A stretch of DNA of 64,000 nucleotides from NCBI RefSeq assembly GCF_023612255.1, contig NZ_CP063231.1:1656001-1720000 (forward strand), given 5' to 3'. Shown piece after piece: positions 1-64,000 of the stretch. The notes below the pieces were generated by a model, which did not search any database, was not told the DNA's origin, and was given only the letters and a program-made list of their open reading frames with translations. How positions within the stretch are numbered: the first letter of the stretch is position 1; every line of letters starts with the position of its first letter. This DNA is from Luteibacter flocculans (GTDB taxonomy: Bacteria > Pseudomonadota > Gammaproteobacteria > Xanthomonadales > Rhodanobacteraceae). A program made the position numbers and the translations under genes.

Positions 1-1271
1 CGCAGCCTTCGTTCGACGTACTCCGGATCGTCGATGCCTGGCGCCAGAAGGGCCTCCTCAAACAACTCCTGACCGAAGTGGATCAGTTCACGGTCGGCTT
101 CAGCTTCGTTGAAAGCGATCACCTGCTCCAGTGTGCGCAAGGGCTGCTCCGTCCGTCGCGCGAGGTACGACGCGATGTCGTGCTTGAATTCGGTCAGCAC
201 AAGGCTCAATTGGTCGGCTACCGCCACCTCCGTCCCCGGTAACTCCACGTTATCGACGACGATCGCTCCCTTGCTTTCCAGAATTTCCACCGCACGATCC
301 ATGGCCGAGCCCCATCGGTTATCGTTGAAAGCGTGACGACGCACCACGCCGATGCGCATGCCTCGGACGGCGTCGGCGGCAAGCGCAAGGGTGTAGTCGG
401 AGAGATGCCGGTCGGCCTCGACGGTAAGAGGGTCGGTGGGATCGCTCCCGGCTATCGTTTTGAGCACGGCGGCAGCATCCGCCACGCTCCGCGTCATCGG
501 GCCGGCGCTGTCCTGCATGTGCGACACGGGGACGATGCCCGTGCGACTCACCAGGCCAATGGTGGGCTTCATGCCCACCAGGCCCATTGCCATGGCGGGT
601 CCAATGATCGAGCCCTGTGTTTCCGTGCCCAGCGCAGCCGTCGCCAGGCCTGCGGCGACTGCTGCGCCGGAACCTGAGCTGGAGCCAAACGGTGTTGCGT
701 AGAGCGCGAAGGGATTGAGCGTCGTGCCGCCACGCGCCGACCACCCATGCATCGACATCATGCTGCGGAAGTTGGCCCACTCGCTGAGATTCGCCTTGCC
801 GAGGATGATGGCGCCGGCTTCGCGCAGCTTGGCCGTGACCGTGGCGTCCTGCCGGGCTGGCAAGGGAAAGAGCAGAGAGCCCGCGGTGGTGCGCATGCGG
901 TCGCCTGTTTCGATGTTGTCCTTCAGCAGGATCGGGATACCAGTCAATGATGTTGCGGTGCCGTTGCGATAAGCCTGCGTCGCGGCATGGGCCGCGACGG
1001 CCGCATCCGGATTGGTCTCGATCACGGAACGTAACGTGGGCCCTGCGCGGTCGATCGCGTTGATGCGATCGAGGAACGACAGCGTCATGTCGAGCGGTGT
1101 CAGTTCACCACGGGCATACGCCTGGCGCAGCCCTGCAATGGACAGATAGGCATCGTCGACCGTGGCAGTTCGGCGAGCCGGAATGTCTTGGGCATGCGCG
1201 GGCGCCGCGGCGAGTGCGAGTGTCAACGCGGTGGCGAGGCATGGCGCAAGACGGGAGGGGAGGGGTGTCAT
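1..1271 (-). CDS. Secreted amidase (amidase signature family), 3' end outside window
   Basis: Amidase-signature enzyme expected to hydrolyse carboxamide bonds; substrate unknown. The ATG lies at 1271 (minus strand). The product begins with a signal peptide (basic start, hydrophobic stretch, Ala-rich end near residue 27). The Ser-cisSer-Lys triad can be placed by motif: K117 in ILLKDN, the cis-serine near S197 in a GSSSGSG loop, and nucleophile S221 in the TQGSIIGPA segment. About 423 codons are visible and the C-terminus runs off the left edge, so length cannot be judged. It lies 79 bp downstream of a second, clearly paralogous amidase gene in the same orientation, which suggests an operon produced by tandem duplication. 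Family assignment is firm; physiological role is inference. Confidence 0.9.
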   Translation of the reverse strand, partial: MTPLPSRLAPCLATALTLALAAAPAHAQDIPARRTATVDDAYLSIAGLRQAYARGELTPLDMTLSFLDRINAIDRAGPTLRSVIETNPDAAVAAHAATQAYRNGTATSLTGIPILLKDNIETGDRMRTTAGSLLFPLPARQDATVTAKLREAGAIILGKANLSEWANFRSMMSMHGWSARGGTTLNPFALYATPFGSSSGSGAAVAAGLATAALGTETQGSIIGPAMAMGLVGMKPTIGLVSRTGIVPVSHMQDSAGPMTRSVADAAAVLKTIAGSDPTDPLTVEADRHLSDYTLALAADAVRGMRIGVVRRHAFNDNRWGSAMDRAVEILESKGAIVVDNVELPGTEVAVADQLSLVLTEFKHDIASYLARRTEQPLRTLEQVIAFNEAEADRELIHFGQELFEEALLAPGIDDPEYVERRL

Positions 1272-1350
1272 GGGTTTTTCCTGTGTAAAGCGCAGGGGAT
1301 TCCGCTGCGCTACACACAGTGCCGACGCCCGCCCGGGACGGGCATAGGCG

Positions 1351-2931
1351 CTACCGGATCGGTAGCGTGGGCAGGTACGTCGGCCGGCGGAACGCCTTGA
1401 CCTTCTGCTCCACGCCATAGGCGATGGCAATGAGCGTGGGTTCGCTCCACTTGGTGCCGAAGAACACCACGCCGACGGGCAGATCGTGCGCGAATTCGAT
1501 GGGCAAGGTGATGGACGGATAGCCGGCTATCGCAGCGGGTGCCGACACGCCGCCGACGGTGGGATCGCCACTCACCACGTGGTCGCCAAGCACCAGATCG
1601 TTGACGAACGCCGGCCCCCAACTCGGGGCGAGCAGGGCATCCAGCTTGTCTTTCGCCAATGCCGCGTCGATGCCTTCCGGGCCGGCCAGCTGCTTGTTGC
1701 GATCGCGCATGCCGATGTACTTGGGGTCGTCGAGCCCGGCCTTGGCCTGCGCCGCAAGGAACAGTTCCTGGCCGAACCATGGCATTTCCTTCGCCGCCTC
1801 TCGTTCGTTGAATGCGATGAGATCGGCGAGCGTGCGCATCGGCTGATCCGGACGCGTGGCGAGATAGGCGGCGATGTCGTGCTTGAACTCGTAGAGCAAC
1901 ACGTCGATCTCGTGCTCGCTGAGTTCCTTCAGGTGCGGGATCTCCACGTTGTCGACGACCGTGGCGCCTTGCGCCTTCAACAACGCGATGGTGTGCTCGA
2001 GTGCGCGATCGGCATTAGGCTCGATGCCGGCGAGCTGGCGTACCACGCCGATGCGCTTGCCGCGAAGCGCGTTCGGATCGAGAAAGCGTGTGTAATCGGT
2101 GGCGTGCTTGTCCGCGTCGACCGTGGCGGGGTCGCGCGCGTCGGAACCGGCGATGGCACTCAGCACCGCGGCGGCGTCGGCCACGTTGCGCGCCATGGGG
2201 CCAGCGGTGTCCTGACTGTGCGAAATGGGGATGATGCCCGACCGGCTGACCAGGCCCACGGTGGGCTTGATGCCCACCAGGCCGGTCATCGACGCCGGGC
2301 AGATGATCGAGCCGTCCGTTTCGCTGCCGATGGCCGCCGTGGCAAGACCCGCGGCGACCGCAGCTCCTGAGCCGGCGCTCGAACCGCACGCATTGCGATC
2401 CAGCACGTACGGATTGACGGTAAGACCACCGCGCCCCGTCCAACCGCTGGTGGCGTGGTTGGAGCGCATGTTCGCCCACTCACTGAGGTTGGTCTTGCCA
2501 AGGATCACTGCGCCAGCCTTGCGCAGGCGGGCGGCAACTTCCGAATCGCGTGGTGCCGGCTTGATCGTGAGGGCCAGCGAACCGGCGCTGGTCATCATGC
2601 GGTCGCCCGTGTCGATGTTGTCCTTGAGCAGGATGGGGATGCCGCCGAGCGCGCCCTTGGGATGCTTGCGAGCGATGGCCAGGGCATCCGGATTGGTTTC
2701 CAGCACCGCGTTGATCGTCGGGCCAGCCTTGTCGATTCGCGCAATCCGATCCAGGAAGAGCTGAGTCAGCCCTTCGGGAGTCAAGGCGCCGGACGCATAG
2801 GCCTGACGCACACTGACGATGGAGGCGAAGGCATCGTCCTCGGTGGCCTCGCGGGCATGCGCGGCGGCGCCTTGGGTCGACCATGCCACGATGGTGGCGA
2901 GTGCGAGCATGCGGGTGGTGCGACGTGACAT
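1351..2931 (-). CDS. Secreted amidase (amidase signature family), paralogue
   Basis: 526-residue amidase-signature enzyme with an N-terminal signal peptide (hydrophobic core to about residue 25, AAAHA cleavage region). The catalytic triad is visible as K103 (ILLKDN), S184 (GSSAGSG) and S208 (TDGSIICPAS), with usual spacing. Length is normal for the family plus a leader. It is the first gene of a two-amidase unit; the downstream neighbour shares motif order and many residues, so the pair is a tandem duplication. The region between this gene and the divergent cytochrome gene at 3059 should hold promoters for both directions. Glutamyl-tRNA amidotransferase GatA is unlikely because both copies are exported and no gatB or gatC is present. 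Confidence 0.92.
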   Translation of the reverse strand: MSRRTTRMLALATIVAWSTQGAAAHAREATEDDAFASIVSVRQAYASGALTPEGLTQLFLDRIARIDKAGPTINAVLETNPDALAIARKHPKGALGGIPILLKDNIDTGDRMMTSAGSLALTIKPAPRDSEVAARLRKAGAVILGKTNLSEWANMRSNHATSGWTGRGGLTVNPYVLDRNACGSSAGSGAAVAAGLATAAIGSETDGSIICPASMTGLVGIKPTVGLVSRSGIIPISHSQDTAGPMARNVADAAAVLSAIAGSDARDPATVDADKHATDYTRFLDPNALRGKRIGVVRQLAGIEPNADRALEHTIALLKAQGATVVDNVEIPHLKELSEHEIDVLLYEFKHDIAAYLATRPDQPMRTLADLIAFNEREAAKEMPWFGQELFLAAQAKAGLDDPKYIGMRDRNKQLAGPEGIDAALAKDKLDALLAPSWGPAFVNDLVLGDHVVSGDPTVGGVSAPAAIAGYPSITLPIEFAHDLPVGVVFFGTKWSEPTLIAIAYGVEQKVKAFRRPTYLPTLPIR

Positions 2932-3058
2932 CGGGTTCCCCTGAGCGCGGACGAAGAGTCGCAGCTATCTTAACCTCGCCGATCGCGGCATATACTGGCC
3001 GGACGCCATGCGCGGCCAGTCCGGCGCGCTCGCCATCGTTACGCCAAGGGAGTAACTC

Positions 3059-3763
3059 ATGCGACGTCTCCTCCGCCGGCTCGCTGCCGCGGCCGCCGTG
3101 CTCTGCGCCGGTTCCCTCTGGGGGGCGGAAGCGCCGCCGGTACCGGACACGCTGGTTCAGCGCATTGCCGCCTGCACGAGCTGCCATGGCGAACATGGCG
3201 AGGGTGGCAACAACGGCTTCAATCCGCGCCTTGCGGGAAAGCCGGCGGGTTACCTCCATCGACAGATGCAGGATTTCCAGCGGGGGCTGCGTCACTACGA
3301 GATCATGGAATACACGGTGGCACCGCTGACCGATGCCTACATGCGCGAGATCGCGGAGTACTTCGCCGCGCAGGACGTGCCCTATACGCGTCATCCCATC
3401 CCGGCCACGACACCGGCCGCCATGGCACGCGGCGAACAGCTCGTGACGCAAGGCGATGCCGCACGAGGCGTTCCCGCCTGCATGGCGTGCCATGGTCCGA
3501 ACCTGACCGGCGTGCAGCCCGATATTCCCGGTCTGGTGGGACTGCCATACGACTACATCAGTGCCCAGTTGGGATCGTGGCGGACCGATACGCGCAGCAC
3601 CGTCGCGCCCGATTGCATGGCGACCGTCGTCAGCCGCCTGAGTGACGCCGACATCAGCGCCGTGTCCGCGTGGCTCGCGCAGCGTCCGGTGCCCGCCGAT
3701 GCGCACGCCGAGCCGCCCGGCAGCGTGAAACCGCCACTGCGCTGCGGCGTGCTGGGAGGTTGA
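3059..3763 (+). CDS. Di-haem cytochrome c, c4-like
   Basis: 234-residue exported c-type cytochrome. After a signal peptide (arginine-rich start, Ala-rich core, end near residue 23) there are two haem-attachment motifs, C39-T-S-C42-H43 and C141-M-A-C144-H145, about 100 residues apart. That is the two-domain layout of cytochrome c4 and related periplasmic electron carriers. An AAGGGAG ribosome site precedes the ATG at 3059. The next gene, a tri-haem cytochrome, starts one base after the stop, so the two are almost certainly co-transcribed and co-translated. No dehydrogenase or oxidase subunit adjoins them, so the electron donor is not visible from context. Confidence 0.9.
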   Translation: MRRLLRRLAAAAAVLCAGSLWGAEAPPVPDTLVQRIAACTSCHGEHGEGGNNGFNPRLAGKPAGYLHRQMQDFQRGLRHYEIMEYTVAPLTDAYMREIAEYFAAQDVPYTRHPIPATTPAAMARGEQLVTQGDAARGVPACMACHGPNLTGVQPDIPGLVGLPYDYISAQLGSWRTDTRSTVAPDCMATVVSRLSDADISAVSAWLAQRPVPADAHAEPPGSVKPPLRCGVLGG

Positions 3764-3764
3764 C

Positions 3765-4982
3765 ATGACACGCGCATTCCGTTGGATGACCTGGCTTGCC
3801 CTCAGCGCTGCTGCCACGCTCGCACACGCCGATGATGTGGAGCGCGGCAAATACCTCGCCACGGCGGGCGACTGCGCCGCCTGTCACACCGCGCGGCGTG
3901 GCGAGCCGTATGCCGGTGGCCGCATCGTGCCGACCCCTTTCGGGGCCATACCTGCACCCAACCTCACGCCCGACACGGAAACCGGCATCGGGGCATGGAG
4001 TGCCGATGATTTCTATCGCGCCATGCACTCGGGTGAAGGGCACGATGGTCGATCGCTGTATCCGGCGTTTCCGTTCACCTCGTATACCAAGGTCACGCGC
4101 GCGGATACGGATGCGATCTTCGCCTACCTCAAGGGCCTGCCGGCCGTGCGTCGCGCTGCGATACCCGACAGCCTGCGCTGGCCTTATCGCATGCGCTCGC
4201 TGATGACGGCGTGGCGCACGCTGTACTTCGACGAAGGCGAATACAAGACCGATCCCGCGCGCTCCGCGGCGTGGAATCGCGGTGCGTACCTCGTGCAGGG
4301 CCTGGGCCATTGCAACGAATGCCATGCACGGCGGAACAGTTTCGGCGCGATGGTCACCGATCCGTTCCTGGCCGGCGGCATCGTGCCTGTGCAGAACTGG
4401 TACGCGCCCGATCTATCGATGGGCACGCACGGCGGCCTCGCCGGGTGGACCGAAACGGACGTTGTAGCTCTGCTGAAGACCGGTCGCTCGTCGAAGGGCG
4501 TGGCGGTGGGGCAGATGGCCGAGGTAGTGCTGCGAAGCACACAGCATTTGACCGATGCCGACCTCGCCGCCATGGCTACGTATCTCAAGTCGTTGCCGGA
4601 TCGCGATCCGCCTCCCCAGCGCGAATCGGCCGCCAACGCGCGCGAACTTGCGATGAATGGACAGAAGGTCTACACCGATCGCTGCGCCGGCTGCCACGCG
4701 GCGGACGGCCGCGGCAAGGGCGACGCCTATCCCGCGCTGGATGGCAACGGTTCGGTCACCGAGCCCACGGGCATCAATGCGATCCGCATGGTGCTTTCCG
4801 GTGGTTTTTCGCCCGCCACTGCAGGCAACCCACGCCCGTACTCGATGCCGCCGTTCTCGCAGACGCTCAGCGACGACGATGCTGCGGCCGTGGTGACCTA
4901 CATCCGTCAGGCGTGGTCGAACAAGGCGCCCTCGGTGTCGCCCAACGACGTGCGCGCCTACCGTTCCACGCCGGGCGGCTGA
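3765..4982 (+). CDS. Tri-haem cytochrome c (dehydrogenase cytochrome-subunit type)
   Basis: 405-residue exported protein with a signal peptide (cleavage around residue 22) and three CxxCH motifs: C37-A-A-C40-H41, C183-N-E-C186-H187 and C307-A-G-C310-H311. Three haem domains in about 400 residues is the arrangement of the membrane-associated cytochrome subunits of periplasmic alcohol, gluconate and aldehyde dehydrogenases (AdhB-like family). The gene follows the di-haem cytochrome with one base between stop and ATG. Unlike the usual family context, no flavin or PQQ catalytic subunit is nearby, so it either serves an enzyme encoded elsewhere or works only with its neighbour. The family call is secure; the partner enzyme is not. 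Confidence 0.9.
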   Translation: MTRAFRWMTWLALSAAATLAHADDVERGKYLATAGDCAACHTARRGEPYAGGRIVPTPFGAIPAPNLTPDTETGIGAWSADDFYRAMHSGEGHDGRSLYPAFPFTSYTKVTRADTDAIFAYLKGLPAVRRAAIPDSLRWPYRMRSLMTAWRTLYFDEGEYKTDPARSAAWNRGAYLVQGLGHCNECHARRNSFGAMVTDPFLAGGIVPVQNWYAPDLSMGTHGGLAGWTETDVVALLKTGRSSKGVAVGQMAEVVLRSTQHLTDADLAAMATYLKSLPDRDPPPQRESAANARELAMNGQKVYTDRCAGCHAADGRGKGDAYPALDGNGSVTEPTGINAIRMVLSGGFSPATAGNPRPYSMPPFSQTLSDDDAAAVVTYIRQAWSNKAPSVSPNDVRAYRSTPGG

Positions 4983-5051
4983 GCCTGGAGACGTTCACGG
5001 TAGCCCACTACCACGCCTCATAGTGCAAACGTTGTATGGAGCTGCTCGAAA

Positions 5052-5073
5052 GCACGGTCTAACGTGACCGTGC
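5052..5073. repeat. Perfect 8-bp inverted repeat after the cytochrome operon
   Basis: GCACGGTC and GACCGTGC are separated by six bases between the cytochrome operon and the delta-60 repeat gene. There is no T-run after it, so it is a weak terminator candidate; it could equally be an operator for the gene starting at 5152. The inverted symmetry is seen directly; function is not. Confidence 0.45.
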
Positions 5074-5151
5074 GTTTGCCAACACGGATGTGGGACGGCT
5101 TTCATCCGAGAGGCCGGGTCAAGGATGCAAAATCGGAATAAGGAGAGCGTC

Positions 5152-6477
5152 ATGAGCAAGGAAGCGAAGAGCGGTGAGCTCGAGAAGGAGTTCAGCCCGC
5201 CGTTCCACAGAGGCGTAGGAAGCATGCTTCCTTTGACCGATGGCGGTATGTATTTGACAACATCGCTGGACGCCTCAGACCCCGACGAGGGGGTGGCCCT
5301 GCTGGTCGCCCGTGTCGATGCGGAAGGCAATGCAGACGTCGGTTTCGGTGTCAGTGGCATCGCATCTGCCCAGATATACATGGACTCGACGCTATCGGTC
5401 CCTATGGGCGTCATGCAGGGGAGCGACGGGAAGATCACGGCGGCGGTGGTGATGAACCGCACCATCGGCTTGGCTCGCTTCACGCCAAAAGGCGATATCG
5501 ATTCCACGTTCGGTAACTCGGGCACCATTACCCACGTCCTCGATCGCCTGCCACCGAGGCCTTCCGGGGTTCCTCCTCGCGAAGTCTTCGATGCGTGTGG
5601 CGGGGCGCGATCAGACGCCATTTCCGACGGAGAGCCCCGCGCAGTCGGAGCCATGCATGGCGGGATCGTTCCGGCGCCGGGTGGCGGCATGTATTTCGTG
5701 CGTGACAACGGTTTCGGCGGTCCCGGGTGGAGCTACCTGGTTCGCTTCAACGCCTTGGGCTTACTGGACAGAAGCTTTGATGACGACGGCGTCGTCTACG
5801 TCCAGCACCCCGATGGCTCTCAAACGGTTGCGCTCGCTGTCAGTAGTGTCGTGAATATCGAGGAAGGCAGCAAAGTTGTCGTCGCTGGCTGGGTCGGCGG
5901 TATCAATGACCATAAGGCCTTCGTCGCCCGCTTCGATAAAAACGGTCAACTGGACACTGCTTTTGGGGAGGGCGGGTTTGCGGTGGTGAAGCCGTCGCGA
6001 GATACATCGTCCATGCTGTTCGGCGCGGTGCACGTGACGCGTGACGGGCGTATCTTCGCGAGTGGGCAAACCGAAGAAGGCGTACGACGCGTGGGGATAT
6101 TGGTTGGCCTGGATACCACAGGCAAGCCGCTGCTTTCGTTCAACCAAGGTGAGCCTGTTCTGTTCGATCTGTTAGACACGGATATGAAAAACGATTTCCG
6201 GACAAATGTCGCGGTCCAGGCTGACGGCAAGATTGTCGTTGTGGGGCAGGTAGTCAATTCAGAAGCGCGTACGGGCAGTGCCCTCGTGGCGCGCTACCTG
6301 CCGGACGGTTCCCTCGATAGCAGCTTCGCGACTCCCCAAGGCTGGATCACGATCAATCCGTTCGGAAGGACGGATAACTGGGTATTCACTTCGGAGCTCG
6401 CACCCGATGGAAAGATCGTCCTCGCAGGCGGATCCTTCGATTCCACGGCCGGCTGGGTCGTACGTTTGTCGAGCTGA
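5152..6477 (+). CDS. Delta-60 repeat protein (beta-propeller-like)
   Basis: 441-residue protein built of repeated units of 50-60 residues, each with a D-x-x-F-G/D-x-x-G motif (DVGFGVSG, DSTFGNSG, DRSFDDDG, DTAFGEGG, DSSFATPQG) followed by a strand and a DGKI-type turn. This is the delta-60 repeat (DUF5122) pattern. I chose the ATG at 5152 because AAGGAG precedes it by seven bases; an upstream in-frame ATG at 5125 has its AAGG too close. No signal peptide is visible although many relatives are exported, so it may be cytoplasmic or use another route. It stands alone between the cytochromes and a convergent DNA glycosylase. Molecular function is unknown. Confidence 0.85.
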   Translation: MSKEAKSGELEKEFSPPFHRGVGSMLPLTDGGMYLTTSLDASDPDEGVALLVARVDAEGNADVGFGVSGIASAQIYMDSTLSVPMGVMQGSDGKITAAVVMNRTIGLARFTPKGDIDSTFGNSGTITHVLDRLPPRPSGVPPREVFDACGGARSDAISDGEPRAVGAMHGGIVPAPGGGMYFVRDNGFGGPGWSYLVRFNALGLLDRSFDDDGVVYVQHPDGSQTVALAVSSVVNIEEGSKVVVAGWVGGINDHKAFVARFDKNGQLDTAFGEGGFAVVKPSRDTSSMLFGAVHVTRDGRIFASGQTEEGVRRVGILVGLDTTGKPLLSFNQGEPVLFDLLDTDMKNDFRTNVAVQADGKIVVVGQVVNSEARTGSALVARYLPDGSLDSSFATPQGWITINPFGRTDNWVFTSELAPDGKIVLAGGSFDSTAGWVVRLSS

Positions 6478-6524
6478 TGATGTAACCGCTATCGAACGGT
6501 GAATCCAGGCGCCCGCTCAAAACC

Positions 6525-7058
6525 TCAGCGTCGGACGCCTGCGGTTCGAGCCTTTACGAAATCCGCCATCGCCTGCCAGGCGCGTAGATCCCACGACCTG
6601 CGCGCCTGGCCCGAGGGTGAGGGAAGTACGAAAACGTGCGCGCCACCGAACTGGGCCTCCTGCAACCCATAGCTCACGCCCTTGCCGAGCGCTGCAATGC
6701 CGCCGTGCTTGCTGGTGAAGGCGAGGGCGGTCGGGCGGAAGCGTTCGATCTTGTCGCGCAGCGCGGCCACGTCGAACGCATCGACCGGCAACTCGGCGTC
6801 GTTGCCGAAGTGAAACTTCGATAGGTCGGTGAGGCCCAGCCCAAAGGTGGGCAGCAGGGGATACTCCGCAGGCAGGAGCAGGCGCGGCGTTAACCCTGTC
6901 GCGAACAACGTCCGCCAGAACATGTTGCCCGGATGCGCGTAATACGCGCCTTCGCGCGCGGAGCGCGCGCCTGCGGCCGTGCCACAGAAGATCAGGCGGA
7001 GGCCGGGTCGCAGCACATCGGGAAGAATGAAGCGTTCGTTCGCACTGGGGAGGGGCAT
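6525..7058 (-). CDS. mug: G/U mismatch-specific DNA glycosylase, Mug/UDG superfamily
   Basis: 177-residue protein of the uracil-DNA glycosylase superfamily, Mug/TDG branch, which removes uracil or related bases from mismatches in base-excision repair. Motif 1 is GTAAG (residues 26-30) followed by YYAHPGNMFW, the family hallmark. Near residue 146, VLPSPSG matches the second DNA-binding motif. Length fits the family. I prefer the ATG at 7058, which starts 19 codons inside the longest possible frame, because that extra N-terminal stretch is Arg-rich and unlike the family. It is convergent with the delta-60 repeat gene and divergent from the MscS gene at 7168. Confidence 0.88.
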   Translation of the reverse strand: MPLPSANERFILPDVLRPGLRLIFCGTAAGARSAREGAYYAHPGNMFWRTLFATGLTPRLLLPAEYPLLPTFGLGLTDLSKFHFGNDAELPVDAFDVAALRDKIERFRPTALAFTSKHGGIAALGKGVSYGLQEAQFGGAHVFVLPSPSGQARRSWDLRAWQAMADFVKARTAGVRR

Positions 7059-7167
7059 GAGCGCGATTCTATCCGTCGGGTGCCTCGCCCGCCGCTGCTG
7101 GTACTCCACACCCACGATGTTGCATCACAACAGAACGTGGACATATGGGGCGTTAGGCTAAGTCACC

Positions 7168-8286
7168 ATGAACCTGACCGACTGGATGCCAGATATCGCG
7201 CATCCGTGGACGCGTTTTGCGTTGGCCGTTGTGGTCGCGCTCGTGGTCGCGGGAATCCTCCGCCGTGTGGTGCATGCGTTGCTGCGCCGTCTTGCCATAC
7301 GGCATCCCATGGGGGCGAGCATCGTCGCGCGAGCGAATGCGCCCATGGAAACCATCGTGCCGTTGGCGATGCTGCTGCTCTCGTGTCGCCTCGCCCCAGA
7401 CGAGCCCGCCCGGCTCGTCGGCGCGCTGGAGCATGCTCTGGCGCTCGCCTTGATCGTGGCTTGCACGTGGTTCGTCGTGCGTTGCCTCGGCGCGGTGGAA
7501 GCGGCGGTGTCGCGCTTCAACCCCATCGATCTCGACGACAATCTGCGTGCGCGTCGTGTGCAGACGCAGGTTCGTGTGCTCAGCCGCACGGCCATGGTGG
7601 TTACCGTGGTCCTGGGTATCGGCATCGCCTTGATGACGTTTCCGGCGGTGCGCCAATTTGGGGCCAGCCTTCTCGCATCGGCGGGTATTGCCGGTCTGGC
7701 GGTCGGCCTGGCTGCCAAGCCCATGCTGGGAAATCTCATTGCAGGCATGCAGCTCGCCCTGACGCAGCCGATCCGGATCGACGACGTAGTAGTGATCGAG
7801 AACGAGTGGGGCAAGATCGAGGAAATCACCAGTACCTATGTCGTTGTGCGGATATGGGACGAGCGTCGATTGGTCGTGCCGTTGCAGTATTTCATCGAGC
7901 GCCCGTTCCAGAACTGGACCCGCACGAACTCGCAGATCCTCGGCTCGGTCATGCTCTGGTTCGACTATGGGTTGCCGCTCGAGCCGTTGCGCGCCGAACT
8001 GCAGCGGCTATGCAAGTCGGCGGCCGAATGGGACGGACGCGTATGCGTGCTGCAGGTGGTGGACGCCAGCGAGAAGGCGATGCAGTTGCGCGCGCTGGTC
8101 AGTTCGTCAAATTCCAGCGCATCGTGGGACTTGCGCTGCAAGGTGCGCGAGGGCTTGATCGACTACGTTCGCCGCGAGTGTCCCGGGTATCTCCCGCGCT
8201 TTCGCGGCGAGGTGGAGAGTGCTGTACGCGCCGCCGATGCGGCGACCCCGCCGTTCGCAAGCCGCATGGCTTCGTCGCGCTCCTGA
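7168..8286 (+). CDS. Small-conductance mechanosensitive channel, MscS family
   Basis: 372-residue inner-membrane protein. Hydrophobic segments lie at about residues 15-33, 58-75, 88-108 and 140-160. The pore-lining helix is the Gly/Ala-rich run LLASAGIAGLAVGLAAKPM, followed by the conserved LGNLIAGMQLALTQPIRIDDVV segment that opens the cytoplasmic beta-domain. These are diagnostic of MscS-type channels, which release solutes on hypo-osmotic shock. The gene begins 109 bp from the divergent mug start and precedes a DUF1003 gene by 114 bp in the same direction. A second, much larger MscS relative lies at 48208-50628. Confidence 0.92.
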   Translation: MNLTDWMPDIAHPWTRFALAVVVALVVAGILRRVVHALLRRLAIRHPMGASIVARANAPMETIVPLAMLLLSCRLAPDEPARLVGALEHALALALIVACTWFVVRCLGAVEAAVSRFNPIDLDDNLRARRVQTQVRVLSRTAMVVTVVLGIGIALMTFPAVRQFGASLLASAGIAGLAVGLAAKPMLGNLIAGMQLALTQPIRIDDVVVIENEWGKIEEITSTYVVVRIWDERRLVVPLQYFIERPFQNWTRTNSQILGSVMLWFDYGLPLEPLRAELQRLCKSAAEWDGRVCVLQVVDASEKAMQLRALVSSSNSSASWDLRCKVREGLIDYVRRECPGYLPRFRGEVESAVRAADAATPPFASRMASSRS

Positions 8287-8400
8287 GGCTCACATCGTCT
8301 ACGTGGGGGCGTCGCGGCAAGCGGCGGCAAGGCCGTGAAAGGTACGGCATGCTAGCGTTCGCGCCAGGCACGTCGCCCCACCCCTTGCGAGGAGAGCATC

Positions 8401-8979
8401 ATGGGATCCACCGAGCACACCCCCGAGCGCGCCGCACGTCGCTGGTTTGCCAAAAGCTTCGACGAACTGACCCAAGCGGAGCGGCGCATCGTGGAGCGCA
8501 TGGCTCAGCACAAGCTGGTGTCGGAGGACGTCGATGCCGTCTACCGCTCGGATCTCACGTTCGGCCAGCGGCTGGCCGACAATGTGTCGCGATTCGGCGG
8601 TTCGTGGACTTTCATCCTCGTGTTCGCGGGCGTGCTGGTGCTCTGGACGTGTTTGAATTCCTACGTGCTGCACAAGCCGTTCGATCCTTATCCGTACATC
8701 TTCCTCAACCTCTTGCTGTCGATGCTCGCCGCGGTACAGGCGCCCGTCATCATGATGAGCCAGAACCGTCAGGCAGCGATGGACCGGCTCGATGCCGCCA
8801 ACGACTACAAGGTCAACCTCAAGGCTGAGCTCGAGATCATGGGTCTGCACGACAAGCTCGATCAGATCCGCACCGATCAACTTACCGCACTGCTCGCGAA
8901 GCAGCAGGAACAGATCGATCTTTTGCTGGCGTTGATGCGTCAGGCCGAAAAGCGCGGTCCCGTCGCTGGCGAAGGCTGA
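8401..8979 (+). CDS. DUF1003 membrane protein
   Basis: 192-residue protein of the DUF1003 family. The signature is visible: a soluble N-terminus, GQRLADNVSRFGGSWTFI leading into two transmembrane helices (about residues 71-90 and 100-120), then QNRQAAMDRLDAANDYKVN and a charged, probably coiled-coil tail with LHDKLDQIR. A GAGGAG ribosome site precedes the ATG. Relatives are uncharacterised integral membrane proteins. It may share a transcript with the upstream MscS gene, and a strong bidirectional terminator follows at 9015-9040. Confidence 0.9.
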   Translation: MGSTEHTPERAARRWFAKSFDELTQAERRIVERMAQHKLVSEDVDAVYRSDLTFGQRLADNVSRFGGSWTFILVFAGVLVLWTCLNSYVLHKPFDPYPYIFLNLLLSMLAAVQAPVIMMSQNRQAAMDRLDAANDYKVNLKAELEIMGLHDKLDQIRTDQLTALLAKQQEQIDLLLALMRQAEKRGPVAGEG

Positions 8980-9014
8980 GGCACGCGACTCCTAACCGGT
9001 ACACGACGCAAAAA

Positions 9015-9040
9015 AAAGACCCGGCGTGAGCCGGGTCTTT
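9015..9040. terminator. Bidirectional intrinsic terminator
   Basis: Perfect 11-bp stem (AAAGACCCGGC / GCCGGGTCTTT) with loop GTGA. A run of A on the left gives a U-tract for the minus-strand typA transcript, and T-rich sequence on the right serves the DUF1003 transcript. Confidence 0.9.
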
Positions 9041-9062
9041 CGTTATCGCGTCAGCTAGGGAA

Positions 9063-10913
9063 TCAACCCTGGCCGCGAGAAGCCTTCTTGCGGTCGTTTT
9101 CCGTCAGGTGCTTCTTGCGCATGCGGATTTCCTTCGGCGTGACTTCGACCAGCTCGTCGTCGTCGATGAAGTCCAGCGCCTGCTCCAGCGTGAACTTGGT
9201 CGCAGGGGTAAGCTGGATCGCATCGTCCTTACCGGAAGCGCGCATGTTGGTGAGCGGCTTCGGCTTGATGGCGTTGACGGTGAGGTCGTTGTCCTTGGCG
9301 TGAATGCCGATCAACTGGCCTTCGTACACCGAGTCGCCTTCGGCGGCGAACAGCTTGCCGCGCTCCTGCAGGGGGCCGAGCGAGTAGGCCGGGGTGGTGC
9401 CGGCGGCGTTGGCGATCATCACGCCGTTCTGGCGCTTGGCGATCGGTGCCGGCGTGTACGGGCCGTAGTGCTTGAACACGTGGAACAGCAGGCCCGAACC
9501 CTGGGTCAGGGTCTTGAACTGGTTCTGGAAGCCGATCAGGCCGCGTGCCGGGATTTCATACTCGAGGCGCACGCGACCATTGCCGTCGGACACCATGTTC
9601 TTGAGTTCGCCCTTGCGGATACCGAGGCGCTCCATGACGCCGCCCTGGTGGATTTCCTCGACGTCGATCACGAGTTCTTCGATCGGCTCCATCTTCTGGC
9701 CGTCGATTTCCTTGATGATGACTTCCGGACGCGACACGGCCAGCTCGTAACCTTCGCGACGCATGTTCTCGATCAGCACCGAGAGATGCAGTTCGCCACG
9801 GCCCGAGACCAGGAACTTGTCGGCGTCGGAACCGTCTTCGACGCGCAGCGCCACGTTGTGGACCTTCTCGCGATCGAGGCGCTCACGCAGCTGACGGCTG
9901 GTGAGGAACTTGCCGCCCGAGAGATCCTTGTGGCCGACGAACGGCGAGTTGTTGACCTGGAAGGTCATGCTGATCATCGGCTCGTCGACGCTCAGCGGCG
10001 GCAGCGCTTCCGGCACGTCCAGCGCGGTGACGGTGTCGGAAATGGTCAGCTCCGGGATACCGGAAATGGCGACGATGTCGCCCGCTTCGGCGGAATCCTG
10101 CTCGATGCGCTCGAGGCCGAGGAAGCCGAGCACCTGCACGACCTTGCCCTGGCGCTTCTTGCCTTCACGATCGATCACGGCGACCGGCATGCCCTTCTTC
10201 AGGGTGCCGCGCTGGATGCGGCCGATGCCGATGACGCCGACGAAGTTGTTGTAGTCGAGCTGGCTGATGCGCATCTGGAACGGGCCGTCCGGATCGACGT
10301 CGGGCTTCGGCGCGTGCTGCATGATCGCTTCGTAGAGCGGGGTCATGTCGCCTTCGCGAGCGTTCTCGTCGAGCGAAGCGTAGCCGTTCAGCGCCGAGGC
10401 GTAGACGATCGGGAAGTCCATCTGCTCGTCGGTGGCGCCGAGCTTGGCGAAGAGGTCCCACACCTGCTCGACGACCCACTCCGGACGCGCGCCCGGGCGA
10501 TCGACCTTGTTGACCACGACGATCGGCTTGAAGCCCATCGCGAAGGCCTTCTGCGTGACGAAACGCGTCTGCGGCATCGGGCCGTCCATCGCGTCGACCA
10601 GGATCAGCACGGTGTCGACCATCGACAGCACGCGCTCGACCTCACCGCCGAAGTCAGCATGTCCCGGGGTGTCGACGATGTTGATGCGGTTCTTGACGCC
10701 CTTTTTCTTGTCTTCCCAGGTAATGGCCGTGTTCTTGGCAAGGATCGTGATGCCACGTTCCTTTTCCTGGTCGTTCGAGTCCATCACGCGCTCTGCCAGC
10801 ACGGTGCGCTCGTTGAGCGTGCCGGACTGCTTGAGAAGCTGGTCGACGAGGGTGGTCTTGCCGTGGTCGACGTGAGCCACGATGGCGATATTGCGCAGGT
10901 TTTCGATCGACAT
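9063..10913 (-). CDS. typA: Ribosome-associated translational GTPase TypA/BipA
   Basis: 616-residue translational GTPase that acts on the ribosome in stress adaptation and large-subunit assembly. G1 is AHVDHGKTT (about residues 12-20), the EKERGITI switch region follows, G3 is [10 protein letters not shown], and G4 is [10 protein letters not shown]. The remaining beta-barrel, EF-G-like III/V domains and C-terminal domain give the usual length of 600-620. A perfect TATAAT lies 54 bp upstream of the start on the minus strand. No neighbour is functionally linked, as is typical for this gene. Confidence 0.98.
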
Positions 10914-10966
10914 GCGTCATGCGCCGGCCTTCAGCCGGTGCACCTCTTTGGTATGGGAAGCCGCCG

Positions 10967-10972
10967 ATTATA
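10967..10972 (-). promoter_or_regulatory. -10 box of typA promoter
   Basis: Exact TATAAT on the minus strand (written attata on the plus strand), 54 bp upstream of the typA start. No good -35 hexamer is visible at 16-18 bp spacing. Confidence 0.55.
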
Positions 10973-11000
10973 AAGGAAAATGGCGACGTTCGCATGACGG

Positions 11001-11028
11001 CCGGGAGGCCGCTTTCACGGCCTCCCGG
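11001..11028. terminator. Hairpin downstream of the lipoprotein-pilin gene
   Basis: Perfect 11-bp GC-rich stem (CCGGGAGGCCG / CGGCCTCCCGG) with loop CTTTCA, starting 7 bp after the stop of the minus-strand gene 11036-13222 and lying upstream of the typA promoter. There is no U-tract directly after it, so termination efficiency is uncertain. Confidence 0.5.
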
Positions 11029-11035
11029 CGGCCCC

Positions 11036-13222
11036 TCAGGGGACCAGGGGCTCGTCGCGGCACGTGGCCGGCAGGTACTTGGGCTCTACGCCCTCGCCCG
11101 AGCAGCTCCAGGCCACGCCGTTGCCCTCGACCCGGGGCGTCAGCACGAGCGTAGCGCCGTCCAGCTTGGCGTCGGTCTTGTGCGGCGGCGTGGCGTCCAT
11201 GGTGACCACGATCTCGCCGCCGGGGCCCACCTCGACGGCGCCGGCATAGTCGTTGCCCAGCGTCTCAGGGGCACCCAGGCCGGCGGCACGGTTGGTCGCC
11301 GGGAATTTGCCGCTGGTCTGGCGGCGCTCGGCCACGGCGGCCTTCGCCGCATCGGCGGCGCCCAAAGCGTTGCTGACCTGACTGCGCAGCGTGTATTCCT
11401 GGTACTGCGGTACCGCGATGGCGGCCACGATCGCCACGCCCGCCACGGCGCCCACGCCCCCGACCTCGCCCACCAGTTCCACCGGGCTCTGCTCATAGGT
11501 GAACGCGACGCCGAAGGTGTCGTTGTCGACTTCCACCGCGGCACCCATCACGCCCTTCTCGGGCAGGTTCAAGGTGTGCGCCGAGGGCAGGGTGGTGATG
11601 TCGAGGTCGGCACCGACGGCGGTGCCCAGGATCTGCAGGATCTGGATATACGAGTAGTAGGCCTCGCGCTGCGCGCCGTGCGACGTGGCCGTATAGCCGA
11701 TCAGCGTGCGTCCGCCCGGATAGGCGCGGGCCTTGAACCAGTCGTCCAGGGACGTATCCGGCTTGGCGGCGACGCGGTCGGAAAGCGCCTGGGGCACCTT
11801 CGCCATCACGACCCAGTCGCCGTCCTCGATCCAGTACGAGCGCCCGCCGAGGCGGGAAAGAAAGCTCATGAAGGGCCTGAGCGAGGGATCCACGTGCGCG
11901 ACGTCCTCGTCGTCCATGCCGGGGCCGGGCATCGACAGCCAATGCACCTTCGTGCCGTCCACGGTCGACTCGCCCGTCTTCCAGCCCTTGGCCGACATCG
12001 CCTCGATGCGCGCGTACCAATCCTTCCGGTCCGGCGTGCGCATCGCGTAGAACAAGCCGGCGTCGTCGGAGAAGACGATCATCTCGGGGCCGAACCAGCG
12101 GAACCAGTCCGAGGGCGTCGCACCGTAGCGGGTGCGCATTTTTTCGACGCCCTCGTGGTACTTCTTCGCCGCGTCCGCGCCGAAGTCGAGGTTGAGATTG
12201 TCTTCGAAGGTCTTGTATGCCTGGGCCGTCGGCAGCGAGAGCGTCATCGCCCAGTGGGGTTCACCCGCCGACTTCAACGTCGGGGCAAAACTATGCGGCG
12301 CGAGGTAGGAGAGGGCTCGTGCCTGCGGTGCATGCACGATCACGCGGAACTGTGCGCGGCCATCGACGGTGCCGCCGCCGAACGCGACTGCGTCGGCCTT
12401 GGAGGCGAAGTCGGCGGGCAGCTTGCCGAACGGCGAGTCGCCGGCTTGCGCCGCGGCCACGCCGCCCACGCCTCGGACCGTTACCCAGCCGAACAGGCCT
12501 TCGCCCGACGTGTCGATGCGCGGCTCCAGCGCAGACAGCGTGGCAGGTGCCGTTGCCGCGGTGGATTTGGCGAAGGTGGCGGCAAGCTCGTCGAGCGTCG
12601 CCTTGTCGCTTGGTGCCTGCGCGGACTGCGTGACCCAGAGGCGGTGCTCGGCGGCGACGTAACGGACGGCGCCGCCGCTGGTGAGCTGGCCGTAACCCTG
12701 GGCATCCAGTGGCGCGGCGAGTACCGGCGTACTAAGTGCCGCCATGCGCGCGTTGAACGCGTCCACACTCGGGTAATCCAGCAGCGCGGTCAGCACCAGG
12801 CGCGAGGTCGGCGCGGGAATGCCCAGCGGGTCGACGAGCGCCACTTCCACCGGCGAGCGCAGGTCGCTCAGCAGCAGATTGACCATCGGCGCGATTTTCA
12901 TATCGGCCAGCACCTTGTCCTTGGCCATGCCGTCGCGGATGCGCTGGACCGCGTCGAGGTGCGCCTTGCTCGACAACGCCGCGTCGAGCGGACGACCGTT
13001 CGGCACACCGCCAATCATTGCCCACGGCGACGGTATACGCAGGTAGGCCACGGTCTGCGCCGGTAGGTGCTGGCGCATCCACGCCGGTGCGGCAATGGCT
13101 GCTTGTGCGGCGGCAACGGCCTTCGGATCGGCGGTGGGCGCCTCGTCTTTCTTGTGGCACGCGGCAAGACCGAGTGCCGTGACGATGGCGGCGGACAACA
13201 GGACGGTACGACGGGCAATCAT
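11036..13222 (-). CDS. Lipoprotein with C-terminal type IV pilin-like domain
   Basis: 728-residue protein. I chose the ATG at 13222 because AAGGGGA lies seven bases upstream; an in-frame ATG at 13243 lacks this. The N-terminus is a lipoprotein signal (MIARR, hydrophobic core, LAAC lipobox). Residues of about 30-585 form a large domain I do not recognise, with YLRIP and WIEDGDWVVMAK stretches faintly like DUF3352 proteins. Around residues 588-622 a Gly/Ala/Val-rich hydrophobic helix runs into IAVPQYQEYTLRSQV, which matches the alpha-1 helix of PilA-type pilins after the leader. The last 100 residues resemble a pilin globular domain ending in a disulphide loop, WSCSGEGVEPKYLPATC. The prepilin peptidase site (GFTLIE) is absent, so this cannot be a normal pilin. 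It follows the lipase gene in the same orientation, 106 bp away. Confidence 0.85.
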   Translation of the reverse strand: MIARRTVLLSAAIVTALGLAACHKKDEAPTADPKAVAAAQAAIAAPAWMRQHLPAQTVAYLRIPSPWAMIGGVPNGRPLDAALSSKAHLDAVQRIRDGMAKDKVLADMKIAPMVNLLLSDLRSPVEVALVDPLGIPAPTSRLVLTALLDYPSVDAFNARMAALSTPVLAAPLDAQGYGQLTSGGAVRYVAAEHRLWVTQSAQAPSDKATLDELAATFAKSTAATAPATLSALEPRIDTSGEGLFGWVTVRGVGGVAAAQAGDSPFGKLPADFASKADAVAFGGGTVDGRAQFRVIVHAPQARALSYLAPHSFAPTLKSAGEPHWAMTLSLPTAQAYKTFEDNLNLDFGADAAKKYHEGVEKMRTRYGATPSDWFRWFGPEMIVFSDDAGLFYAMRTPDRKDWYARIEAMSAKGWKTGESTVDGTKVHWLSMPGPGMDDEDVAHVDPSLRPFMSFLSRLGGRSYWIEDGDWVVMAKVPQALSDRVAAKPDTSLDDWFKARAYPGGRTLIGYTATSHGAQREAYYSYIQILQILGTAVGADLDITTLPSAHTLNLPEKGVMGAAVEVDNDTFGVAFTYEQSPVELVGEVGGVGAVAGVAIVAAIAVPQYQEYTLRSQVSNALGAADAAKAAVAERRQTSGKFPATNRAAGLGAPETLGNDYAGAVEVGPGGEIVVTMDATPPHKTDAKLDGATLVLTPRVEGNGVAWSCSGEGVEPKYLPATCRDEPLVP

Positions 13223-13328
13223 TGCTCTTCCCCTTGGATTCATCCGGCTCCTGCCGGGCGGGGGAAGGATAGCAGCGCATGGCGTCCGTTCCGGCAGTGC
13301 GGAGCGAACGCGATGCGTCCTTTGCGAG

Positions 13329-14015
13329 CTAGAGAAGATTCACCTGCTGCGTCGCGGTGTACCAGAGCAGGCCGTAGTGCCCATAGGGGAAGGTGTAGCT
13401 CGCCGTTTCGCCCTGGATCTGTGAGGTATGCACCCCATAGACCAGGCAGACACCGCCGTAGCAGTTGATCTCGTCGGCATAGGACTTGAACGAATACATC
13501 TTCGTGCCGAAGCGATGTCCCTGCATGCCGTTGAGCAAGGGACTGTTCACCGAAAGCCCCCACGCGCCGCAGGTGCTGGTGGCGACGTTGAACGGATAGG
13601 TGCCGCAGCTCCACAGGCCGTGGAAGGCGCCGGCGATGCCGATGAACGTATTCACCGAGCCCGCCGCGCCCATCACGTCGATCTCGTGCGCGGCCAGCGT
13701 GGCGCCCATCGAATGCCCGATGACGTCGATCTTGCCGGTACACGACGAGGCCAGCGCATCGAGGATGGCCTCGCGGACCGGGGTCTCCTCACTGCCGTTG
13801 TGGTCGTTGCATGCGGCGCAGAGACCGTTGCCCCAGCTCGGCGCGATGATCTGCGACTCGCTGTAACCGCGCTGCCGCAGCAGATCATGGGTGGCCTGGA
13901 AATCGGACGGACTGCCGGTGTTGCCGTGTACGAGTACGACCGTATCGACACAGGCGGCGTGGGTGGAACCGCAGACGAGCAACAGCAGGGCGAACAGCAG
14001 CATCGTGGAACGCAT
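13329..14015 (-). CDS. Secreted triacylglycerol lipase/esterase, alpha/beta hydrolase
   Basis: 228-residue exported alpha/beta hydrolase. A signal peptide ends near residue 20 (CGSTHA-A). The oxyanion segment VLVHGNTGSPSDF is followed by nucleophile S102 in GHSMGA, and several cysteines suggest disulphides in the mature enzyme. This is the small Lipase_2-like (LipA/EstA) pattern. I placed the start at 14015, where CGGAGG precedes the ATG; a much longer open frame upstream is only read-through of another gene. It starts 29 bp after the GntP-family permease gene, so the two are likely one operon, hydrolysing an ester outside the cell and importing the acid. Confidence 0.87.
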   Translation of the reverse strand: MRSTMLLFALLLLVCGSTHAACVDTVVLVHGNTGSPSDFQATHDLLRQRGYSESQIIAPSWGNGLCAACNDHNGSEETPVREAILDALASSCTGKIDVIGHSMGATLAAHEIDVMGAAGSVNTFIGIAGAFHGLWSCGTYPFNVATSTCGAWGLSVNSPLLNGMQGHRFGTKMYSFKSYADEINCYGGVCLVYGVHTSQIQGETASYTFPYGHYGLLWYTATQQVNLL

Positions 14016-14044
14016 GGCTTGCCTCCGTAGTGTGTGCGCGCCGG

Positions 14045-15442
14045 TCAGACCACCCCAAGCGCGTAGTAGGCGACGATCGCCACGAAGACCGCGAGGGTCT
14101 TGATGACGGTGATCGCGAAGATGTCCCGGTACGACTGCCGATGGGTCAGTCCGGTCACCGCCAGCAGCGTGATGACGGCGCCGTTGTGCGGCAGCGTGTC
14201 CATGCCGCCCGAGGCCATCGCAGCAATGCGGTGCAGCACTTCCATGGGGATACCCGTGGCCTGCGCGTTCTGCACGAAGCTTTGGGCCATGGCGCCGAGC
14301 GCGATGCTCAGGCCGCCCGACGCCGATCCGGTGATACCCGCCAGCGCGGTGACCGACACGGCTTCGTTCACCAGCGGATTCGGAATGGCGTGGAGTGCGT
14401 CGGCCACGGTGCGGAAGCCGGGCAGGGCGGCGATCACGGCGCCGAAGCCGTACTCGGACGCGGTGTTCATGGACGCGAGCAGTGCGCCGCTGACGGCAAG
14501 TTTGCTGCCTTCGGCGAAGCGCCGCGAGACCGGGCGCCAGGCGAAGGCGAGCACGCACAGGATGCCCAGCAGCAAGGCGCCCTCCACGGCCCAGATCGCG
14601 GCGACCTTCGCGATGTCCTGCACGACAGGCGGCGCATCGCCGACCACGGTGGGGACGAAGGACTGCGTGCTGCCATAGAGGCGCGGGATAGCGAGCGTCA
14701 GCAGCTTGTTCGCGATGCCGACCACCAGCAACGGCAACAGCGCCACGAGCGGATGGGCAAGCCGCGCGTCCACGAATGCCGCCGGTTCGTTGGCAAGGTC
14801 GTCGCCATAGCCCTCGCCCGCACGCGCGGCCGCACGCCGCCGTCGCTCCAGATAGAACAGGCCGACACCGAGGATGAAGATCGAGCCCAGGCTGCCGAGC
14901 CACGGCGCCGCCCAGGTGTCGGTGCCGAAGAACGCGGTGGGAATGATGTTCTGGATCTGCGGCGTGCCCGGCAGCGAGTCCATGGTGAAGGTGAAGGCGC
15001 CCAGGGCGATCGTGCCGGGGATCAGGCGCTTGGGAATACCGGCCTGGCGAAACAGTTCCGCCGCGAACGGATACACCGCGAACACCACGACGAACAGCGA
15101 GACGCCGCCGTAGGTGAGCAGCGCGCAGACCAGCACGATCGACAGGATGGCGCGCTTCTCGCCGAGCAGACCGATGGTACCGGCAACGATCGCACGCGAG
15201 AAGCCGGACAGCTCGATCAGCTTGCCAAACACGGCGCCCAGCATGAACACAGGAAAGTACAGCTTGAGGAAGCCAACCATCTTGTCCATGAACAGGCCGG
15301 TGAACATCGGTGCCACCAGACCGGGATCGGTGAGCAGCACCGCGCCCAGCGCGGCGACCGGCGCAAACAGGATGACGCTGTAGCCGCGGTAGGCCACCAG
15401 CATCAGGAAGGCCAGCGCGGCCAGCACGATCAGCAATGCCAT
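14045..15442 (-). CDS. GntP-family permease, possibly for hydroxybutyrate
   Basis: 465-residue polytopic membrane protein with about 12 hydrophobic segments, starting at MALLIV. Family features include the repeated PVFMLGAVFGKLIE and DSLPGTPQIQNIIP segments and the later GITGSASGGLSIALG run, as in GntP/DctM-like carboxylate permeases. GntP members import gluconate, and some import D-3-hydroxybutyrate. Because the divergent side carries a PHB depolymerase and a hydroxybutyrate-oligomer hydrolase, I infer hydroxybutyrate as substrate; this rests on context only. It is first gene of the permease-lipase unit and divergent from the TonB receptor. A GGGGA site lies somewhat far upstream of the ATG. 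Confidence 0.85.
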   Translation of the reverse strand: MALLIVLAALAFLMLVAYRGYSVILFAPVAALGAVLLTDPGLVAPMFTGLFMDKMVGFLKLYFPVFMLGAVFGKLIELSGFSRAIVAGTIGLLGEKRAILSIVLVCALLTYGGVSLFVVVFAVYPFAAELFRQAGIPKRLIPGTIALGAFTFTMDSLPGTPQIQNIIPTAFFGTDTWAAPWLGSLGSIFILGVGLFYLERRRRAAARAGEGYGDDLANEPAAFVDARLAHPLVALLPLLVVGIANKLLTLAIPRLYGSTQSFVPTVVGDAPPVVQDIAKVAAIWAVEGALLLGILCVLAFAWRPVSRRFAEGSKLAVSGALLASMNTASEYGFGAVIAALPGFRTVADALHAIPNPLVNEAVSVTALAGITGSASGGLSIALGAMAQSFVQNAQATGIPMEVLHRIAAMASGGMDTLPHNGAVITLLAVTGLTHRQSYRDIFAITVIKTLAVFVAIVAYYALGVV

Positions 15443-15518
15443 CGAAACGTTCGTCCCCTGTATCGGCGCATGCGTCCGTCGGACGGCGAGTATCCGCAGG
15501 CATAGGGCGGCGTGGCAC

Positions 15519-15532
15519 TGTACCAAGGTACA
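15519..15532. promoter_or_regulatory. Palindromic operator candidate between permease and TonB receptor
   Basis: Perfect palindrome TGTACC-AA-GGTACA in the divergent region between the GntP permease (start 15442) and the TonB receptor (start 15616). Symmetry partly extends outward (GGCAC to the left, GTGCC to the right, offset by a few bases). Its position suits an operator controlling both directions; the binding protein is unknown. Confidence 0.45.
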
Positions 15533-15615
15533 AGTGTGCCTCTGACGGCCGATTCCTATGCTTCGGTCATTCGGCGCCGAGGGGGCGCCGCGCATCGGTT
15601 ATCCGGGGGATGTCC

Positions 15616-17904
15616 ATGAAGCACGCACCGCTGACGCTGGCGATCGGCCTAGTTATCGGCCTCGCCGCCACGCTGCCGGCCAAGGCGCAGGACGCCGGCC
15701 AGGCGAACGCGCCGACGACGGAAGCGAAGAAGAAGCAGCAGGAAGCCACGCAACTGACCGAGGTAACGGTGAGCGCGCGCCGCCGCGAGGAGTCGCTGGA
15801 GAAGGTGCCGGTGGCGGTGAGTGCGTTCTCGGAAGAGGACATGCGCGATCTGCAGGCCACCAGCATCGATGCGCTGCAGGGCGCGGTGCCGAACATGAAC
15901 ATCGTGCAGGGACGCGGTTCGTCGTCGTCGGTCAACATCTTCATCCGCGGCATCGGCCAGCCCGATGCACTGCAGACGTTCGATCCCGGCGTGGGCATGT
16001 ACGTGGACGACGTGTACTACTCGCGCATCCAGGGTGCGCTCATCAGCCTGTTCGACGTCGATCACGTCGAAGTGCTGCGCGGCCCGCAAGGCACGCTGTA
16101 CGGCAAGAACTCCACCGGCGGCGCGGTCAAGGTCGTGACCAAGAATCCGGGCACCACGCCGGAAGGGTCGATCGAGGCCACCTTCGGCAACTACGGCCGG
16201 CGTGAGGGCCGCTTCTACGGATCGACGCCGCTGAGCAAGGACGGCGCCTGGTCCGCGTCGCTGGCCGGTGCGGTGACCCGTAACGACGGCTACGTTCACA
16301 ACTACAGCGGCCGCGATTTCAATAACGACAATACGAAATCGGTCCGCGGCAAGCTGCGCTTCCACCCGTCCGACACGTTCGACGGGGTGCTGACGCTCGA
16401 CTATACGAAGATGGATACGGCGTTGACGCTGGGCCAGCCGGTGTCGCCACTGAAGCGTACCGATCTGGTGTTCGGTTCGGTCACGCTCCTGCAGCCGAAC
16501 CTCGACGAGAAGTACAACTTCCACACGCAGACCTCGTTCCCTCCGGGTGACGGCCAGAAGCTCACGCACAAGGGCGTGGCGCTCAACATGAACTGGAAGC
16601 TCTCGGACCAGTGGAGTCTCAAGAGCATCTCGGCGTACCGCAAGCTCGACAGCGATTCCTACATCGACATCGACGCGTCGCAATACGAACTGGGCGATGT
16701 CTTCGTCGGTTTCCGTCAGAAGCAGGCCAGTCAGGAACTCCAGCTTGCATTCGACAACGGCAGCAACCTGCAGTCGGTGTTCGGCGCCTATTACCTGCGC
16801 GAGAACGTGCCGTCGACCCAGTACGCGTTTGCGGACGACCTGTTCGCCGTGGCCGGCCGCACGGTGCCGTTCCTGCGCACGATCGGCGACGATCTGACGA
16901 CGAAGAGCTGGGCCGGCTTCGCGCACGTCAACTGGGAGTTCGTACCGACCTGGACGCTGGCGGCTGGTATTCGCTACAGCAAGGAAAGCAAGGACTACGA
17001 CCGCACCACGAGTACGTTCTGGGGCGCGCCGCTGACCGCATTGAACGAGACCGTGCCGCTGTCGCGGAGCAAGGACTGGAACGCCTGGACGCCCACGGTG
17101 AGTCTGCAGAAGCAGTTCGATCCGCAGACGATGTGGTACGTGTCCGCCAGCCGCGGCTTCAAGTCGGGCGGCTTCAACGGCCGCGCCAACTCGGCGGCCG
17201 AGGCGAAGACGGCGGAGTTCGATCCCGAATACGTGTGGACCTTCGAGACGGGCCTCAAGATGCGTAGTGCGGACAACCGCCTGCAGGCCAATCTCGCCGC
17301 GTTCCACAGCAACTACAAGGATTTCCAGGCCCGCGTGTCGGAGATCCAGAACCCGGGTTCACTTACCCCGACCTTTGCCTTTCCGGTGATCAACGCGGCG
17401 AAGCTGAAGATGGACGGTTTCGAAGCGGAAGGCGTGGCACTGCTGGGCGAGGGCACCCGCCTGAGCACGCAGATCGGCTACCTCAAGGCGAAGTACGACC
17501 GCTTCGACGATGCCCGCCTCGATCCGTCCAATCCGCAGTACAACCCGACCATTCACGACCACGTGCCGTTCTCGCCGAAGTGGACGGCGCGCGTGGCGGC
17601 GACGCAGACCTTCAACCTCGCCGGGGGCGCGTTGACGCTGGGCGCCGATGCGTCGTATCGCACGGAAACCTGGCTCAGCGTGGACAACTACGCCGCGCTC
17701 AGCCAGAAGGCATACACGCTGGTCGGGGCGTTCGGCATCTTCGATTCCGGCGACGGTCACTGGCAGTTCCGTGCCGGCGTGCGCAACGCCACCAACAAGG
17801 TCTACAAGACCGATGGGCAGGAGTTCTCCAGCGTGGGTAACATCCGCACGGCGTACTACGGCATGCCGCGCAATTACTACGCGTCGGTTCGCTACAACTT
17901 CTGA
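15616..17904 (+). CDS. TonB-dependent outer-membrane receptor
   Basis: 762-residue receptor. The start at 15616 has GGGGGA six bases upstream and opens a signal peptide (MKHAPLTL, Ala-rich end at KAQ). A TonB-box-like TEVTVSARR precedes the plug domain (VPVAVSAFSEEDM, IRGIGQPDA, VEVLRGPQGTLYGKNSTGGAV). The rest is a 22-strand beta-barrel type ending in YYASVRYNF with terminal phenylalanine. Its stop overlaps by one base (TGATG) a possible upstream start of the PHB depolymerase gene, so the two are co-transcribed. Relatives import siderophores, vitamins and carbohydrates. Here the linkage points to uptake of hydroxybutyrate oligomers, which is inference. Confidence 0.92.
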   Translation: MKHAPLTLAIGLVIGLAATLPAKAQDAGQANAPTTEAKKKQQEATQLTEVTVSARRREESLEKVPVAVSAFSEEDMRDLQATSIDALQGAVPNMNIVQGRGSSSSVNIFIRGIGQPDALQTFDPGVGMYVDDVYYSRIQGALISLFDVDHVEVLRGPQGTLYGKNSTGGAVKVVTKNPGTTPEGSIEATFGNYGRREGRFYGSTPLSKDGAWSASLAGAVTRNDGYVHNYSGRDFNNDNTKSVRGKLRFHPSDTFDGVLTLDYTKMDTALTLGQPVSPLKRTDLVFGSVTLLQPNLDEKYNFHTQTSFPPGDGQKLTHKGVALNMNWKLSDQWSLKSISAYRKLDSDSYIDIDASQYELGDVFVGFRQKQASQELQLAFDNGSNLQSVFGAYYLRENVPSTQYAFADDLFAVAGRTVPFLRTIGDDLTTKSWAGFAHVNWEFVPTWTLAAGIRYSKESKDYDRTTSTFWGAPLTALNETVPLSRSKDWNAWTPTVSLQKQFDPQTMWYVSASRGFKSGGFNGRANSAAEAKTAEFDPEYVWTFETGLKMRSADNRLQANLAAFHSNYKDFQARVSEIQNPGSLTPTFAFPVINAAKLKMDGFEAEGVALLGEGTRLSTQIGYLKAKYDRFDDARLDPSNPQYNPTIHDHVPFSPKWTARVAATQTFNLAGGALTLGADASYRTETWLSVDNYAALSQKAYTLVGAFGIFDSGDGHWQFRAGVRNATNKVYKTDGQEFSSVGNIRTAYYGMPRNYYASVRYNF

Positions 17905-17918
17905 TGCGGGGGATTCCA

Positions 17919-18938
17919 ATGAAACGTCTGTTGCTGGTGGCCATGCTTGTTGCAGGAGGTGCGTCGGCCGCCGACGCTCCGGCGAAGCTGCCGTCGCTCA
18001 AGATCGATCCGGCGCGCGTCACCGTGGCCGGCCTGTCGTCAGGCGCGTATATGGCGACACAGGCGCAGGTCGCGTATCCGGACGTGTTCCACGGGGCCGC
18101 GCTCGTGGCCGGTGGTCCCTATGGCTGCGCGGGCGGCAAGCTGGAGACAGCGCTCGGTAGTTGCATGAAGGGCACGCCGGCACCCGACGTCACTGCACTG
18201 GCGACGCAGGCGCGCACGCGTGCGGCCAAGGGCGAGATCGGACCGCTGTCCAAGCTCGCCACTGCGCGCATCTACGCCTTGCATGGCGCTCAGGACGCGC
18301 TCGTTGCACCCGTGGTGGGTCATGCGTCCGCGGGCTTCTACGAGGCGCTGAAGAAAGCCGATCCGGCGTTGGCCGGCATGACCGTGACCGACGACGGCGA
18401 TCGTGCCTTTGCGCACAATCTGCCCATTAGCGCTGCGGGGGACGATTGCGGCAAGTCGGTCTCGCCGTTCCTCGGTCATTGCGGTTTCGACGCGGCCGGC
18501 GAGATCTTCGCCAAGCTCTACGGCAAACCGGCGCATGCCGCGGGCACGGCCAAGGGCGAGCTGCGCGCCTTCGATCAAGACGCCTATCGCAGCGATGGCA
18601 AGGACGCCTTCTTGGCCGCCGGCGGTTTCGTCTATCTGCCGCCCGATTGCCTTGCCGGCAAGCCGTGCGGCGTGATGGTCGCCTTGCACGGCTGCAAGCA
18701 GAATGCCGATCTGGTCGGCAAGGCCTTCGTCGAGGACGCCGGTTTCAATCGCTGGGCGGACGTGTACGACGTGGCCGTGCTGTATCCTCAGACGCGCGCA
18801 GTGTTCGCGCCATTGAATCCGCAAGCATGCTGGGACTGGTGGGGATATTCGGGAGAAAACTACGACACCCGCGCGGGCGTGCAATTGCGCTGGCTGGTCG
18901 ATGCATTGCATGGCCTGGGCCTGCCCGCCGTGAAATGA
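17919..18938 (+). CDS. phaZ: Extracellular PHB depolymerase, circularly permuted type
   Basis: 339-residue exported esterase. The signal peptide ends around residue 18. The lipase box is near the N-terminus (G38-L-S40-S-G42), with D126 and H166 as likely triad partners, while the oxyanion segment LHGCKQN and NPQACWDWWGY lie near the C-terminus. That reversed order matches the circularly permuted single-domain PHB depolymerases (Penicillium funiculosum type); there is no separate linker or substrate-binding domain. The start at 17919 is preceded by GGGGGA; an ATG at 17904 overlaps the TonB-receptor stop but lacks a ribosome site. It should cut polyhydroxybutyrate to oligomers, which the receptor gene upstream and the oligomer hydrolase at 23078 could then handle. 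Confidence 0.9.
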   Translation: MKRLLLVAMLVAGGASAADAPAKLPSLKIDPARVTVAGLSSGAYMATQAQVAYPDVFHGAALVAGGPYGCAGGKLETALGSCMKGTPAPDVTALATQARTRAAKGEIGPLSKLATARIYALHGAQDALVAPVVGHASAGFYEALKKADPALAGMTVTDDGDRAFAHNLPISAAGDDCGKSVSPFLGHCGFDAAGEIFAKLYGKPAHAAGTAKGELRAFDQDAYRSDGKDAFLAAGGFVYLPPDCLAGKPCGVMVALHGCKQNADLVGKAFVEDAGFNRWADVYDVAVLYPQTRAVFAPLNPQACWDWWGYSGENYDTRAGVQLRWLVDALHGLGLPAVK

Positions 18939-18999
18939 CCATGCGCCTCGGGCGCCGCGTTGTCAGCGCCCGTCACGGGCCTGAACACGGAGCCCTCTC

Positions 19000-21900
19000 G
19001 TGAGCCCCTGGCTCGTCACGACCGCCGCCGGACTGTGGTTGTGCATGCTGTTTGCAGTGGCGCTGTTCGGCGAGCGGCGCCCCGCGTTCCTCGAACGCCG
19101 ATGGGCGATCGTCTATGCGCTCTCGCTGGCGATCCACTGCACGTCGTGGACGTTCTACGGCACGGTGACCCAGGCATCGCGCTCCGGCTGGTGGCTGCCG
19201 CCGACCTTCATCGGCGCCATCCTCATGTACGCCCTGGCGGTCGGGGTGCTCCGACGCCTGGTCGTCATGGCGCGCGATTACAACGCCGGCTCGGTCGCCG
19301 ATCTCGTTTCCGCACGGCTAGGCCGCCATCGGGGGCTGGCGGCGCTCGTCACCGTGGTGATGCTGATCGGCATCGTTCCCTATCTTGCATTGCAGTTGAA
19401 GGCCGTGGCGATGAGCTATGGCCTGCTTGCACGCGGCCGAGATGCAGAGGCACCCGCATGGCAGGACAGCGCACTCTACGTCGCCTTGTTGATGGCCGCG
19501 TTCGCCATGCTGTTCGGTACGCGTCGAGCCTCGGCCATGGCGCACAACCGCGGGCTGGTGCTGGCGATGGCCTTCGAGTCGTTGTTCAAGCTCGGTGCCA
19601 TGCTTGCGCTGGGGAGCCTGCTGCTTGGCCCGGGCCCTGACCCCGAGGCCATGGCGCGCGTCGCAGCGATGCCGCGCGACGCGAGTGGCTTCCCGGCATT
19701 GATCCTGCTCGGTGCGCTGGCGATGTTCACGTTGCCGCACCAGTTCCATGCCGGCATGGTCGAGTGTCGCGATGTCCGCCATGTGGCGACGGCGCGCTGG
19801 TTGTTCCCGCTCTACATGCTGCTCATATCGCTGCCCATTCTGCCGCTGGCGCGGCTGGGCGATGCGACGCTGGCGCCGCTCGGCGTGCCTTCGGATCTCT
19901 ACGTGCTGGCGCTGCCGTTGTCGCGCGAGCAGGGAGGGCTTGCCTTGCTTGCCTTCCTCGGCGGTCTTTCCGCCGCGACGAGCATGGTGGTGGTCGCGAC
20001 GCTCGCATTGAGCCTCATGGTCGTCAACCATTTCATCGCGCCGGTGCGCGTGCTCGGTGGCTGGGGCCGCGACGAGCGTGGCGATCTACGCGGCCAGGTC
20101 ATCAATCAGCGTCGCCTCGCCATCGTGGGCGTGATCCTGCTCGCCTGGGCGTATAGCCGCATGCTGGCGGGCAACGATGCGCTGGCCGATATCGGTGGTA
20201 TCTCGTTCTCCGCACTCGCCGGTCTAGCGCCTGCACTGCTGTTGGCCGTGTACCGGCCACGAACCGGAGCGCGCGCCGTGGGTGCCGGACTCGCCGTCGG
20301 CACGCTGGTCTGGATGTACGTGGTGTTGCCAGCGCTGGTGACGCCGGCCCCGAGCTGGGTGGCCGAAGGCCCCTTCGGCATCGGCTGGCTCGCCCCCGAC
20401 CGGCTCCTCGGTCTCGACGACTGGAGTCGCATCGGCCGCGCGGTCGTGCTCGGCATCGGCGCGAATCTCGCGACCGTCGCGCTCGTAGCGTCGTCGCGCT
20501 ACGGCCGAGCCACGCAGCCTTCGGCGGAACTCGGTGGCGTAGATGCGGGCGATCTGCGTGCACTCGCCGCACGTTTCCTGCCGGTCGATCGCGTGGACGC
20601 GCTCTTTGCGGATGCCGCGCCGCGCGGCGCAGCAGGCAGCGCACTCGCAGCACTGGTGGAGCACGAGCTGGCGGCGGTGATAGGTGCAGGCTCGGCGCGT
20701 CTGTTGCTGCAAGTCGTGCATCGCCAGCGCCAGGACGAACTCGATACCGTGGCCGCCATCGTGGGTGAAGCCACGGAAGATCTGCGCTTCAACCAGCGCG
20801 TCCTCGAAGCCGCGCTGGAGACGATGAGTCAGGGCATCTGCGTCGTGGACGCCGAATTGCGCCTGGTGGCATGGAATCGGCCGTATGCCGATCTGTTCGG
20901 TTATCCGGCCGACATGCTTCGTGTGGGACGCCCCGCGGCGGACCTCGTTCGCCACAACATAGCGGGCGGCCTCATCGGTCCCGGTGACGTCGATGCGCGG
21001 GTGGCGCGACGCATGGCCTGGATGCGCTCCGGTTCACCGCATCTCGCGGAGCGACGTTTTCCTGATGGCACCGTCGTGGAAATCCGCGGCAATCCCATGC
21101 CGGGCGGCGGCTACGTCGCCACCTTCACTGACGTGACCTCGTTCCGCGAAACGGAGGAGGAACTGATTCGCGCGAACGAAACGCTGGAACTGCGCGTGGC
21201 CGAACGCACCGTCGAACTGCAGCGAGCCACCGCCGAAGCGCGTCAGGCGAACGAGGCGAAGAGCCACTTCCTCACCGCGGTGAGCCACGATCTGCTGCAA
21301 CCGCTGCATGCGGCGCAGCTCTTTGCGCACGCCTTGCGTACCGGCCATGGCGACGCAGACACGGCGCGGCATCTCGATGGCGCGTTGACCGCCACGGAGG
21401 ACTTGCTGGCAGGCCTGCTCGATATCGCGCGGCTCGAAGGCGGGCGGTTGTCACCGCGAATCGCGGACGTGGCGCTTACGGAGGTGCTGGGGCCGCTGGC
21501 CGCGGAAGGGCGCGCGCTCGCGGCGGAGCGCGGTATACGCTTTCACTGCGTACCGACCCGGATCTGGGTGCGCACAGACCCGCAGCTTCTGCGCCGCGTC
21601 GTGCAGAACTTCCTCGCCAATGCCTTGCGCTACGCCGAGGGCGGGCGCGTGCTGCTCGGTTGCCGGCGTGTCGATGGCAACGTGCGGATCGAGGTGTGGG
21701 ATACGGGGCCGGGCATTGCGGCATCCGAGCACGACGTGATCTTCGAAGCGTTTCGACGTGGTGAGTCGGCAGCCGGGCAGGGGCTTGGCCTCGGTCTTGC
21801 CATCGCCGAGCGCACGGCCGCGTTGCTTGCCCATCCGCTGGGGCTTCGCTCGTGGCCGGGGCGCGGCTCGGTATTCGAGGTCAGTGTGCCGGTGGCTCCG

Positions 21901-22305
21901 AGGGGTCGTGCCACACCGACTGCGCTGCCAGCGCCGCTGGCGGTGCCTACCGGTCATGCGATCGTGATCGACAACGATCCCGTCGCCCTGGCGGCGACCG
22001 CGAGTCTTCTGCGTAGTCTCGGTTGGACCGTGGATGCACTGCGCTCGCCGCAGGGGGACGCACAGACTCCCGACCTTATGATGCTCGATTACCACCTTGA
22101 CGGCGGGCGAACGGGGCTCGATGCGCTCGCGGTGCTGCGTGAGCGCTACGGGGACGTGCCGTCCATCTTCGTCACCGCCGACCGCGACGCGGACCTGCGT
22201 GCGCGCTTGCAGGAAGCGGGAGGAAGCGTGCTGTACAAGCCGCTGAAGCCGCTGGCACTGCGCCAGGCGATGCAGCGGCTGGTCGCACGCCGCGAACCTT
22301 CCTAA
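19000..22305 (+). CDS. Hybrid sensor histidine kinase with SLC5 transporter-like input domain
   Basis: 1101 residues with GTG start (GGAG nine bases upstream). Residues 1 to about 480 form a sodium:solute symporter (SLC5) module with about 12-13 transmembrane helices (HCTSWTFYGTVTQASRSGWW, DYNAGSVADLVS). Next come a linker, a PAS domain (about 590-710), a HisKA domain with phospho-acceptor H763 in SHDLLQP, a HATPase domain (N-box QNFLANALRYAEG, G-boxes DTGPGIA and GLGLGLAIAE) and a C-terminal receiver with D1030 and KPLKP. This is the CrbS/MxtR-type architecture, known in relatives to control acetate/acetyl-CoA metabolism with a LuxR-type partner. The convergent response regulator 15 bp downstream is the likely partner. 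Lying between PHB hydrolases, it may sense hydroxybutyrate or acetate. Confidence 0.93.
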   Translation: MSPWLVTTAAGLWLCMLFAVALFGERRPAFLERRWAIVYALSLAIHCTSWTFYGTVTQASRSGWWLPPTFIGAILMYALAVGVLRRLVVMARDYNAGSVADLVSARLGRHRGLAALVTVVMLIGIVPYLALQLKAVAMSYGLLARGRDAEAPAWQDSALYVALLMAAFAMLFGTRRASAMAHNRGLVLAMAFESLFKLGAMLALGSLLLGPGPDPEAMARVAAMPRDASGFPALILLGALAMFTLPHQFHAGMVECRDVRHVATARWLFPLYMLLISLPILPLARLGDATLAPLGVPSDLYVLALPLSREQGGLALLAFLGGLSAATSMVVVATLALSLMVVNHFIAPVRVLGGWGRDERGDLRGQVINQRRLAIVGVILLAWAYSRMLAGNDALADIGGISFSALAGLAPALLLAVYRPRTGARAVGAGLAVGTLVWMYVVLPALVTPAPSWVAEGPFGIGWLAPDRLLGLDDWSRIGRAVVLGIGANLATVALVASSRYGRATQPSAELGGVDAGDLRALAARFLPVDRVDALFADAAPRGAAGSALAALVEHELAAVIGAGSARLLLQVVHRQRQDELDTVAAIVGEATEDLRFNQRVLEAALETMSQGICVVDAELRLVAWNRPYADLFGYPADMLRVGRPAADLVRHNIAGGLIGPGDVDARVARRMAWMRSGSPHLAERRFPDGTVVEIRGNPMPGGGYVATFTDVTSFRETEEELIRANETLELRVAERTVELQRATAEARQANEAKSHFLTAVSHDLLQPLHAAQLFAHALRTGHGDADTARHLDGALTATEDLLAGLLDIARLEGGRLSPRIADVALTEVLGPLAAEGRALAAERGIRFHCVPTRIWVRTDPQLLRRVVQNFLANALRYAEGGRVLLGCRRVDGNVRIEVWDTGPGIAASEHDVIFEAFRRGESAAGQGLGLGLAIAERTAALLAHPLGLRSWPGRGSVFEVSVPVAPRGRATPTALPAPLAVPTGHAIVIDNDPVALAATASLLRSLGWTVDALRSPQGDAQTPDLMMLDYHLDGGRTGLDALAVLRERYGDVPSIFVTADRDADLRARLQEAGGSVLYKPLKPLALRQAMQRLVARREPS

Positions 22306-22320
22306 CCCGCGCGCGGACCG

Positions 22321-22974
22321 TCAGGGTTCGTTGCTGCCGAGGTCCAGTGAGCGCAGCAGCACACCCGCCTGCGTGCGATTGCGCACTTCCAGCTTTTCGA
22401 AGATCGCGGTCACGTGCGCTTTTACCGTGCGTTCCTGCACGCCGAGGCGATCGGCGATCTGCTTGTTGAGCAGACCTTCCGCGAGCATGGAAAGCACGCG
22501 GAACTGCTGCTCCGTCAGCCGTGAGAGTTTCGCGGCGAGTTGCGCGTCGCCGGCATCGGCGGGCAGGGCAGCCACCGCTTCCGCCCAACCCGTCGGCAGC
22601 CAGTGACCCTCTTCCAGCACGCTGCGCACGGCCTCGGCGATGGCCGACGGATCGGCGCTCTTGGGCAGGAAGCCGGCGGCACCATGGGCGAGCACACGGC
22701 GCACCACCGAGGGTTCGTCGTGCGCGGACACCACCAGCACGGCCACGCCAGGAAACTGGCCGCGCAAGGCGGCGAGGCCGGAGAGGCCGCGACTGCCTGG
22801 CATGCGCAGGTCGAGCAGCACGAGATCGGTATCGGGCGCGGCGGCGAGTGCGCCGAGCAGGCTGTCGAGGTCCGCAACGTCGCCGACCTCGGCATCGGGC
22901 ACAGCGGCAGCCGCCGCCTGGCGCAAGGCCGCGCGGAAGAGAGGATGGTCGTCGGCAACGAGGATGCGATTCAT
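22321..22974 (-). CDS. LuxR-family response regulator (CrbR-like)
   Basis: 217 residues. The receiver domain has D8 and D9, phospho-acceptor D55 (VLLDLRMPG), S83 and K105. A LuxR/GerE helix-turn-helix occupies about residues 150-210 (LTEQQFRVLSMLAEGLLNKQIADRLGV split around the turn, then RTVKAHV). Length and order match NarL/CrbR-type regulators. It is convergent with the SLC5-hybrid kinase gene, with only 15 bp between the stops, a layout suggesting a functional pair. Targets may include the adjacent hydrolases and receptor, but no binding site can be proven here. Confidence 0.93.
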   Translation of the reverse strand: MNRILVADDHPLFRAALRQAAAAAVPDAEVGDVADLDSLLGALAAAPDTDLVLLDLRMPGSRGLSGLAALRGQFPGVAVLVVSAHDEPSVVRRVLAHGAAGFLPKSADPSAIAEAVRSVLEEGHWLPTGWAEAVAALPADAGDAQLAAKLSRLTEQQFRVLSMLAEGLLNKQIADRLGVQERTVKAHVTAIFEKLEVRNRTQAGVLLRSLDLGSNEP

Positions 22975-23077
22975 CGCCCGCGACGGTAGCCGTGTATCGC
23001 CGCCGCGTCGAGTGCGCGCGGATCGTGCTGCCCTTTCGTACGATGGCGGGCGGCGGTGCGCTTGCTATCGTGCACCG

Positions 23078-24919
23078 ATGTCACGCATCTTCCCCCTGGC
23101 CGTCGTCGCCGCCTTTTCGTTCGGTGTGCTGTCCTGCGCGACGGCGCCCGCCACGAGGAAAGGCTCCATGTCTGCACCTGACCATTTCGGCGATGTCCGC
23201 GTTACCGAGCATCGCCATGGCGACGACCTGCTGAGCGCCGGTCTGGGCCTGCGCGGTCTCGCCGGCATGCCCAGCGCCTTCGCCAACCCGTCGGCGCCCA
23301 CGCCCGCGGAACTGCGTCGTCGCGCGATTCAGAGCAGTTGGAAGGGCATCGCCGATCTCGGTCCGCTGGGCGGCTTCGGTACCGTGTATGGCGCAGTGCC
23401 GGCAGTGCCGGGGCGCGAGTTCACCGCGTTCGCGACGCTCCCGGGCGCGCATGCGCCTCACCGTGTACTGGTCCAGGTGCCCGACGACTTCGATCGCACC
23501 CGGCGCTGCCTGGTGGTCACGGCGTCGTCCGGTTCCCGCGGCATCTACGGCGCCATCGCGCTGGCTGGCGGCTGGGGTCTTCCGCGCGGTTGCGCGGTCG
23601 CCTATACGGACAAGGGCACCGGCGCAGGTTATTTCGATACCGCCGAAGGCACGGGCGTCCGGCTGGACGGTACGCGCGCCAAAGCCGGCGAGGCGCCCCT
23701 GGAATTCGAGCCTGTTGGTGTTGCAGCCGACGCTGGCATCGCGGTGAAGCACGCGCACTCGGGCGACAACCCGGAGGCCGATTGGGGCCGCCACGTGTTG
23801 CAGGCAGCGCGCTTCGGGCTCGCCATGCTCGACCGCGCCTTTCCGAACGAAGCGCCGTTCACGCCCGCGAACACGCGCATCATCGCTACCGGTCTTTCCA
23901 ACGGCGGCGGCGCGGTGCTGCGTGCCGCAGGCGACGACAGCGAAGGCATCCTCGCCGCCGTGGTCGCCCTGGAACCGAACATCCACGTGGCCGGTCGCGG
24001 CCGGCCGTTCTATGACTACGCCACCGAGGCGGCGCTGCTGTTGCCGTGCGCCCTCGCAGCGCCTGAGTTCGATGGCGTGCCGTTCGCCCGTGTGGCTCAT
24101 GTGGCGCCGCCGGCATGGGCGATCCGCTGTGCGTCGTTGCGCGCACACGGTCGCCTGTCCGCCGTGATGCCCGGCGCGCAGGCCGCGGAGGCTCTGGCCA
24201 TGCTGCGTGCGTCCGGCTGGCAGGACGACGCGCTGGCCGTCGCCGCCTCGTCCACGTCGCTGGATCTGTGGCGCGCCGTCACCGCGGCGTATGCATCCGC
24301 GTATCTGAAGCGACCGGCGGGCGCCATGCCTTGCGGGTTCTCTTATCGTGCGCAGATCGCGGGAATCGCCACGGGCGTCGATGCTGCCATTCGCGCCGCA
24401 TGGTGGTCTGATGGCTCGGGCGTGCCGCCCGGGGCCGGCGTGGTGCTTGCTGGTGGGACCGACTTTTCACCCGACCCGGCCTTGCCCGGCAACCTCTGCC
24501 TGCGCGAGCTGTGGACGGGCCAGGGCGACGACGCGCGCCGGCTCCGCGATGCCGTGGACGCTACGGCGGCGGCCTTGCCGCGCGTGGACCTGCCCATCCT
24601 CGTGGTCCACGGGGCGCAGGACGGCTTGATCCCCGTCGCTTTCAGCTCCGATCCGTACGTGAAGTGGCTGCGCGCCTCGGGCCGCTCTCCCGTGTTCTGG
24701 AAGGTGCCGTACGCCCAGCATTTCGACGCCTTCCTGGCCTTTCCCGACTTCGGCGACCGCCATGCGCCGCTGCTGCCGTTCGGCTACGTAGCGCTCGACC
24801 GCGCATGGGCGCACCTGGCCGACGGCAGGCCATTGCCGGAAGACGCCGCCGTGCGCGATACGCGCCCCCGCGGCGCGGGAGCCCTGGACGCCGCCATGCT
24901 CGCCTTGCCGGAACGTTGA
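23078..24919 (+). CDS. D-3-hydroxybutyrate oligomer hydrolase (3HBOH family)
   Basis: 613-residue exported hydrolase of the D-(-)-3-hydroxybutyrate oligomer hydrolase family, which cuts soluble oligomers from PHB breakdown to monomers. Visible features: a lipoprotein-like leader (MSRIFP, hydrophobic core, VLSC at 17-20), the conserved GLPRGCAVAYTDKGTG segment (about 167-182), lipase box G272-L-S274-N-G276 followed by GGAVLRAAG, and the C-terminal VHGAQDGLIP with KVPYAQHFDAF carrying the presumed Asp and His. Length is somewhat below the roughly 650-700 of some relatives. The ATG at 23078 has a poor ribosome site but is required by the leader. It is divergent from the response regulator, 103 bp away. 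Confidence 0.92.
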   Translation: MSRIFPLAVVAAFSFGVLSCATAPATRKGSMSAPDHFGDVRVTEHRHGDDLLSAGLGLRGLAGMPSAFANPSAPTPAELRRRAIQSSWKGIADLGPLGGFGTVYGAVPAVPGREFTAFATLPGAHAPHRVLVQVPDDFDRTRRCLVVTASSGSRGIYGAIALAGGWGLPRGCAVAYTDKGTGAGYFDTAEGTGVRLDGTRAKAGEAPLEFEPVGVAADAGIAVKHAHSGDNPEADWGRHVLQAARFGLAMLDRAFPNEAPFTPANTRIIATGLSNGGGAVLRAAGDDSEGILAAVVALEPNIHVAGRGRPFYDYATEAALLLPCALAAPEFDGVPFARVAHVAPPAWAIRCASLRAHGRLSAVMPGAQAAEALAMLRASGWQDDALAVAASSTSLDLWRAVTAAYASAYLKRPAGAMPCGFSYRAQIAGIATGVDAAIRAAWWSDGSGVPPGAGVVLAGGTDFSPDPALPGNLCLRELWTGQGDDARRLRDAVDATAAALPRVDLPILVVHGAQDGLIPVAFSSDPYVKWLRASGRSPVFWKVPYAQHFDAFLAFPDFGDRHAPLLPFGYVALDRAWAHLADGRPLPEDAAVRDTRPRGAGALDAAMLALPER

Positions 24920-25045
24920 GTCCTTCGTCACACGCAACCGCTTGAACTCCTGGGACTCGGGCGCCATCTTCGGTAGCCTTTGCAGTCCCCCGGGGCGGTC
25001 CAGCGCTGCGACCGTGCCGCATTTCAACGAGTTACAGGAATCGCG

Positions 25046-25573
25046 ATGACCATCAACGTCACCATGAAGACGAACAAGGGCGACATTCACCTGCGCCTGC
25101 ACGACGACAAGACCCCGGTTACGGTGGCTAACTTCGTCAATCTGGCCAAGCGCGGCTATTACGACGGCCTGTCGTTTCATCGCGTCATCGCCGACTTCAT
25201 GGTCCAGGGCGGTTGCCCGGAGGGCTCGGGCCGCGGCGGTCCGGGTTACAAGTTCGGCGACGAGTTCAGCCCGAGCCTGAAGCACGACAAGCCGGGCGTC
25301 CTCTCCATGGCCAATGCTGGCCCGGGCACCAACGGTTCGCAGTTCTTCGTCACGCACGGCCCGACGCCCTGGCTCGACGGCAAGCACAGCGTGTTCGGCG
25401 AAGTGCTCGGTGCCGACGACCAGAAGGTGGTCGACGCGATCCGCCAGGGCGACACGATCGAGAAGGTGATCGTCGAAGGCGACGTCGATGCGCTGCTGGA
25501 AAAGCAGGTCGACAACGTCAAGAAGTGGAACGAGGTATTGGATGCGCGCCAAGGCGCGTCGTCCGTCTCGTGA
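25046..25573 (+). CDS. ppiB: Peptidyl-prolyl cis-trans isomerase, cyclophilin type
   Basis: 175-residue cytoplasmic cyclophilin that isomerises X-Pro bonds during folding. Family motifs are [19 protein letters not shown] (active-site Arg and Gln), [21 protein letters not shown] (Phe/Trp pocket) and VFGEV. The last 25 residues ([17 protein letters not shown]) extend slightly beyond the core fold. Start at 25046 preceded by AGGAA. No signal peptide, so PpiB rather than periplasmic PpiA. It is followed by a hairpin and then the aminotransferase promoter. Confidence 0.95.
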
Positions 25574-25585
25574 GGAGCCGACCGT

Positions 25586-25611
25586 GCGGGAGCCGCCAAC
25601 GCGGCTCCCGC
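25586..25611. repeat. Perfect 11-bp hairpin between ppiB and the aminotransferase
   Basis: GCGGGAGCCGC and GCGGCTCCCGC flank CAAC. It lacks a U-tract; it may work as ppiB terminator. The GGGAGCC / GGCTCCC core is also that of the palindromic extragenic repeats at 29 kb, 35 kb and 45 kb. Confidence 0.6.
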
Positions 25612-25640
25612 CGGTGACCATTCCGGCGCCGGGGCCGTGT

Positions 25641-25646
25641 TAAAAT
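25641..25646 (+). promoter_or_regulatory. -10 box upstream of the aminotransferase
   Basis: TAAAAT lies 34 bp before the ATG at 25681, in the only AT-rich patch of the intergenic region. A convincing -35 hexamer is not seen. Confidence 0.45.
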
Positions 25647-25680
25647 AGCGGCCTTTGTCCCGCTCCCTCCCGAGGAAACG

Positions 25681-26880
25681 ATGCCGCAGCTCGCCAAGCG
25701 TATCGGCCGCGCCAAGCCCAGCGCGATCATGGTCATTGCCGAGAAGGCCAAGCGCCTCAAGGCCGAAGGACGGGACATCGTCAGTTTTTCGATCGGCGTA
25801 CCGAACTTCCTCCCCGGCGAGCACGTGTATGCCGCGGCCCGCGAGGCCCTGGCGAAGGATTCCGGCCAGTACGGCAGCAACCGCGGCCCCGACGCACTGA
25901 TCGACGCCTTCCTCGCGCACATCGCGGCGCTTGGTCTCACCGGCTACACCCGCGCCAACGTCACCACCGGCGTCGGCGCCAAGCAGGTGCTCTACAACCT
26001 GGCCGAAGCGCTGCTCGACGAGGGCGATGAAATCGCTTTCCCCGCGCCGTACTGGACCAGCTATCTCGATATCGCGGAAATCGTCGGCGCTCGGATCAAT
26101 ATCCTGCCGTGCCCGCCCGAGCAGCACTACAAGCTCACCCCGGCTCAGCTCGACGCCGCACTGGCACGCAAGCCGCGCGTGTTCCTGTTCAACAACCCGT
26201 CCAACCCGACCGGCATGGTCTATACGCGCGATGAAATCGCCGCGCTGGCCGACGTGATCGCAAAGTACCCGGACACCTGGGTCATCACCGACGACATCTA
26301 CAACACGATGGTGTTCGACGGCGTGGGTTACCACAACTTCGTGCACGTGCGCCCGGAGTTGAAGGACCGCGTGATCTTCGTCGACTCGCTGTCGAAGACC
26401 TACGGCATGCCGGGCTGGCGCGTGGGCTTCATCGCCGCGCCGGAAGCGGTGGCGCTTGCCGTCACCACGCTCAATTCCAATCACATCACCAGCCTGCCGG
26501 AAGTCGTCAGTGCGGCGGCCGTCGCAGCGCTCGCCGGTCCGCAGGACATCCCCGCCGCCAAGTGCGCGGAATTCGCGGCGAAGCGCGATCGCGTCTACAA
26601 CGCGTTGGTCTCCATTCCCGGCGTGGTCTGCCCGCGTCCGCAGGGCGCGTTCTATGCGTTCCCCGATATCTCGGTCGCCTTCGGCAAGCAGCACAACGGC
26701 GTGGCGATCACGTCCGACGTCGATTTCTGCGCCGCACTGCTCGAAGCCAAGGGCGTCGCCTGCGTGCCGGGCTCCGCGTTCGGCGAGCCGCGCGCGCTGC
26801 GCATTTCCTATTCCTGCCCGGACGAGGCGCTCGACAAGGGCATGGCCCGCATCGTCGAGTTCTTCGCCGAGCTCACCTGA
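25681..26880 (+). CDS. Class I PLP aminotransferase (aspartate aminotransferase type)
   Basis: 399-residue fold-type I aminotransferase of subgroup I-beta. The PLP lysine is K239 in [14 protein letters not shown]. Other landmarks are FNNPSNPTG (cofactor/substrate binding), DDIYNTMVF (Asp and Tyr for the pyridine ring) and the substrate arginine in ALRISYSCP. Length matches bacterial aspartate aminotransferases; related valine/alanine or aromatic aminotransferases cannot be excluded without a search. A GAGGAAACG site precedes the ATG. The malate dehydrogenase gene follows after 35 bp in the same orientation, a pairing that links oxaloacetate formation with its transamination. Confidence 0.92.
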
Positions 26881-26915
26881 TCGTCAGTCCAAGCGATATT
26901 CCAAGGAGTCGAAAG

Positions 26916-27899
26916 ATGAAAGCACCCGTTCGCGTTGCCGTCACCGGCGCAGCCGGCCAGATCGGTTATGCCCTCCTGTTCCGTATCGCCGCCGGCGACA
27001 TGCTGGGTCCGGACCAGCCGGTGATCCTGCACCTGCTCGAAATCACCCCGGCGCTGCCTGCGCTACAGGGCGTGGTGATGGAACTCAACGATTGCGCGTT
27101 CCCGACGCTCGCTGGCGTGGTCGCCACCGATGACGTCAACGTCGCCTTCAAGGACGTGGACTATGCGCTGCTCGTCGGCGCGCGTCCGCGTGGTCCGGGC
27201 ATGGAGCGCAAGGATCTGCTCGAAGCCAACGGCGCCATCTTCGGCCCGCAGGGTAAGGCACTGAACGATCACGCCAAGCGCAATGTGCGCGTGCTGGTCG
27301 TCGGCAACCCGGCCAACACCAATGCGCTGATCGCGCAGCAGAATGCACCGGACCTCGATCCGAAGTGCTTCACCGCCATGGTCCGCCTCGACCACAACCG
27401 CGCGCTGTCGCAGCTCGCCGAGAAGACCGGTGCGCATACCACGGACATCCGCAAGGTCACCATCTGGGGCAACCACAGCTCCACGCAGTACCCGGACCTG
27501 CACGAGACCACCGTGAACGGCAAGCCGGCGCTGGAGCAGGTCGACCAGACCTGGTACGCCGACACCTTCATCCCGACCGTGCAGCAGCGCGGCGCGGCGA
27601 TCATCAAGGCGCGTGGCGCCTCGTCGGCCGCTTCGGCTGCTTCCGCGGCCATCGACCACATGCGCGACTGGGCGCTCGGCACCGCCGAGGGCGACTGGGT
27701 CTCCATGGGCATTCCGTCCGATGGTTCGTACGGCATCGAGCCGGGCGTGATCTTCGGTTACCCGGTAACGGTGAAGGATGGCAAGTACGCCATCGTGCAG
27801 GGCCTGAACATCAATGCGTTCTCGCAGGCTCGCATCGATGCGACGAACAAGGAACTGCGCGAAGAGCGCGCCGGCGTGGAACACCTGTTCGCGAAGTAA
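26916..27899 (+). CDS. mdh: Malate dehydrogenase (NAD)
   Basis: 327-residue TCA-cycle enzyme interconverting malate and oxaloacetate. Rossmann motif GAAGQIGY (residues 10-17), substrate arginines in [23 protein letters not shown], and the catalytic histidine in IWGNHSSTQ identify it. Length fits the cytosolic-type Mdh of beta/gammaproteobacteria. AAGGAG lies eight bases before the ATG. It forms a probable operon with the aminotransferase and ends at a strong terminator. Confidence 0.98.
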
Positions 27900-27925
27900 T
27901 TCGCGTCAGGATTCTGCAAACGAGA

Positions 27926-27954
27926 AGGCCGCGCTGCAAAGCGCGGCCTTTTTG
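27926..27954 (+). terminator. Intrinsic terminator of mdh
   Basis: Perfect 11-bp stem (AAGGCCGCGCT / AGCGCGGCCTT) with GCAA loop followed by T-rich sequence, 26 bp after the mdh stop. Confidence 0.95.
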
Positions 27955-28007
27955 CTTTTGACGACACAGCGCGACTGTTACCTTTGGGACCAATCAAGGA
28001 ATACACC

Positions 28008-28958
28008 ATGGCCCACAGCCCACGTCTCGTTGTCTATGCCGCGCTGGCCGCCAATGTCGGTATTGCCGTGGCGAAGTTCATCGCCGCCGCCATAAGCGGC
28101 AGTTCCGCCATGCTGTCCGAAGGCGTGCATTCCCTCGTGGACAGCATCAACGAGGTGTTGCTGCTGCACGGCCTGCGCCGCTCGCAACGCCCGCCGGATC
28201 GCGACAACCCCTTGGGCTTCGGGCGTGAACTGTATTTCTGGAGCTTCATTGTCGCGCTGCTGGTGCTCGCGCTGGGTGCAGGCTTTTCGCTGTACGAGGG
28301 CGTAAATCACATTCTTTCGCCCGAACCGCTGCGCGATCCGACGCTGAACTACATCGTGCTGGCGGTGGGTGCGGTATTCGAAGGTGCGTCGTGGTGGCTC
28401 TCGCTGAAAAGCGTGCAGCGTCGCAAAGGCAAGCTGAGCTACTTCGAGGCGTTTCGCACGACCAAGGATCCCACGACGTTCTCCGTGTTGTTCGAGGACA
28501 GCGCGGCACTGCTCGGTCTCGCCATCGCCGCGCTCGGTGTGTACCTGTCGCATGCGCTAGGCGACCCGCGCATCGATGGCTGGGCCTCGATCGGCATCGC
28601 CGTGGTGCTCGCACTGGCGTCGATCATGCTGGCGCGCGAAAGCAAGGCCTTGCTCATTGGCGAACCGGCGCAACCCAAATTGCTGGCGCAGGTCTGCAGT
28701 ATTGCGGGCAAGGTAAAGGGCGTGGAAGCAGTGAACGGCATGCTCACCGTGCAGATGGGACCGGACCAGGTGCTGGTCGCGGTGTCGGCGGCGTTCGACG
28801 ATCGTCTGACCACGGTGGAAATCGAGGAGTGCGTGCGGACGATCGAAGCGCGGACGAAGGAAGCCAGGCTGCCGATCGTGGCGCTGTTCGTAAAGCCGCA
28901 GACACCCGAACGCTGGCGCGAGCGCCTGCGCGAGCTGGATGGAACGGGCGAGCCATAA
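28008..28958 (+). CDS. Cation diffusion facilitator (CDF) family metal exporter
   Basis: 316-residue inner-membrane protein with about five or six hydrophobic helices, starting at ATG 28008 (AAGGAA upstream). The N-terminal helices carry SSAMLSEGVHSLVDSINEVLLL, containing the CDF metal-binding pattern (Ser/Glu/His/Asp), and VLFEDSAALLGLAIA provides the second-site acidic residues. A C-terminal soluble domain (about residues 210-316) matches the ZT_dimer fold. It probably exports zinc, iron or another divalent cation in exchange for protons; metal specificity cannot be read. It has no partner gene and is followed by repeats and a shared terminator. Confidence 0.92.
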   Translation: MAHSPRLVVYAALAANVGIAVAKFIAAAISGSSAMLSEGVHSLVDSINEVLLLHGLRRSQRPPDRDNPLGFGRELYFWSFIVALLVLALGAGFSLYEGVNHILSPEPLRDPTLNYIVLAVGAVFEGASWWLSLKSVQRRKGKLSYFEAFRTTKDPTTFSVLFEDSAALLGLAIAALGVYLSHALGDPRIDGWASIGIAVVLALASIMLARESKALLIGEPAQPKLLAQVCSIAGKVKGVEAVNGMLTVQMGPDQVLVAVSAAFDDRLTTVEIEECVRTIEARTKEARLPIVALFVKPQTPERWRERLRELDGTGEP

Positions 28959-29014
28959 AAAAGATTCTTCACGGCTCCCACCGTTGCTCGTCTGGCTTCT
29001 CGCTGCTATAGCGG

Positions 29015-29046
29015 CTCCCACATGTGCTGTCCGCGACATGTGGGAG
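29015..29046. repeat. Palindromic extragenic repeat (GTGGGAG family)
   Basis: Perfect 11-bp inverted repeat CTCCCACATGT / ACATGTGGGAG with a 10-base loop, preceded at 28971-29020 by two further CGGCTCCCAC half-units. It belongs to the family seen at 35.4 and 45.4 kb. Confidence 0.75.
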
Positions 29047-29053
29047 GAACAAA

Positions 29054-29081
29054 AAAGGAGCCGCCCTTGGGCGGCTCCTTT
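29054..29081. terminator. Bidirectional terminator between CDF exporter and gnd
   Basis: A 13-bp stem (AAAGGAGCCGCCC / GGGCGGCTCCTTT) with A-run on the left, giving a U-tract for the minus-strand gnd transcript. Confidence 0.9.
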
Positions 29082-29113
29082 CGGTCACGATATAAAGTGA
29101 CGCTTCCTGTCGA

Positions 29114-30118
29114 TCAGGAGTGCTCGCCTTCCGTCGGCGGCTTGCCGCGGCCTTCGATATGACCACCGAAGCCCATGCGCATCGCGGACAGCAGGCGCTC
29201 GGCATAGGTGTGGTCCTGGCGCGAGCGGAAACGTGCGAAGAGGGCGGAGGTGAGCACTTCGGCAGGCACGGCCTGTTCGATGGCAGCGTTCACCGTCCAG
29301 CGGCCTTCGCCGGAGTCGTCGACGTAACCCGAGTAATTGTCGAGTTCGGGGCCCTTCGCCAGCGCGCTGGCGGTCAGGTCGAGCAGCCAGGACGACACGA
29401 CGCTGCCGCGACGCCAGACTTCCGCGATGTCGGCCATATCGAGCTCGTAGCGCTCGCGTTCCGGCAGGTGAGCTGCGTTGCGGTTCTTCAGGATGTCGAA
29501 GCCTTCCGCGAACGACTGCATCATGCCGTACTCGATGCCGTTGTGGATCATCTTGACGAAATGGCCTGCGCCCGCCGGACCGGCGTGCATGTAGCCATTT
29601 TCCACGCGCGGATCGCGACCTTCGCGGCCTTCGGTGCGCGGAATGTCGCCTGCGCCAGGGGCCAGCGTCTTGAAGATCGGGTCGAGGTGATCGACCGTGG
29701 CCTTGTCGCCGCCGATCATCATGCAGTAGCCGCGCTCCAGGCCCCACACGCCGCCGGACGTGCCGACGTCCACATAGTGCATACCCTTGGCAGCGAGTTC
29801 CTCGGCACGGCGCGCGTCGTCCTTGTAGAACGTATTGCCACCATCGATGACGATGTCGTCCTTGCTCAACAGGCCCGACAGCGTCTGAATCGTTTTCTCG
29901 GTGATCTCACCGGCCGGCAGCATGACCCAGATCGCGCGCGGCGAGGGCAGCGCCTTGACCATGGCTTCCAGCGAATCGACCGCTTCGCCGCCGTCCTTCG
30001 CCAGCGCGGCGCGGGCGTCGGGATTGTTGTCGTAGACCACGGTCTGGTGGCCGTCCCTCATCAGGCGGCGGGCGATATTGCCGCCCATGCGGCCCAGTCC
30101 GATCAAACCGATTTTCAT
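29114..30118 (-). CDS. gnd: 6-phosphogluconate dehydrogenase, decarboxylating, short form
   Basis: 334 residues, the short GndA/YqeC-type enzyme, usually NAD-dependent. It converts 6-phosphogluconate to ribulose 5-phosphate and CO2. The Rossmann motif [13 protein letters not shown] opens the protein at residues 7-19; [31 protein letters not shown] and [13 protein letters not shown] (catalytic Lys and His-Asn) follow. I placed the start at 30118, with GAGGA upstream; the open frame continues further 5' without resembling the family. It is divergent from the small oxidase-fold gene at 30356, leaving a 237-bp promoter region in which I see no confident promoter. Confidence 0.95.
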
Positions 30119-30355
30119 GCGTGTGGTCCTCGATGTGTGCAACGTGGGGAATATGCGGATACCCACGCCGGATGCAAGGTATACGTACGGATGACGGGAC
30201 GGGGCCCCGATGCCATCCGCCATGCTCCGGCTCCGGGTGACCCCTGCAATAGTGCCATGTGAGCATGATGTCTGCCCGTGAATGCACGGGATTGACGGCA
30301 TGTTGAGCGGTGGCATGGGACCGTCTGGCTCTATTTCAAACGCCGGAGATCACTC

Positions 30356-30850
30356 ATGAGCGATACCCGCCAGGACGAGAAAGAGAAGATCTGGTCGCTG
30401 ATCAAGGACGCCCGCGTGGCCATGCTGACCAGCGAGCGCGACGGCCGGCTCTACAGCCGCCCCATGGTTGCGTCGCAGAAGGGCTTTGACGGCAGCCTCT
30501 GGTTCTTCACCCGAAAGAGCTCGCCCAAGGTGGCTGAAGTCGAAGGACACCGACAGGTCAACGTGGCCTATGCCAGCGCCAGCGACAACAGTTACGTTTC
30601 GCTTTCCGGTGTGGCAAACCTCGTGGAGGATCGCGCGGCGATCGAGGCGCATTGGAACGAGTGGATCAAGACCTGGTTCCCGGATGGCAAGGACGATCCC
30701 GATCTGGCCCTGCTTCGCGTCGACGTGGACACCGCGGAGTACTGGGATGCGCCGTCGTCGAAAATGGTGCTTGCCTTCGATTATCTGAAAGCTCGCATCA
30801 CGGGCCAGACGCCTCACGTGGGCGAGAACCGAAAGGTCGACATCCGCTGA
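30356..30850 (+). CDS. Pyridoxamine-5'-phosphate-oxidase-fold protein, general stress protein 26 type
   Basis: 164-residue split-barrel flavin-binding-fold protein. Landmarks are ARVAMLTSERDGRLYSRPM near the N-terminus, LWFFTRKSSPKVAEVE, and the later WIKTWFPDGKDDPDLALLRVDV and AEYWDAP segments typical of the GSP26/COG3871 group. Members bind FMN or related cofactors; the reaction is usually unknown, and true pyridoxamine phosphate oxidase (PdxH) is longer and distinct. It stands alone between the divergent gnd and the M1 peptidase. Confidence 0.9.
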   Translation: MSDTRQDEKEKIWSLIKDARVAMLTSERDGRLYSRPMVASQKGFDGSLWFFTRKSSPKVAEVEGHRQVNVAYASASDNSYVSLSGVANLVEDRAAIEAHWNEWIKTWFPDGKDDPDLALLRVDVDTAEYWDAPSSKMVLAFDYLKARITGQTPHVGENRKVDIR

Positions 30851-30923
30851 CCTGACTTACGGCAGGCTGGAGTCCAGCCACCTCGGGCGGTTACGCTCTT
30901 GGGTCGCCCCAAGAGTGTGCCCG

Positions 30924-32849
30924 ATGAAAAACGTCGCTCGACTGTGCCTCGCCGCTATCGCCCTCGCAGGCACGCTGGGCGCCACCGCAGCAAACTACGA
31001 TCCGCGCGAGACCTTCGCCCCGTTTACGTATCCCCAGCCGGTGAACGCCTACCGCTCGGGCAGCGGCATGCCGGGGCCGATGTTCTGGCAGAACAGAGCG
31101 GACTACGACCTCGCGGCCACGCTCGATCCGGTCAAGAACACGCTGAGTGGCAAGGCCACCATCCACTACACCAACAACAGCCCCGACGCGCTGGACGTGC
31201 TCTGGCTGCAACTGGACGAGAACCGATTCACGGCCGACGCGCGCGGCAACTTCACCGCCGGCAAGACCGAAAAGCGTCACACCGACGGTTATCGCATCGC
31301 CTCGGTCACGGTCGGGCAGGGCGATAAGCGAGCCGAGTACGTGGTCAGCGACACGCGCATGCAGGTTCGCCTGCCCGAACCGCTGGCCGCACACGGCGGC
31401 AAGGTCACCCTCACGATCGTATATTCCTACGATCTGCCGGGCGACTTCGGCGGCCGCACCGGATTCGCACCGTCGAAGAACGGCAACATCTATGAGATGG
31501 CGCAGTGGTACCCGCGCATGTGCGTGTACGACGACCTACGTGGCTGGGACACGGCGCCGTATCTCAACAGCGAGTTCTATCTGGAATATGGCGACTTCGA
31601 CTACGCCATCACGGTGCCCTCGAACATGATCGTGGCCGGCTCGGGCGAGCTGGTGAACCCCGATGACGTATTGACGGCGACGCAGCGCGAGCGCCTCGCG
31701 AAGGCCCGCGAGAGCGATAGCACGGTGATGATCCGCACGCCTGCCGAGGTCACCGATCCCGCGAGCCGTCCCAAGACCGGCGGTACGTTGACCTGGAAGT
31801 TCCGCATGAAGAACACGCGCGACGTGGCCTTCGGCGCATCGACGGCGTACGTGTGGGATGCCGCGCGGATCAACCTGCCGGAGGGCCGCAAGGCGCTGGC
31901 GATGTCCGTGTACCCGGTGGAAAGTGTGGGTGAGAAAAGCTGGGGCCGCTCGACCGAATATCTCAAGGCATCGGTGGAGCACTTCTCCTCGAAGTGGTAC
32001 CCGTATCCGTACCCCGTGGCGATCAACGAGGCGGGCTCCGCGGCCAGCGGCATGGAATATCCCGGCATCGTCTTCGATCCGATGAAGGCGCCGGCGAAGG
32101 CCTTGCACATGGTGACCGCGCACGAGATCGGCCACACCTGGTTCCCGATGATCGTGGGCAGCGACGAGCGCCGCAATGCGTGGATGGACGAGGGCTTCAA
32201 TACCTTCATCGACGTGTACGAAGCCGACGCCTTCCATCATGGCGAGTTCGCGCCGAAGCGCGACGGCGAGTACGCGCCCAAGGGCGGCAATCCGGTCGAC
32301 GAGATTCTGCCCTTGCTCGCCGATCCGAACGCGCCGCCGTTGCTCATGGGTGCCGACATGGTCAAGGAGACCTATCGCCATCCCGCGACCTATTTCAAGG
32401 CAGCGCTGGGCCTCGTGCTGCTGCGCGAGCAGATCATCGGCCCCGAGCGTTTCGATCCCGCCTTCCGCAAGTACATCGCTACTTGGGCGTACAAGCATCC
32501 GACACCGTCGGATTTCTTCCGCCTGATGGAGAGCGAGGCCGGCGAGGATCTTTCGTGGTTCTGGCGCGGCTGGTATGCCAACAACTGGCAACTGGACATG
32601 GCAGTGACGAAGATCGACGGGTCGTCGGTGACTGTGGAGAACCGCGACCAGCTGGTGATGCCTGCGACCTTGCGCGTCACCTTCGACGACAAGTCGACCA
32701 AGGACATTCGCGTCCCGGTAGAGACCTGGCAGCAGCATCGGAGTTTCGACGTAAGCGTGCCGGGCGATCGGCGCATCGTGCGTGCCGAGATCGATCCCGA
32801 TCACGTCATTCCCGACCGCGACCGCTCGAACAATGCCTGGCCCCGCTGA
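30924..32849 (+). CDS. Exported M1-family zinc metallopeptidase
   Basis: 641-residue aminopeptidase-type protein with signal peptide (MKNVARLCLAA... end near residue 22). The zinc site is complete: H400-E401-x-x-H404 in HEIGHTWFP, and E423 in WMDEGFNTF, at the expected 18-residue spacing. GMEYPG replaces the GAMEN exopeptidase motif, a common variant in this bacterial M1 subgroup. An N-terminal beta-domain precedes the catalytic domain and a C-terminal beta-sandwich follows. The ATG at 30924 was preferred to a GTG nine bases earlier. Likely periplasmic or secreted peptide degradation. Confidence 0.92.
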   Translation: MKNVARLCLAAIALAGTLGATAANYDPRETFAPFTYPQPVNAYRSGSGMPGPMFWQNRADYDLAATLDPVKNTLSGKATIHYTNNSPDALDVLWLQLDENRFTADARGNFTAGKTEKRHTDGYRIASVTVGQGDKRAEYVVSDTRMQVRLPEPLAAHGGKVTLTIVYSYDLPGDFGGRTGFAPSKNGNIYEMAQWYPRMCVYDDLRGWDTAPYLNSEFYLEYGDFDYAITVPSNMIVAGSGELVNPDDVLTATQRERLAKARESDSTVMIRTPAEVTDPASRPKTGGTLTWKFRMKNTRDVAFGASTAYVWDAARINLPEGRKALAMSVYPVESVGEKSWGRSTEYLKASVEHFSSKWYPYPYPVAINEAGSAASGMEYPGIVFDPMKAPAKALHMVTAHEIGHTWFPMIVGSDERRNAWMDEGFNTFIDVYEADAFHHGEFAPKRDGEYAPKGGNPVDEILPLLADPNAPPLLMGADMVKETYRHPATYFKAALGLVLLREQIIGPERFDPAFRKYIATWAYKHPTPSDFFRLMESEAGEDLSWFWRGWYANNWQLDMAVTKIDGSSVTVENRDQLVMPATLRVTFDDKSTKDIRVPVETWQQHRSFDVSVPGDRRIVRAEIDPDHVIPDRDRSNNAWPR

Positions 32850-32859
32850 GGTGCGCTCG

Positions 32860-33501
32860 ATGCCGCCACGCGCCGCTGTGTCCAACCTGTTCGCCGTCGT
32901 GGTTGCCGCGGTGGCATGGCCGACCCTCTTGCTGCAGTACTGGCTGACCGTATGGTCCGGTCCGCTGGGCGAGGTGACGGTACGCTACTTCAGCTTCTTC
33001 ACGATTCTCTCCAACCTGCTCGTGGCCCTGGTCGCCGCGGCTGCAGCGACCGGCGGCAACTGGGCACCGTTGCGGTTCCTGCGGGGACCGCGCGTGCGCG
33101 GGCTGGCGGCGCTTTCCATCACGGTGACCTGCGCGATCTACGCCACGTTGCTGCAATCGCTGTGGCATCCGTTGGGCCCGCAACTCGTGGCCGACCGTTC
33201 ATTGCATTACGTGGTGCCGGCGCTGTACGTGTTCTGGTGGGCGGTGCTGCTGCCGCACGGCACGCTGGTCTGGCGCGACGCCCTGCGCTGGCTGGGCTTT
33301 CCGTTGCTGTTCGCGGTCTGGACGTTCCTGCGCGGTGCCATCGTGCATGAATATCCGTACCCCTTCATGGACGTGAATCGCCTCGGCTATCCCACGGTGC
33401 TGCTCAATGCGGCACTGGTGGGGCTGCTGTTCCTGGTCCTCGGGTTGGGCTTCGTGACCTTGGACAGGGCGCTGGGCCGGCGCACGGCGGCCGTTCGCTA
33501 G
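32860..33501 (+). CDS. Pr6Pr-like integral membrane protein
   Basis: 213 residues with six evenly spaced hydrophobic segments. The FFTILSNLL motif in the second helix, a conserved WHPLG, a HYVVPALYVFWW helix, and YPYPFMDVNRLGYP between the last two helices are features of Pr6Pr/FAR-17a-AIG1-like bacterial membrane proteins of unknown function. The ATG at 32860 has GAGG upstream and lies 10 bp after the peptidase stop, so the two genes are probably co-transcribed. Confidence 0.85.
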   Translation: MPPRAAVSNLFAVVVAAVAWPTLLLQYWLTVWSGPLGEVTVRYFSFFTILSNLLVALVAAAAATGGNWAPLRFLRGPRVRGLAALSITVTCAIYATLLQSLWHPLGPQLVADRSLHYVVPALYVFWWAVLLPHGTLVWRDALRWLGFPLLFAVWTFLRGAIVHEYPYPFMDVNRLGYPTVLLNAALVGLLFLVLGLGFVTLDRALGRRTAAVR

Positions 33502-33546
33502 GGCTTCGTCGCAGCGGGGTCACGACGGTTGGCCTACAATGCCGCC

Positions 33547-35379
33547 ATGATCTTCCGCTGGTTCGAATCCCTCATCGACATCTTCCGCGAGGCGCCTGAC
33601 CGTGCGCCGCCGAAGGGCGTCGTGCGCTTCTACGCGTACTACCTCGGCCAGGTATGGAAGATCTTCGCCGCGGCCCTGCTGGTGGGCCTTGCGGTAGCGC
33701 TGGTCGAAGTCGCGTTGTTCGACTTCCTCGGGCGCGCAGTGGATATGGCGCAGAAGACGCCAGCCGCCATCTTCTTCCAGACCCATTGGCAGACGCTGAC
33801 CTGGATGGCCTTCGTGGTCGTGGTGCTGCGGCCGTTGTTCATCGGCTTGCACGACCTGCTGGTGAACCAGACGCTCAACCCCGGCATGACCAACATGGTG
33901 CGCTGGCAGCATCATCGCTACGTGCTGAAGCAGAGCCTGTCGTTCTTCCAGAACGATTTTGCCGGCCGCATCGCCAATCGCATCATGCAGACGGCGCCCT
34001 CGCTGCGCCAATCCGCCGTGCAGGTAGTGGATGCCCTGTGGTACGTGACCGTGTATGCAGGCACGTCCGTCTATCTGTTCGCCAAGGCCGATTTTCGCCT
34101 GGCCGTGCCGCTGCTGCTGTGGATCGCCGGTTACGTCGGCATGCTGGTGTACTTCGTGCCGCGGGTGAAAGAGCGTTCGTGGAAGGCGTCCGAAGCACGC
34201 TCCAAGCTCATGGGGCGCATCGTCGACGGCTACAGCAACGTGATGACGTTGAAGCTCTTCGCGCATACGCACCGCGAGGAAGCCTATGCCCAGGAAGCCA
34301 TGCGCGAGCAGACCGACAAGCTCCGTTCGTCGAGCCGCATGGTCACCGGCATGGATGTGTCGATCACCACGCTCAACGGCCTCCTTATCGCAGGCACGAG
34401 TGCGCTCGCCCTGTGGCTATGGACACGCGGCAACGTCTCCACCGGGCAAGTGGCACTCGCGGTGGGCCTGGTGATTCGCATCAACAACATGTCCGGTTGG
34501 ATCATGTGGGTGGTGAACGGCATCTTCGAAGACGTGGGCACGGTGCAGGACGGCATCACCACGCTGGCGCAGGAGCGTACGGTGGTCGATCGCGACGACG
34601 CGGTGCCGCTACACGTGACCCGCGGCGAGATCCGCTTCGACGACATCCATTTCCACTACGGCAAGGCCGGCGGCGTCATCGCTGGGCTAGACCTCATCGT
34701 ACGGCCTGGCGAAAAGATCGGGCTCGTCGGCCCGTCCGGCGCCGGCAAGTCCACGCTGGTCAACGTCCTGCTGCGGCTGTACGACCTGGAAGAAGGCCAC
34801 ATCTTCATCGATGGCCAGGACATCGCGCGGGTCACGCAGGAATCGCTGCGCTCGAACATCGGTGTGGTCACCCAGGACACGTCGCTGCTGCATCGGTCGA
34901 TTCGCGACAACCTTCTCTACGGCCGCCCCGATGCCACGGAAGAGCAGTTGCTGGCAGCCGTGCGCCAGGCGCGCGCCGATGAATTCATTCCGGGCCTGTC
35001 CGACGGGGAAGGGCGCACCGGGTTCGACGCCCATGCGGGCGAGCGCGGCGTCAAGCTGTCCGGCGGCCAGCGCCAACGCATCGCCATCGCGCGTGTGCTG
35101 TTGAAAGACGCGCCGATCCTCGTACTCGACGAGGCCACCTCAGCCCTCGATTCCGAAGCCGAGGCAGCCATCCAGGAAAGCCTGGAAACACTCATGCAAG
35201 GCAAGACGGTGATCGCCATCGCCCACCGCCTGTCCACCATCGCAAAGATGGATCGCCTGGTGGTGATGGAGCACGGCGCCATCGTGGAAACCGGTACGCA
35301 TTCCGAGCTGATCGCCCGCGGTGGCCTGTACGCACGCTTGTGGGCGCATCAGACCGGTGGGTTTGTTGGCGTGGAGTGA
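33547..35379 (+). CDS. ABC exporter, fused permease and ATPase
   Basis: 610 residues: an ABC transmembrane domain with about six helices (residues 1-330) fused to a nucleotide-binding domain. Walker A is GPSGAGKST (about 395-403), the signature LSGGQRQRIAIAR, Walker B ILVLDEATSALD, and the H-loop AIAHRLSTI. It is a half-transporter that should work as a homodimer, in the multidrug/lipid exporter group; substrate unknown. Start chosen at the ATG at 33547. Extragenic palindromic repeats and the accessory RHS region begin directly after its stop. Confidence 0.93.
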   Translation: MIFRWFESLIDIFREAPDRAPPKGVVRFYAYYLGQVWKIFAAALLVGLAVALVEVALFDFLGRAVDMAQKTPAAIFFQTHWQTLTWMAFVVVVLRPLFIGLHDLLVNQTLNPGMTNMVRWQHHRYVLKQSLSFFQNDFAGRIANRIMQTAPSLRQSAVQVVDALWYVTVYAGTSVYLFAKADFRLAVPLLLWIAGYVGMLVYFVPRVKERSWKASEARSKLMGRIVDGYSNVMTLKLFAHTHREEAYAQEAMREQTDKLRSSSRMVTGMDVSITTLNGLLIAGTSALALWLWTRGNVSTGQVALAVGLVIRINNMSGWIMWVVNGIFEDVGTVQDGITTLAQERTVVDRDDAVPLHVTRGEIRFDDIHFHYGKAGGVIAGLDLIVRPGEKIGLVGPSGAGKSTLVNVLLRLYDLEEGHIFIDGQDIARVTQESLRSNIGVVTQDTSLLHRSIRDNLLYGRPDATEEQLLAAVRQARADEFIPGLSDGEGRTGFDAHAGERGVKLSGGQRQRIAIARVLLKDAPILVLDEATSALDSEAEAAIQESLETLMQGKTVIAIAHRLSTIAKMDRLVVMEHGAIVETGTHSELIARGGLYARLWAHQTGGFVGVE

Positions 35380-35402
35380 GTCGGTCCAAGCTTGTCATGT
35401 TG

Positions 35403-35570
35403 TGGGAGCCGCCGTGGCGGTGATTACCCAACGAAGCAAACGGTGGGAGCCACCCTGGTGGCGAAAAGCCAACGAAGCGGTGTAGCTGCAAGGCAAGTTC
35501 CCATCGCCAGCAGGCTGGCTCCCACCTGCAAGCTCCCGTCGCCGCCATGGCGGCTCCCACAGGCGGGCCA
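35403..35570. repeat. Cluster of palindromic GTGGGAGCC repeats; contains left copy of 93-bp direct repeat
   Basis: Tandem GTGGGAGCC ... GGCTCCCAC units, including the perfect palindrome around GCCGCCATGGCGGC. The segment 35473-35565 recurs in the same orientation at 45378-45470 with only three mismatches by eye. The cluster fills the gap after the ABC exporter (35380-35723) together with about 150 bp in which I see nothing. The two copies bracket the RHS/immunity region. Confidence 0.85.
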
Positions 35571-35723
35571 TCGCGTTAGGCCATGGCATCGGGCTGGACG
35601 GGGAAACGTCGACGGGCGACGTGCCTGCAAACAAGTCCCGTGACGAGCATGGATGGCACATTGAACCATCCTGCGAAAGCGAGCGCGCAGTCAGATTCAT
35701 GCGTGCTTACCGAGAAATCAGAA

Positions 35724-36179
35724 CTAGATACATGTCGGCGTTTTGTTCCTACGTCGGATCGCTATCCCGGCGCCAAGGCAAAACGCAACGGATGAAATCG
35801 CGCCAAAGACTGCACCGGGTAGAATTCCGCTGATCGCCGAGTTCCACGCAATCTGCTTGGCAAATGACTGATCTTTCATCTGCGGCCAGTAGTTCATCTC
35901 AAAGTTGAAGGCAGCCATAACGACGGCTCCGACAAGCACGCCAGCAAGGCAAAGTCGGATCGCGGTTAGCTGTCCCTTGGATCGCAGCCAAAGAGCAAGA
36001 GGCAGCCCGACGATCGTCGATGCAGCCAGGGAGATGGGCAATGCGACCAAAACGACTAGCAACGGTGGGACCATGATCCTGTCGGGTGACGATTCAAGGA
36101 GGGTCGCCAAGAGGGTAGGCGACACAGCGCCTGCGATCACGCCTATAAACAAGGGGCGAGCGTGCTGTGCGTGCTCCAT
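35724..36179 (-). CDS. Small membrane protein, function unknown
   Basis: 151 residues with four hydrophobic segments (about 10-30, 40-62, 72-95, 120-140). I chose the ATG at 36179 because GGAG sits eight bases upstream; a longer frame to 36239 has no such site. I do not recognise the family. It is the last of a run of minus-strand genes downstream of the RHS toxin gene, several of which look like immunity proteins, so a membrane immunity role is possible but unproven. Base composition is lower in GC than the flanking core genome. Confidence 0.65.
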   Translation of the reverse strand: MEHAQHARPLFIGVIAGAVSPTLLATLLESSPDRIMVPPLLVVLVALPISLAASTIVGLPLALWLRSKGQLTAIRLCLAGVLVGAVVMAAFNFEMNYWPQMKDQSFAKQIAWNSAISGILPGAVFGAISSVAFCLGAGIAIRRRNKTPTCI

Positions 36180-36246
36180 CACTTCGTCTCCGTCATTGGC
36201 TTGTCGGTGGTAGTTGGCGCTGGATCGGTTATGGCCCATGCCATGC

Positions 36247-36672
36247 CTAGCCAGCCAAGAAATTTCTGACTCGTCGGCTCAGGAAGAAATAAGCGCTCAG
36301 GGCTGCGAGCTGTGCAGTCGCAAAGAAGAGATCAAGGAAGTGATGGCGACTTGCGTAGCTGACGCCGTTTATCCCTTCGATCGCATAAGCAGCGATGTAG
36401 AACCCCGCGAAGCCGGATAGATAGGCTAGCCGACCGAGGCGCCGAGCTCGAAGCAACAAGATTCCCGCGCTGAAAAAAAGGCCAACCGCCGCAACGAGTA
36501 CGAGTCCGCTCCCGTTAACCCACCAGTCCCTAAGTTCGATCTTGCTGTGACCGACAACGGCGCCGCCTGGGATGATCGTCGCAGCTACCAGCAGCACCGA
36601 CATCAGCGAGAGCAACGTCAGAACCTTTAGAGGTCCAGGCATCCGCACAAAGTTGGCGGTGATGTCGTTCAT
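36247..36672 (-). CDS. Small four-helix membrane protein, function unknown
   Basis: 141 residues with four predicted transmembrane helices (about 15-35, 52-72, 82-98, 112-128) separated by short charged loops (RARRLGR, SRRV). The ATG at 36672 has AAGGGA upstream. It starts 18 bp after the stop of a DUF4279-like gene, so it is probably on that transcript. The family is not recognised. Its position in the RHS-linked array suggests an immunity or accessory role as a hypothesis only. Confidence 0.65.
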   Translation of the reverse strand: MNDITANFVRMPGPLKVLTLLSLMSVLLVAATIIPGGAVVGHSKIELRDWWVNGSGLVLVAAVGLFFSAGILLLRARRLGRLAYLSGFAGFYIAAYAIEGINGVSYASRHHFLDLFFATAQLAALSAYFFLSRRVRNFLAG

Positions 36673-36690
36673 GTCCAATCCCTTGCCGCC

Positions 36691-37032
36691 TCAATGCCGA
36701 TAGATCATCGAACCCTGGTCCAAATCGTTTCGCTGATGCGCGGCCGTACGTCGGTTGATGGATACAAGCATGCTGTTGCGATGCTCGTTTGATGACAACT
36801 TGCCTAGGATCTCATCAATCTGTCCACACAGGTCTTCTGGCTCTCGATCGCTGGCCGTTAGCCTCCACATGCCAGTTCTGGCGATGCTCACTCGCCCGGT
36901 TGAGTTGCCGAGTTCATCGCCCATGTGCTGAGAATGCGTAGGGCCGCTCCCAAGCATTGAGCTGATCTTGTCGGGCACGAGTAAGTCGCCAGCGATACGC
37001 AAGGTGGCTCTAGAGCGTTCAAAATACGGCAT
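36691..37032 (-). CDS. DUF4279-like protein, possibly C-terminally degraded
   Basis: 113 residues. The N-terminal three quarters fit the DUF4279 pattern: RATLRIAGDLLVPDKISSML, a THSQHMGDE turn, TGMWRLTAS, and EDLCGQIDEILGKL. The normal family tail is missing; the last 35 residues (NEHRNSMLVSINRRTAAH...) do not resemble it, so the gene may have lost its end by frameshift or be truncated. AGGTGA precedes the ATG. It is one of three DUF4279-like genes downstream of the RHS gene; I infer a past or present immunity role. Family assignment is by eye. Confidence 0.6.
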   Translation of the reverse strand: MPYFERSRATLRIAGDLLVPDKISSMLGSGPTHSQHMGDELGNSTGRVSIARTGMWRLTASDREPEDLCGQIDEILGKLSSNEHRNSMLVSINRRTAAHQRNDLDQGSMIYRH

Positions 37033-37236
37033 GTTTCACCTGCCTATCGTCAGAGTCCATGGTTCTCCTGGGTGAGCCACCGTTAACGTCGTCGACGAAA
37101 GGTCACCACATCTAAGTCAGCCACGTCTCGCCGGAAGTTGATGATCTGGATAGTTCGAACTGCGCTACGCGCAGAGTCTGGCTGTCTACGAAAAGCTGGG
37201 CGATCCAGCTGTCCCTGGCTGACGAGCTAATCAAGC

Positions 37237-37566
37237 TCAGGCGAGCTTTGGCCAGACCACGCCGATGACACTCACCAAGATGAGACATGCGATCCAAATT
37301 GCCCCTATGAATCTCCACATGGATCTTCGAAGCGCCAGCCCTTCGTTGGTCAGCAAGCGGTCGATGAATAAAGCATTCAGAGGATTCCCCATGGTCAGTC
37401 GCTCGTATTCAGTGCTTCCCTTGGGGGCGTATTTGACACCACCAACAAGGAATCGAACCACGAAGAAAGACAGGCAAAGCAGTGTGGCCGCAATCGTCCC
37501 GAAAAGTAGGTAGCTGGTCAACGTTTCTATCCCGAAAGCGGTTTCGTTAATCGTATTACCTTTCAT
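37237..37566 (-). CDS. Small two-helix membrane protein, function unknown
   Basis: 109 residues with two hydrophobic helices (about 18-40 and 88-106) around a soluble loop containing YAPKGSTEYERL. The ATG at 37566 overlaps the stop of the short open frame 37563-37751 as ATGA, which implies translational coupling if that frame is real. An in-frame GTG ten codons earlier is an alternative start. No family recognised. Placement is as for a membrane immunity protein next to a toxin fragment, which is inference. Confidence 0.55.
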   Translation of the reverse strand: MKGNTINETAFGIETLTSYLLFGTIAATLLCLSFFVVRFLVGGVKYAPKGSTEYERLTMGNPLNALFIDRLLTNEGLALRRSMWRFIGAIWIACLILVSVIGVVWPKLA

Positions 37567-37751
37567 CGATTCATTGATGCTGCGCCGAACCCGCACCCGC
37601 CGACGCTGCCCGGTCGGGGAGCGGTCGCTTCACCAGGTAACGGAAATGCTTCCCTCTTTGCTTCGTCGAGCCTCCTGATTTCCTCTTTGGCCTCCAGGGT
37701 GCTTTCCGAAAGGATCTTCTCGGGTGCACTGGTACGAAGACACACTCGCAT
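37563..37751 (-). CDS. Short open frame, possible toxin-tail remnant
   Basis: 62 codons, rich in charged residues (ILSESTLEAKEEIRRLDEAKREAF), ending GSVGGCGFGAASMNR. The stop codon overlaps the ATG of the downstream membrane-protein gene (ATGA), the arrangement used elsewhere here for the RHS toxin and its candidate immunity gene. No clear ribosome site or RHS core is present. It could be the 3' end of a lost toxin gene, or chance. Confidence 0.3.
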   Translation of the reverse strand: MRVCLRTSAPEKILSESTLEAKEEIRRLDEAKREAFPLPGEATAPRPGSVGGCGFGAASMNR

Positions 37752-37776
37752 CGAAGGAAGATGTTAACTAGGCGGG

Positions 37777-38127
37777 TTATAGACTGGTGATGCCTTCTTC
37801 GCTTCCAAAAAGCTTTTCGTGCCATGGGGCCTCAGGCCGCTGGAAATAGCCAAGGTCCTCAGGAGCGATATGGTCTCGAATTGGGAGAAGTGGATAGCTG
37901 TAGCGTGTGAGGAGAGCAATGAGGTCAAATGCCCCGGTCCGCGTCAGGTATGGACTGCTGAGGTCAATGCGAAGATTGCCGGCCTATATTCCGTTTACTT
38001 TTGCGATTCCTTCGATGGATTCAAGCCACGCATAAAAATACTTCTCGTCGTAATACGACAAGTAGCGCTGTTCCTTGAAGACGATGAAGCTATCGTTGGG
38101 CATCAATGTAGATTCACTTTGAGTCAT
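37777..38127 (-). pseudogene. Immunity-like gene interrupted by one in-frame amber stop
   Basis: From an ATG at 38127, with AGGA about ten bases upstream, 47 codons read to a TAG at 37984-37986. The same frame continues for 68 further codons to a TAA at 37777. The joined product would be 116 residues with coherent composition: FIVFKEQRYLSYYDEKYFYAWLE before the amber is written here only in part (RYLSYYDEKYFYAWLE), and LTRYSYPLLPIRDHIAPEDL after it. Size and position, downstream of an RHS locus between immunity-like genes, suit a small immunity protein. I do not recognise the family. A single substitution explains the break; suppressor read-through is an alternative. Confidence 0.6.
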
Positions 38128-38258
38128 CGATATGTTTTCCTGGACGAGCGTTGATATTGCCATTGACCTGCGCACGAAAAATGTAGCCAGCACATGGTAA
38201 GTTCGATGTTATTGGGAGCGATCTAGTGGCGCTGAGTCGATGCTGTAGATCGGTACTA

Positions 38259-38654
38259 CTAGTCCGCGGAGAGCAAATGATCAATGTCGATAACTGCGCC
38301 GATTGTTCCCGCAAAAAGTGACATCGAAGGCGGAATCATGATGGACGGGATTCGCCCATCCATGCCTTGAATTGCTATCGTAAGCACGGCAGATCCTTCG
38401 GCGGCAAAGTGGCGAAATATGTCGGTGCGTGGCAAGAGTTTATGTTCGAGCTCCTGCCAGCATGCTTCCAAAGATCCTTGGGGACTCTTCATCGACTCGA
38501 TCGACCAGAGGTTCGATCTCGGAAGAACGCGAACTGGGTCGCGTTCGCCCTTAAGCAATGCGGTCGATGGCTCTATACCTGTAGCCGCCGAAATCTCGCG
38601 CGGGGGTGTCGTGGTATTTCCGAGAGAGAGCGAGATATACATATAGTCAGGCAT
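38259..38654 (-). CDS. DUF4279-like protein, candidate immunity protein
   Basis: 131 residues. The pattern follows DUF4279: YISLSLGNTTTPPREISAAT, a TALLKGERD turn, NLWSIESMKSPQGS, a helix WQELEHKLLPR, and AVLTIAIQG with a tail IGAVIDIDHLL. The start at 38654 has GGTGA five bases upstream; a GTG three codons earlier is possible. It is the second of three related genes in this stretch and is separate from any intact toxin gene, as expected for an orphan immunity gene kept after toxin-tip replacement. Family assignment by eye; function inferred. Confidence 0.65.
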   Translation of the reverse strand: MPDYMYISLSLGNTTTPPREISAATGIEPSTALLKGERDPVRVLPRSNLWSIESMKSPQGSLEACWQELEHKLLPRTDIFRHFAAEGSAVLTIAIQGMDGRIPSIMIPPSMSLFAGTIGAVIDIDHLLSAD

Positions 38655-38909
38655 CACTTTCACCCATCAGAGTTCGGTCAAGTTATTACGGCCGCTATCG
38701 TCTAGAGTGCCCACACTTATGCCGTTTCCTTTTCGCTTACACCACACAGTGATCCGGTCAATGCAGGGCCGGCATGGGGATATCGGGGAGATAAGTTCCG
38801 ATCGACGTCGGCGACCGTGCCACTAATGCAAAGCCGTCCCCATCAAAAATTGGAACTATGGCTCGGCTAGGCGACCGTGCGCTGCATCGGGTGATACTTG
38901 GTTACAGCT
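38655..38909 (-). other. Intergenic stretch with a possible coding remnant
   Basis: No complete gene. On the minus strand a frame ending at a TGA at 38758-38760 encodes a plausible tail (AIVPIFDGDGFALVAR, then SIGTYLPDIPMPALH) without a usable start, so it could be the 3' end of a decayed gene. GCACGGTCGCC occurs twice about 60 bp apart. Otherwise I see nothing. Confidence 0.25.
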
Positions 38910-39521
38910 TCACTTGGTAGGGCTCAGTGGGGGCCCAATACCAAACGCCTGACGGTTCCTTTCGACCACTTCCTCCAACAAAGCAACCGCCGCATCTGGA
39001 TCTTCCCTCAGGCGCCCAAGAAGAATTCGGCCTAGCTCTTCGTCGCGCTTTCCCAGGCGAGCCAACATCTCGTTGAACATCGCTTCGAGCATTTCTTTAG
39101 CCAGAGTAAATTGCTTGGCAAGGACCCATCCTGAAGCAAGCACGAGGTGGGCGTGCGGATTCAGCATGGCCTCTGAGCCCTCTAAGTAGTGCAAGAAGCT
39201 ATGCAAACTCATCGGCGATCCGGGCCGCAGTACCTCGGCAAACTCTGGCCGAGCCAACACTCGCTCAACAACTTGCTCGTCAGCAAGTTCATCCTTGGCA
39301 ATAAACCCATCATTCTCCAAGCGACTGCTGTAGAGAAGATTCTCACCAAACGCATCGAAAAGTGGAAAACGAAATCGCCACAAATATATGCCTTGAGGCC
39401 GGTACTCCAGGAGAAAACCTTGCAAGACAAGGTCGCAATCCTTGCGAAAAAAGTAGCCCCCCGAATGCGCTAAGCCATCGACACGTTGACATAGGAGACG
39501 AGCAATCGAACGCTTATTCAT
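38910..39521 (-). CDS. Protein of unknown function beside an orphan RHS tip
   Basis: 203 residues, soluble, rich in charged helices in the second half (LAKEMLEAMFNEMLARLGKR, ILLGRLREDPDAAVALLEE). No signal peptide or membrane segment. I do not recognise the family. Its ATG overlaps the stop of one reading frame of the orphan RHS fragment (ATGA) and lies 12 bp after the stop of the alternative frame, the usual place of a cognate immunity gene. GC content is lower than in the core genome. Confidence 0.65.
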   Translation of the reverse strand: MNKRSIARLLCQRVDGLAHSGGYFFRKDCDLVLQGFLLEYRPQGIYLWRFRFPLFDAFGENLLYSSRLENDGFIAKDELADEQVVERVLARPEFAEVLRPGSPMSLHSFLHYLEGSEAMLNPHAHLVLASGWVLAKQFTLAKEMLEAMFNEMLARLGKRDEELGRILLGRLREDPDAAVALLEEVVERNRQAFGIGPPLSPTK

Positions 39522-39853
39522 CTATCTAATGACCTACCGGGTAAATGGGTGCGATGACGTCCCTGCTGGGAGATTAGCACCGTAGGCATTCGCCTGAGAT
39601 CTGCTGATGTAGCTCCAGCCGGTTTTGAGGTCGTAGACGGCGGCGAGCCCGGCTTGAAGAGATTCAAGTCGGTAAGCCCGGACGCGTCGAACGACGTCAA
39701 CGGGTTGCCACTGGCGTAAATGTATGTGCTGATGCCACCGGTCAAGCCTAGCGGATCGCTCTGAACATAGCGTCCGCTTACGGCCTCGTAATCGCGATTG
39801 ACGTTGTAGCTTAGCCCGCTCTCCGCGTCAAAATACTGCCCAGGTAACCACAC
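39518..39853 (-). pseudogene. Orphan RHS 3' fragment (core end plus short tip)
   Basis: The fragment opens with PGQYFDAESGL and runs through NVNRDYEAVSGRYVQSDPLGL and STYIYASGNPL. It copies, with moderate divergence, the end of the core of the big RHS protein at about 40850-40970. After DASGLTDLNLFKPG the reading frame gives an unstructured 45-residue tail, while the +1-shifted frame gives a more protein-like tail (AVYDLKTGWSYISRSQANAY) ending at a TAG near 39533, so a frameshift near 39655 is likely. There is no own start site and no upstream core. This is a displaced toxin tip of the kind left by RHS C-terminal exchange. Confidence 0.75.
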
Positions 39854-39960
39854 CCTTGACGCACCCCTGCGCCGACACCGGTGGCTGGCCTTAACACGGC
39901 GCGGTGTTGTACTGAGCGGTTCGCAGCGTGCAGCGAAACCGCAACTTAGTTCGCTCCCCC

Positions 39961-40398
39961 CTAGGGATGTGCCTTACTGGGGGTGTCCGCCGTGTAAACG
40001 TCTAGCGAGAGATCCAACCCGAGGTTCGACAACGCCGCTAACAAATTGCTTGGTAGGGCGTCGCCGCTGTCCTTGTCGAGGAACCACCCAACAAAAAGCT
40101 CGGTCTTCGCACCGCTTTGCCTCAGCTTGCCCAACGCAGAAGCGAGGTGATTCAACTGACGCACGCAAGATGACAATGCATCTGCTAACCCGATGCGCTG
40201 CCTATCCATAAGTCGAAACGTCACGTAGGTGTTCTCCCACACGCCATCAAGCACACGACCACTAGGCGCTGTTCTGATTTCGCCCTTGGTCCATTGTCTC
40301 GCTGGTGTGAGGCTAAGCGAAGCCACGATGTCAGCAGCAGTGAGGTCTTGGCTGAAGATTCTCAGGCTGACAGAAATTGTCATGAATAAATCACTCAC
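39961..40398 (-). CDS. DUF4279-like protein, candidate cognate immunity of the RHS toxin
   Basis: 145 residues in the GTG-start form. It has the full DUF4279-type order: VSLRIFSQDLTAADIVASL, ARQWTKGEIR, VWENTYVTFRL, a helix LADALSSCVRQLNHLASAL, ELFVGWFLDKD, and NLGLDLSLDVY at the end. The GTG at 40398 overlaps the RHS stop (GTGA) and has GGGGA nine bases upstream; an ATG at 40383 is the alternative. Direct coupling to the 3' end of a polymorphic toxin gene is the normal position of its immunity gene. The function is inferred from position. Confidence 0.75.
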   Translation of the reverse strand: MSDLFMTISVSLRIFSQDLTAADIVASLSLTPARQWTKGEIRTAPSGRVLDGVWENTYVTFRLMDRQRIGLADALSSCVRQLNHLASALGKLRQSGAKTELFVGWFLDKDSGDALPSNLLAALSNLGLDLSLDVYTADTPSKAHP

Positions 40399-43300
40399 TG
40401 CGTGTAGTCCCCGTAGTTTCCGTGATTCACAGCGTTTCCCTCATGGTCACCCGTGATGACATCACCATTGGGCGCAATTCCCGTCCAATCTTGGGGGCCA
40501 GCGCCAACGCCGTGTTTGATGTCATGAACATCGTCCTTGCTGAGACCGGTCTGGTCAATCGGTTTTGTCCCCCCTGGGCAGTTCTTCGGTTTCGAACCGG
40601 GTTTCGGGGTTGAATGATGCGACATCCAGTCTGCGTAATCGGAGAGGCCAGCGGGGACATTTGTGGGAACGCAATAGGGTCCAATGCAAGCCCAGACCGG
40701 AGTTGCTGGACCCCAGTTAGGGAGAGACGAGGCAGCTGGCGTTCCATCGTAAGGCAGTGGCGGGGCCACGACTGGGCGAGGCACGGGGATTACTACCTGA
40801 GTACCAAGAGGATCAGCGTACGCCAGCGGCGACCCGGTCACGTAAGAGTAGGTGGCTGCTCCTGCTCTCAAGCCGATGGGATCGCTCTGGATATAGCGTC
40901 CCGTTGCCGCTTCGTAGTCGCGGTTGACGTTGTAATTCAACCCGCTCTCGGCATCGAAGTACTGGCCGGGGAAGCGCAGGTTCAGCACGAACCCGCTCGC
41001 CGACGTCGGCAACACCTCGCCGAACGGATGTCCCTGGAATGCCCATGTCCAAATGATCGCGCCTTTGCTGTCACTCACTGCCCTGGGAGATCCGAGCGCA
41101 TCGGCGTGTACGTACCCCACCGTCAACGTGCTCCCGCTGCCATCGACGATGGCGACGGGCAGGTCTTCCAGCCAGACATAGTCTCTTGCCGTAGCGCCAT
41201 ACTCGCCCAGCAAGCGGCTATTTTCGTCGTAGATGAATCGCGTGGTCGCCGCGGCTGGCGTCGTCACCGTCTTCGACAGACGCTCGCCCAGCGCGTTATA
41301 GACGTAGGTGCCCACAACCGATCCGTTTCTCTGGACCGAGCTCATGCGGTTGCGATCGTTGTAGGTATAACCGAGTGTCTCGCCTGCAGCCGTGCTGCCC
41401 GTGGTGTTTCCGTTGGCGTCATGCGTGCGGGTAGCCGTTCCGATACTGGTGAGCCAGTGAGTGCCAGCCTGGTAGCCATATACACCTGTAGCCAACCCGG
41501 GTGCGGTCTTGCTTAGCCGGTCGCCCGTCTGGTTATACGTATACGTCTCGATCGCCGTGTTGTTCGCGTCGTTTACGGAGGTCAGGCGGTAGAGCGGATC
41601 GTAACCGTACGATTCCGTGGCAGGCGATGCTCCCGGGGGCGACCCCAGCGAGACGAGGTTCCCCATGACATCGCGGGCGAAATGCAGGTTGAGTACCGGG
41701 CTGGTAACGTCGGTTACCGCGAAGTTCGCGTCGTAAGTCCGCTTGATGTTCTGTCCGTTGCCCAACGTGTAGCTTGTTATCGGTCCAAACGGTAAGTACG
41801 TGACGTTTCCGACCACGGATTGGGAGAAGCCGGGCGAGCTGAAAGTGATCGACGCAACACGCCCACGGTTGTCTCGGTAGTAGGTGAGTTTGCTGCCATT
41901 GGGATAGGTGAGCGTATCCAGGCGATCGGCGCGAGTGTAGGTATACACGGTCGTATCTGTTTGCGAGCCGAGTGCCTGGGATTTCTGGGTCAGGTTGCCC
42001 CGTTTGTCGTAGCAATAGGTGGTTGTGACGGCCGATTCCACGATCCGAGTCAGTCGCCCGACCGGAGAGGAGCCGGGGCATCCGGTTACGCTGTCCGGTT
42101 CATCGTAATGCCAGGACACATTGGCTTCGGCGTGCGGATACGTAGCCGAGATGCGCCGGTCGAGCGCGTCATACGTGTAGCTGACCGCGACGCCGCGCGC
42201 ATCGGTAGCGGTCGTCACATTGCCGGCATCGTCGAACGTTGCCGCCGATTGGCCGGTATCCGGGCTGACGTGATCGACAACGTCGCCGAAGGCGTTGCGT
42301 GTGTAAGTCGTCGCTAAACCTTCGGGATCGCTCACGCCCACCAGGCGATCGAGCGGGTCGTATTGCACGATGGTTTCGGTATGGTGCGTGGCCGCAGACT
42401 TGCCACCGGCGTCGCCTATCGTCGCAATGAGCCGATTGAGACCGTCATAGGACGTCTTTGTCTGCACGCCCAGGCCGTCCACGGACTCCAGCAGATTGCC
42501 GTTACCGTCATAGGCCGAAGGCGCACTCGAGTCCGCGACAACACGATTCAATCCGTCGAGCATGCCGGTCAGTCGTCCAAGGGCGCTATACGTTCTTGTG
42601 ACACCTTTGATCACCGTTCCCGAGGAATTGATGACCTGTTCCTGCACGCGGTTACCGGCTGCGTCCAGGACATAGTGAATGCGATTGCCGGCCGGGTCCT
42701 TGATGTCCGTGAGTCGGCGCGCACTGTCATAAGCAAAGTTCGTCACGATGCCGGTGGGATCGGTGATGCTCTCTACATTGCCGTACGAGGTATAGGAGAT
42801 CGTGGTGACGGCATCGCTCGAAGAACTCGATCCATCCGCATTGGCTCGCACCGTCTTTGTCTGAAGCCAACCCCGCGCCATGTATGTGAAGTCGGTGATG
42901 ACGCCATTGGCATCGATGACTCGTGTGGGGCGACCCGCCCCGTCGTACCTGGCGATCGTCGTAACGTGGCCCATGGCATCCGTTATCGACTTCAAGTCGC
43001 CATGGTGCCACTGCGTGCTGTCGTCCATGTAGTACTGGTAGGTGGTCGTCTGTACCGTGTCCTTTCGCGGTCCGGTACGGGTCAGCAGCAGCCCGGCCAC
43101 GGGGCATTGCGTCGCGTCGACCACCGTGCAATAGGTGTACGTCCAGCGCCTGACGCCGGATGGGACCGCCCCGGAGGGCGAGCAGGTGTAGTTGGCGGCG
43201 GTAGTCACGGCCAAATCGGCCTCGCATTGCGCGAGCAGCAGGCCGGTCGGTCCGTAGACGCGGCTTGTGGCCGTGATCGCGGTGCCGCTTCCGTCGAGCA

Positions 43301-45080
43301 CGCGTGTTATCAGTGGAAGGCGAAGATTCGTGTCCCACGTGGTTTCGATGCGCCGCTCTTCCGGCTTGCCGACGGCCTCCCGCTTTGCTTCAAGCAACCC
43401 CAGCGCATCGTAGGTCGTCTGCGTCGTGACGCCATTGAAGTCGACCATGCTGGCGGGGAAGCCGCGCGTATCATAAGTGCGCGACTGCCATAGCTGACCG
43501 CAATCCGGCGCGCAAGGGCCACTGAGCGAGCTGACTCGCATCAATCCATCAATGGACACGGGCGTCAGCCGCACGGTGTTGCCCAGCGGGTAGGTGATGG
43601 CCGACGACCCATCGGCCTGATAGGCAATCTTTGTGGTGCCGACGTTCCCATTGAAGGACGACGATGTGGCTCGACCGAGATCATCGTAGGTAATGCTCTC
43701 GTAGCGCACGCCGTTCTCGTTGGTGATCCCTGTCAGCGCATTGGGCAGGGGCGTTGCCCCGATAAATTCGCTCTCGTTATAGAGATATCTACGTACCTCG
43801 TCATTGGCATATACGACCTGGCTCAGGTTGGATGACGAAGAACCGTAGTTGTAGGCAAGGCGCTTGCCGTCCGGCAAGCTGACAAGCTTGAGCCGCGACG
43901 AGCTGTCATAGCTGAAGACGAGCTGGCGACCTTTCGAATCCGTGACCGTGGAAAGCAGCCCGATGGCCGGAGAAGCGGTGGTCGTATAGCTAAGGGTAAT
44001 CCCTTGCCCATCCTGGCCGATCACCGAAATCAGACGGCCCGTCAGGTCGTAGGTTTCGGTCTGGCGCGTGCCGCCAACGAACAGGCTGTAGCCGATGGTT
44101 TGGCCTTGTTGATCCTGTTTGTCCGTGAGAACGTCCGTGGGCATGTCCGTGGTCCACGGACTTGCGCTGTCGCTTCGCGTATAGGTGGCCTGCTTCCCGT
44201 CGGGACGCAGAACAACGATGGAGGTGGCGGGAGCGCCCGTTATGCTCAGGGACCGATCGAAAACGTGCCGCCAGCGAAAGCCCATGGTTGCGGGCGCGGT
44301 CGCACCATTGCTGTTGTAGAAGCGCCTGAAGGTGAGCCAGGGGCCGCCGTCGAAGTCGTCTTCTTGGAGGTGGAAGTTGCCCGTCGATGCATCGATGGGA
44401 TCGCCGACCACGCTTGCGCCCATGGCTTCCGCGCAAGACGAGCCATTGGCGTTGCCGCTTGCCGTGCCGCCGCTGCCGGTGCCGGACCTCGCGGAACCTA
44501 GTCCGCCGTCGCATCGCGCGCCGCTACCCAGGTTCTTGGTCGCCTGACCGCCATAGCGCGTGATGTCGACCGTGCCGCTGCTGCATCCGGATTGGGTGGA
44601 ACTCCATGTGCCCTGCAACCGCGTGCCGTCCCGTGTTTCGGACAATGTGAGCGAGATCGACGTCTTGCACCCCGTCGCGCTTCCGCCTTGGCCGATGAGC
44701 GTGTCGTCGGCGGTGGTCAGAAGGCTTCCGGAGACGTTGCCCGTCAGCGACCACAGGTACCATCCGTTTGCGTTGTCCAACGGCGTCGTGAGGCGGGTGC
44801 CCGTGACATGACCCGTGGCGTCCTGCGTGAGCTTGAATTCCTCAGCCCAGTCGGCGGCCGTCGAGTCCCCCGATGCGTGCAGGTTGCCATGCCACGTGCC
44901 GGTGACGTCGACAGCCGGTTCGGCCGATGCATCGCTGGTGGTGACTTGCGTTGGGGCAGCCGATCTTACGGCGCGTGTCTGAACGGGTGAGCGCGAGGCT
45001 TCCTGGCTCTTCGCGACGGGCGTCGCCGCCATCGACCCGATGAAGATCACAAGAATCACGAGTTGTGAGGTGAAGCCCAC
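40395..45080 (-). CDS. Secreted RHS-repeat polymorphic toxin
   Basis: 1561 residues. A Sec signal peptide (to about residue 25) is followed by a unique N-terminal domain (about 40-200) and a DUF6531-like start of the RHS shell (VVGDPIDASTGNFHLQEDDF, about 225-245). About 1100 residues of YD/RHS repeats follow, then the RHS-associated core ending GQYFDAESGLNYNVNRDYE and QSDPIGL with D1400. The last 160 residues are the variable tip: a Pro-rich linker, then a domain GLSKDDVHDIKHGVGAGPQDW and NGDVITGDHEGNAVNHG, which I tentatively relate to polymorphic toxin type 37 (Ntox37). No PAAR, VgrG or T6SS gene is near, so export is probably via the signal peptide. The downstream DUF4279 gene is coupled by GTGA. 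Confidence 0.92.
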   Translation of the reverse strand: MGFTSQLVILVIFIGSMAATPVAKSQEASRSPVQTRAVRSAAPTQVTTSDASAEPAVDVTGTWHGNLHASGDSTAADWAEEFKLTQDATGHVTGTRLTTPLDNANGWYLWSLTGNVSGSLLTTADDTLIGQGGSATGCKTSISLTLSETRDGTRLQGTWSSTQSGCSSGTVDITRYGGQATKNLGSGARCDGGLGSARSGTGSGGTASGNANGSSCAEAMGASVVGDPIDASTGNFHLQEDDFDGGPWLTFRRFYNSNGATAPATMGFRWRHVFDRSLSITGAPATSIVVLRPDGKQATYTRSDSASPWTTDMPTDVLTDKQDQQGQTIGYSLFVGGTRQTETYDLTGRLISVIGQDGQGITLSYTTTASPAIGLLSTVTDSKGRQLVFSYDSSSRLKLVSLPDGKRLAYNYGSSSSNLSQVVYANDEVRRYLYNESEFIGATPLPNALTGITNENGVRYESITYDDLGRATSSSFNGNVGTTKIAYQADGSSAITYPLGNTVRLTPVSIDGLMRVSSLSGPCAPDCGQLWQSRTYDTRGFPASMVDFNGVTTQTTYDALGLLEAKREAVGKPEERRIETTWDTNLRLPLITRVLDGSGTAITATSRVYGPTGLLLAQCEADLAVTTAANYTCSPSGAVPSGVRRWTYTYCTVVDATQCPVAGLLLTRTGPRKDTVQTTTYQYYMDDSTQWHHGDLKSITDAMGHVTTIARYDGAGRPTRVIDANGVITDFTYMARGWLQTKTVRANADGSSSSSDAVTTISYTSYGNVESITDPTGIVTNFAYDSARRLTDIKDPAGNRIHYVLDAAGNRVQEQVINSSGTVIKGVTRTYSALGRLTGMLDGLNRVVADSSAPSAYDGNGNLLESVDGLGVQTKTSYDGLNRLIATIGDAGGKSAATHHTETIVQYDPLDRLVGVSDPEGLATTYTRNAFGDVVDHVSPDTGQSAATFDDAGNVTTATDARGVAVSYTYDALDRRISATYPHAEANVSWHYDEPDSVTGCPGSSPVGRLTRIVESAVTTTYCYDKRGNLTQKSQALGSQTDTTVYTYTRADRLDTLTYPNGSKLTYYRDNRGRVASITFSSPGFSQSVVGNVTYLPFGPITSYTLGNGQNIKRTYDANFAVTDVTSPVLNLHFARDVMGNLVSLGSPPGASPATESYGYDPLYRLTSVNDANNTAIETYTYNQTGDRLSKTAPGLATGVYGYQAGTHWLTSIGTATRTHDANGNTTGSTAAGETLGYTYNDRNRMSSVQRNGSVVGTYVYNALGERLSKTVTTPAAATTRFIYDENSRLLGEYGATARDYVWLEDLPVAIVDGSGSTLTVGYVHADALGSPRAVSDSKGAIIWTWAFQGHPFGEVLPTSASGFVLNLRFPGQYFDAESGLNYNVNRDYEAATGRYIQSDPIGLRAGAATYSYVTGSPLAYADPLGTQVVIPVPRPVVAPPLPYDGTPAASSLPNWGPATPVWACIGPYCVPTNVPAGLSDYADWMSHHSTPKPGSKPKNCPGGTKPIDQTGLSKDDVHDIKHGVGAGPQDWTGIAPNGDVITGDHEGNAVNHGNYGDYTQ

Positions 45081-45355
45081 AAGACCCTTTGCGCGGGCGA
45101 GCCGATGTGCCCCCCCGTCCTTGAGTTACCCGAATGCACATCGTTCGTTCCTGATCGGCTTTGTATGGCGCGCGGGAGGCCATGCGCGCAGCGGGAGAGG
45201 ATAGGTGCTCAAGAATTTGCCATCTGTAGGCGAACGCCTACATGGGCGGCGTAGCAGTGCACATTTCCGGCAAGCTCCTGCCGGGCGTGATCGGAGGCAC
45301 GAAATCCGCTCGCCGACGAATTTCTGACTCATGGCAGTGCGGCGGCGTTAGCTTC

Positions 45356-45470
45356 TCGCCACCAGGGTGGCTCCCACCGAAGCGGTGTAGCAGCGAGGCA
45401 ACTTCCCATCGCCAGCAGGCTGGCTCCCACCTGCAAGCTCCCGTCGCCGCCATGGCGGCTCCCACAGGCG
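45356..45470. repeat. Palindromic GTGGGAGCC repeats; right copy of 93-bp direct repeat
   Basis: Contains CCACCAGGGTGGCTCCCAC, CTGGCTCCCACC and the palindrome around GCCGCCATGGCGGC. Positions 45378-45470 match 35473-35565 in the same orientation with three mismatches (90 of 93). It lies in the 487-bp gap between the RHS gene start and the EamA transporter; the remainder (45081-45355) should carry the RHS promoter, but I cannot point to a convincing one. Confidence 0.85.
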
Positions 45471-45567
45471 CCAGTTGTGAATCCCGCGAAAGGCTGCATT
45501 GCAGAAGATGCGCTTGTGCGTGGCGCCGGGGCGGCGACAATGGGCGTTCTCGCTGAGTGAGGTTCGC

Positions 45568-46467
45568 ATGTCTGCCGCCGATACCCCTGTGCAAATGATC
45601 GCTCCCCCGGTGGAGCGCGACTGGCGTACGCCGGTCGAATTGGTGTCGCTGGGCGCGATCTGGGGCGGATCGTTCCTCTTCATGCGTGTGGCGGCGAAGG
45701 ATTTCGGCCCGTTCCCGATGGTTGCGACGCGGCTACTGTTCGGCTCGGTGATCCTGTTGCCGCTGCTGTGGCGGGCCCGCGCGAGCATCCGCCTCTCGCA
45801 TCTGTGGAAGATGCTAGCGCTGGGCGCCTTGAGCGCGGCGATACCTTTCACGCTGTTTGCCTGGGGTGCGGAGCGTGCGCCGGCAGGCATCGGCGCCATC
45901 GCCAACAGCATGACGGTACTGTTCGCCGCGCTGGTGGCCTTCATTGGGTTCGGCGAGAAGATCGGCACGCGCAAGGCCATCGCGCTGGTCGCGGGCTTTG
46001 TCGGCGTGGTGGTGCTCGCCAGTGGTCGTACCGCGGGCGACAACGTGGCGCCTGCCGCGCTCGCGGGTGCCGCGGCGTCGTTCTGTTATGGGCTGGCCGC
46101 CAACCTCATCAAGCGATACCTCGCGGACATCGCACCGACCGCTGTCGCGGCGGGCTGCCTGCTCGGTGCCACGCTGCTGATGGCGCCGCTGGGCTGGCTT
46201 ACCTGGCCGACGGCGCCGATCCCCGGGAAGTCGTGGCTCGCGGTACTGGCCCTTGGCGTGGTCTGTACCGGGCTCGCGTATGCCTTCTATTTCCGTCTGA
46301 TCCAGCGCATCGGCGCGCCGCGCGCAGCGACCTCCACCTACCTCGTGCCCCTGTTCGGCGTGGGCTGGGCGTGGATGTTCCTCGGCGAGGCCTTGACCCC
46401 GACCATGGCCGTGGCGGGCGCGATCATTCTGGGCAGCGTGATCTTCAGCCAGAAAAGCAAGGGCTGA
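45568..46467 (+). CDS. EamA/DMT-superfamily transporter
   Basis: 299 residues with ten hydrophobic helices in two EamA repeats (about 20-145 and 160-295). Markers are GAIWGGSFLFMRVAAKDFGP at the first helix and STYLVPLFGVGWAWMFLGEAL in the second repeat. The start at 45568 has GAGG upstream. Members export amino acids or other metabolites; the substrate here is unknown. It is the first gene after the repeat that bounds the RHS region. Confidence 0.9.
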   Translation: MSAADTPVQMIAPPVERDWRTPVELVSLGAIWGGSFLFMRVAAKDFGPFPMVATRLLFGSVILLPLLWRARASIRLSHLWKMLALGALSAAIPFTLFAWGAERAPAGIGAIANSMTVLFAALVAFIGFGEKIGTRKAIALVAGFVGVVVLASGRTAGDNVAPAALAGAAASFCYGLAANLIKRYLADIAPTAVAAGCLLGATLLMAPLGWLTWPTAPIPGKSWLAVLALGVVCTGLAYAFYFRLIQRIGAPRAATSTYLVPLFGVGWAWMFLGEALTPTMAVAGAIILGSVIFSQKSKG

Positions 46468-46534
46468 TCGGTCCCTTTCCCGCGGGGGCGTGGCGTGGAA
46501 TAGTCACGGCTCTTCTTTGCCGTCGGGGTCCTTC

Positions 46535-48163
46535 ATGTCGCGTCTTCGCCACCTTCTCGCCTTTGGCGTCGCCAGCTTCGCCTTTGCACTTGCCGCGCAG
46601 GCCCAGGACGCGCCTGCCGCATCGCCGGCTGCATCCGTCGATGCAAAGCCGGCCGCGCTGGCCGACTTCGATGCCTATGTCGATGCCGTGCGCAAGCAGT
46701 TCGACGTGCCCGGCATCGCCGTGGCGATCGTGAAGGACGGTCGGATCGTGATGGAATTCGGCTCGGGCGTGCGCAAGCTCGGCGAGCCGGCGAAGGTGGA
46801 CGCGCATACGCAGTTCGCCATCGCCTCCAACACCAAGGCCTTCACCGCTGCCTCGCTGGCGATCCTCGCCGACGAGAAGAAGCTCGACATGAACGACCGC
46901 GTGATCGATCGCTTGCCGTGGTTCCAGATGTCCGACCCGTACGTGACCCGCGAGATGCGCGTGCGCGACCTGCTCGCGCATCGCAGCGGCCTCAGCCTCG
47001 GTGCGGGCGATCTGCTTTACTGGCCTGCTACGACGTACACCACCCAGGAAGTGGTGCAGCGCTTGCGCTATGTGCCGCTGACCAACAGCTTCCGCGCCGA
47101 GTACGCGTACGACAACATCCTGTTCGCCGTGGCCGGGCTCGTGATCGAGCAGGTCTCCGGCAAGCCGTGGGCCGACTTCGTGCGCGAGCGCATCTTCACG
47201 CCGCTGGGCATGACCGAATCGCAGACGCATGCGCCGACCAGCATCGGTGCGAACGACGACATCGCTACCGGCCACGCCAAGTTCGACTTCAAGGATTTGA
47301 AGCCGGTGGCGCCGATGTCGTGGAACAACAACCAGGCGGCGGGCGGCATCTATTCGAGCGTGCACGACCTGTCGAAGTGGATGACGATGCAGCTCGACGG
47401 CGGGCGCTATACCGATAGCGCCGGTAAGCAGCAACAGTTGTTCAGTGAGAAGCGTCAGGCGGAGATGTGGTCGCTCATCACGCCGATTCACATCAACGAA
47501 CCCAGCGTGCCGGAATTGAAGGCCGCCAAGCCGAACTTCTCCGGCTACGGCGAAGGCTGGTTCGTGTCCGATTATCGCGGGCACAAGCTCGTCTGGCACA
47601 CCGGCGGCTGGCCGGGCATGGTCTCGCGCGTCACGCTGGTACCGGACCTCAAGCTGGGCGTGGTGGTGCTGACCAATCAGGAGTCGGGTGCCGCATTCCA
47701 GGCGGTGACGATGCGTGCCCTGGACGCCTTCATGGAAGCGCCGAAGACCGACTGGATTGCCGCCTACGCGGCCAGCGTCAAGAAGGCGGAATCGGGTGCG
47801 GACGACAGCATGAAGCAGCACGAGGCAGCGCGCATGAAGGGTGCGAAGCCGTCGCTGCCGCTCGACGGTTACGCCGGCACGTATCGCGATCCTTGGTACG
47901 GCGACGTCAAGGTGACGAAGGAGGGCGGCAAGCTGGTGATGCGCTTCACGAAGACCGCGCAGCTCACCGGCACGTTGGAACCATGGCAGCACGACACCTT
48001 CATCGCACACTGGAACGATCGCTCGCTCAACGGCGACGCCTTCGTCAACTTCGCGCTCGATCCGGATGGCAAGGTGCGCGAAGTGCGCATGGAGCCGGTG
48101 TCGCCGCTGACCGACTTCAGCTTCGACTTCCAGGATCTGCGCCTGACGCCGGTCAAGGATTGA
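46535..48163 (+). CDS. Exported serine hydrolase, class C beta-lactamase-like fold
   Basis: 542 residues with signal peptide (end AQAQD, about residue 24). The penicillin-binding/beta-lactamase catalytic motifs are present: S98-N-T-K101, Y192-D-N194, and a later HTGGWPG in place of KTG. A C-terminal domain (about 435-540, LDGYAGTYRDPWYG) matches DUF3471, common in this peptidase S12-like group. Such proteins are esterases, D-aminopeptidases or unknown peptidases; resistance activity should not be assumed. It stands in line with the EamA gene, 67 bp apart, and is convergent with the large MscS-like gene. Confidence 0.9.
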   Translation: MSRLRHLLAFGVASFAFALAAQAQDAPAASPAASVDAKPAALADFDAYVDAVRKQFDVPGIAVAIVKDGRIVMEFGSGVRKLGEPAKVDAHTQFAIASNTKAFTAASLAILADEKKLDMNDRVIDRLPWFQMSDPYVTREMRVRDLLAHRSGLSLGAGDLLYWPATTYTTQEVVQRLRYVPLTNSFRAEYAYDNILFAVAGLVIEQVSGKPWADFVRERIFTPLGMTESQTHAPTSIGANDDIATGHAKFDFKDLKPVAPMSWNNNQAAGGIYSSVHDLSKWMTMQLDGGRYTDSAGKQQQLFSEKRQAEMWSLITPIHINEPSVPELKAAKPNFSGYGEGWFVSDYRGHKLVWHTGGWPGMVSRVTLVPDLKLGVVVLTNQESGAAFQAVTMRALDAFMEAPKTDWIAAYAASVKKAESGADDSMKQHEAARMKGAKPSLPLDGYAGTYRDPWYGDVKVTKEGGKLVMRFTKTAQLTGTLEPWQHDTFIAHWNDRSLNGDAFVNFALDPDGKVREVRMEPVSPLTDFSFDFQDLRLTPVKD

Positions 48164-48207
48164 CGGCGGCGGCGCTTGCGGCGACCCACGCTCGTCACGG
48201 CCACCGA

Positions 48208-50628
48208 TCAGTTCGACGTATCGGGATCGGTGGCCGACTTCGGTGCACCGGCGGCGGTGGGTCCCGTAAGTTCGGGCGCGCCGCCGCCCGTGCGCAGTAC
48301 CAGGTCCTGTGGCCGCAGTAGGGGAATTTCCGCACCACGCAGACGCGCCAGGATGTCGAAGAGCAGGTCGCTCTTCACACCGCCGGCGTCGCGCGGGCTT
48401 CCCACGTAGCAGATGGCCATGAAGGTCATGGCGGTGCGATCGACGTTGTCGAGCATCACCAGCGGCGCGGGATTTTCCTGCACCGACGCATGCGCCCGCA
48501 TCGCTTCCAGCATGTGTTCGCGAACGTCCACGGGATCGCTGTCCAGCGGCATCGGCAGCTTGAAAAGCACGCGCCCCTGCGGGTTCGCCATGGTCATGTT
48601 GCGCACCGGCTTCGTGATGAACGACGAGTTCGGCACGATGATCGTGGAGCGGTCGGCGACCTGGATCTCCGTGGCGCGCACATTGATGCGGCGCACGTCA
48701 CCCTCGGCATCGTCGAGCACCACCCAGTCGCCCACCTTCACCGGACGCTCGGCGAGCAGGATCAGGCCCGACACGAAATTCTGCACGATCGCCTGCAGGC
48801 CGAAACCGATACCCACGGAAAGCGCCGACGCGACCCAGGCCACGTTCTGCACCGAGAGGCCCATCGCCAGCAAGGCGATCGCCACGACCACCACCACACC
48901 CACGTAGCCCAGCAGGGTGGTGAGCGAGCTGCGCATGCCGGGATCGAGACTGGTGCGCGGCAGGTACTGCTCGGCCATCCAGGACTTGATGACCCGCACA
49001 GCCACCAGGCCCAGGAAGAACAGGGCAATCGAACTGAGGATCTGGCTCGGCTTCAGCTCGACGTCGTAGATCTTGAACGACTGCAGCTTGCTGCCGATCA
49101 CCATGATGTCGGCGGCTCCCGCACCGAAACCCGAAAGCACGGCGGTGAGACCAAACAGGAACAGCCCGAGGCGAACCACGCCGGAGAGCAGCACGCCGGC
49201 CTGATCGAGCAGCTTCGGATGCGTGCCGAAGATCGCCTGCGCGCGGGCACTCATGGGGCCCTTTTCCGACAGCAATGTTTCGAAGAGGTCGTCGACCAGG
49301 CGCATCGCCAGGTATGTGGCCGCGACAACGATGGTGGTCCACACCACCTGGCCGGCGACGAACGAGGCGAAGGCAATGAAGCCCGTCAGCAACCCGATCC
49401 ACGCCGCGACGATGGCGATCCATGCCGCTGCGATGAACAGGCTCGCCCAGATCGGACGCGGCGGGGGAGGGGTGCCATCCTCGTCGTGGTGATGCGTACG
49501 GCCGAGTCGCTGCAGTGCGAGCGCCGTGAGTACGGTGAGCACGATCGCCTGCAGACTGCTGGTAAGGACGGTAGCGGCAAGGCTGGTGCCGATCGTGTGG
49601 TTGAGGATCTTCAGGAAATAGAAGAGCACCACCGCGAGCGAGATCAGCATCGGAAACCGACGCAGCGCCATGGCGGTTTCGTCGGGAATGGCGGGCAGGC
49701 GCCACGAAGGCCGCTTGGCCGAGATGAGTGCGCGACCCAGGCCCGCGACGAACGCGCCAAAGAAGACGAGATGCACGATCGCCAGCGCGACGCCGTCGGT
49801 CTCCTCGCTGAAGGTGTCGTTCCAGTTGAGACCGAGGTAGAACAACTGCGTGCCGAGGCCGGTGGTGAGCGTCGACGTGAGCGCGATACCGAGAATCAAC
49901 GCGGAACGGCGCAGGCGGCCCGGCGGCATGCGATTGGCGGTGAGATGGCGGACGCGGTGCTCGATATAGAAGCGCACGCCGGTCATCAGGAGCAGGCCCA
50001 TCACCACACAGGCAATGAGTGCGGTGCGATTGCCGTTCGTCCAGCTGTTCGCGACGTCGGACTGGACCGTCTGGGCGAATTCGCGCAGGTTGGCCGAGTC
50101 GCGCGGGAACGCCGCGGCAGGTTCGGACCAGAACGGCCGCGACAGCGGCGAGTTGGTACGCCGGGAAATGGTTTCCTGGAAACGAATGCGGCGCAGGTCG
50201 GCCAGTTGGTTGGCGGTCTGTTGCGCCTCTAGCGCCAGGCCGTCCACCTGTTTGATCTGCGCGTCGACCGCATCGAAGGCCTTCTTGGCGTCCTTGCGCG
50301 TCGCTGCCAGTTCAGGCGCTTCCTTTGTGCCCGTGGCGGGCGGCGGGCCCAGTTGATCGAGCCGCGCCTTCGCGGCGTCGCGTGTCGGCTGCAGCGTCGT
50401 GGAGACTTTCTGCGCCTGGGAGGCGACGTCGGAGGACTTGCTGCGCAGGTCGTCCAGCGCGGCATCGGTGATCTTGTCGTCCTTCATGGCCTTCTCGATC
50501 TGGTCGAGCTGGCCGCGCAAGTCGTCGATCTGCTGGGCGGGGCTGGGGCTGGCGTCGTCCGCCTGCGCGAAAGTGGCCCCGGAACCGGCGAGGAGGAGGG
50601 CGACGAAGAATATTCTCAGGATACGCAT
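48208..50628 (-). CDS. Large MscS/MscK-like mechanosensitive channel with DUF3772
   Basis: 806 residues. A signal peptide (to about residue 23) is followed by a periplasmic coiled-coil domain of DUF3772 type (about 25-180, with LRGQLDQIEKAMKDDKI). About eleven transmembrane segments come next, then the MscS pore helix and beta-domain (VASALSVGIGFGLQAIVQNF, LILLAERPVKVGDWVVL). It should be an osmotic-stress channel of the inner membrane. Start chosen at the ATG at 50628 because the leader begins there. It is divergent from tpiA. Confidence 0.92.
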   Translation of the reverse strand: MRILRIFFVALLLAGSGATFAQADDASPSPAQQIDDLRGQLDQIEKAMKDDKITDAALDDLRSKSSDVASQAQKVSTTLQPTRDAAKARLDQLGPPPATGTKEAPELAATRKDAKKAFDAVDAQIKQVDGLALEAQQTANQLADLRRIRFQETISRRTNSPLSRPFWSEPAAAFPRDSANLREFAQTVQSDVANSWTNGNRTALIACVVMGLLLMTGVRFYIEHRVRHLTANRMPPGRLRRSALILGIALTSTLTTGLGTQLFYLGLNWNDTFSEETDGVALAIVHLVFFGAFVAGLGRALISAKRPSWRLPAIPDETAMALRRFPMLISLAVVLFYFLKILNHTIGTSLAATVLTSSLQAIVLTVLTALALQRLGRTHHHDEDGTPPPPRPIWASLFIAAAWIAIVAAWIGLLTGFIAFASFVAGQVVWTTIVVAATYLAMRLVDDLFETLLSEKGPMSARAQAIFGTHPKLLDQAGVLLSGVVRLGLFLFGLTAVLSGFGAGAADIMVIGSKLQSFKIYDVELKPSQILSSIALFFLGLVAVRVIKSWMAEQYLPRTSLDPGMRSSLTTLLGYVGVVVVVAIALLAMGLSVQNVAWVASALSVGIGFGLQAIVQNFVSGLILLAERPVKVGDWVVLDDAEGDVRRINVRATEIQVADRSTIIVPNSSFITKPVRNMTMANPQGRVLFKLPMPLDSDPVDVREHMLEAMRAHASVQENPAPLVMLDNVDRTAMTFMAICYVGSPRDAGGVKSDLLFDILARLRGAEIPLLRPQDLVLRTGGGAPELTGPTAAGAPKSATDPDTSN

Positions 50629-50789
50629 GGGTGGATCATCGAAGGCAGGGACTACCAAGGTCAAACGCGCCATATGCGTTAACCTCAGTGAACGGCGCGT
50701 GCGCAGGCGTCCCATTGCCGCATTGCAGCTTTGCCGCCCACCACGACGCGGCTATTCTGCCGCCCCTTTCTCCACGCCTGGAAGCTCCC

Positions 50790-51542
50790 ATGCGCAAGAT
50801 GATCGTCGCCGGTAACTGGAAGATGCATGGCTCCCGCGCCATGGCCGACGCGCTCGTCCGCGAGGTGGTCGAAGGCATGCCCGATGGCGTGGACGTGCTG
50901 GTCTTTCCCCCCGACGTCTATATCGGCGAGCTGGTGCACAAGTACCGCGACCGCGGCCTGCGCTTCGGCGCGCAGGACCTTTCCGAGCACCATGTGCCCG
51001 GTGCGTATACCGGCGAGGTCTCCGGCGACATGCTGCGCGACGTGGGGGCCACGTGGGTGCTGGTCGGCCATTCGGAACGTCGCCAGTACCAGCACGAGGG
51101 CGACGAGTTGCTGGCAAAGAAGTTCGAGTCGGCCTGCCGGGCGGGCCTGACGCCCATCCTCTGCGTGGGTGAGACCTTGGAAGAACACGAGGCCGGCATG
51201 GCCGAAGAAGTGGTCGGCCGGCAGTTGGCCGCGGTGATCGATCGCAATGGCATCGCCTGTTTCCGCGACGCTGTGGTGGCTTACGAGCCGGTCTGGGCCA
51301 TCGGTACGGGCCTCACCGCGACCCCGGCGAAGGCACAGAAAATTCATGCGTTCATCCGTAGCCAACTGGCAAAAAAGGATGCTAATATCTCGCTCCTGAC
51401 CCGGGTGCTTTACGGCGGAAGCGTCAAGCCGGCCAATGCGGCCGAATTGTTCGCCCAGCCTGATGTGGACGGGGGACTGATCGGCGGCGCCGCTCTGGTG
51501 GCTTCCGATTTCCTGGATATATGCGCCGCGGCGCGTCGATAA
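50790..51542 (+). CDS. tpiA: Triosephosphate isomerase
   Basis: 250-residue glycolytic TIM barrel. Catalytic residues are K11 (NWKMH), H94 (VGHSERR) and E166 (AYEPVWAIGTG); phosphate-binding loops are YGGSVK and GGLIGGAAL. Length is normal. Followed 27 bp later by secG, as is usual in gammaproteobacteria and xanthomonads. Confidence 0.98.
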   Translation: MRKMIVAGNWKMHGSRAMADALVREVVEGMPDGVDVLVFPPDVYIGELVHKYRDRGLRFGAQDLSEHHVPGAYTGEVSGDMLRDVGATWVLVGHSERRQYQHEGDELLAKKFESACRAGLTPILCVGETLEEHEAGMAEEVVGRQLAAVIDRNGIACFRDAVVAYEPVWAIGTGLTATPAKAQKIHAFIRSQLAKKDANISLLTRVLYGGSVKPANAAELFAQPDVDGGLIGGAALVASDFLDICAAARR

Positions 51543-51569
51543 CTCGCGACACGGCAAAAACAAGAAGAC

Positions 51570-52022
51570 ATGTTCATTCTCTTCAGCGTTTTCTATATCC
51601 TGATCGCCGCGGCGATGATCGTGCTGATTCTGATGCAGCGCGGCGCCGGTGCGGAGGCAGGTTCCGGATTCGGTGGCGGTGCTTCCGCTACGGTGTTCGG
51701 CGCGCGTGGCTCTTCGAGCTTCATGACCCGCGCCACGGCAGTACTCGCCGCTCTGTTTTTCTTGCTCAGCCTCGGCATGGGCATTTACCTCGGTCGTTCG
51801 GGTAACCCCCAGCCGGCCGCGGATCTTGGTGTGATGTCTGGCGCTACCACGCCGGCCGCTCCCGCCAACAACGCTCCGGTGACACCGGCCGCGTCGGACG
51901 TGCCCCGCGCCCCCGCCGCCAACGGTGACACCCCGGCCGCAACGGCTCCGGCAGCGAACAGCGATGTTCCCGCCGCGAAGCAGGAAGCCACCAAGGCTCC
52001 CGCCGAACCGGCCAAGAAGTAA
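51570..52022 (+). CDS. secG: Preprotein translocase subunit SecG
   Basis: 150 residues. Two transmembrane helices (about 3-22 and 53-73) flank the conserved LMQRGAGAEAGSGFGGGASATVFGARGSSSF loop (cited here as LMQRGAGAEAG and VFGARGSSSF). The C-terminal 65 residues are an Ala/Pro-rich tail that varies in this family. SecG assists SecYE in protein export. It lies in a tpiA-secG-tRNA-Leu unit. Confidence 0.97.
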   Translation: MFILFSVFYILIAAAMIVLILMQRGAGAEAGSGFGGGASATVFGARGSSSFMTRATAVLAALFFLLSLGMGIYLGRSGNPQPAADLGVMSGATTPAAPANNAPVTPAASDVPRAPAANGDTPAATAPAANSDVPAAKQEATKAPAEPAKK

Positions 52023-52046
52023 TACGCAACATGCAGTAAAAGTTAT

Positions 52047-52131
52047 GCCCAGGTGGCGGAATTGGTAGACGCACTACCTTGAGGTGGTAGCGGCTTAGGT
52101 CGTGGGGGTTCGAGTCCCCCCTTGGGCACCA
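52047..52131 (+). tRNA. tRNA-Leu (anticodon GAG)
   Basis: 85-nt class II tRNA. Acceptor stem GCCCAGG / CTTGGGC, D-arm region GGCGGAATTGGTAGAC, anticodon stem CTACC/GGTAG with loop TTGAGGT (anticodon GAG at 52081-52083), short variable arm, TGG-rich T-arm GTTCGAGTCC, and encoded CCA end. It lies 24 bp after secG and immediately before the defence island, so it could have served as an insertion site. Confidence 0.97.
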
Positions 52132-52167
52132 AACGAAAGATCCGGAGTCCTCAACCGGATTGCAAAG

Positions 52168-52191
52168 AAACCCGCGAAAGCGGGTTTTTTT
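52168..52191 (+). terminator. Intrinsic terminator after tRNA-Leu
   Basis: 8-bp stem AAACCCGC / GCGGGTTT with GAAA loop and a run of seven T. Confidence 0.92.
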
Positions 52192-52283
52192 GTGTCCGTA
52201 AGGTTTCGACGAGCCTCTTGGTGTCGCATGGAAGCTGGCGGTATATGTCGCCATTTCTCGCTGCATGTGACTACGCCACGTGA

Positions 52284-52533
52284 GTGTTCGGGGTGGACAT
52301 CTCCCCTTACGTCGGATCAGCGCTCAGGCAGTTGCGGGAACGCGCTGAGATAAGCCCAAGAAGAGCTAGCCTTCCGGACAGGGCTGGATCCTACGTAAGT
52401 CAGTGGGATCGAGCGGGGTCGCCGCAATCCATCTCTTAAGTCCATGCAACGACTTGCAGACCAGTTGGGCATGTCGCAACATGACGCGTTTGCTGTAGCT
52501 CGCCAATTGGCTGAGTATGCTGGCAATGCTTAG
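52284..52533 (+). pseudogene. Frameshifted XRE-family helix-turn-helix regulator remnant
   Basis: The first frame reads SALRQLRERAEISPRRASL, then GSYVSQWDRAGSPQSIS, and stops at a TAA at 52437-52439. A +1-shifted frame continues as LKSMQRLADQLGMSQHDAF to a TAG at 52531. Joined, this is the five-helix XRE/Cro fold, with the recognition helix degenerate. One indel near 52434 explains the break. It lies in the 616-bp gap between tRNA-Leu and the ABC-3C operon; the rest of that gap (52192-52283, 52534-52747) shows nothing I can name beyond the expected operon promoter. Confidence 0.55.
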
Positions 52534-52747
52534 GACGATCTGCGCGGTTGCGACTGGCCTACTAGCTGAGGCTGCTCGCCCTCTAGACCTGCCGAAGCCA
52601 CGGATGGCATCCTCGTACTGACTATTTCCGGGCGGTCAGCACTCTGCTCGAAGCGCGCAGGACGGCGACCGAGTCCAAAGCCGCATCATCATGGGGTGCG
52701 GATTGTTACGGCGCCGAACGACAGATTAGGGGGCCGCAGGGGAAGCA

Positions 52748-53932
52748 ATGGCAAAGGAGAACGCGCATTCCGCCCATGCGTCGGCGGTCGGCTATTTATA
52801 TCAGGCTCGGCTGGCGCTATTGAAGGGTATCCAGGCGATATCAGAATCGCCGGCCCTCGAATTGAGCATCGAGACTTTCGATGATGTCAGCTTTGAAGTG
52901 GATGGCGAACCCGTCGAACTTATCCAGACTAAGCATCACCTGGGCACCGGCGGCAACCTTGCAGACGCTTCCGTTGATCTTTGGAAGACGTTACGAATTT
53001 GGATTAAGCGCGTTTCGGAGGCTGTTGAAGCACCGCCTCGTTTTATCCTGATGACGACTGGCTCGGCAACCGCCGGCTCGGCGGCCTCGTTCCTGCGGGC
53101 GGATGACCGCGACGAACAAAAAGCGGATGCAATCCTGCTGGAAGTTTGCGATTCCTCAACCAATGAGGTGAACATTGCGGCCTATGCCGCGTACAAGGCG
53201 CTCCTCCCATCTCAGCGTTTGCGACTGCTGCGAGCTATAAGGATCTTCGACAGTGCCCCGAATATTCTCGATGTGCACGACGATATTTGCCACGAAGTTC
53301 GGCATGCGGCACCCCGTGCGCATATTGAAGTTTTCGTAGAGCGGCTTGAGGGCTGGTGGTTCGGGGTAGTGATTAATGCACTTGCTACTGGGGGCAAGTC
53401 GATCAAGGTTCTCGCGATAGACGATCGAATTGATGCGTTACGCGAGGATTTTCATCGAAATTCTCTCCCCGTCGATCATGCATCGGCGACTCCGACGCAA
53501 GAGATTGTTGCGGACCTTGATAAGCGACCATTCGTTGAGCAGTTGAGAAAGATCAACATTGGCACACAGCGGATCGAGTATGCCATGCGCGACTATTACC
53601 GGGCCTCCGAGCAGCGGGCTCGATGGGTTCGTGAACAGTTGTTGGTAGATGGCGAGCTGAACCACTATGAGAGAGAGCTCAAGGAAGCATGGGAGCCAAG
53701 GTTCGCCACAATGATCGATGAGCTTCCACCCGACTGTGACGCAAAAGCGAAGGCGCTAGCCGGTGCCAGTGTGTACAAGTGGGTCGAACATGAAGCAGCC
53801 CTCCCATTCCGCTCGGTGTCACAGTCATTCTTGACGAGGGGTAGCTACCACATACTCGCGAACCAATACATCGTTGGCTGGCATCCCGAATACTTGATAG
53901 ATAGCTCTGATAAGGATGGGGAGGAAAAGTGA
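52748..53932 (+). CDS. ABC-3C system effector-type protein with Cap4/DUF4297-like nuclease N-terminus
   Basis: 394 residues. The N-terminal region (about 10-130) follows the Cap4/DUF4297 restriction-endonuclease-like pattern: SAVGYLYQARLALL, then E42-x-x-D45-D46-V-S-F, then E57-L-I-Q60-T-K62, matching a PD-(D/E)xK core of the QxK type. The C-terminal half (YAMRDYYRASEQRARWVRE, YKWVEHEAALPFRSV, SYHILANQYIVGWHPEY) matches the C-terminal domain of ABC-three-component (ABC-3C) proteins. AGGGGA lies before the ATG. The next two genes overlap it and each other by 4 bp, a tight three-gene operon. A role in phage defence by nucleic-acid cleavage is predicted, not shown. Confidence 0.8.
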   Translation: MAKENAHSAHASAVGYLYQARLALLKGIQAISESPALELSIETFDDVSFEVDGEPVELIQTKHHLGTGGNLADASVDLWKTLRIWIKRVSEAVEAPPRFILMTTGSATAGSAASFLRADDRDEQKADAILLEVCDSSTNEVNIAAYAAYKALLPSQRLRLLRAIRIFDSAPNILDVHDDICHEVRHAAPRAHIEVFVERLEGWWFGVVINALATGGKSIKVLAIDDRIDALREDFHRNSLPVDHASATPTQEIVADLDKRPFVEQLRKINIGTQRIEYAMRDYYRASEQRARWVREQLLVDGELNHYERELKEAWEPRFATMIDELPPDCDAKAKALAGASVYKWVEHEAALPFRSVSQSFLTRGSYHILANQYIVGWHPEYLIDSSDKDGEEK

Positions 53933-54435
53933 GCATGGAAGCCTGGAACGAGCGCGTGGTTGAAGAGGCGAACCTCTTCAACCCAGCCTTTTGCGCAATG
54001 CTGATCGCGAAGGCGTGCAAGGACTATTCGAAGAAAGGGCAGGATACACTTTCCTTCCCACTCGCTTTCCTCATCCTTCCCTTAATTGTTCACCCCGGCA
54101 CTCGTGCCGCGCTGCCTTATTCCACCGCGACGTCACTCATCTCATGGACACAAGAGCGCAGGGGAGACCTCGTGGAATTTGGCGCGCATACTCGCCGTCT
54201 TTTGCCCTACACACGTGAAGCCATCATGTTTGGGTTGGCCCACACCATGCTGACCCTTGATGAATCGGGCGGCATTAATACAGGGAAGTCTTACGTGGCA
54301 CCCACAGAGAAGAAGACCGAGCTCTTTACTTCTGAAGTTCGCGACTGCCTGGATCGAGCCGGCTTCGTTGGTCGCTGGTTCGCCGCGGCGGGCACCGCTT
54401 CGACAATCTACTCAGTACTTGGAGTCACGCCATGA
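53929..54435 (+). CDS. ABC-3C system middle component
   Basis: 168 residues, soluble. It matches the 'three component ABC system middle component' type: ERVVEEANLFNPAFCAMLIAK at the start, then LSFPLAFLILPLIVHPGTRAALP, RREAIMFGLAH-like helix (TREAIMFGLAHTMLTL) and a C-terminal DRAGFVGRWFAAAGTASTIYS. The GTG at 53929 overlaps the upstream stop as GTGA with GGAGG four bases away; an ATG at 53935 is the alternative. It should bridge the effector and the ATPase. Its function in the family is known only from comparative analysis. Confidence 0.8.
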   Translation: MSMEAWNERVVEEANLFNPAFCAMLIAKACKDYSKKGQDTLSFPLAFLILPLIVHPGTRAALPYSTATSLISWTQERRGDLVEFGAHTRRLLPYTREAIMFGLAHTMLTLDESGGINTGKSYVAPTEKKTELFTSEVRDCLDRAGFVGRWFAAAGTASTIYSVLGVTP

Positions 54436-56366
54436 GCCTACAGATTGCAAAGATCATTCTGTATAGCCGTAAGGGCGAAGTCCGAGAGCTTCCGTTTAAA
54501 CAGGGGTCTCTGAATGTGCTTACCGGCGCTTCGAAGAGCGGCAAATCAGCCATCATCGATATAGTCGATTACTGCACGGGCCGTAGCACTTGCAACGTGG
54601 CTGATGGCGTTATTAGGAAGTATGTCGGCTGGTACGCCGTCCTGTTTCAACTTGGTGACAGTCAGATTTTCGTTTCCCGAAGAAATCCCGAAGTTGGCGA
54701 AAAGACCAGTCCCGATATTTACGTAGAGCGTGGCAGTATCATCGATACACCAGCATTTGAGGCGTTGCGAAAAAATTCCACGGCTGACTCCCTTGAAACT
54801 TTTTTGGGGACTGTTGTCGGGATTAACGAGAACGAGCATCGTCCTCCTGCACCCACTCGGAATGCACTGCAAGCGACGTTTAGGCACGCTCTGCTCTTTT
54901 GCTTTCAAGACCAAAACGACGTTGATAGTAAGCAGCGTCTATTTCACCGGCAGGGCGAAGACTTCATGAACCAAGCCATCAAGGACACGCTGCCCTACTT
55001 CCTCGGAGCTATTGATGAAGATGCGCTTCTTAAGCAGTCTCTATTAGAGCAGGCTCGTAGGCAGCTGCGCCAGCTTGAGCGGAGGGCCAAGGATGGTCGC
55101 GCGAGTGAGGTGGAGGAATTTCCGCGTGGAAGAAGGCTCCTTGAAGAAGCACAACAAGTTGGACTTATTTCTGACCGTACGCATGTGTTAGATGAAGAGC
55201 TAATAGAAACACTAAGGACGGCTATTTCAGAGAATCGGGTGCCGACCGACTTCATCGGTATTGATGGGGAAGACCTCCTAATAGCTTTACGCGCCGAGCG
55301 GCAGGCAATGAGGAATAAGCTCGCTCAGATCAGCGAGGAAGCTCGTGCCACAAGGAGCTTCGCATTTGACACTAACGGCTATCTCCGGGAAGCGGCAGAG
55401 CAGCGTGCCCGACTGAGTGCTGTCGGTTTGGTGAAAAGCCACGATCTCGACTGCCACCATTGCCCAGTATGTCAAAGCGTTTTGGATGTGCCAGTACCCA
55501 CTGCGGCTCAATTGGAGAGGTCGCTGGAAAGTCTAAGCGCGCAGCTCGAGGCAGTGGAGGCAGAAAACCCAAGGCTTCAGGTGCGACTTGCACGAATCCT
55601 TGAGCAGAAGATGCGGATCGAAGACGAACTTCGTGAGAATCATCAGCGCATATCCGAACGAATCAGAGAGAACGAATCGCTGCGCGCTCAGCAAGAAATC
55701 TTTGTACAGCAGGCGCGTGTAGGCGGAAAGATCATTCAGTATCTGGACGCGCACCGGACTGCAACAGGAATGGATGCGATGCGGGACGCATATCGCGAGT
55801 TACGCACACGAATCGAGATGCTAGAGGCAGATCTCGACGAGGAGACTACGCGTGAAAGGATCGGAACTTTTCTAAACATCATCGGTCGCTACATGACGGA
55901 ATATTCTGATAAGTTGGATTTGGAACACGTCGGAAGTCAGCTTCGGTTGGATATTCGTAATCTGACAGTTATCGCCGATACGATGGACGGCCCCGTGCCG
56001 CTCTACAGTATGGGCAGCGGAGAAAATTGGGTTGGTTACCATGTTCTTGTACATCTGGCACTTCACAAGTGGTTCCGCCTAAAGGGTAGGCCAGTTCCAG
56101 GTTTCCTTATTTTGGATCAGCCCTCGCAGGCACACTATCCTCCCGAACGTGATGCGAACGGCGCGCTGGAAGGGCTCCGCGACGAGGATCAGCAAGCGGT
56201 CCTTAAGCTCTTTCAATTGATTGCCACCGCAGCAGAGGAACTGGCACCTGAACTTCAAATCATTGTGCTAGACCACGCCGACTTGAAGCGAGACTGGTTT
56301 GACCGGACCGTCATTGAACGTTGGCGCGGCGGGAAGAAGCTAATTCCCGATAGTTGGCTGAACTGA
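54432..56366 (+). CDS. ABC-3C SMC-like ATPase, DUF3732
   Basis: 644 residues. Walker A is G32-ASKSGKS-39 in LNVLTGASKSGKSAIIDIVDY, typical of DUF3732 ATPases. The middle (about 200-500) is charged and coiled-coil with a central Cys cluster, C341-x-x-C344-x-x-C347 (CHHCPVCQ), resembling the zinc hook of Rad50-like proteins. Walker B and D-loop are GFLILDQPSQAHYP (about 556-570), and the ABC-type signature region is near YSMGSGENWVGYH. The ATG overlaps the upstream stop (ATGA). It should be the DNA- or phage-sensing ATPase of the system, by analogy with SMC/RecN-type defence ATPases. Confidence 0.85.
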   Translation: MSLQIAKIILYSRKGEVRELPFKQGSLNVLTGASKSGKSAIIDIVDYCTGRSTCNVADGVIRKYVGWYAVLFQLGDSQIFVSRRNPEVGEKTSPDIYVERGSIIDTPAFEALRKNSTADSLETFLGTVVGINENEHRPPAPTRNALQATFRHALLFCFQDQNDVDSKQRLFHRQGEDFMNQAIKDTLPYFLGAIDEDALLKQSLLEQARRQLRQLERRAKDGRASEVEEFPRGRRLLEEAQQVGLISDRTHVLDEELIETLRTAISENRVPTDFIGIDGEDLLIALRAERQAMRNKLAQISEEARATRSFAFDTNGYLREAAEQRARLSAVGLVKSHDLDCHHCPVCQSVLDVPVPTAAQLERSLESLSAQLEAVEAENPRLQVRLARILEQKMRIEDELRENHQRISERIRENESLRAQQEIFVQQARVGGKIIQYLDAHRTATGMDAMRDAYRELRTRIEMLEADLDEETTRERIGTFLNIIGRYMTEYSDKLDLEHVGSQLRLDIRNLTVIADTMDGPVPLYSMGSGENWVGYHVLVHLALHKWFRLKGRPVPGFLILDQPSQAHYPPERDANGALEGLRDEDQQAVLKLFQLIATAAEELAPELQIIVLDHADLKRDWFDRTVIERWRGGKKLIPDSWLN

Positions 56367-56402
56367 ACATCGGGGCGCCCCATGATCTGGTAGAGAGAGG
56401 GC

Positions 56403-57290
56403 CTAGACCTCAGGTAGCTGCAAGAAAGTTGCGGGATTTAAAGGAGCGAACTGCTCGAAGTTTGTTTTCAAGTCATCGAGGCCATCGAAGTAACTGATGC
56501 GCCAGCGCACATTTTGCGGCACACATGCGGCGATCTTAGCGAAGTAAGGCTGATCCACTTTACCTAAAGAATGGCCAAGGACTCGAATTTCGCTAACGTC
56601 AGCCAGGGCAGCAAAACGCCTAGTGTTGCTGGCAATGATGCTCGCAGTGTCCTTGAAACTGGTCTGGAAATACTCGTCAAGGATGCGTGCCCCGTCGATC
56701 ACGCGGGTGTCGGTATCCTCTGAGTCAACTCGTGCAGACCATGTCTCGTTTAGCCAAGGCTTCCAAGCATGGCCCAGCACCAGCGGCTCCGATGATGTAG
56801 CCGATCCGTGGATGTGCCATACCTGCGACTCTGGCACACCGTATAGAAGCTGAAGAGTTGATGTGTAGTTGAAGTTTATGAACCGTGCACTCGGGTCAAT
56901 GCGCGCTCGCGGCACCATCAGGCTGCTCATTGGTGGGATAACAATCGTGCGGACCCACTGAGTGAAAGCTGTCAGCAAGCCCTCCGAGATTGCTTCAACC
57001 ACTTTCTCCAGTTCATAGGCATAGTCATGATGATAGGAGTCGCTCCAATCTTTCGCGCCATAGGAAACGACAAGGTGCTCTGAGTTTTCGACCAACGTCT
57101 CCGCATTGAAGTCAGCTAGTCTTTCTTCGAAATGCGACCAGAAATCGTCCTCGAAAGCGGGGAAATACTCCTCCACCAACCGATAGATATCACGGTGATG
57201 ACGTTTCAGGTATTCACGGAAATGGTCATAGCTGCTTGACATCCGATGGTGCAAGTCAAAGCCATTACCGATCACATAGAGCAACGTCAT
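56403..57290 (-). CDS. AbiH-like abortive infection protein
   Basis: 295 residues. The AbiH signature is clear: YVIGNGFDLHHRMSSSYDHF at the N-terminus, WSHFEERLADF, the central FINFNYTSTLQLLYG, WHIHGS, and near the C-terminus IRVLGHSLGKVDQPYF. These are the conserved blocks of the AbiH family (named from the lactococcal abortive infection system). The fold of the N-terminal GNGFD is nucleotide-binding-like; biochemistry is unknown. It is convergent with the ABC-3C ATPase gene, 36 bp between stops, so two predicted defence units sit side by side. No strong ribosome site is seen before the ATG. Confidence 0.85.
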   Translation of the reverse strand: MTLLYVIGNGFDLHHRMSSSYDHFREYLKRHHRDIYRLVEEYFPAFEDDFWSHFEERLADFNAETLVENSEHLVVSYGAKDWSDSYHHDYAYELEKVVEAISEGLLTAFTQWVRTIVIPPMSSLMVPRARIDPSARFINFNYTSTLQLLYGVPESQVWHIHGSATSSEPLVLGHAWKPWLNETWSARVDSEDTDTRVIDGARILDEYFQTSFKDTASIIASNTRRFAALADVSEIRVLGHSLGKVDQPYFAKIAACVPQNVRWRISYFDGLDDLKTNFEQFAPLNPATFLQLPEV

Positions 57291-57400
57291 TAATTATGTC
57301 TCGCTTGAAGTTGGTTGAAGACGGGTTGCCACCGCATGGGTCGGCCCCTGCCAAGGCGCGAACAATTTGATTCTCACTAACTACTGAGCAAATCGAACCA

Positions 57401-57747
57401 TCAAAGCCGGAGAGCAGTGATGTTCATCAGGTGGAGGGCTTGACTCCCCGGCTCATCGAGGCAGTTGGCATCAAGGGCTCCGATCCATTCCTGGCACGCG
57501 TGCTCTTGCCGAGTACCACCGACACAACCGGACTTTGGTCGAGCGGGAACCAGCCCTCTCTGCCACGTGGTAGGTATGGGCAATCTTCCCTAACATACGG
57601 ACAAAGGCCCACACGTCCACTGGCGTTTCAAAACGAACACCCATCGCCGACTGCCGACGCAGTATTTCGGCGGGGTTTCCGATGTGCAGCGTAGCGGCTC
57701 CCGTGTACTCAAGCCCATCTAGATTACCGTTCCTCGCGTGCCCACCC
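57401..57747 (-). pseudogene. 3' part of an HNH-endonuclease-like gene, separated by an IS3 element and frameshifted
   Basis: Reading on the minus strand away from the IS end gives SGGHARNGNLDGLEYTGAAT, GNPAEILRRQSAMGVRFE and FVRMLGKIAHTYHVAER, which fit the C-terminal half of HNH proteins whose N-terminal half lies at 58937-59249 beyond the IS. After AERAG the frame degrades: two other frames carry plausible continuations (PLDQSPVVSVVLGKS and EPGSQALHLMNITAL), so at least one indel occurred. The stretch 57291-57400, upstream of AbiH, shows nothing. Confidence 0.65.
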
Positions 57748-57814
57748 GACGTCCCCCCGATTTTGAGTAGCACGGTGATTTGGAGTCCAATCCCCCAACT
57801 GACGGAGATTGGAC

Positions 57815-58078
57815 GTGAAAAAGCGCTTTTCCGAAGAGCAGATCATTGGCTTCCTGCGTGAGGCCGAAGCCGGCATGGCAGTGAAGGACCTGTGCCGCAA
57901 GCACGGTTTCAGCGAAGCCTCGTACTACCTGTGGCGTAGCAAGTTCGGCGGCATGACGGTGTCCGAAGCCAAGCGACTTAAGGAACTGGAGGCGGAGAAC
58001 GCCCGGCTGAAGAAGCTCCTGGCGGAGTCGATGCTGGAGAACGAGATCACTCGTGAGGCACTGCGAAAGAAGTGGTGA
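57815..58078 (+). CDS. IS3-family transposase OrfA
   Basis: 87 residues. A helix-turn-helix ([39 protein letters not shown]) is followed by a leucine zipper ([18 protein letters not shown]), the standard OrfA layout. The GTG at 57815 has GGAG upstream. The last seven bases overlap OrfB, which lies in the -1 frame, so an OrfAB fusion by -1 frameshifting is expected; I see no classic A6G slippery run, only CGAAAGAAG. Confidence 0.92.
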
Positions 58079-58890
58079 CGGCACCGGCGCGACGGTTGCT
58101 GGTGCGGGAGATGACGAGCCAAGGACTCAGCGAACGTCGTGCTTTGATGGTGCTTCGTATGAGCGCCAGTGCATTGCGTTACGCGCCGCGCGCGGACCGC
58201 AATGGCGAACTTCGACAGCGGATCGTGGCCTTGGCGCAGCGGCACAAGCGCTATGGCGTCGGCATGATCTATCTGAAGCTTAGGCAAGAAGGGATGCTCG
58301 TGAACTACAAGCGTGTAGAGCGGCTGTATCAAGCCGCCAAGCTGCAGGTGCGTCGCCGCAAGCGCAAAAAGGTGCCAGCAGGCGAACGGCAACCCTTGTT
58401 CCGACCCATGGCACCCAACGAGGTCTGGTCGATGGACTTCGTGTTTGATCGCACGGCCGAGGGCCGCGTCATCAAGTGTCTGACGGTCGTTGATGACGCC
58501 ACGCACGAGGCTGTCGTTATCGAAGTCGAACGCGCGATCTCCGGCATGGGCGTGACGCGCGTGATGGATCGGCTGGCGCTGACCCGCGGCCTTCCGAAGG
58601 TAATTCGTAGCGACAACGGCAAAGAGTTCTGTGGCAAGGCGATGGTCACCTGGGCCCACGAGCGTGGCGTGCAGCTGCGCCTGATCGAACCGGGCAAGCC
58701 GAACCAGAACGCCTACATCGAATCGTTCAACGGCCGCTTGCGCGACGAGTGCCTCAATGAACACTGGTTCCCGAGCCTGCTTCACGCACGCACCGAGATC
58801 GAAAACTGGCGCAGGGAATATAACGAGGAACGGCCGAAGAAGGCGTTGGGCGGGCTGACTCCCGCCGCCTACGCCGAGCAGCTAAAGTAA
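58072..58890 (+). CDS. IS3-family transposase OrfB (DDE integrase)
   Basis: 272 residues. After an N-terminal HTH-like region ([16 protein letters not shown]), the rve integrase core shows the DDE residues: D in WSMDFVFD, D in IRSDNGKEF, and E in [14 protein letters not shown] with the K/R seven residues on. The tail [19 protein letters not shown] is typical. The frame is complete, so the element may be active. Confidence 0.95.
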
Positions 58891-58936
58891 CCCCCGGACT
58901 CTAATTCGCTCCGCTACTGAAAGCGGGGGGACGTCG

Positions 58937-59249
58937 TTTCCACAATTGATTCATCGGCTTGAATTAGGGTCGCCGGGAGTGATGCAGGCCGTTTGCGTTT
59001 CTTGTGTCGTGATGCCAAACCCAATGCTAGCCGTCCTCGCTCAAGAAAACCCCTCAGCACACGCCGTTCCACCTCCGATGTGATTTTCTCGCAGGCCTCA
59101 CAGCTCACCTCGGGTAAGACGAGGTTTCCGTTGAGCCCAAACGGAAGGATGTGTTCCTTGGTGAGCTGGCCATTGGATACGCCGCAGTAGACACACCGGC
59201 CGACTGCCTGGTAGTTGAAGGTGGGGGCAAGAGGGAGCTTGGTAGGCAT
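58937..59249 (-). pseudogene. 5' part of an HNH-endonuclease-like gene cut by IS3
   Basis: From an ATG at 59249 the product begins MPTKLPLAPTFN, then C-V-Y-C-G, LTKEHILPFGLNGN, and S-C-E-A-C, the zinc/HNH-type arrangement of an HNH nuclease, then EVERRVLRGFLERGRLALGL and KRKRPASLP. The frame reaches the IS right end, where it stops at a TAG inside the element (58914). The remainder of the gene lies at 57401-57747 on the far side of the IS. Stretch 59250-59408 shows nothing further. Confidence 0.75.
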
Positions 59250-59408
59250 GATGGTTACAGCTTAAGCCGGCATGTTTTCCGGCGTAGTCCGGCCGCTGCT
59301 AGGATCGCACCGCCTGTCGCCTTGTCACGCCCCCTTAGCTTACGATGCACCATCGACCGCCCCAGCTTTCCGCACAGGTGGTCTCGCCATGGCATTGGGG
59401 ATAAACGC

Positions 59409-59855
59409 ATGGAACAGACGCAGGATCCGGTGAATCGCTTGTTTGCCTTCGTGACCGAGTTCGCGCAGGCAATGTTGGCGAAGAGTGGCGAGTTCTATCC
59501 GTTTGGGGGTTCGATCTCGGAGAGCGGCAAAATTGCCGGAGCGTCCGGGGCGACGGAGGATGGTTCGGAGCATCCGAGCGCGCAGGAGGTGTATCGGTTG
59601 TTGACCGCCGGGCTTGCTTCGACCGCGTCCGGTAACGACGTGGCTGCGGTGGCGCTGGTTGCGAACGTGACCATTCCCGCCGAACTCGAGGCTGTGTCGG
59701 ACAACGGCATCCGTGTGCATGTGGAGGCTCCCGGGTTTGCGCGCATGGTCTATGTGCCGTATGAGGTGCTGCCAGGCGAGGAGCCGTCGATCCGTCTGCA
59801 CGACCCCATCGCGGTGGAAGTGGCCCCCGAGTTCTTCGTCTCGACGCGGTCCTAA
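59409..59855 (+). CDS. Conserved-looking hypothetical protein
   Basis: 148 residues, acidic, no signal or membrane segment. Coherent features are NRLFAFVTEFAQAMLAKSGEF at the start and VAAVALVANVTIPAEL, with a C-terminal FARMVYVPYEVLPG. GGGGAT lies about seven bases before the ATG at 59409. I do not recognise the family. It lies just outside the defence island, divergent from the HNH remnant and convergent with the UBP zinc-finger gene. Confidence 0.75.
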   Translation: MEQTQDPVNRLFAFVTEFAQAMLAKSGEFYPFGGSISESGKIAGASGATEDGSEHPSAQEVYRLLTAGLASTASGNDVAAVALVANVTIPAELEAVSDNGIRVHVEAPGFARMVYVPYEVLPGEEPSIRLHDPIAVEVAPEFFVSTRS

Positions 59856-59881
59856 CCGGCACCACGCACGACGCGCCGGGC

Positions 59882-60249
59882 TCAGCCGCCCCTGCCGGCC
59901 CTGATCAGCACGCGCTGCCAGTTCGGCGGCACGCGGCCTTCCGGCCCCGGGGTGGGCTGGCTGATGGGATGACTATGGGCGGTGCCAGTTCGGGACCGTC
60001 CAGCATGGCCTCGGTGCGGTAGTCGTAGAACCAATCCTCGCCGGGCTCGAAGCTCTGGATGATCGGGTGACCGGTCTCGTCGGCGTGTTTCGATGCATGC
60101 TGGTTGAGCGAGTCGTCGCAGCATCCGATGTGGCCGCACTGCGCGCAGCGACGCAGGTGGAACCACCAACTGCCGGTCTGTTCGCACTCGACGCAGCCGG
60201 TTCCGCTGGGCGGCACGCTGGGATCGATGCCGTTGCTTAGGTTGCTCAT
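59882..60249 (-). CDS. UBP-type zinc-finger protein with C-terminal frameshift
   Basis: The N-terminal 85 residues are a ubiquitin-hydrolase-like zinc finger: C-V-E-C, WWFHLRRCAQCGHIGCCDDS, LNQHASKHADETGHPIIQSF and EPGEDWFYDY, with all Cys/His ligands. In the sequence as given, the frame after GPELAPP shifts and ends at 59905 with an unrelated tail (IVIPSASPPRGRKAACRR). The adjacent frame encodes the expected family tail (SHPISQPTPGPEGRVPPNW) to a TGA at 59882. One missing base near 59975 would restore it. The coordinates here cover both frames. The zinc finger is intact and may still function. Confidence 0.8.
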
Positions 60250-60267
60250 GGGCGCTCCTGGTGGGGG

Positions 60268-60555
60268 TCAGGCCAGGCGACCGGCGCGGCGCAGCGCTGC
60301 GGCGCGCATCCGGTCGACCGACGTTGCCAGCGAGCGTAAGGCAATACGGAGTTCCATGGAATTCGGTGGGCCGCCAGCGAGCAGGGACTCGATCTTCTCG
60401 GCGGCATCGGCCACGTGGAGATGCTCGTGCTGGAGCGCATGGCGGGCCACGTGGTTCGCCCGGAACTGCGCCTCGCCGTAATCGTGGTGCAGCAGCGCCT
60501 GCAGAAGCCCGAGGGCTTCCACGGAGATGTCATGGGCGGCAAGGACTTCGCGCAT
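60268..60555 (-). CDS. Small hypothetical protein upstream of the UBP gene
   Basis: 95 residues, helical, His- and Ala-rich (HDYGEAQFRANHVARHALQH, SMELRIALRSLATSVDRM). No family recognised. Its stop is 18 bp before the UBP zinc-finger ATG, so they may form an operon. The ribosome site is weak and the start could lie elsewhere. Confidence 0.5.
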   Translation of the reverse strand: MREVLAAHDISVEALGLLQALLHHDYGEAQFRANHVARHALQHEHLHVADAAEKIESLLAGGPPNSMELRIALRSLATSVDRMRAAALRRAGRLA

Positions 60556-60693
60556 CCATGAATTAGGTACGATGACGCGCGGACTCTCAATCGTCCATCC
60601 GTGCTATCCCTAGGAATAGCACGTGCCGCCGATGTGTCACGGCTGGAACGATTAGCGGCTATCCTGCGCCCCAGCCTTGCCCCGGGAGTTCGT

Positions 60694-61053
60694 ATGACCA
60701 TCGTCGCCACCGTGCTCACCCTCGTGGTGATCCTGATTCACCTGTACATCGTGCTGCTGGAAATGGTGCTGTGGCGCTCGCGCGGTCCTAAGGTGTTCGG
60801 TATCACGCCCGAGTTCGCGCGCGAGACGACCACGCTTGCGTCGAATCAGGGCCTTTACAACGCCTTCCTGGTCGCGGCCCTGGTGCTCGGGCTTCTGCTG
60901 TCGGAGCCGTTTGCCTCGGCTTTCGTGTTCTACGGGTTGGGTTGCGTCGTGGTGGCGGGGCTGTGGGGCGGATTCACCGCGAGCCGGCGCATCCTCTACG
61001 TGCAGGCCTTGCCGGCGGCGCTGGCCCTGGCTGCGCAGTGGCTCGCACGCTGA
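60694..61053 (+). CDS. DUF1304 membrane protein
   Basis: 119 residues with four transmembrane helices. Family features: HLYIVLLEMVLWRS, KVFGITPEFARETTTLASNQGLYNAFLVA and a final FTASRRILYVQALPA. CGGGAG lies five bases before the ATG at 60694. DUF1304 proteins are small uncharacterised inner-membrane proteins. It is followed 89 bp later by the patatin-like gene. Confidence 0.92.
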   Translation: MTIVATVLTLVVILIHLYIVLLEMVLWRSRGPKVFGITPEFARETTTLASNQGLYNAFLVAALVLGLLLSEPFASAFVFYGLGCVVVAGLWGGFTASRRILYVQALPAALALAAQWLAR

Positions 61054-61142
61054 TCGGTCCCGTTCGCGAAAACGTGGACGGGCTTCAAGTCTCGGGGATG
61101 TCTGCGCGGCCATAATGCGCTCATCTGTCGATGGGAGCGGGC

Positions 61143-62858
61143 ATGCCTGATACCGACCTGCCGCTGGCGCATCCTGAAATTACGCCGCCGCCGCGCGCGT
61201 ACACGTTCGAGCTGGGCCTTGCGCTGGCGGGTGCCGTCAGCGGCGGTGCCTATGCGGCAGGGGTGCTCGATTTTTTCTACGAAGCCCTGGAACATTGGTA
61301 CGCGGCGAAAGAGCGCGGGCTGCCGGTGCCGACGCACGACGTGCTTCTGCGCGACATCTCCGGCGCATCGGCTGGCAGCATCAATGGCGTGATATCGGCC
61401 GTGGTGCTGCCTTATGCGTTTCCGCATGTGCATGCCGCGCAGACGGAAGAGGAAGCGGCAGCCAATCCGTTCTACGACGTGTGGGTCAAGCGCGTCGACA
61501 TCGAGGGGTTTCTCGATACGGACGATCTGGCGGACAAGAACGTGCCGATCGCGTCTCTGCTCAATACGCGCCGCCTCGACGAGATTGGCGATCGCGTGCT
61601 GCATTACGAAGCGGCGCCTCGCGCCCGTCCTTATATCGCCAATCCGCTCAAGCTCGTGTTCACCGTCACGAATCTGCGTGGCGTGCCGTACGCGGTGCCG
61701 TTTGCGGGCGACGAGGTGGAAGCGGGTCACAGCATGATCGCGCACGAGGATTACCTGCGCTTTGCGGTGGACATGGGGCAGGGGGCTTACGATCGCGTCT
61801 GGCAATATCCCGACGATCTCTACGTAGCGCACCCCAAGCGGCTCCCCGACGGTGGATGGACTGCGATCATGAATGCCGCGCTGGCGTCTTCGGCATTTCC
61901 TGGCGGCCTGCGCTATCGCGAGGTGGAGCGGCGCTGGAGCGATTACATGCAGCGCAGCGTGGTTGTGCCGGACGAACTCGGCGTGTCGCGCGTCGTACCG
62001 ATCGCGCCGCAGCGCGATGCATCGGACGGCCACGGCGCCACCTATCGCTTCGTCGGAGTCGACGGGGGTGCCATGGACAACGAGCCGTTCGAACTCGCCC
62101 GCACGGAGCTGGCAGGCACCTTGGGTCGCAACCCGCGTCGCGGCGATCAGGTGAATCGCATCGTGCTCATGGTCGATCCGTTCCCCGAACCGGACGATCT
62201 GGGGCCGGAGTTCGCCGCATCGATCAACGTCGTGGAAGCGCTATCGGCCTTGTTTGCGTCATGGAAGCAGCAGGCCCGTTTCAAACCACGGGAAATTGCG
62301 CTGGCGATGGACGATGCGGTCTACAGCCGCTTCCTCATTGCACCGACGCGGCCTTGCGTCGATGGCAGCGAACGCTGGCTCGGTGGGCGTGCCCTGGCGG
62401 CGGGGGCGCTGGGTGGGTTTTCCGGTTTCTTCGCGGAAGCCTACCGACGCCACGATTTTCTCCTCGGTCGGCGCAACGCGCAGCGCTTTCTCGCCGAGCA
62501 TTTTCTGGTGCCTGCCAACAATCCCATCGTCGCGGAGTGGGCGGCCGATCCGGCCATGGCCCATTACCTTCGCGTGCGCGACGGCGTGCTGCATGCGCCC
62601 GTCATTCCGCTGGTGGCGGATTGCCATCCCGCGCAGCGGGAAGACACGCTGCCGTTGTGGCCGAAGGGTGCCTTCGATCCAGCCAGCCTTTTGCCGCCGG
62701 TCAAGAAGCGGCTGGATGCGCTTTACCGCGTTGCGACGGACAAGTGGAACGACAAACTGCTCACCTGGTTGGCCTGGCATACCTATGCGCGCCGCAAGCT
62801 TCTGACGTTTGCGTCGCGCCGGCTCGTGGAGGCCTTGCGCAAGCACGATCTGTGGTGA
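61143..62858 (+). CDS. Patatin-like phospholipase
   Basis: 571 residues. The catalytic dyad is visible: S76 in SGASAGSING and D307 in GVDGGAMDNEP; the oxyanion Gly-rich segment is LALAGAVSGGAYAAGVLDF (about 27-45). This larger bacterial subgroup carries about 200 additional C-terminal residues of unknown role. No signal peptide is seen. GGGAGCGGG precedes the ATG at 61143, and CATAAT at about 61110 is a possible -10. It should hydrolyse phospholipid acyl esters; the biological target is unknown. Confidence 0.9.
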   Translation: MPDTDLPLAHPEITPPPRAYTFELGLALAGAVSGGAYAAGVLDFFYEALEHWYAAKERGLPVPTHDVLLRDISGASAGSINGVISAVVLPYAFPHVHAAQTEEEAAANPFYDVWVKRVDIEGFLDTDDLADKNVPIASLLNTRRLDEIGDRVLHYEAAPRARPYIANPLKLVFTVTNLRGVPYAVPFAGDEVEAGHSMIAHEDYLRFAVDMGQGAYDRVWQYPDDLYVAHPKRLPDGGWTAIMNAALASSAFPGGLRYREVERRWSDYMQRSVVVPDELGVSRVVPIAPQRDASDGHGATYRFVGVDGGAMDNEPFELARTELAGTLGRNPRRGDQVNRIVLMVDPFPEPDDLGPEFAASINVVEALSALFASWKQQARFKPREIALAMDDAVYSRFLIAPTRPCVDGSERWLGGRALAAGALGGFSGFFAEAYRRHDFLLGRRNAQRFLAEHFLVPANNPIVAEWAADPAMAHYLRVRDGVLHAPVIPLVADCHPAQREDTLPLWPKGAFDPASLLPPVKKRLDALYRVATDKWNDKLLTWLAWHTYARRKLLTFASRRLVEALRKHDLW

Positions 62859-63018
62859 ATTCGCCGGAAACGAACCTGGCAGGGTTGTCATGGCGGCGAG
62901 ATGCTTTATGACGGGAAGATTCGTCCTATATAACGTGGAGTTATCGACTTCACTATGGCCGCGGCATGCAAAGGGTAGTAGGTTGTCCACTCTGTCACGT
63001 TGATCGCGGGGCTCCTTC

Positions 63019-63393
63019 ATGGGTATGACAGCCTCACCCAGAGCAATCGTGTTCGAAGACCATTCGGGTCTTGCGTCGGCCCTCGCCGATTTGCTGGTCG
63101 AACGACTCGGTTACCGCGTCACCGCATGCGTCGATTCCGTGGAGGACGCGATTCGTGCCGCGCATGCGGAGCCCTGCGACGTGGCGGTCGTCGATCTCGA
63201 GTTGCAAGGCGTCATGGCGTATCCGGCGCTCGACGAGCTTAAGCGCCGGGGCATTCCCTATGTACTGGCGACGGGTTCCATGCTCGTCGATATTCCTCCG
63301 CACTATCGCGCGCCGCTGGTCCTGAAACCGTATAGCGCCACACAACTGGAAACGGCGATTCGCGAAGCGCGCCAGTCCACGCACAGCGCTTGA
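63019..63393 (+). CDS. Stand-alone response-regulator receiver protein
   Basis: 124 residues, one CheY-like receiver domain: acidic pair E13-D14, phospho-acceptor D59 (VAVVDLELQG), T85 in LATGS and K103 in VLKPYS. No output domain follows and no kinase gene is adjacent, so it may act in a phosphorelay or bind a partner. The ATG at 63019 follows a weak GGGGC site; an ATG two codons later is possible. The 160 bp before it show no recognisable gene. Confidence 0.9.
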   Translation: MGMTASPRAIVFEDHSGLASALADLLVERLGYRVTACVDSVEDAIRAAHAEPCDVAVVDLELQGVMAYPALDELKRRGIPYVLATGSMLVDIPPHYRAPLVLKPYSATQLETAIREARQSTHSA

Positions 63394-63641
63394 ACGCGCT
63401 TTCGTAGGAGCCACGGCGGCCATAGGTGCCGCCGAACTCGTCGCCCGGGTAACGCGTGTCGTCGATGCGCATGGCGGACGCAGCCCGGCAGGGGATGGGC
63501 GATCAGTGTTGACCTGCGGGCATGCAATCGCTGTTGTCCAAACGTCAAAAGGATGTCGAAACGTTTGCGTTCCGGCCGGCCACAGGCGACGCTTCGCAGC
63601 ATGCCTTCCTATCCCTTTCCTTCGCCCCTGGGCGTTCACGT

Positions 63642-64000
63642 ATGAAGCGGCGTCGCATGTGGGTGCGCGGCGCTGCCGGCATGCTCGCCGCGATCCTGCT
63701 TTTCGTCTCGGGCGCCTGGGGCGCCCTCGCGTTGGCGTTCCGCTTTCCCGGCCCTCGGCCGCTCCGTTTCATGGTCGCCGGGGCATGGTCGCTGGGTTGC
63801 CTCGTCGCATGGATCGCGTGGCTAGGCTGGCGGTCCTCGTGGGCGCCGCTCGCGTTCGTCGCGGCCCACGTCGTTTTGCTTGGCTGGTGGGCGTCGCTCA
63901 GGCCGCGCAACGACCGTGCATGGGCCGATGACGTAGCGCGCTTGCCCTCGGCCGAGGTGACCGGCTCCCGCGTGCTGATGCACGACGTGCGCCATTTCCA
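63642..64000 (+). CDS. DUF4105 (Lnb N-terminal periplasmic) membrane protein, 3' end outside window
   Basis: About 119 codons visible. The N-terminus is basic (MKRRRMWVRG) followed by two or three hydrophobic helices to about residue 85. Then RPRNDRAWADDVARLPSAEV and VLMHDVRHF match the opening of the DUF4105/Lnb N-terminal periplasmic domain (pattern NDR.W..D...LP..E..G....H.VR.F). Function unknown. The 248 bp before it contain GTAGGAGCC / GGCGGC fragments like the extragenic repeats but no gene. Confidence 0.75.
   Translation, partial: MKRRRMWVRGAAGMLAAILLFVSGAWGALALAFRFPGPRPLRFMVAGAWSLGCLVAWIAWLGWRSSWAPLAFVAAHVVLLGWWASLRPRNDRAWADDVARLPSAEVTGSRVLMHDVRHF

Follow-up and report, generated by a model that had tools for sequence, protein, structure and literature searches.

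PHB, which also serves as a bioplastic, ranks among the major storage polymers of bacteria, and its degradation is usually pictured as the work of secreted enzymes that yield shared monomers. Among the TonB-dependent carbohydrate loci, Sus/PUL and the Xanthomonas CUT loci combine a surface or periplasmic hydrolase, a TonB-dependent receptor (TBDR), an inner permease and a regulator of their own. The locus described here follows the same logic; unlike Sus/PUL, however, it showed no SusD-like family among the locus proteins scanned with Pfam, and its cargo would be a polyester. A precedent for an organic cargo that is not a sugar, vitamin or siderophore is the TBDR for a lignin-derived aromatic compound outlined in PMC6874591, but its substrate and locus differ from those here. 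In Alteromonas macleodii, the TBDT MASE_06600 likewise adjoins a PHB depolymerase; PHB was predicted as its substrate from the gene neighbourhood, and it was raised under carbon limitation in the transcriptome (log2 1.59; PMC7190382). We liken the two by description, and in the portions of that paper that deal with it MASE_06600 is a single case without the family, operator or test, unlike the locus here. The periplasmic PHB depolymerase of Rhodospirillum rubrum also has a type-2 catalytic domain and is exported and cell-retained; no TBDR is named with it in the relevant portions of PMC2666664, and many of the homologues here have lipoboxes. The remark in the preliminary description that TonB-dependent oligomer uptake is not an established pathway was right insofar as no proof of TonB uptake of PHB pieces was found in the literature searched ('TonB' is absent from the text of PMC7830162), but it has to be tempered, as PHB had already been predicted for MASE_06600. 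What is new here is the family-wide locus and its operator, the substrate prediction for one Alteromonas TBDT being prior (in the portion of PMC7190382 concerned).

In the window, the whole 64,000-nt stretch of DNA that was analysed, which comes from a Luteibacter-like genome, all the genes named earlier were present at or near the places expected, including the 3HBOH, the GntP-type permease with a lipase and the two-component pair. The TBDR gene (15610 or 15616 to 17904, plus strand) is followed by that of a type-2 (permuted) short-chain PHA depolymerase (17919..18938, plus), which has an alternative start at 17904 overlapping the TBDR stop, and by that of a hybrid sensor kinase (19000..22305, plus). 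A LuxR-type response regulator (22321..22974, minus) and a 3HB-oligomer hydrolase (3HBOH; 23078..24919, plus) are encoded further on. The gene of a GntP-type permease (14045..15442, minus) and, downstream of it, that of a secreted class-2 lipase (13329..14015, minus) are transcribed divergently from the TBDR. With a probability of roughly 70%, we take this arrangement to serve the TonB-fed use of PHB and 3HB oligomers, controlled by a CrbS/R-like system, the transport being predicted.

The claim that the TBDR gene abuts a permuted PHB depolymerase was borne out, both being adjacent on the plus strand and the pair being kept in relatives. In 79 of the 80 named relatives, the best 80 of at least 503 confirmed ones, the depolymerase lies directly downstream of the TBDR, and the exception is a contig end; since the adjacency is so widely kept, chance juxtaposition of the two was ruled out. 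Of the same best 80 loci, 73 have the kinase downstream (5 further loci end too early) and 70 have a GntP-type permease (7 further loci are too short). The lipase gene was found in only 19 of them, contig ends included as they stand, so that the proposed coupling of permease and lipase stood as to the presence of both, the lipase being accessory; it is a Lipase_2 protein (PF01674, 57 bits) distant to PhaZ7, with 49 bits against NF050060 (PhaZ7), far under the cut-off of 450. Eight loci were counted both in the named set and among the other relatives, and counts spanning both sets are therefore not independent. In the order of the source organism, the kinase was absent from 17 of 40 type-2 loci, and at these kinase-less loci the TBDR was reversed in orientation where visible (14 of 17).

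Both the plug and the barrel domain of the TBDR were matched (PF07715, PF00593), and its AlphaFold model (mean pLDDT 81.5) gave a TBDR fold on structure matching; the 50 fold matches listed say little about cargo, though they are mostly siderophore receptors. The receptor belongs to a distinct family of its own, and in five of five other genomes, picked for having the type-2 enzyme, its best match was the copy at the PHB locus. Among 40 loci of the order without the type-2 enzyme, the TBDR adjoins a type-1 depolymerase, 3HBOH or 3HB dehydrogenase in 21, and GntP or the kinase is its sole linked neighbour in another 18. Such neighbours were linked to 7 of 10 family members in other orders of the same class and to none of 30 related TBDRs in other classes of the phylum; there, MFS permease, TetR or hydrolase neighbours were frequent instead, and the wider family outside the class may therefore carry different cargo. 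In a FastTree phylogeny, with long branches flagged, two deep lineages (A, to which the window's receptor belongs, and B) exchange at the same locus slot, even within Rhodanobacter. Neighbourhood conservation, together with the family and its tree, upholds the earlier view of one PHB/3HB locus with the TBDR as its dedicated member.

It is conceivable, though rather unlikely, that the TBDR imports some other cargo, be it a different hydroxyacid polyester, an acyl ester or a compound encountered alongside acetate, and that it stands at this locus only because a common acetate/3HB-type regulator governs both it and the PHB genes. The 18 order loci that have GntP or the kinase and no PHB/3HB enzyme nearby would agree with this, as would the neighbours seen in other classes and the control of acetate use by CrbS/R in other bacteria, as given in portions of PMC5715377 and PMC8402216. 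It fits less well, however, with a receptor that adjoins three kinds of hydrolase for one polymer (type 1, type 2 and 3HBOH) as well as 3HB dehydrogenase, and with the co-directional TBDR-depolymerase pair at 79 of the best 80 of at least 503 loci.

The depolymerase scored 314 bits against NF050059 (cut-off 280), and its closest PDB chain was 2d80 (E 1.5e-46). It is permuted, the lipase-box Ser being N-terminal and the PF10503 segment C-terminal. Residues S45, D131 and H171, which we take to be the catalytic triad, align with the 2d80/2d81 chains (2d81 has Ala at S45), and their columns were invariant across 17 aligned rows. The catalytic-domain match spans residues 29-333 of 344 and leaves 11 residues after the domain; within these bounds the linker and substrate-binding domain that a portion of PMC2666664 lists for dPHA-SCL enzymes were not found, and the enzyme was thus filed as a catalytic domain only, like that of R. 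rubrum. An export signal could be read off the depolymerase, and a lipobox was present in 31 of 79 relatives (from the best 80 of at least 503) and absent from the window copy. The 3HBOH (409 bits against PF10605, cut-off 27; a PDB search with its profile gave no convincing match) carries a lipobox, ..FGVLSC in the window copy, and so do its counterparts in 36 of 44 relatives drawn from the same best 80. These lipoboxes suggest that many of the locus enzymes are cell-bound rather than freely extracellular, and PHB is more likely to be cut at the cell or in the periplasm. The missing binding domain and the lipoboxes on the 3HBOH and on the relatives' enzymes make the extracellular cleavage put forward in the preliminary description doubtful, and they weaken free cleavage outside the cell as the sole model.

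We consider it improbable that the depolymerase acts as the periplasmic R. rubrum enzyme would, on own or kin-released PHB, with the TBDR serving for material of lysed neighbours or being unneeded. The two enzymes have a type-2 catalytic domain in common (as far as the account in PMC2666664 goes), no binding domain was found, and a gene for a PhaC-like synthase is present in the genome; yet the predicted export signal should separate the depolymerase from cytoplasmic granules, and the TBDR is next door at 79 of the 80 named loci (best 80 of at least 503).

The permease itself matched no Pfam family, even with the threshold relaxed to E<=10, and a 73% identical homologue likewise had no match to PF02447. 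Homologues with 73% and 70% identity, named GntP family permease, adjoin 3HB dehydrogenase and CoA-transferase genes, six homologues of 437 aa are 37-41% identical, the scanned one (38%) matching PF02447 with 39.8 bits, and many plasmid homologues are annotated GntP. The label 'GntP-type' thus comes from the homologues and not from a Pfam match of the protein itself; a search of its profile against the PDB gave nothing convincing (best E 0.063). It is probably a 3-hydroxybutyrate importer, judging from these homologues.

In the kinase, PAS, HisKA, HATPase and REC domains were matched by Pfam, and the seemingly transporter-like N-terminus was without a Pfam match. Over residues 8-447, however, the protein matches the N-terminal part of a solved histidine kinase structure (PDB 10ed_A; E 8.6e-46), and from this match and the portions of PMC9100948 and PMC5715377 consulted we infer that the N-terminus is SLC5-like. 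The regulator carries PF00072 and PF00196. Because the kinase scored 342 bits against NF041832 (cut-off 400) and the regulator 224 bits against NF041830 (ErdR; cut-off 390), the pair is called CrbS/R-like (CrbS/MxtR-like and ErdR/CrbR-like) and not CrbS/R. CrbS/CrbR (MxtR/ErdR), as presented in part of PMC5715377, consists of a transporter-like hybrid kinase and a LuxR-type regulator, as the pair here appears to do, and its ACTU motif has a similar operator core, TACC-N3-GT. Unlike CrbS/CrbR, the pair here is tied to PHB genes, its operator is more nearly palindromic and its scores lie under the NCBIfam cut-offs. The two-component pair noticed earlier is probably of the SLC5-kinase (CrbS/MxtR-like) kind, and it is associated with a shared operator.

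A conserved palindrome, CACTGTAC[C/G]AAGGTACAAGTG, lies in the divergent GntP/TBDR promoter, and in the window it takes the form of the candidate operator GCACTGTACCAAGGTACAAGTG (15515..15536, plus). It resembles the CrbR 'ACTU' site and recurs upstream of 3HBOH and 3HB dehydrogenase genes. Of 119 promoters, 114 kept at least 10 of the 12 core bases, whereas shuffles that preserve base composition only gave about 1, and the operator was found in 28 of 29 held-out promoters; a training artefact was rejected, as the matrix was re-trained on the named loci alone and then tested on others. Its presence tracks that of the kinase across loci, in counts that ignore relatedness. It also precedes the source genome's own 3HB dehydrogenase gene; the protein adjoining that gene had no Pfam match at E<=1e-8 and no NCBIfam match at 1e-20. 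By matrix score, the second copy in the window, between the regulator and 3HBOH genes (23025..23046, minus), was weak (7.4 or 8.0) and unremarkable within the window, and in the regulator/3HBOH intervals of relatives the operator was strong in 53 of 62. With up to 2 mismatches allowed, the pattern showed no enrichment across the source genome (21 vs 18 for the reversed control), where a look-alike adjoining lexA, presumably LexA's own site, was not counted as a locus-type site. A sigma-70 scan found nothing. The best matrix fit of four CrbR ACTU sites fell at the mirrored place where it was expected, on one strand or the other, with low absolute scores (-7.7 to 7.0), and 5, 72, 0 and 7 of 2000 shuffles scored as high. 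The regulator encoded here would be the protein that binds the palindrome.

Ordinary secreted degradation, with exported enzymes, monomer entering via porins and the TBDR as a hitchhiking iron or vitamin receptor, is very improbable, for although the nearest folds of the TBDR are mostly siderophore receptors among the 50 listed and type-2 enzymes of validated activity are listed as extracellular in a portion of PMC2666664, the linkage holds at 79 of the best 80 of at least 503 loci, the palindrome of the TBDR promoter is common to 3HBOH and 3HB dehydrogenase promoters, and Fur-like sites were no more than in shuffles preserving base composition only, which disfavours an iron receptor.

In TonB-fed utilisation, the reading we prefer, we infer the TBDR substrate, the direction of transport and the site of cleavage. 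Amorphous PHB and oligomers would be cut by the depolymerase and by the 3HBOH lipoprotein, both kept at the outer membrane or inside it. External 3HB oligomers that are soluble in water would pass through the TBDR into the periplasm, and monomer arising there would reach the cytoplasm via the GntP-type permease, to be burnt through 3HB dehydrogenase and CoA-transferase, both encoded at other sites of the genome. The divergent GntP/TBDR promoter would be activated by the SLC5-type kinase and LuxR-type regulator via the shared palindrome, through which the promoters of 3HBOH and 3HB dehydrogenase would also be switched on in many relatives.

More tentatively, and at what we judge to be slightly under even odds, this may be a widespread 'selfish' form of polyester uptake, in which the TBDR family imports whole 3HB oligomers, lipid-anchored hydrolases finish them in the periplasm, and an offshoot of CrbS/R has shifted its control from acetate to a PHB/3HB regulon via its own operator. 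Should the proposed uptake be real, cells would take up oligomers privately and with an input of energy, a purpose would emerge for depolymerases that, like the one of R. rubrum, are exported but lack a binding domain, and the TBDR family, the operator and the regulator would be open to direct testing in harmless soil bacteria.

A GntP-type permease (14045-15442, minus strand) and a class-2 lipase (13329-14015, minus strand) were found divergent from a TonB-dependent receptor (TBDR; 15610-17904, plus strand; PF07715/PF00593) on the single 4.30-Mb contig of the window genome. The start of the permuted (type-2) PHB depolymerase (17919-18938, plus strand; NF050059, 314 bits, cut-off 280) almost touches the receptor stop, and its closest named relatives among the matches listed were from three Luteibacter genomes (84-88% identical), on which grounds the window genome is termed Luteibacter-like (Rhodanobacteraceae). 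A hybrid kinase follows (19000-22305, plus strand; PAS, HisKA, HATPase, REC), then a LuxR-type regulator (22321-22974, minus strand) and, divergent from it, a 3-hydroxybutyrate (3HB) oligomer hydrolase (3HBOH; 23078-24919, plus strand; PF10605). The kinase N-terminus (residues 8-447) matched the solved histidine kinase 10ed_A; from this match and the CrbS architecture with its SLC5 part, described in PMC9100948 and PMC5715377, we infer an N-terminus of the SLC5 kind. A 735-aa protein at 11036-13243 (minus strand) showed an odd domain order, a lipobox-like N-terminus (LGLAACHKK) with a C-terminal type IV pilin domain (PF00114, residues 620-729), and had relatives close to the same locus in L060, L133, L134 and L148. 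G+C content fell to 0.53-0.56 at 36000-40000 and 52000-58000, against about 0.65; these islands are possibly of foreign origin.

The abutment of receptor and depolymerase pointed out in the preliminary description was kept in 79 of the 80 named loci (the top 80 out of 503 confirmed), with the TBDR immediately upstream; in the exception, L178, the contig starts about 0.1-0.2 kb ahead of the depolymerase gene. In this set, the kinase was downstream in 73 loci (five stretches too short, two without kinase) and GntP was present in 70 (seven too short, three without), while raw counts including contig ends gave 45 for 3HBOH and 19 for the lipase. Type-2 matches were obtained in 56 of 150 genomes of the order at E<=0.001 and above the cut-off in 40; 40 loci were compared, G091 being slightly below the cut-off. 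Co-directional TBDR, depolymerase and kinase were observed in 23 of them. The other 17 had no kinase; an oppositely directed TBDR was near by in 14, and none in three, two of which lie on short contigs. Loci of Lysobacterales type also appeared on contigs labelled as Chitinophagaceae (L126) and Rhizobium (L185) MAGs, probably binning errors.

Within its own genome the window TBDR had 15 matches, a number that includes the TBDR itself and counts one gene as two pieces; the next best was 26% identical over 769 residues (E 7.5e-38), and shorter partial matches reached 36%. In five other genomes, selected for having a type-2 enzyme, the best match was always at the PHB locus (63, 48, 35, 35 and 33% identical), with E-values of 6.8e-84 or better versus 4e-38 for the best remaining one. 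A FastTree phylogeny of 110 rows split the family (96 members) from 14 paralogues with a support of 96; it showed lineage A (with the window TBDR), lineage B and a further set that was mixed. Among receptors of the best 80 of 503 loci, 28 were 57-95% identical to the window TBDR and 51 were 31-35% identical. Both lineages occupied the same slot within Rhodanobacter (A in L124 and L132, B in L123 and L125) and Dyella (A in L135, B in L128, L138 and L140); thus one receptor had replaced the other in place, with gene order and promoter unchanged, which we take as a sign that the slot requires the receptor's function. The permease slot likewise holds either of two GntP-type proteins of 465 or 437 aa, 37-41% identical (L033, L035, L046, L065, L067, L070 and others), in parallel to the receptor swap.

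At E<=1e-60, a profile built from 25 receptors had matches in 145 of the 150 order genomes; this count is loose and includes other TBDRs. Forty high-scoring order loci, whose genomes have no type-2 enzyme next to the receptor, were examined with our own profiles: 21 held 3HBOH, 3HB dehydrogenase or a type-1 depolymerase, 18 only GntP and/or kinase, and one (L248) none of these. NCBIfam/Pfam checks confirmed the type-1 depolymerase of L223 (281 bits, cut-off 150) and the 3HBOH of L234 (400 bits), and the 3HB dehydrogenases of L212, L231 and L288 exceeded the TIGR01963 cut-off. The receptor was matched at E<=1e-200 in 47 of 398 phylum-sample genomes, and loci were retrieved for 40 of 42 matches outside the order. 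PHB/3HB-locus genes were linked to the receptor in seven of 10 loci from other orders of the class (two with the type-2 enzyme) and in none of 30 from other classes of the phylum (L289-L318). Around these 30 and the three unlinked class loci, an MFS permease (15/33), TetR (10/33) or alpha/beta hydrolase (7/33) was found, which argues against a single substrate for the whole receptor family.

A palindromic operator, GCACTGTACCAAGGTACAAGTG, lies at 15515-15536 in the GntP|TBDR interval. At least 10 of its 12 core bases were matched in 114 of 119 intervals of this kind, a set that includes the window and counts eight assemblies twice, versus about 1 in shuffles. A matrix trained solely on the 24 unique sites of named loci recovered 28 of 29 held-out intervals at score >=10; of 870 random 180-bp pieces drawn from the same loci, 17 reached that score, true sites possibly among them. 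It also marked 53 of 62 regulator|3HBOH intervals; the window's own site there was weak (score 8.0) and not outstanding in the window. With the all-sites matrix, the operator preceded 3HB dehydrogenase in 19 of 38 regions and the type-1 enzyme in 3 of 4, and type-2 enzyme, kinase and lipase in 0/122, 1/127 and 0/25; in the window, the type-2 enzyme and kinase come after the TBDR, and the lipase after GntP, in the direction of transcription. The operator co-occurs with the kinase: 118 loci with the kinase in the stretch had the operator and two did not, versus 14 and 57 where the stretch lacked the kinase (50 and 2 versus 8 and 56 among loci other than the named ones).

In the window genome, the pattern with up to two mismatches gave 21 sites (20 loci, as the TBDR site was hit on either strand) versus 18 for the reversed pattern, which amounts to no enrichment of the pattern by itself. 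Matrix scores among these loci were 37.3 for the TBDR site, 19.8 for the lexA-side site and 19.6 for the 3HB dehydrogenase site, 42 bp ahead of its frame. The look-alike beside lexA is TGTACAAATGTACA (G000:C1:1737980, L320). For four ACTU sites of CrbR, the best matrix fit fell where expected on one strand or the other; 5, 72, 0 and 7 of 2000 shuffles each scored as high.

A lipobox was present within the first 50 residues in 31 of 79 depolymerase relatives, and in the 3HBOH of the window and 36 of 44 relatives, counts that are lower bounds as the pattern missed some visible ones. Lipoproteins are as a rule sorted to the outer membrane when the residue after the Cys is not Asp; Asp never directly followed the lipobox Cys in any of these proteins, so outer-membrane sorting of the lipobox-bearing enzymes is expected. 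The window depolymerase itself carries a plain export signal and, lacking a substrate-binding domain in our domain scan, is similar to the periplasmic Rhodospirillum rubrum enzyme (PMC2666664). Together with the lipoboxes of many relatives, the missing domain makes the extracellular cleavage proposed in the preliminary description doubtful.

In Azospirillum, permease homologues (73% identical) were encoded together with 3HB dehydrogenase and 3-oxoacid CoA-transferase A and B; those in Klebsiella (70%) had genes for CoA-transferase, thiolase and 3HB dehydrogenase as neighbours. In the window genome itself, 3HB dehydrogenase is encoded at C1:4205 kb (NF009931, 367 bits against a cut-off of 340; TIGR01963, 303 bits, slightly under its cut-off of 307) and CoA-transferase A at C1:2447 kb. 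Since a PhaC-like synthase gene is present at C1:2561 kb (L339; PF07167, 24 bits, barely above cut-off), which we read as class III, the strain may itself make PHA.

A substrate prediction of the same kind was made by Manck et al. 2020, with PHB as the predicted substrate of one Alteromonas TonB-dependent transporter, judged from the neighbouring depolymerase (PMC7190382); the earlier statement that TonB uptake of hydroxybutyrate pieces is not established thus stands for experiment, with no test found among the open-licence papers listed, and has to give way for prediction. The term 'hydroxybutyrate' was absent from PMC5436829, PMC9100948, PMC9927547 and PMC8402216, and 'TonB' from the first three. 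Conserved gene order, a receptor family of its own and the operator uphold the proposed PHB/3HB utilisation locus with a dedicated TBDR, and we hold it probable (about 0.7) that this real, conserved locus serves polyester utilisation, with the receptor as the putative transporter.
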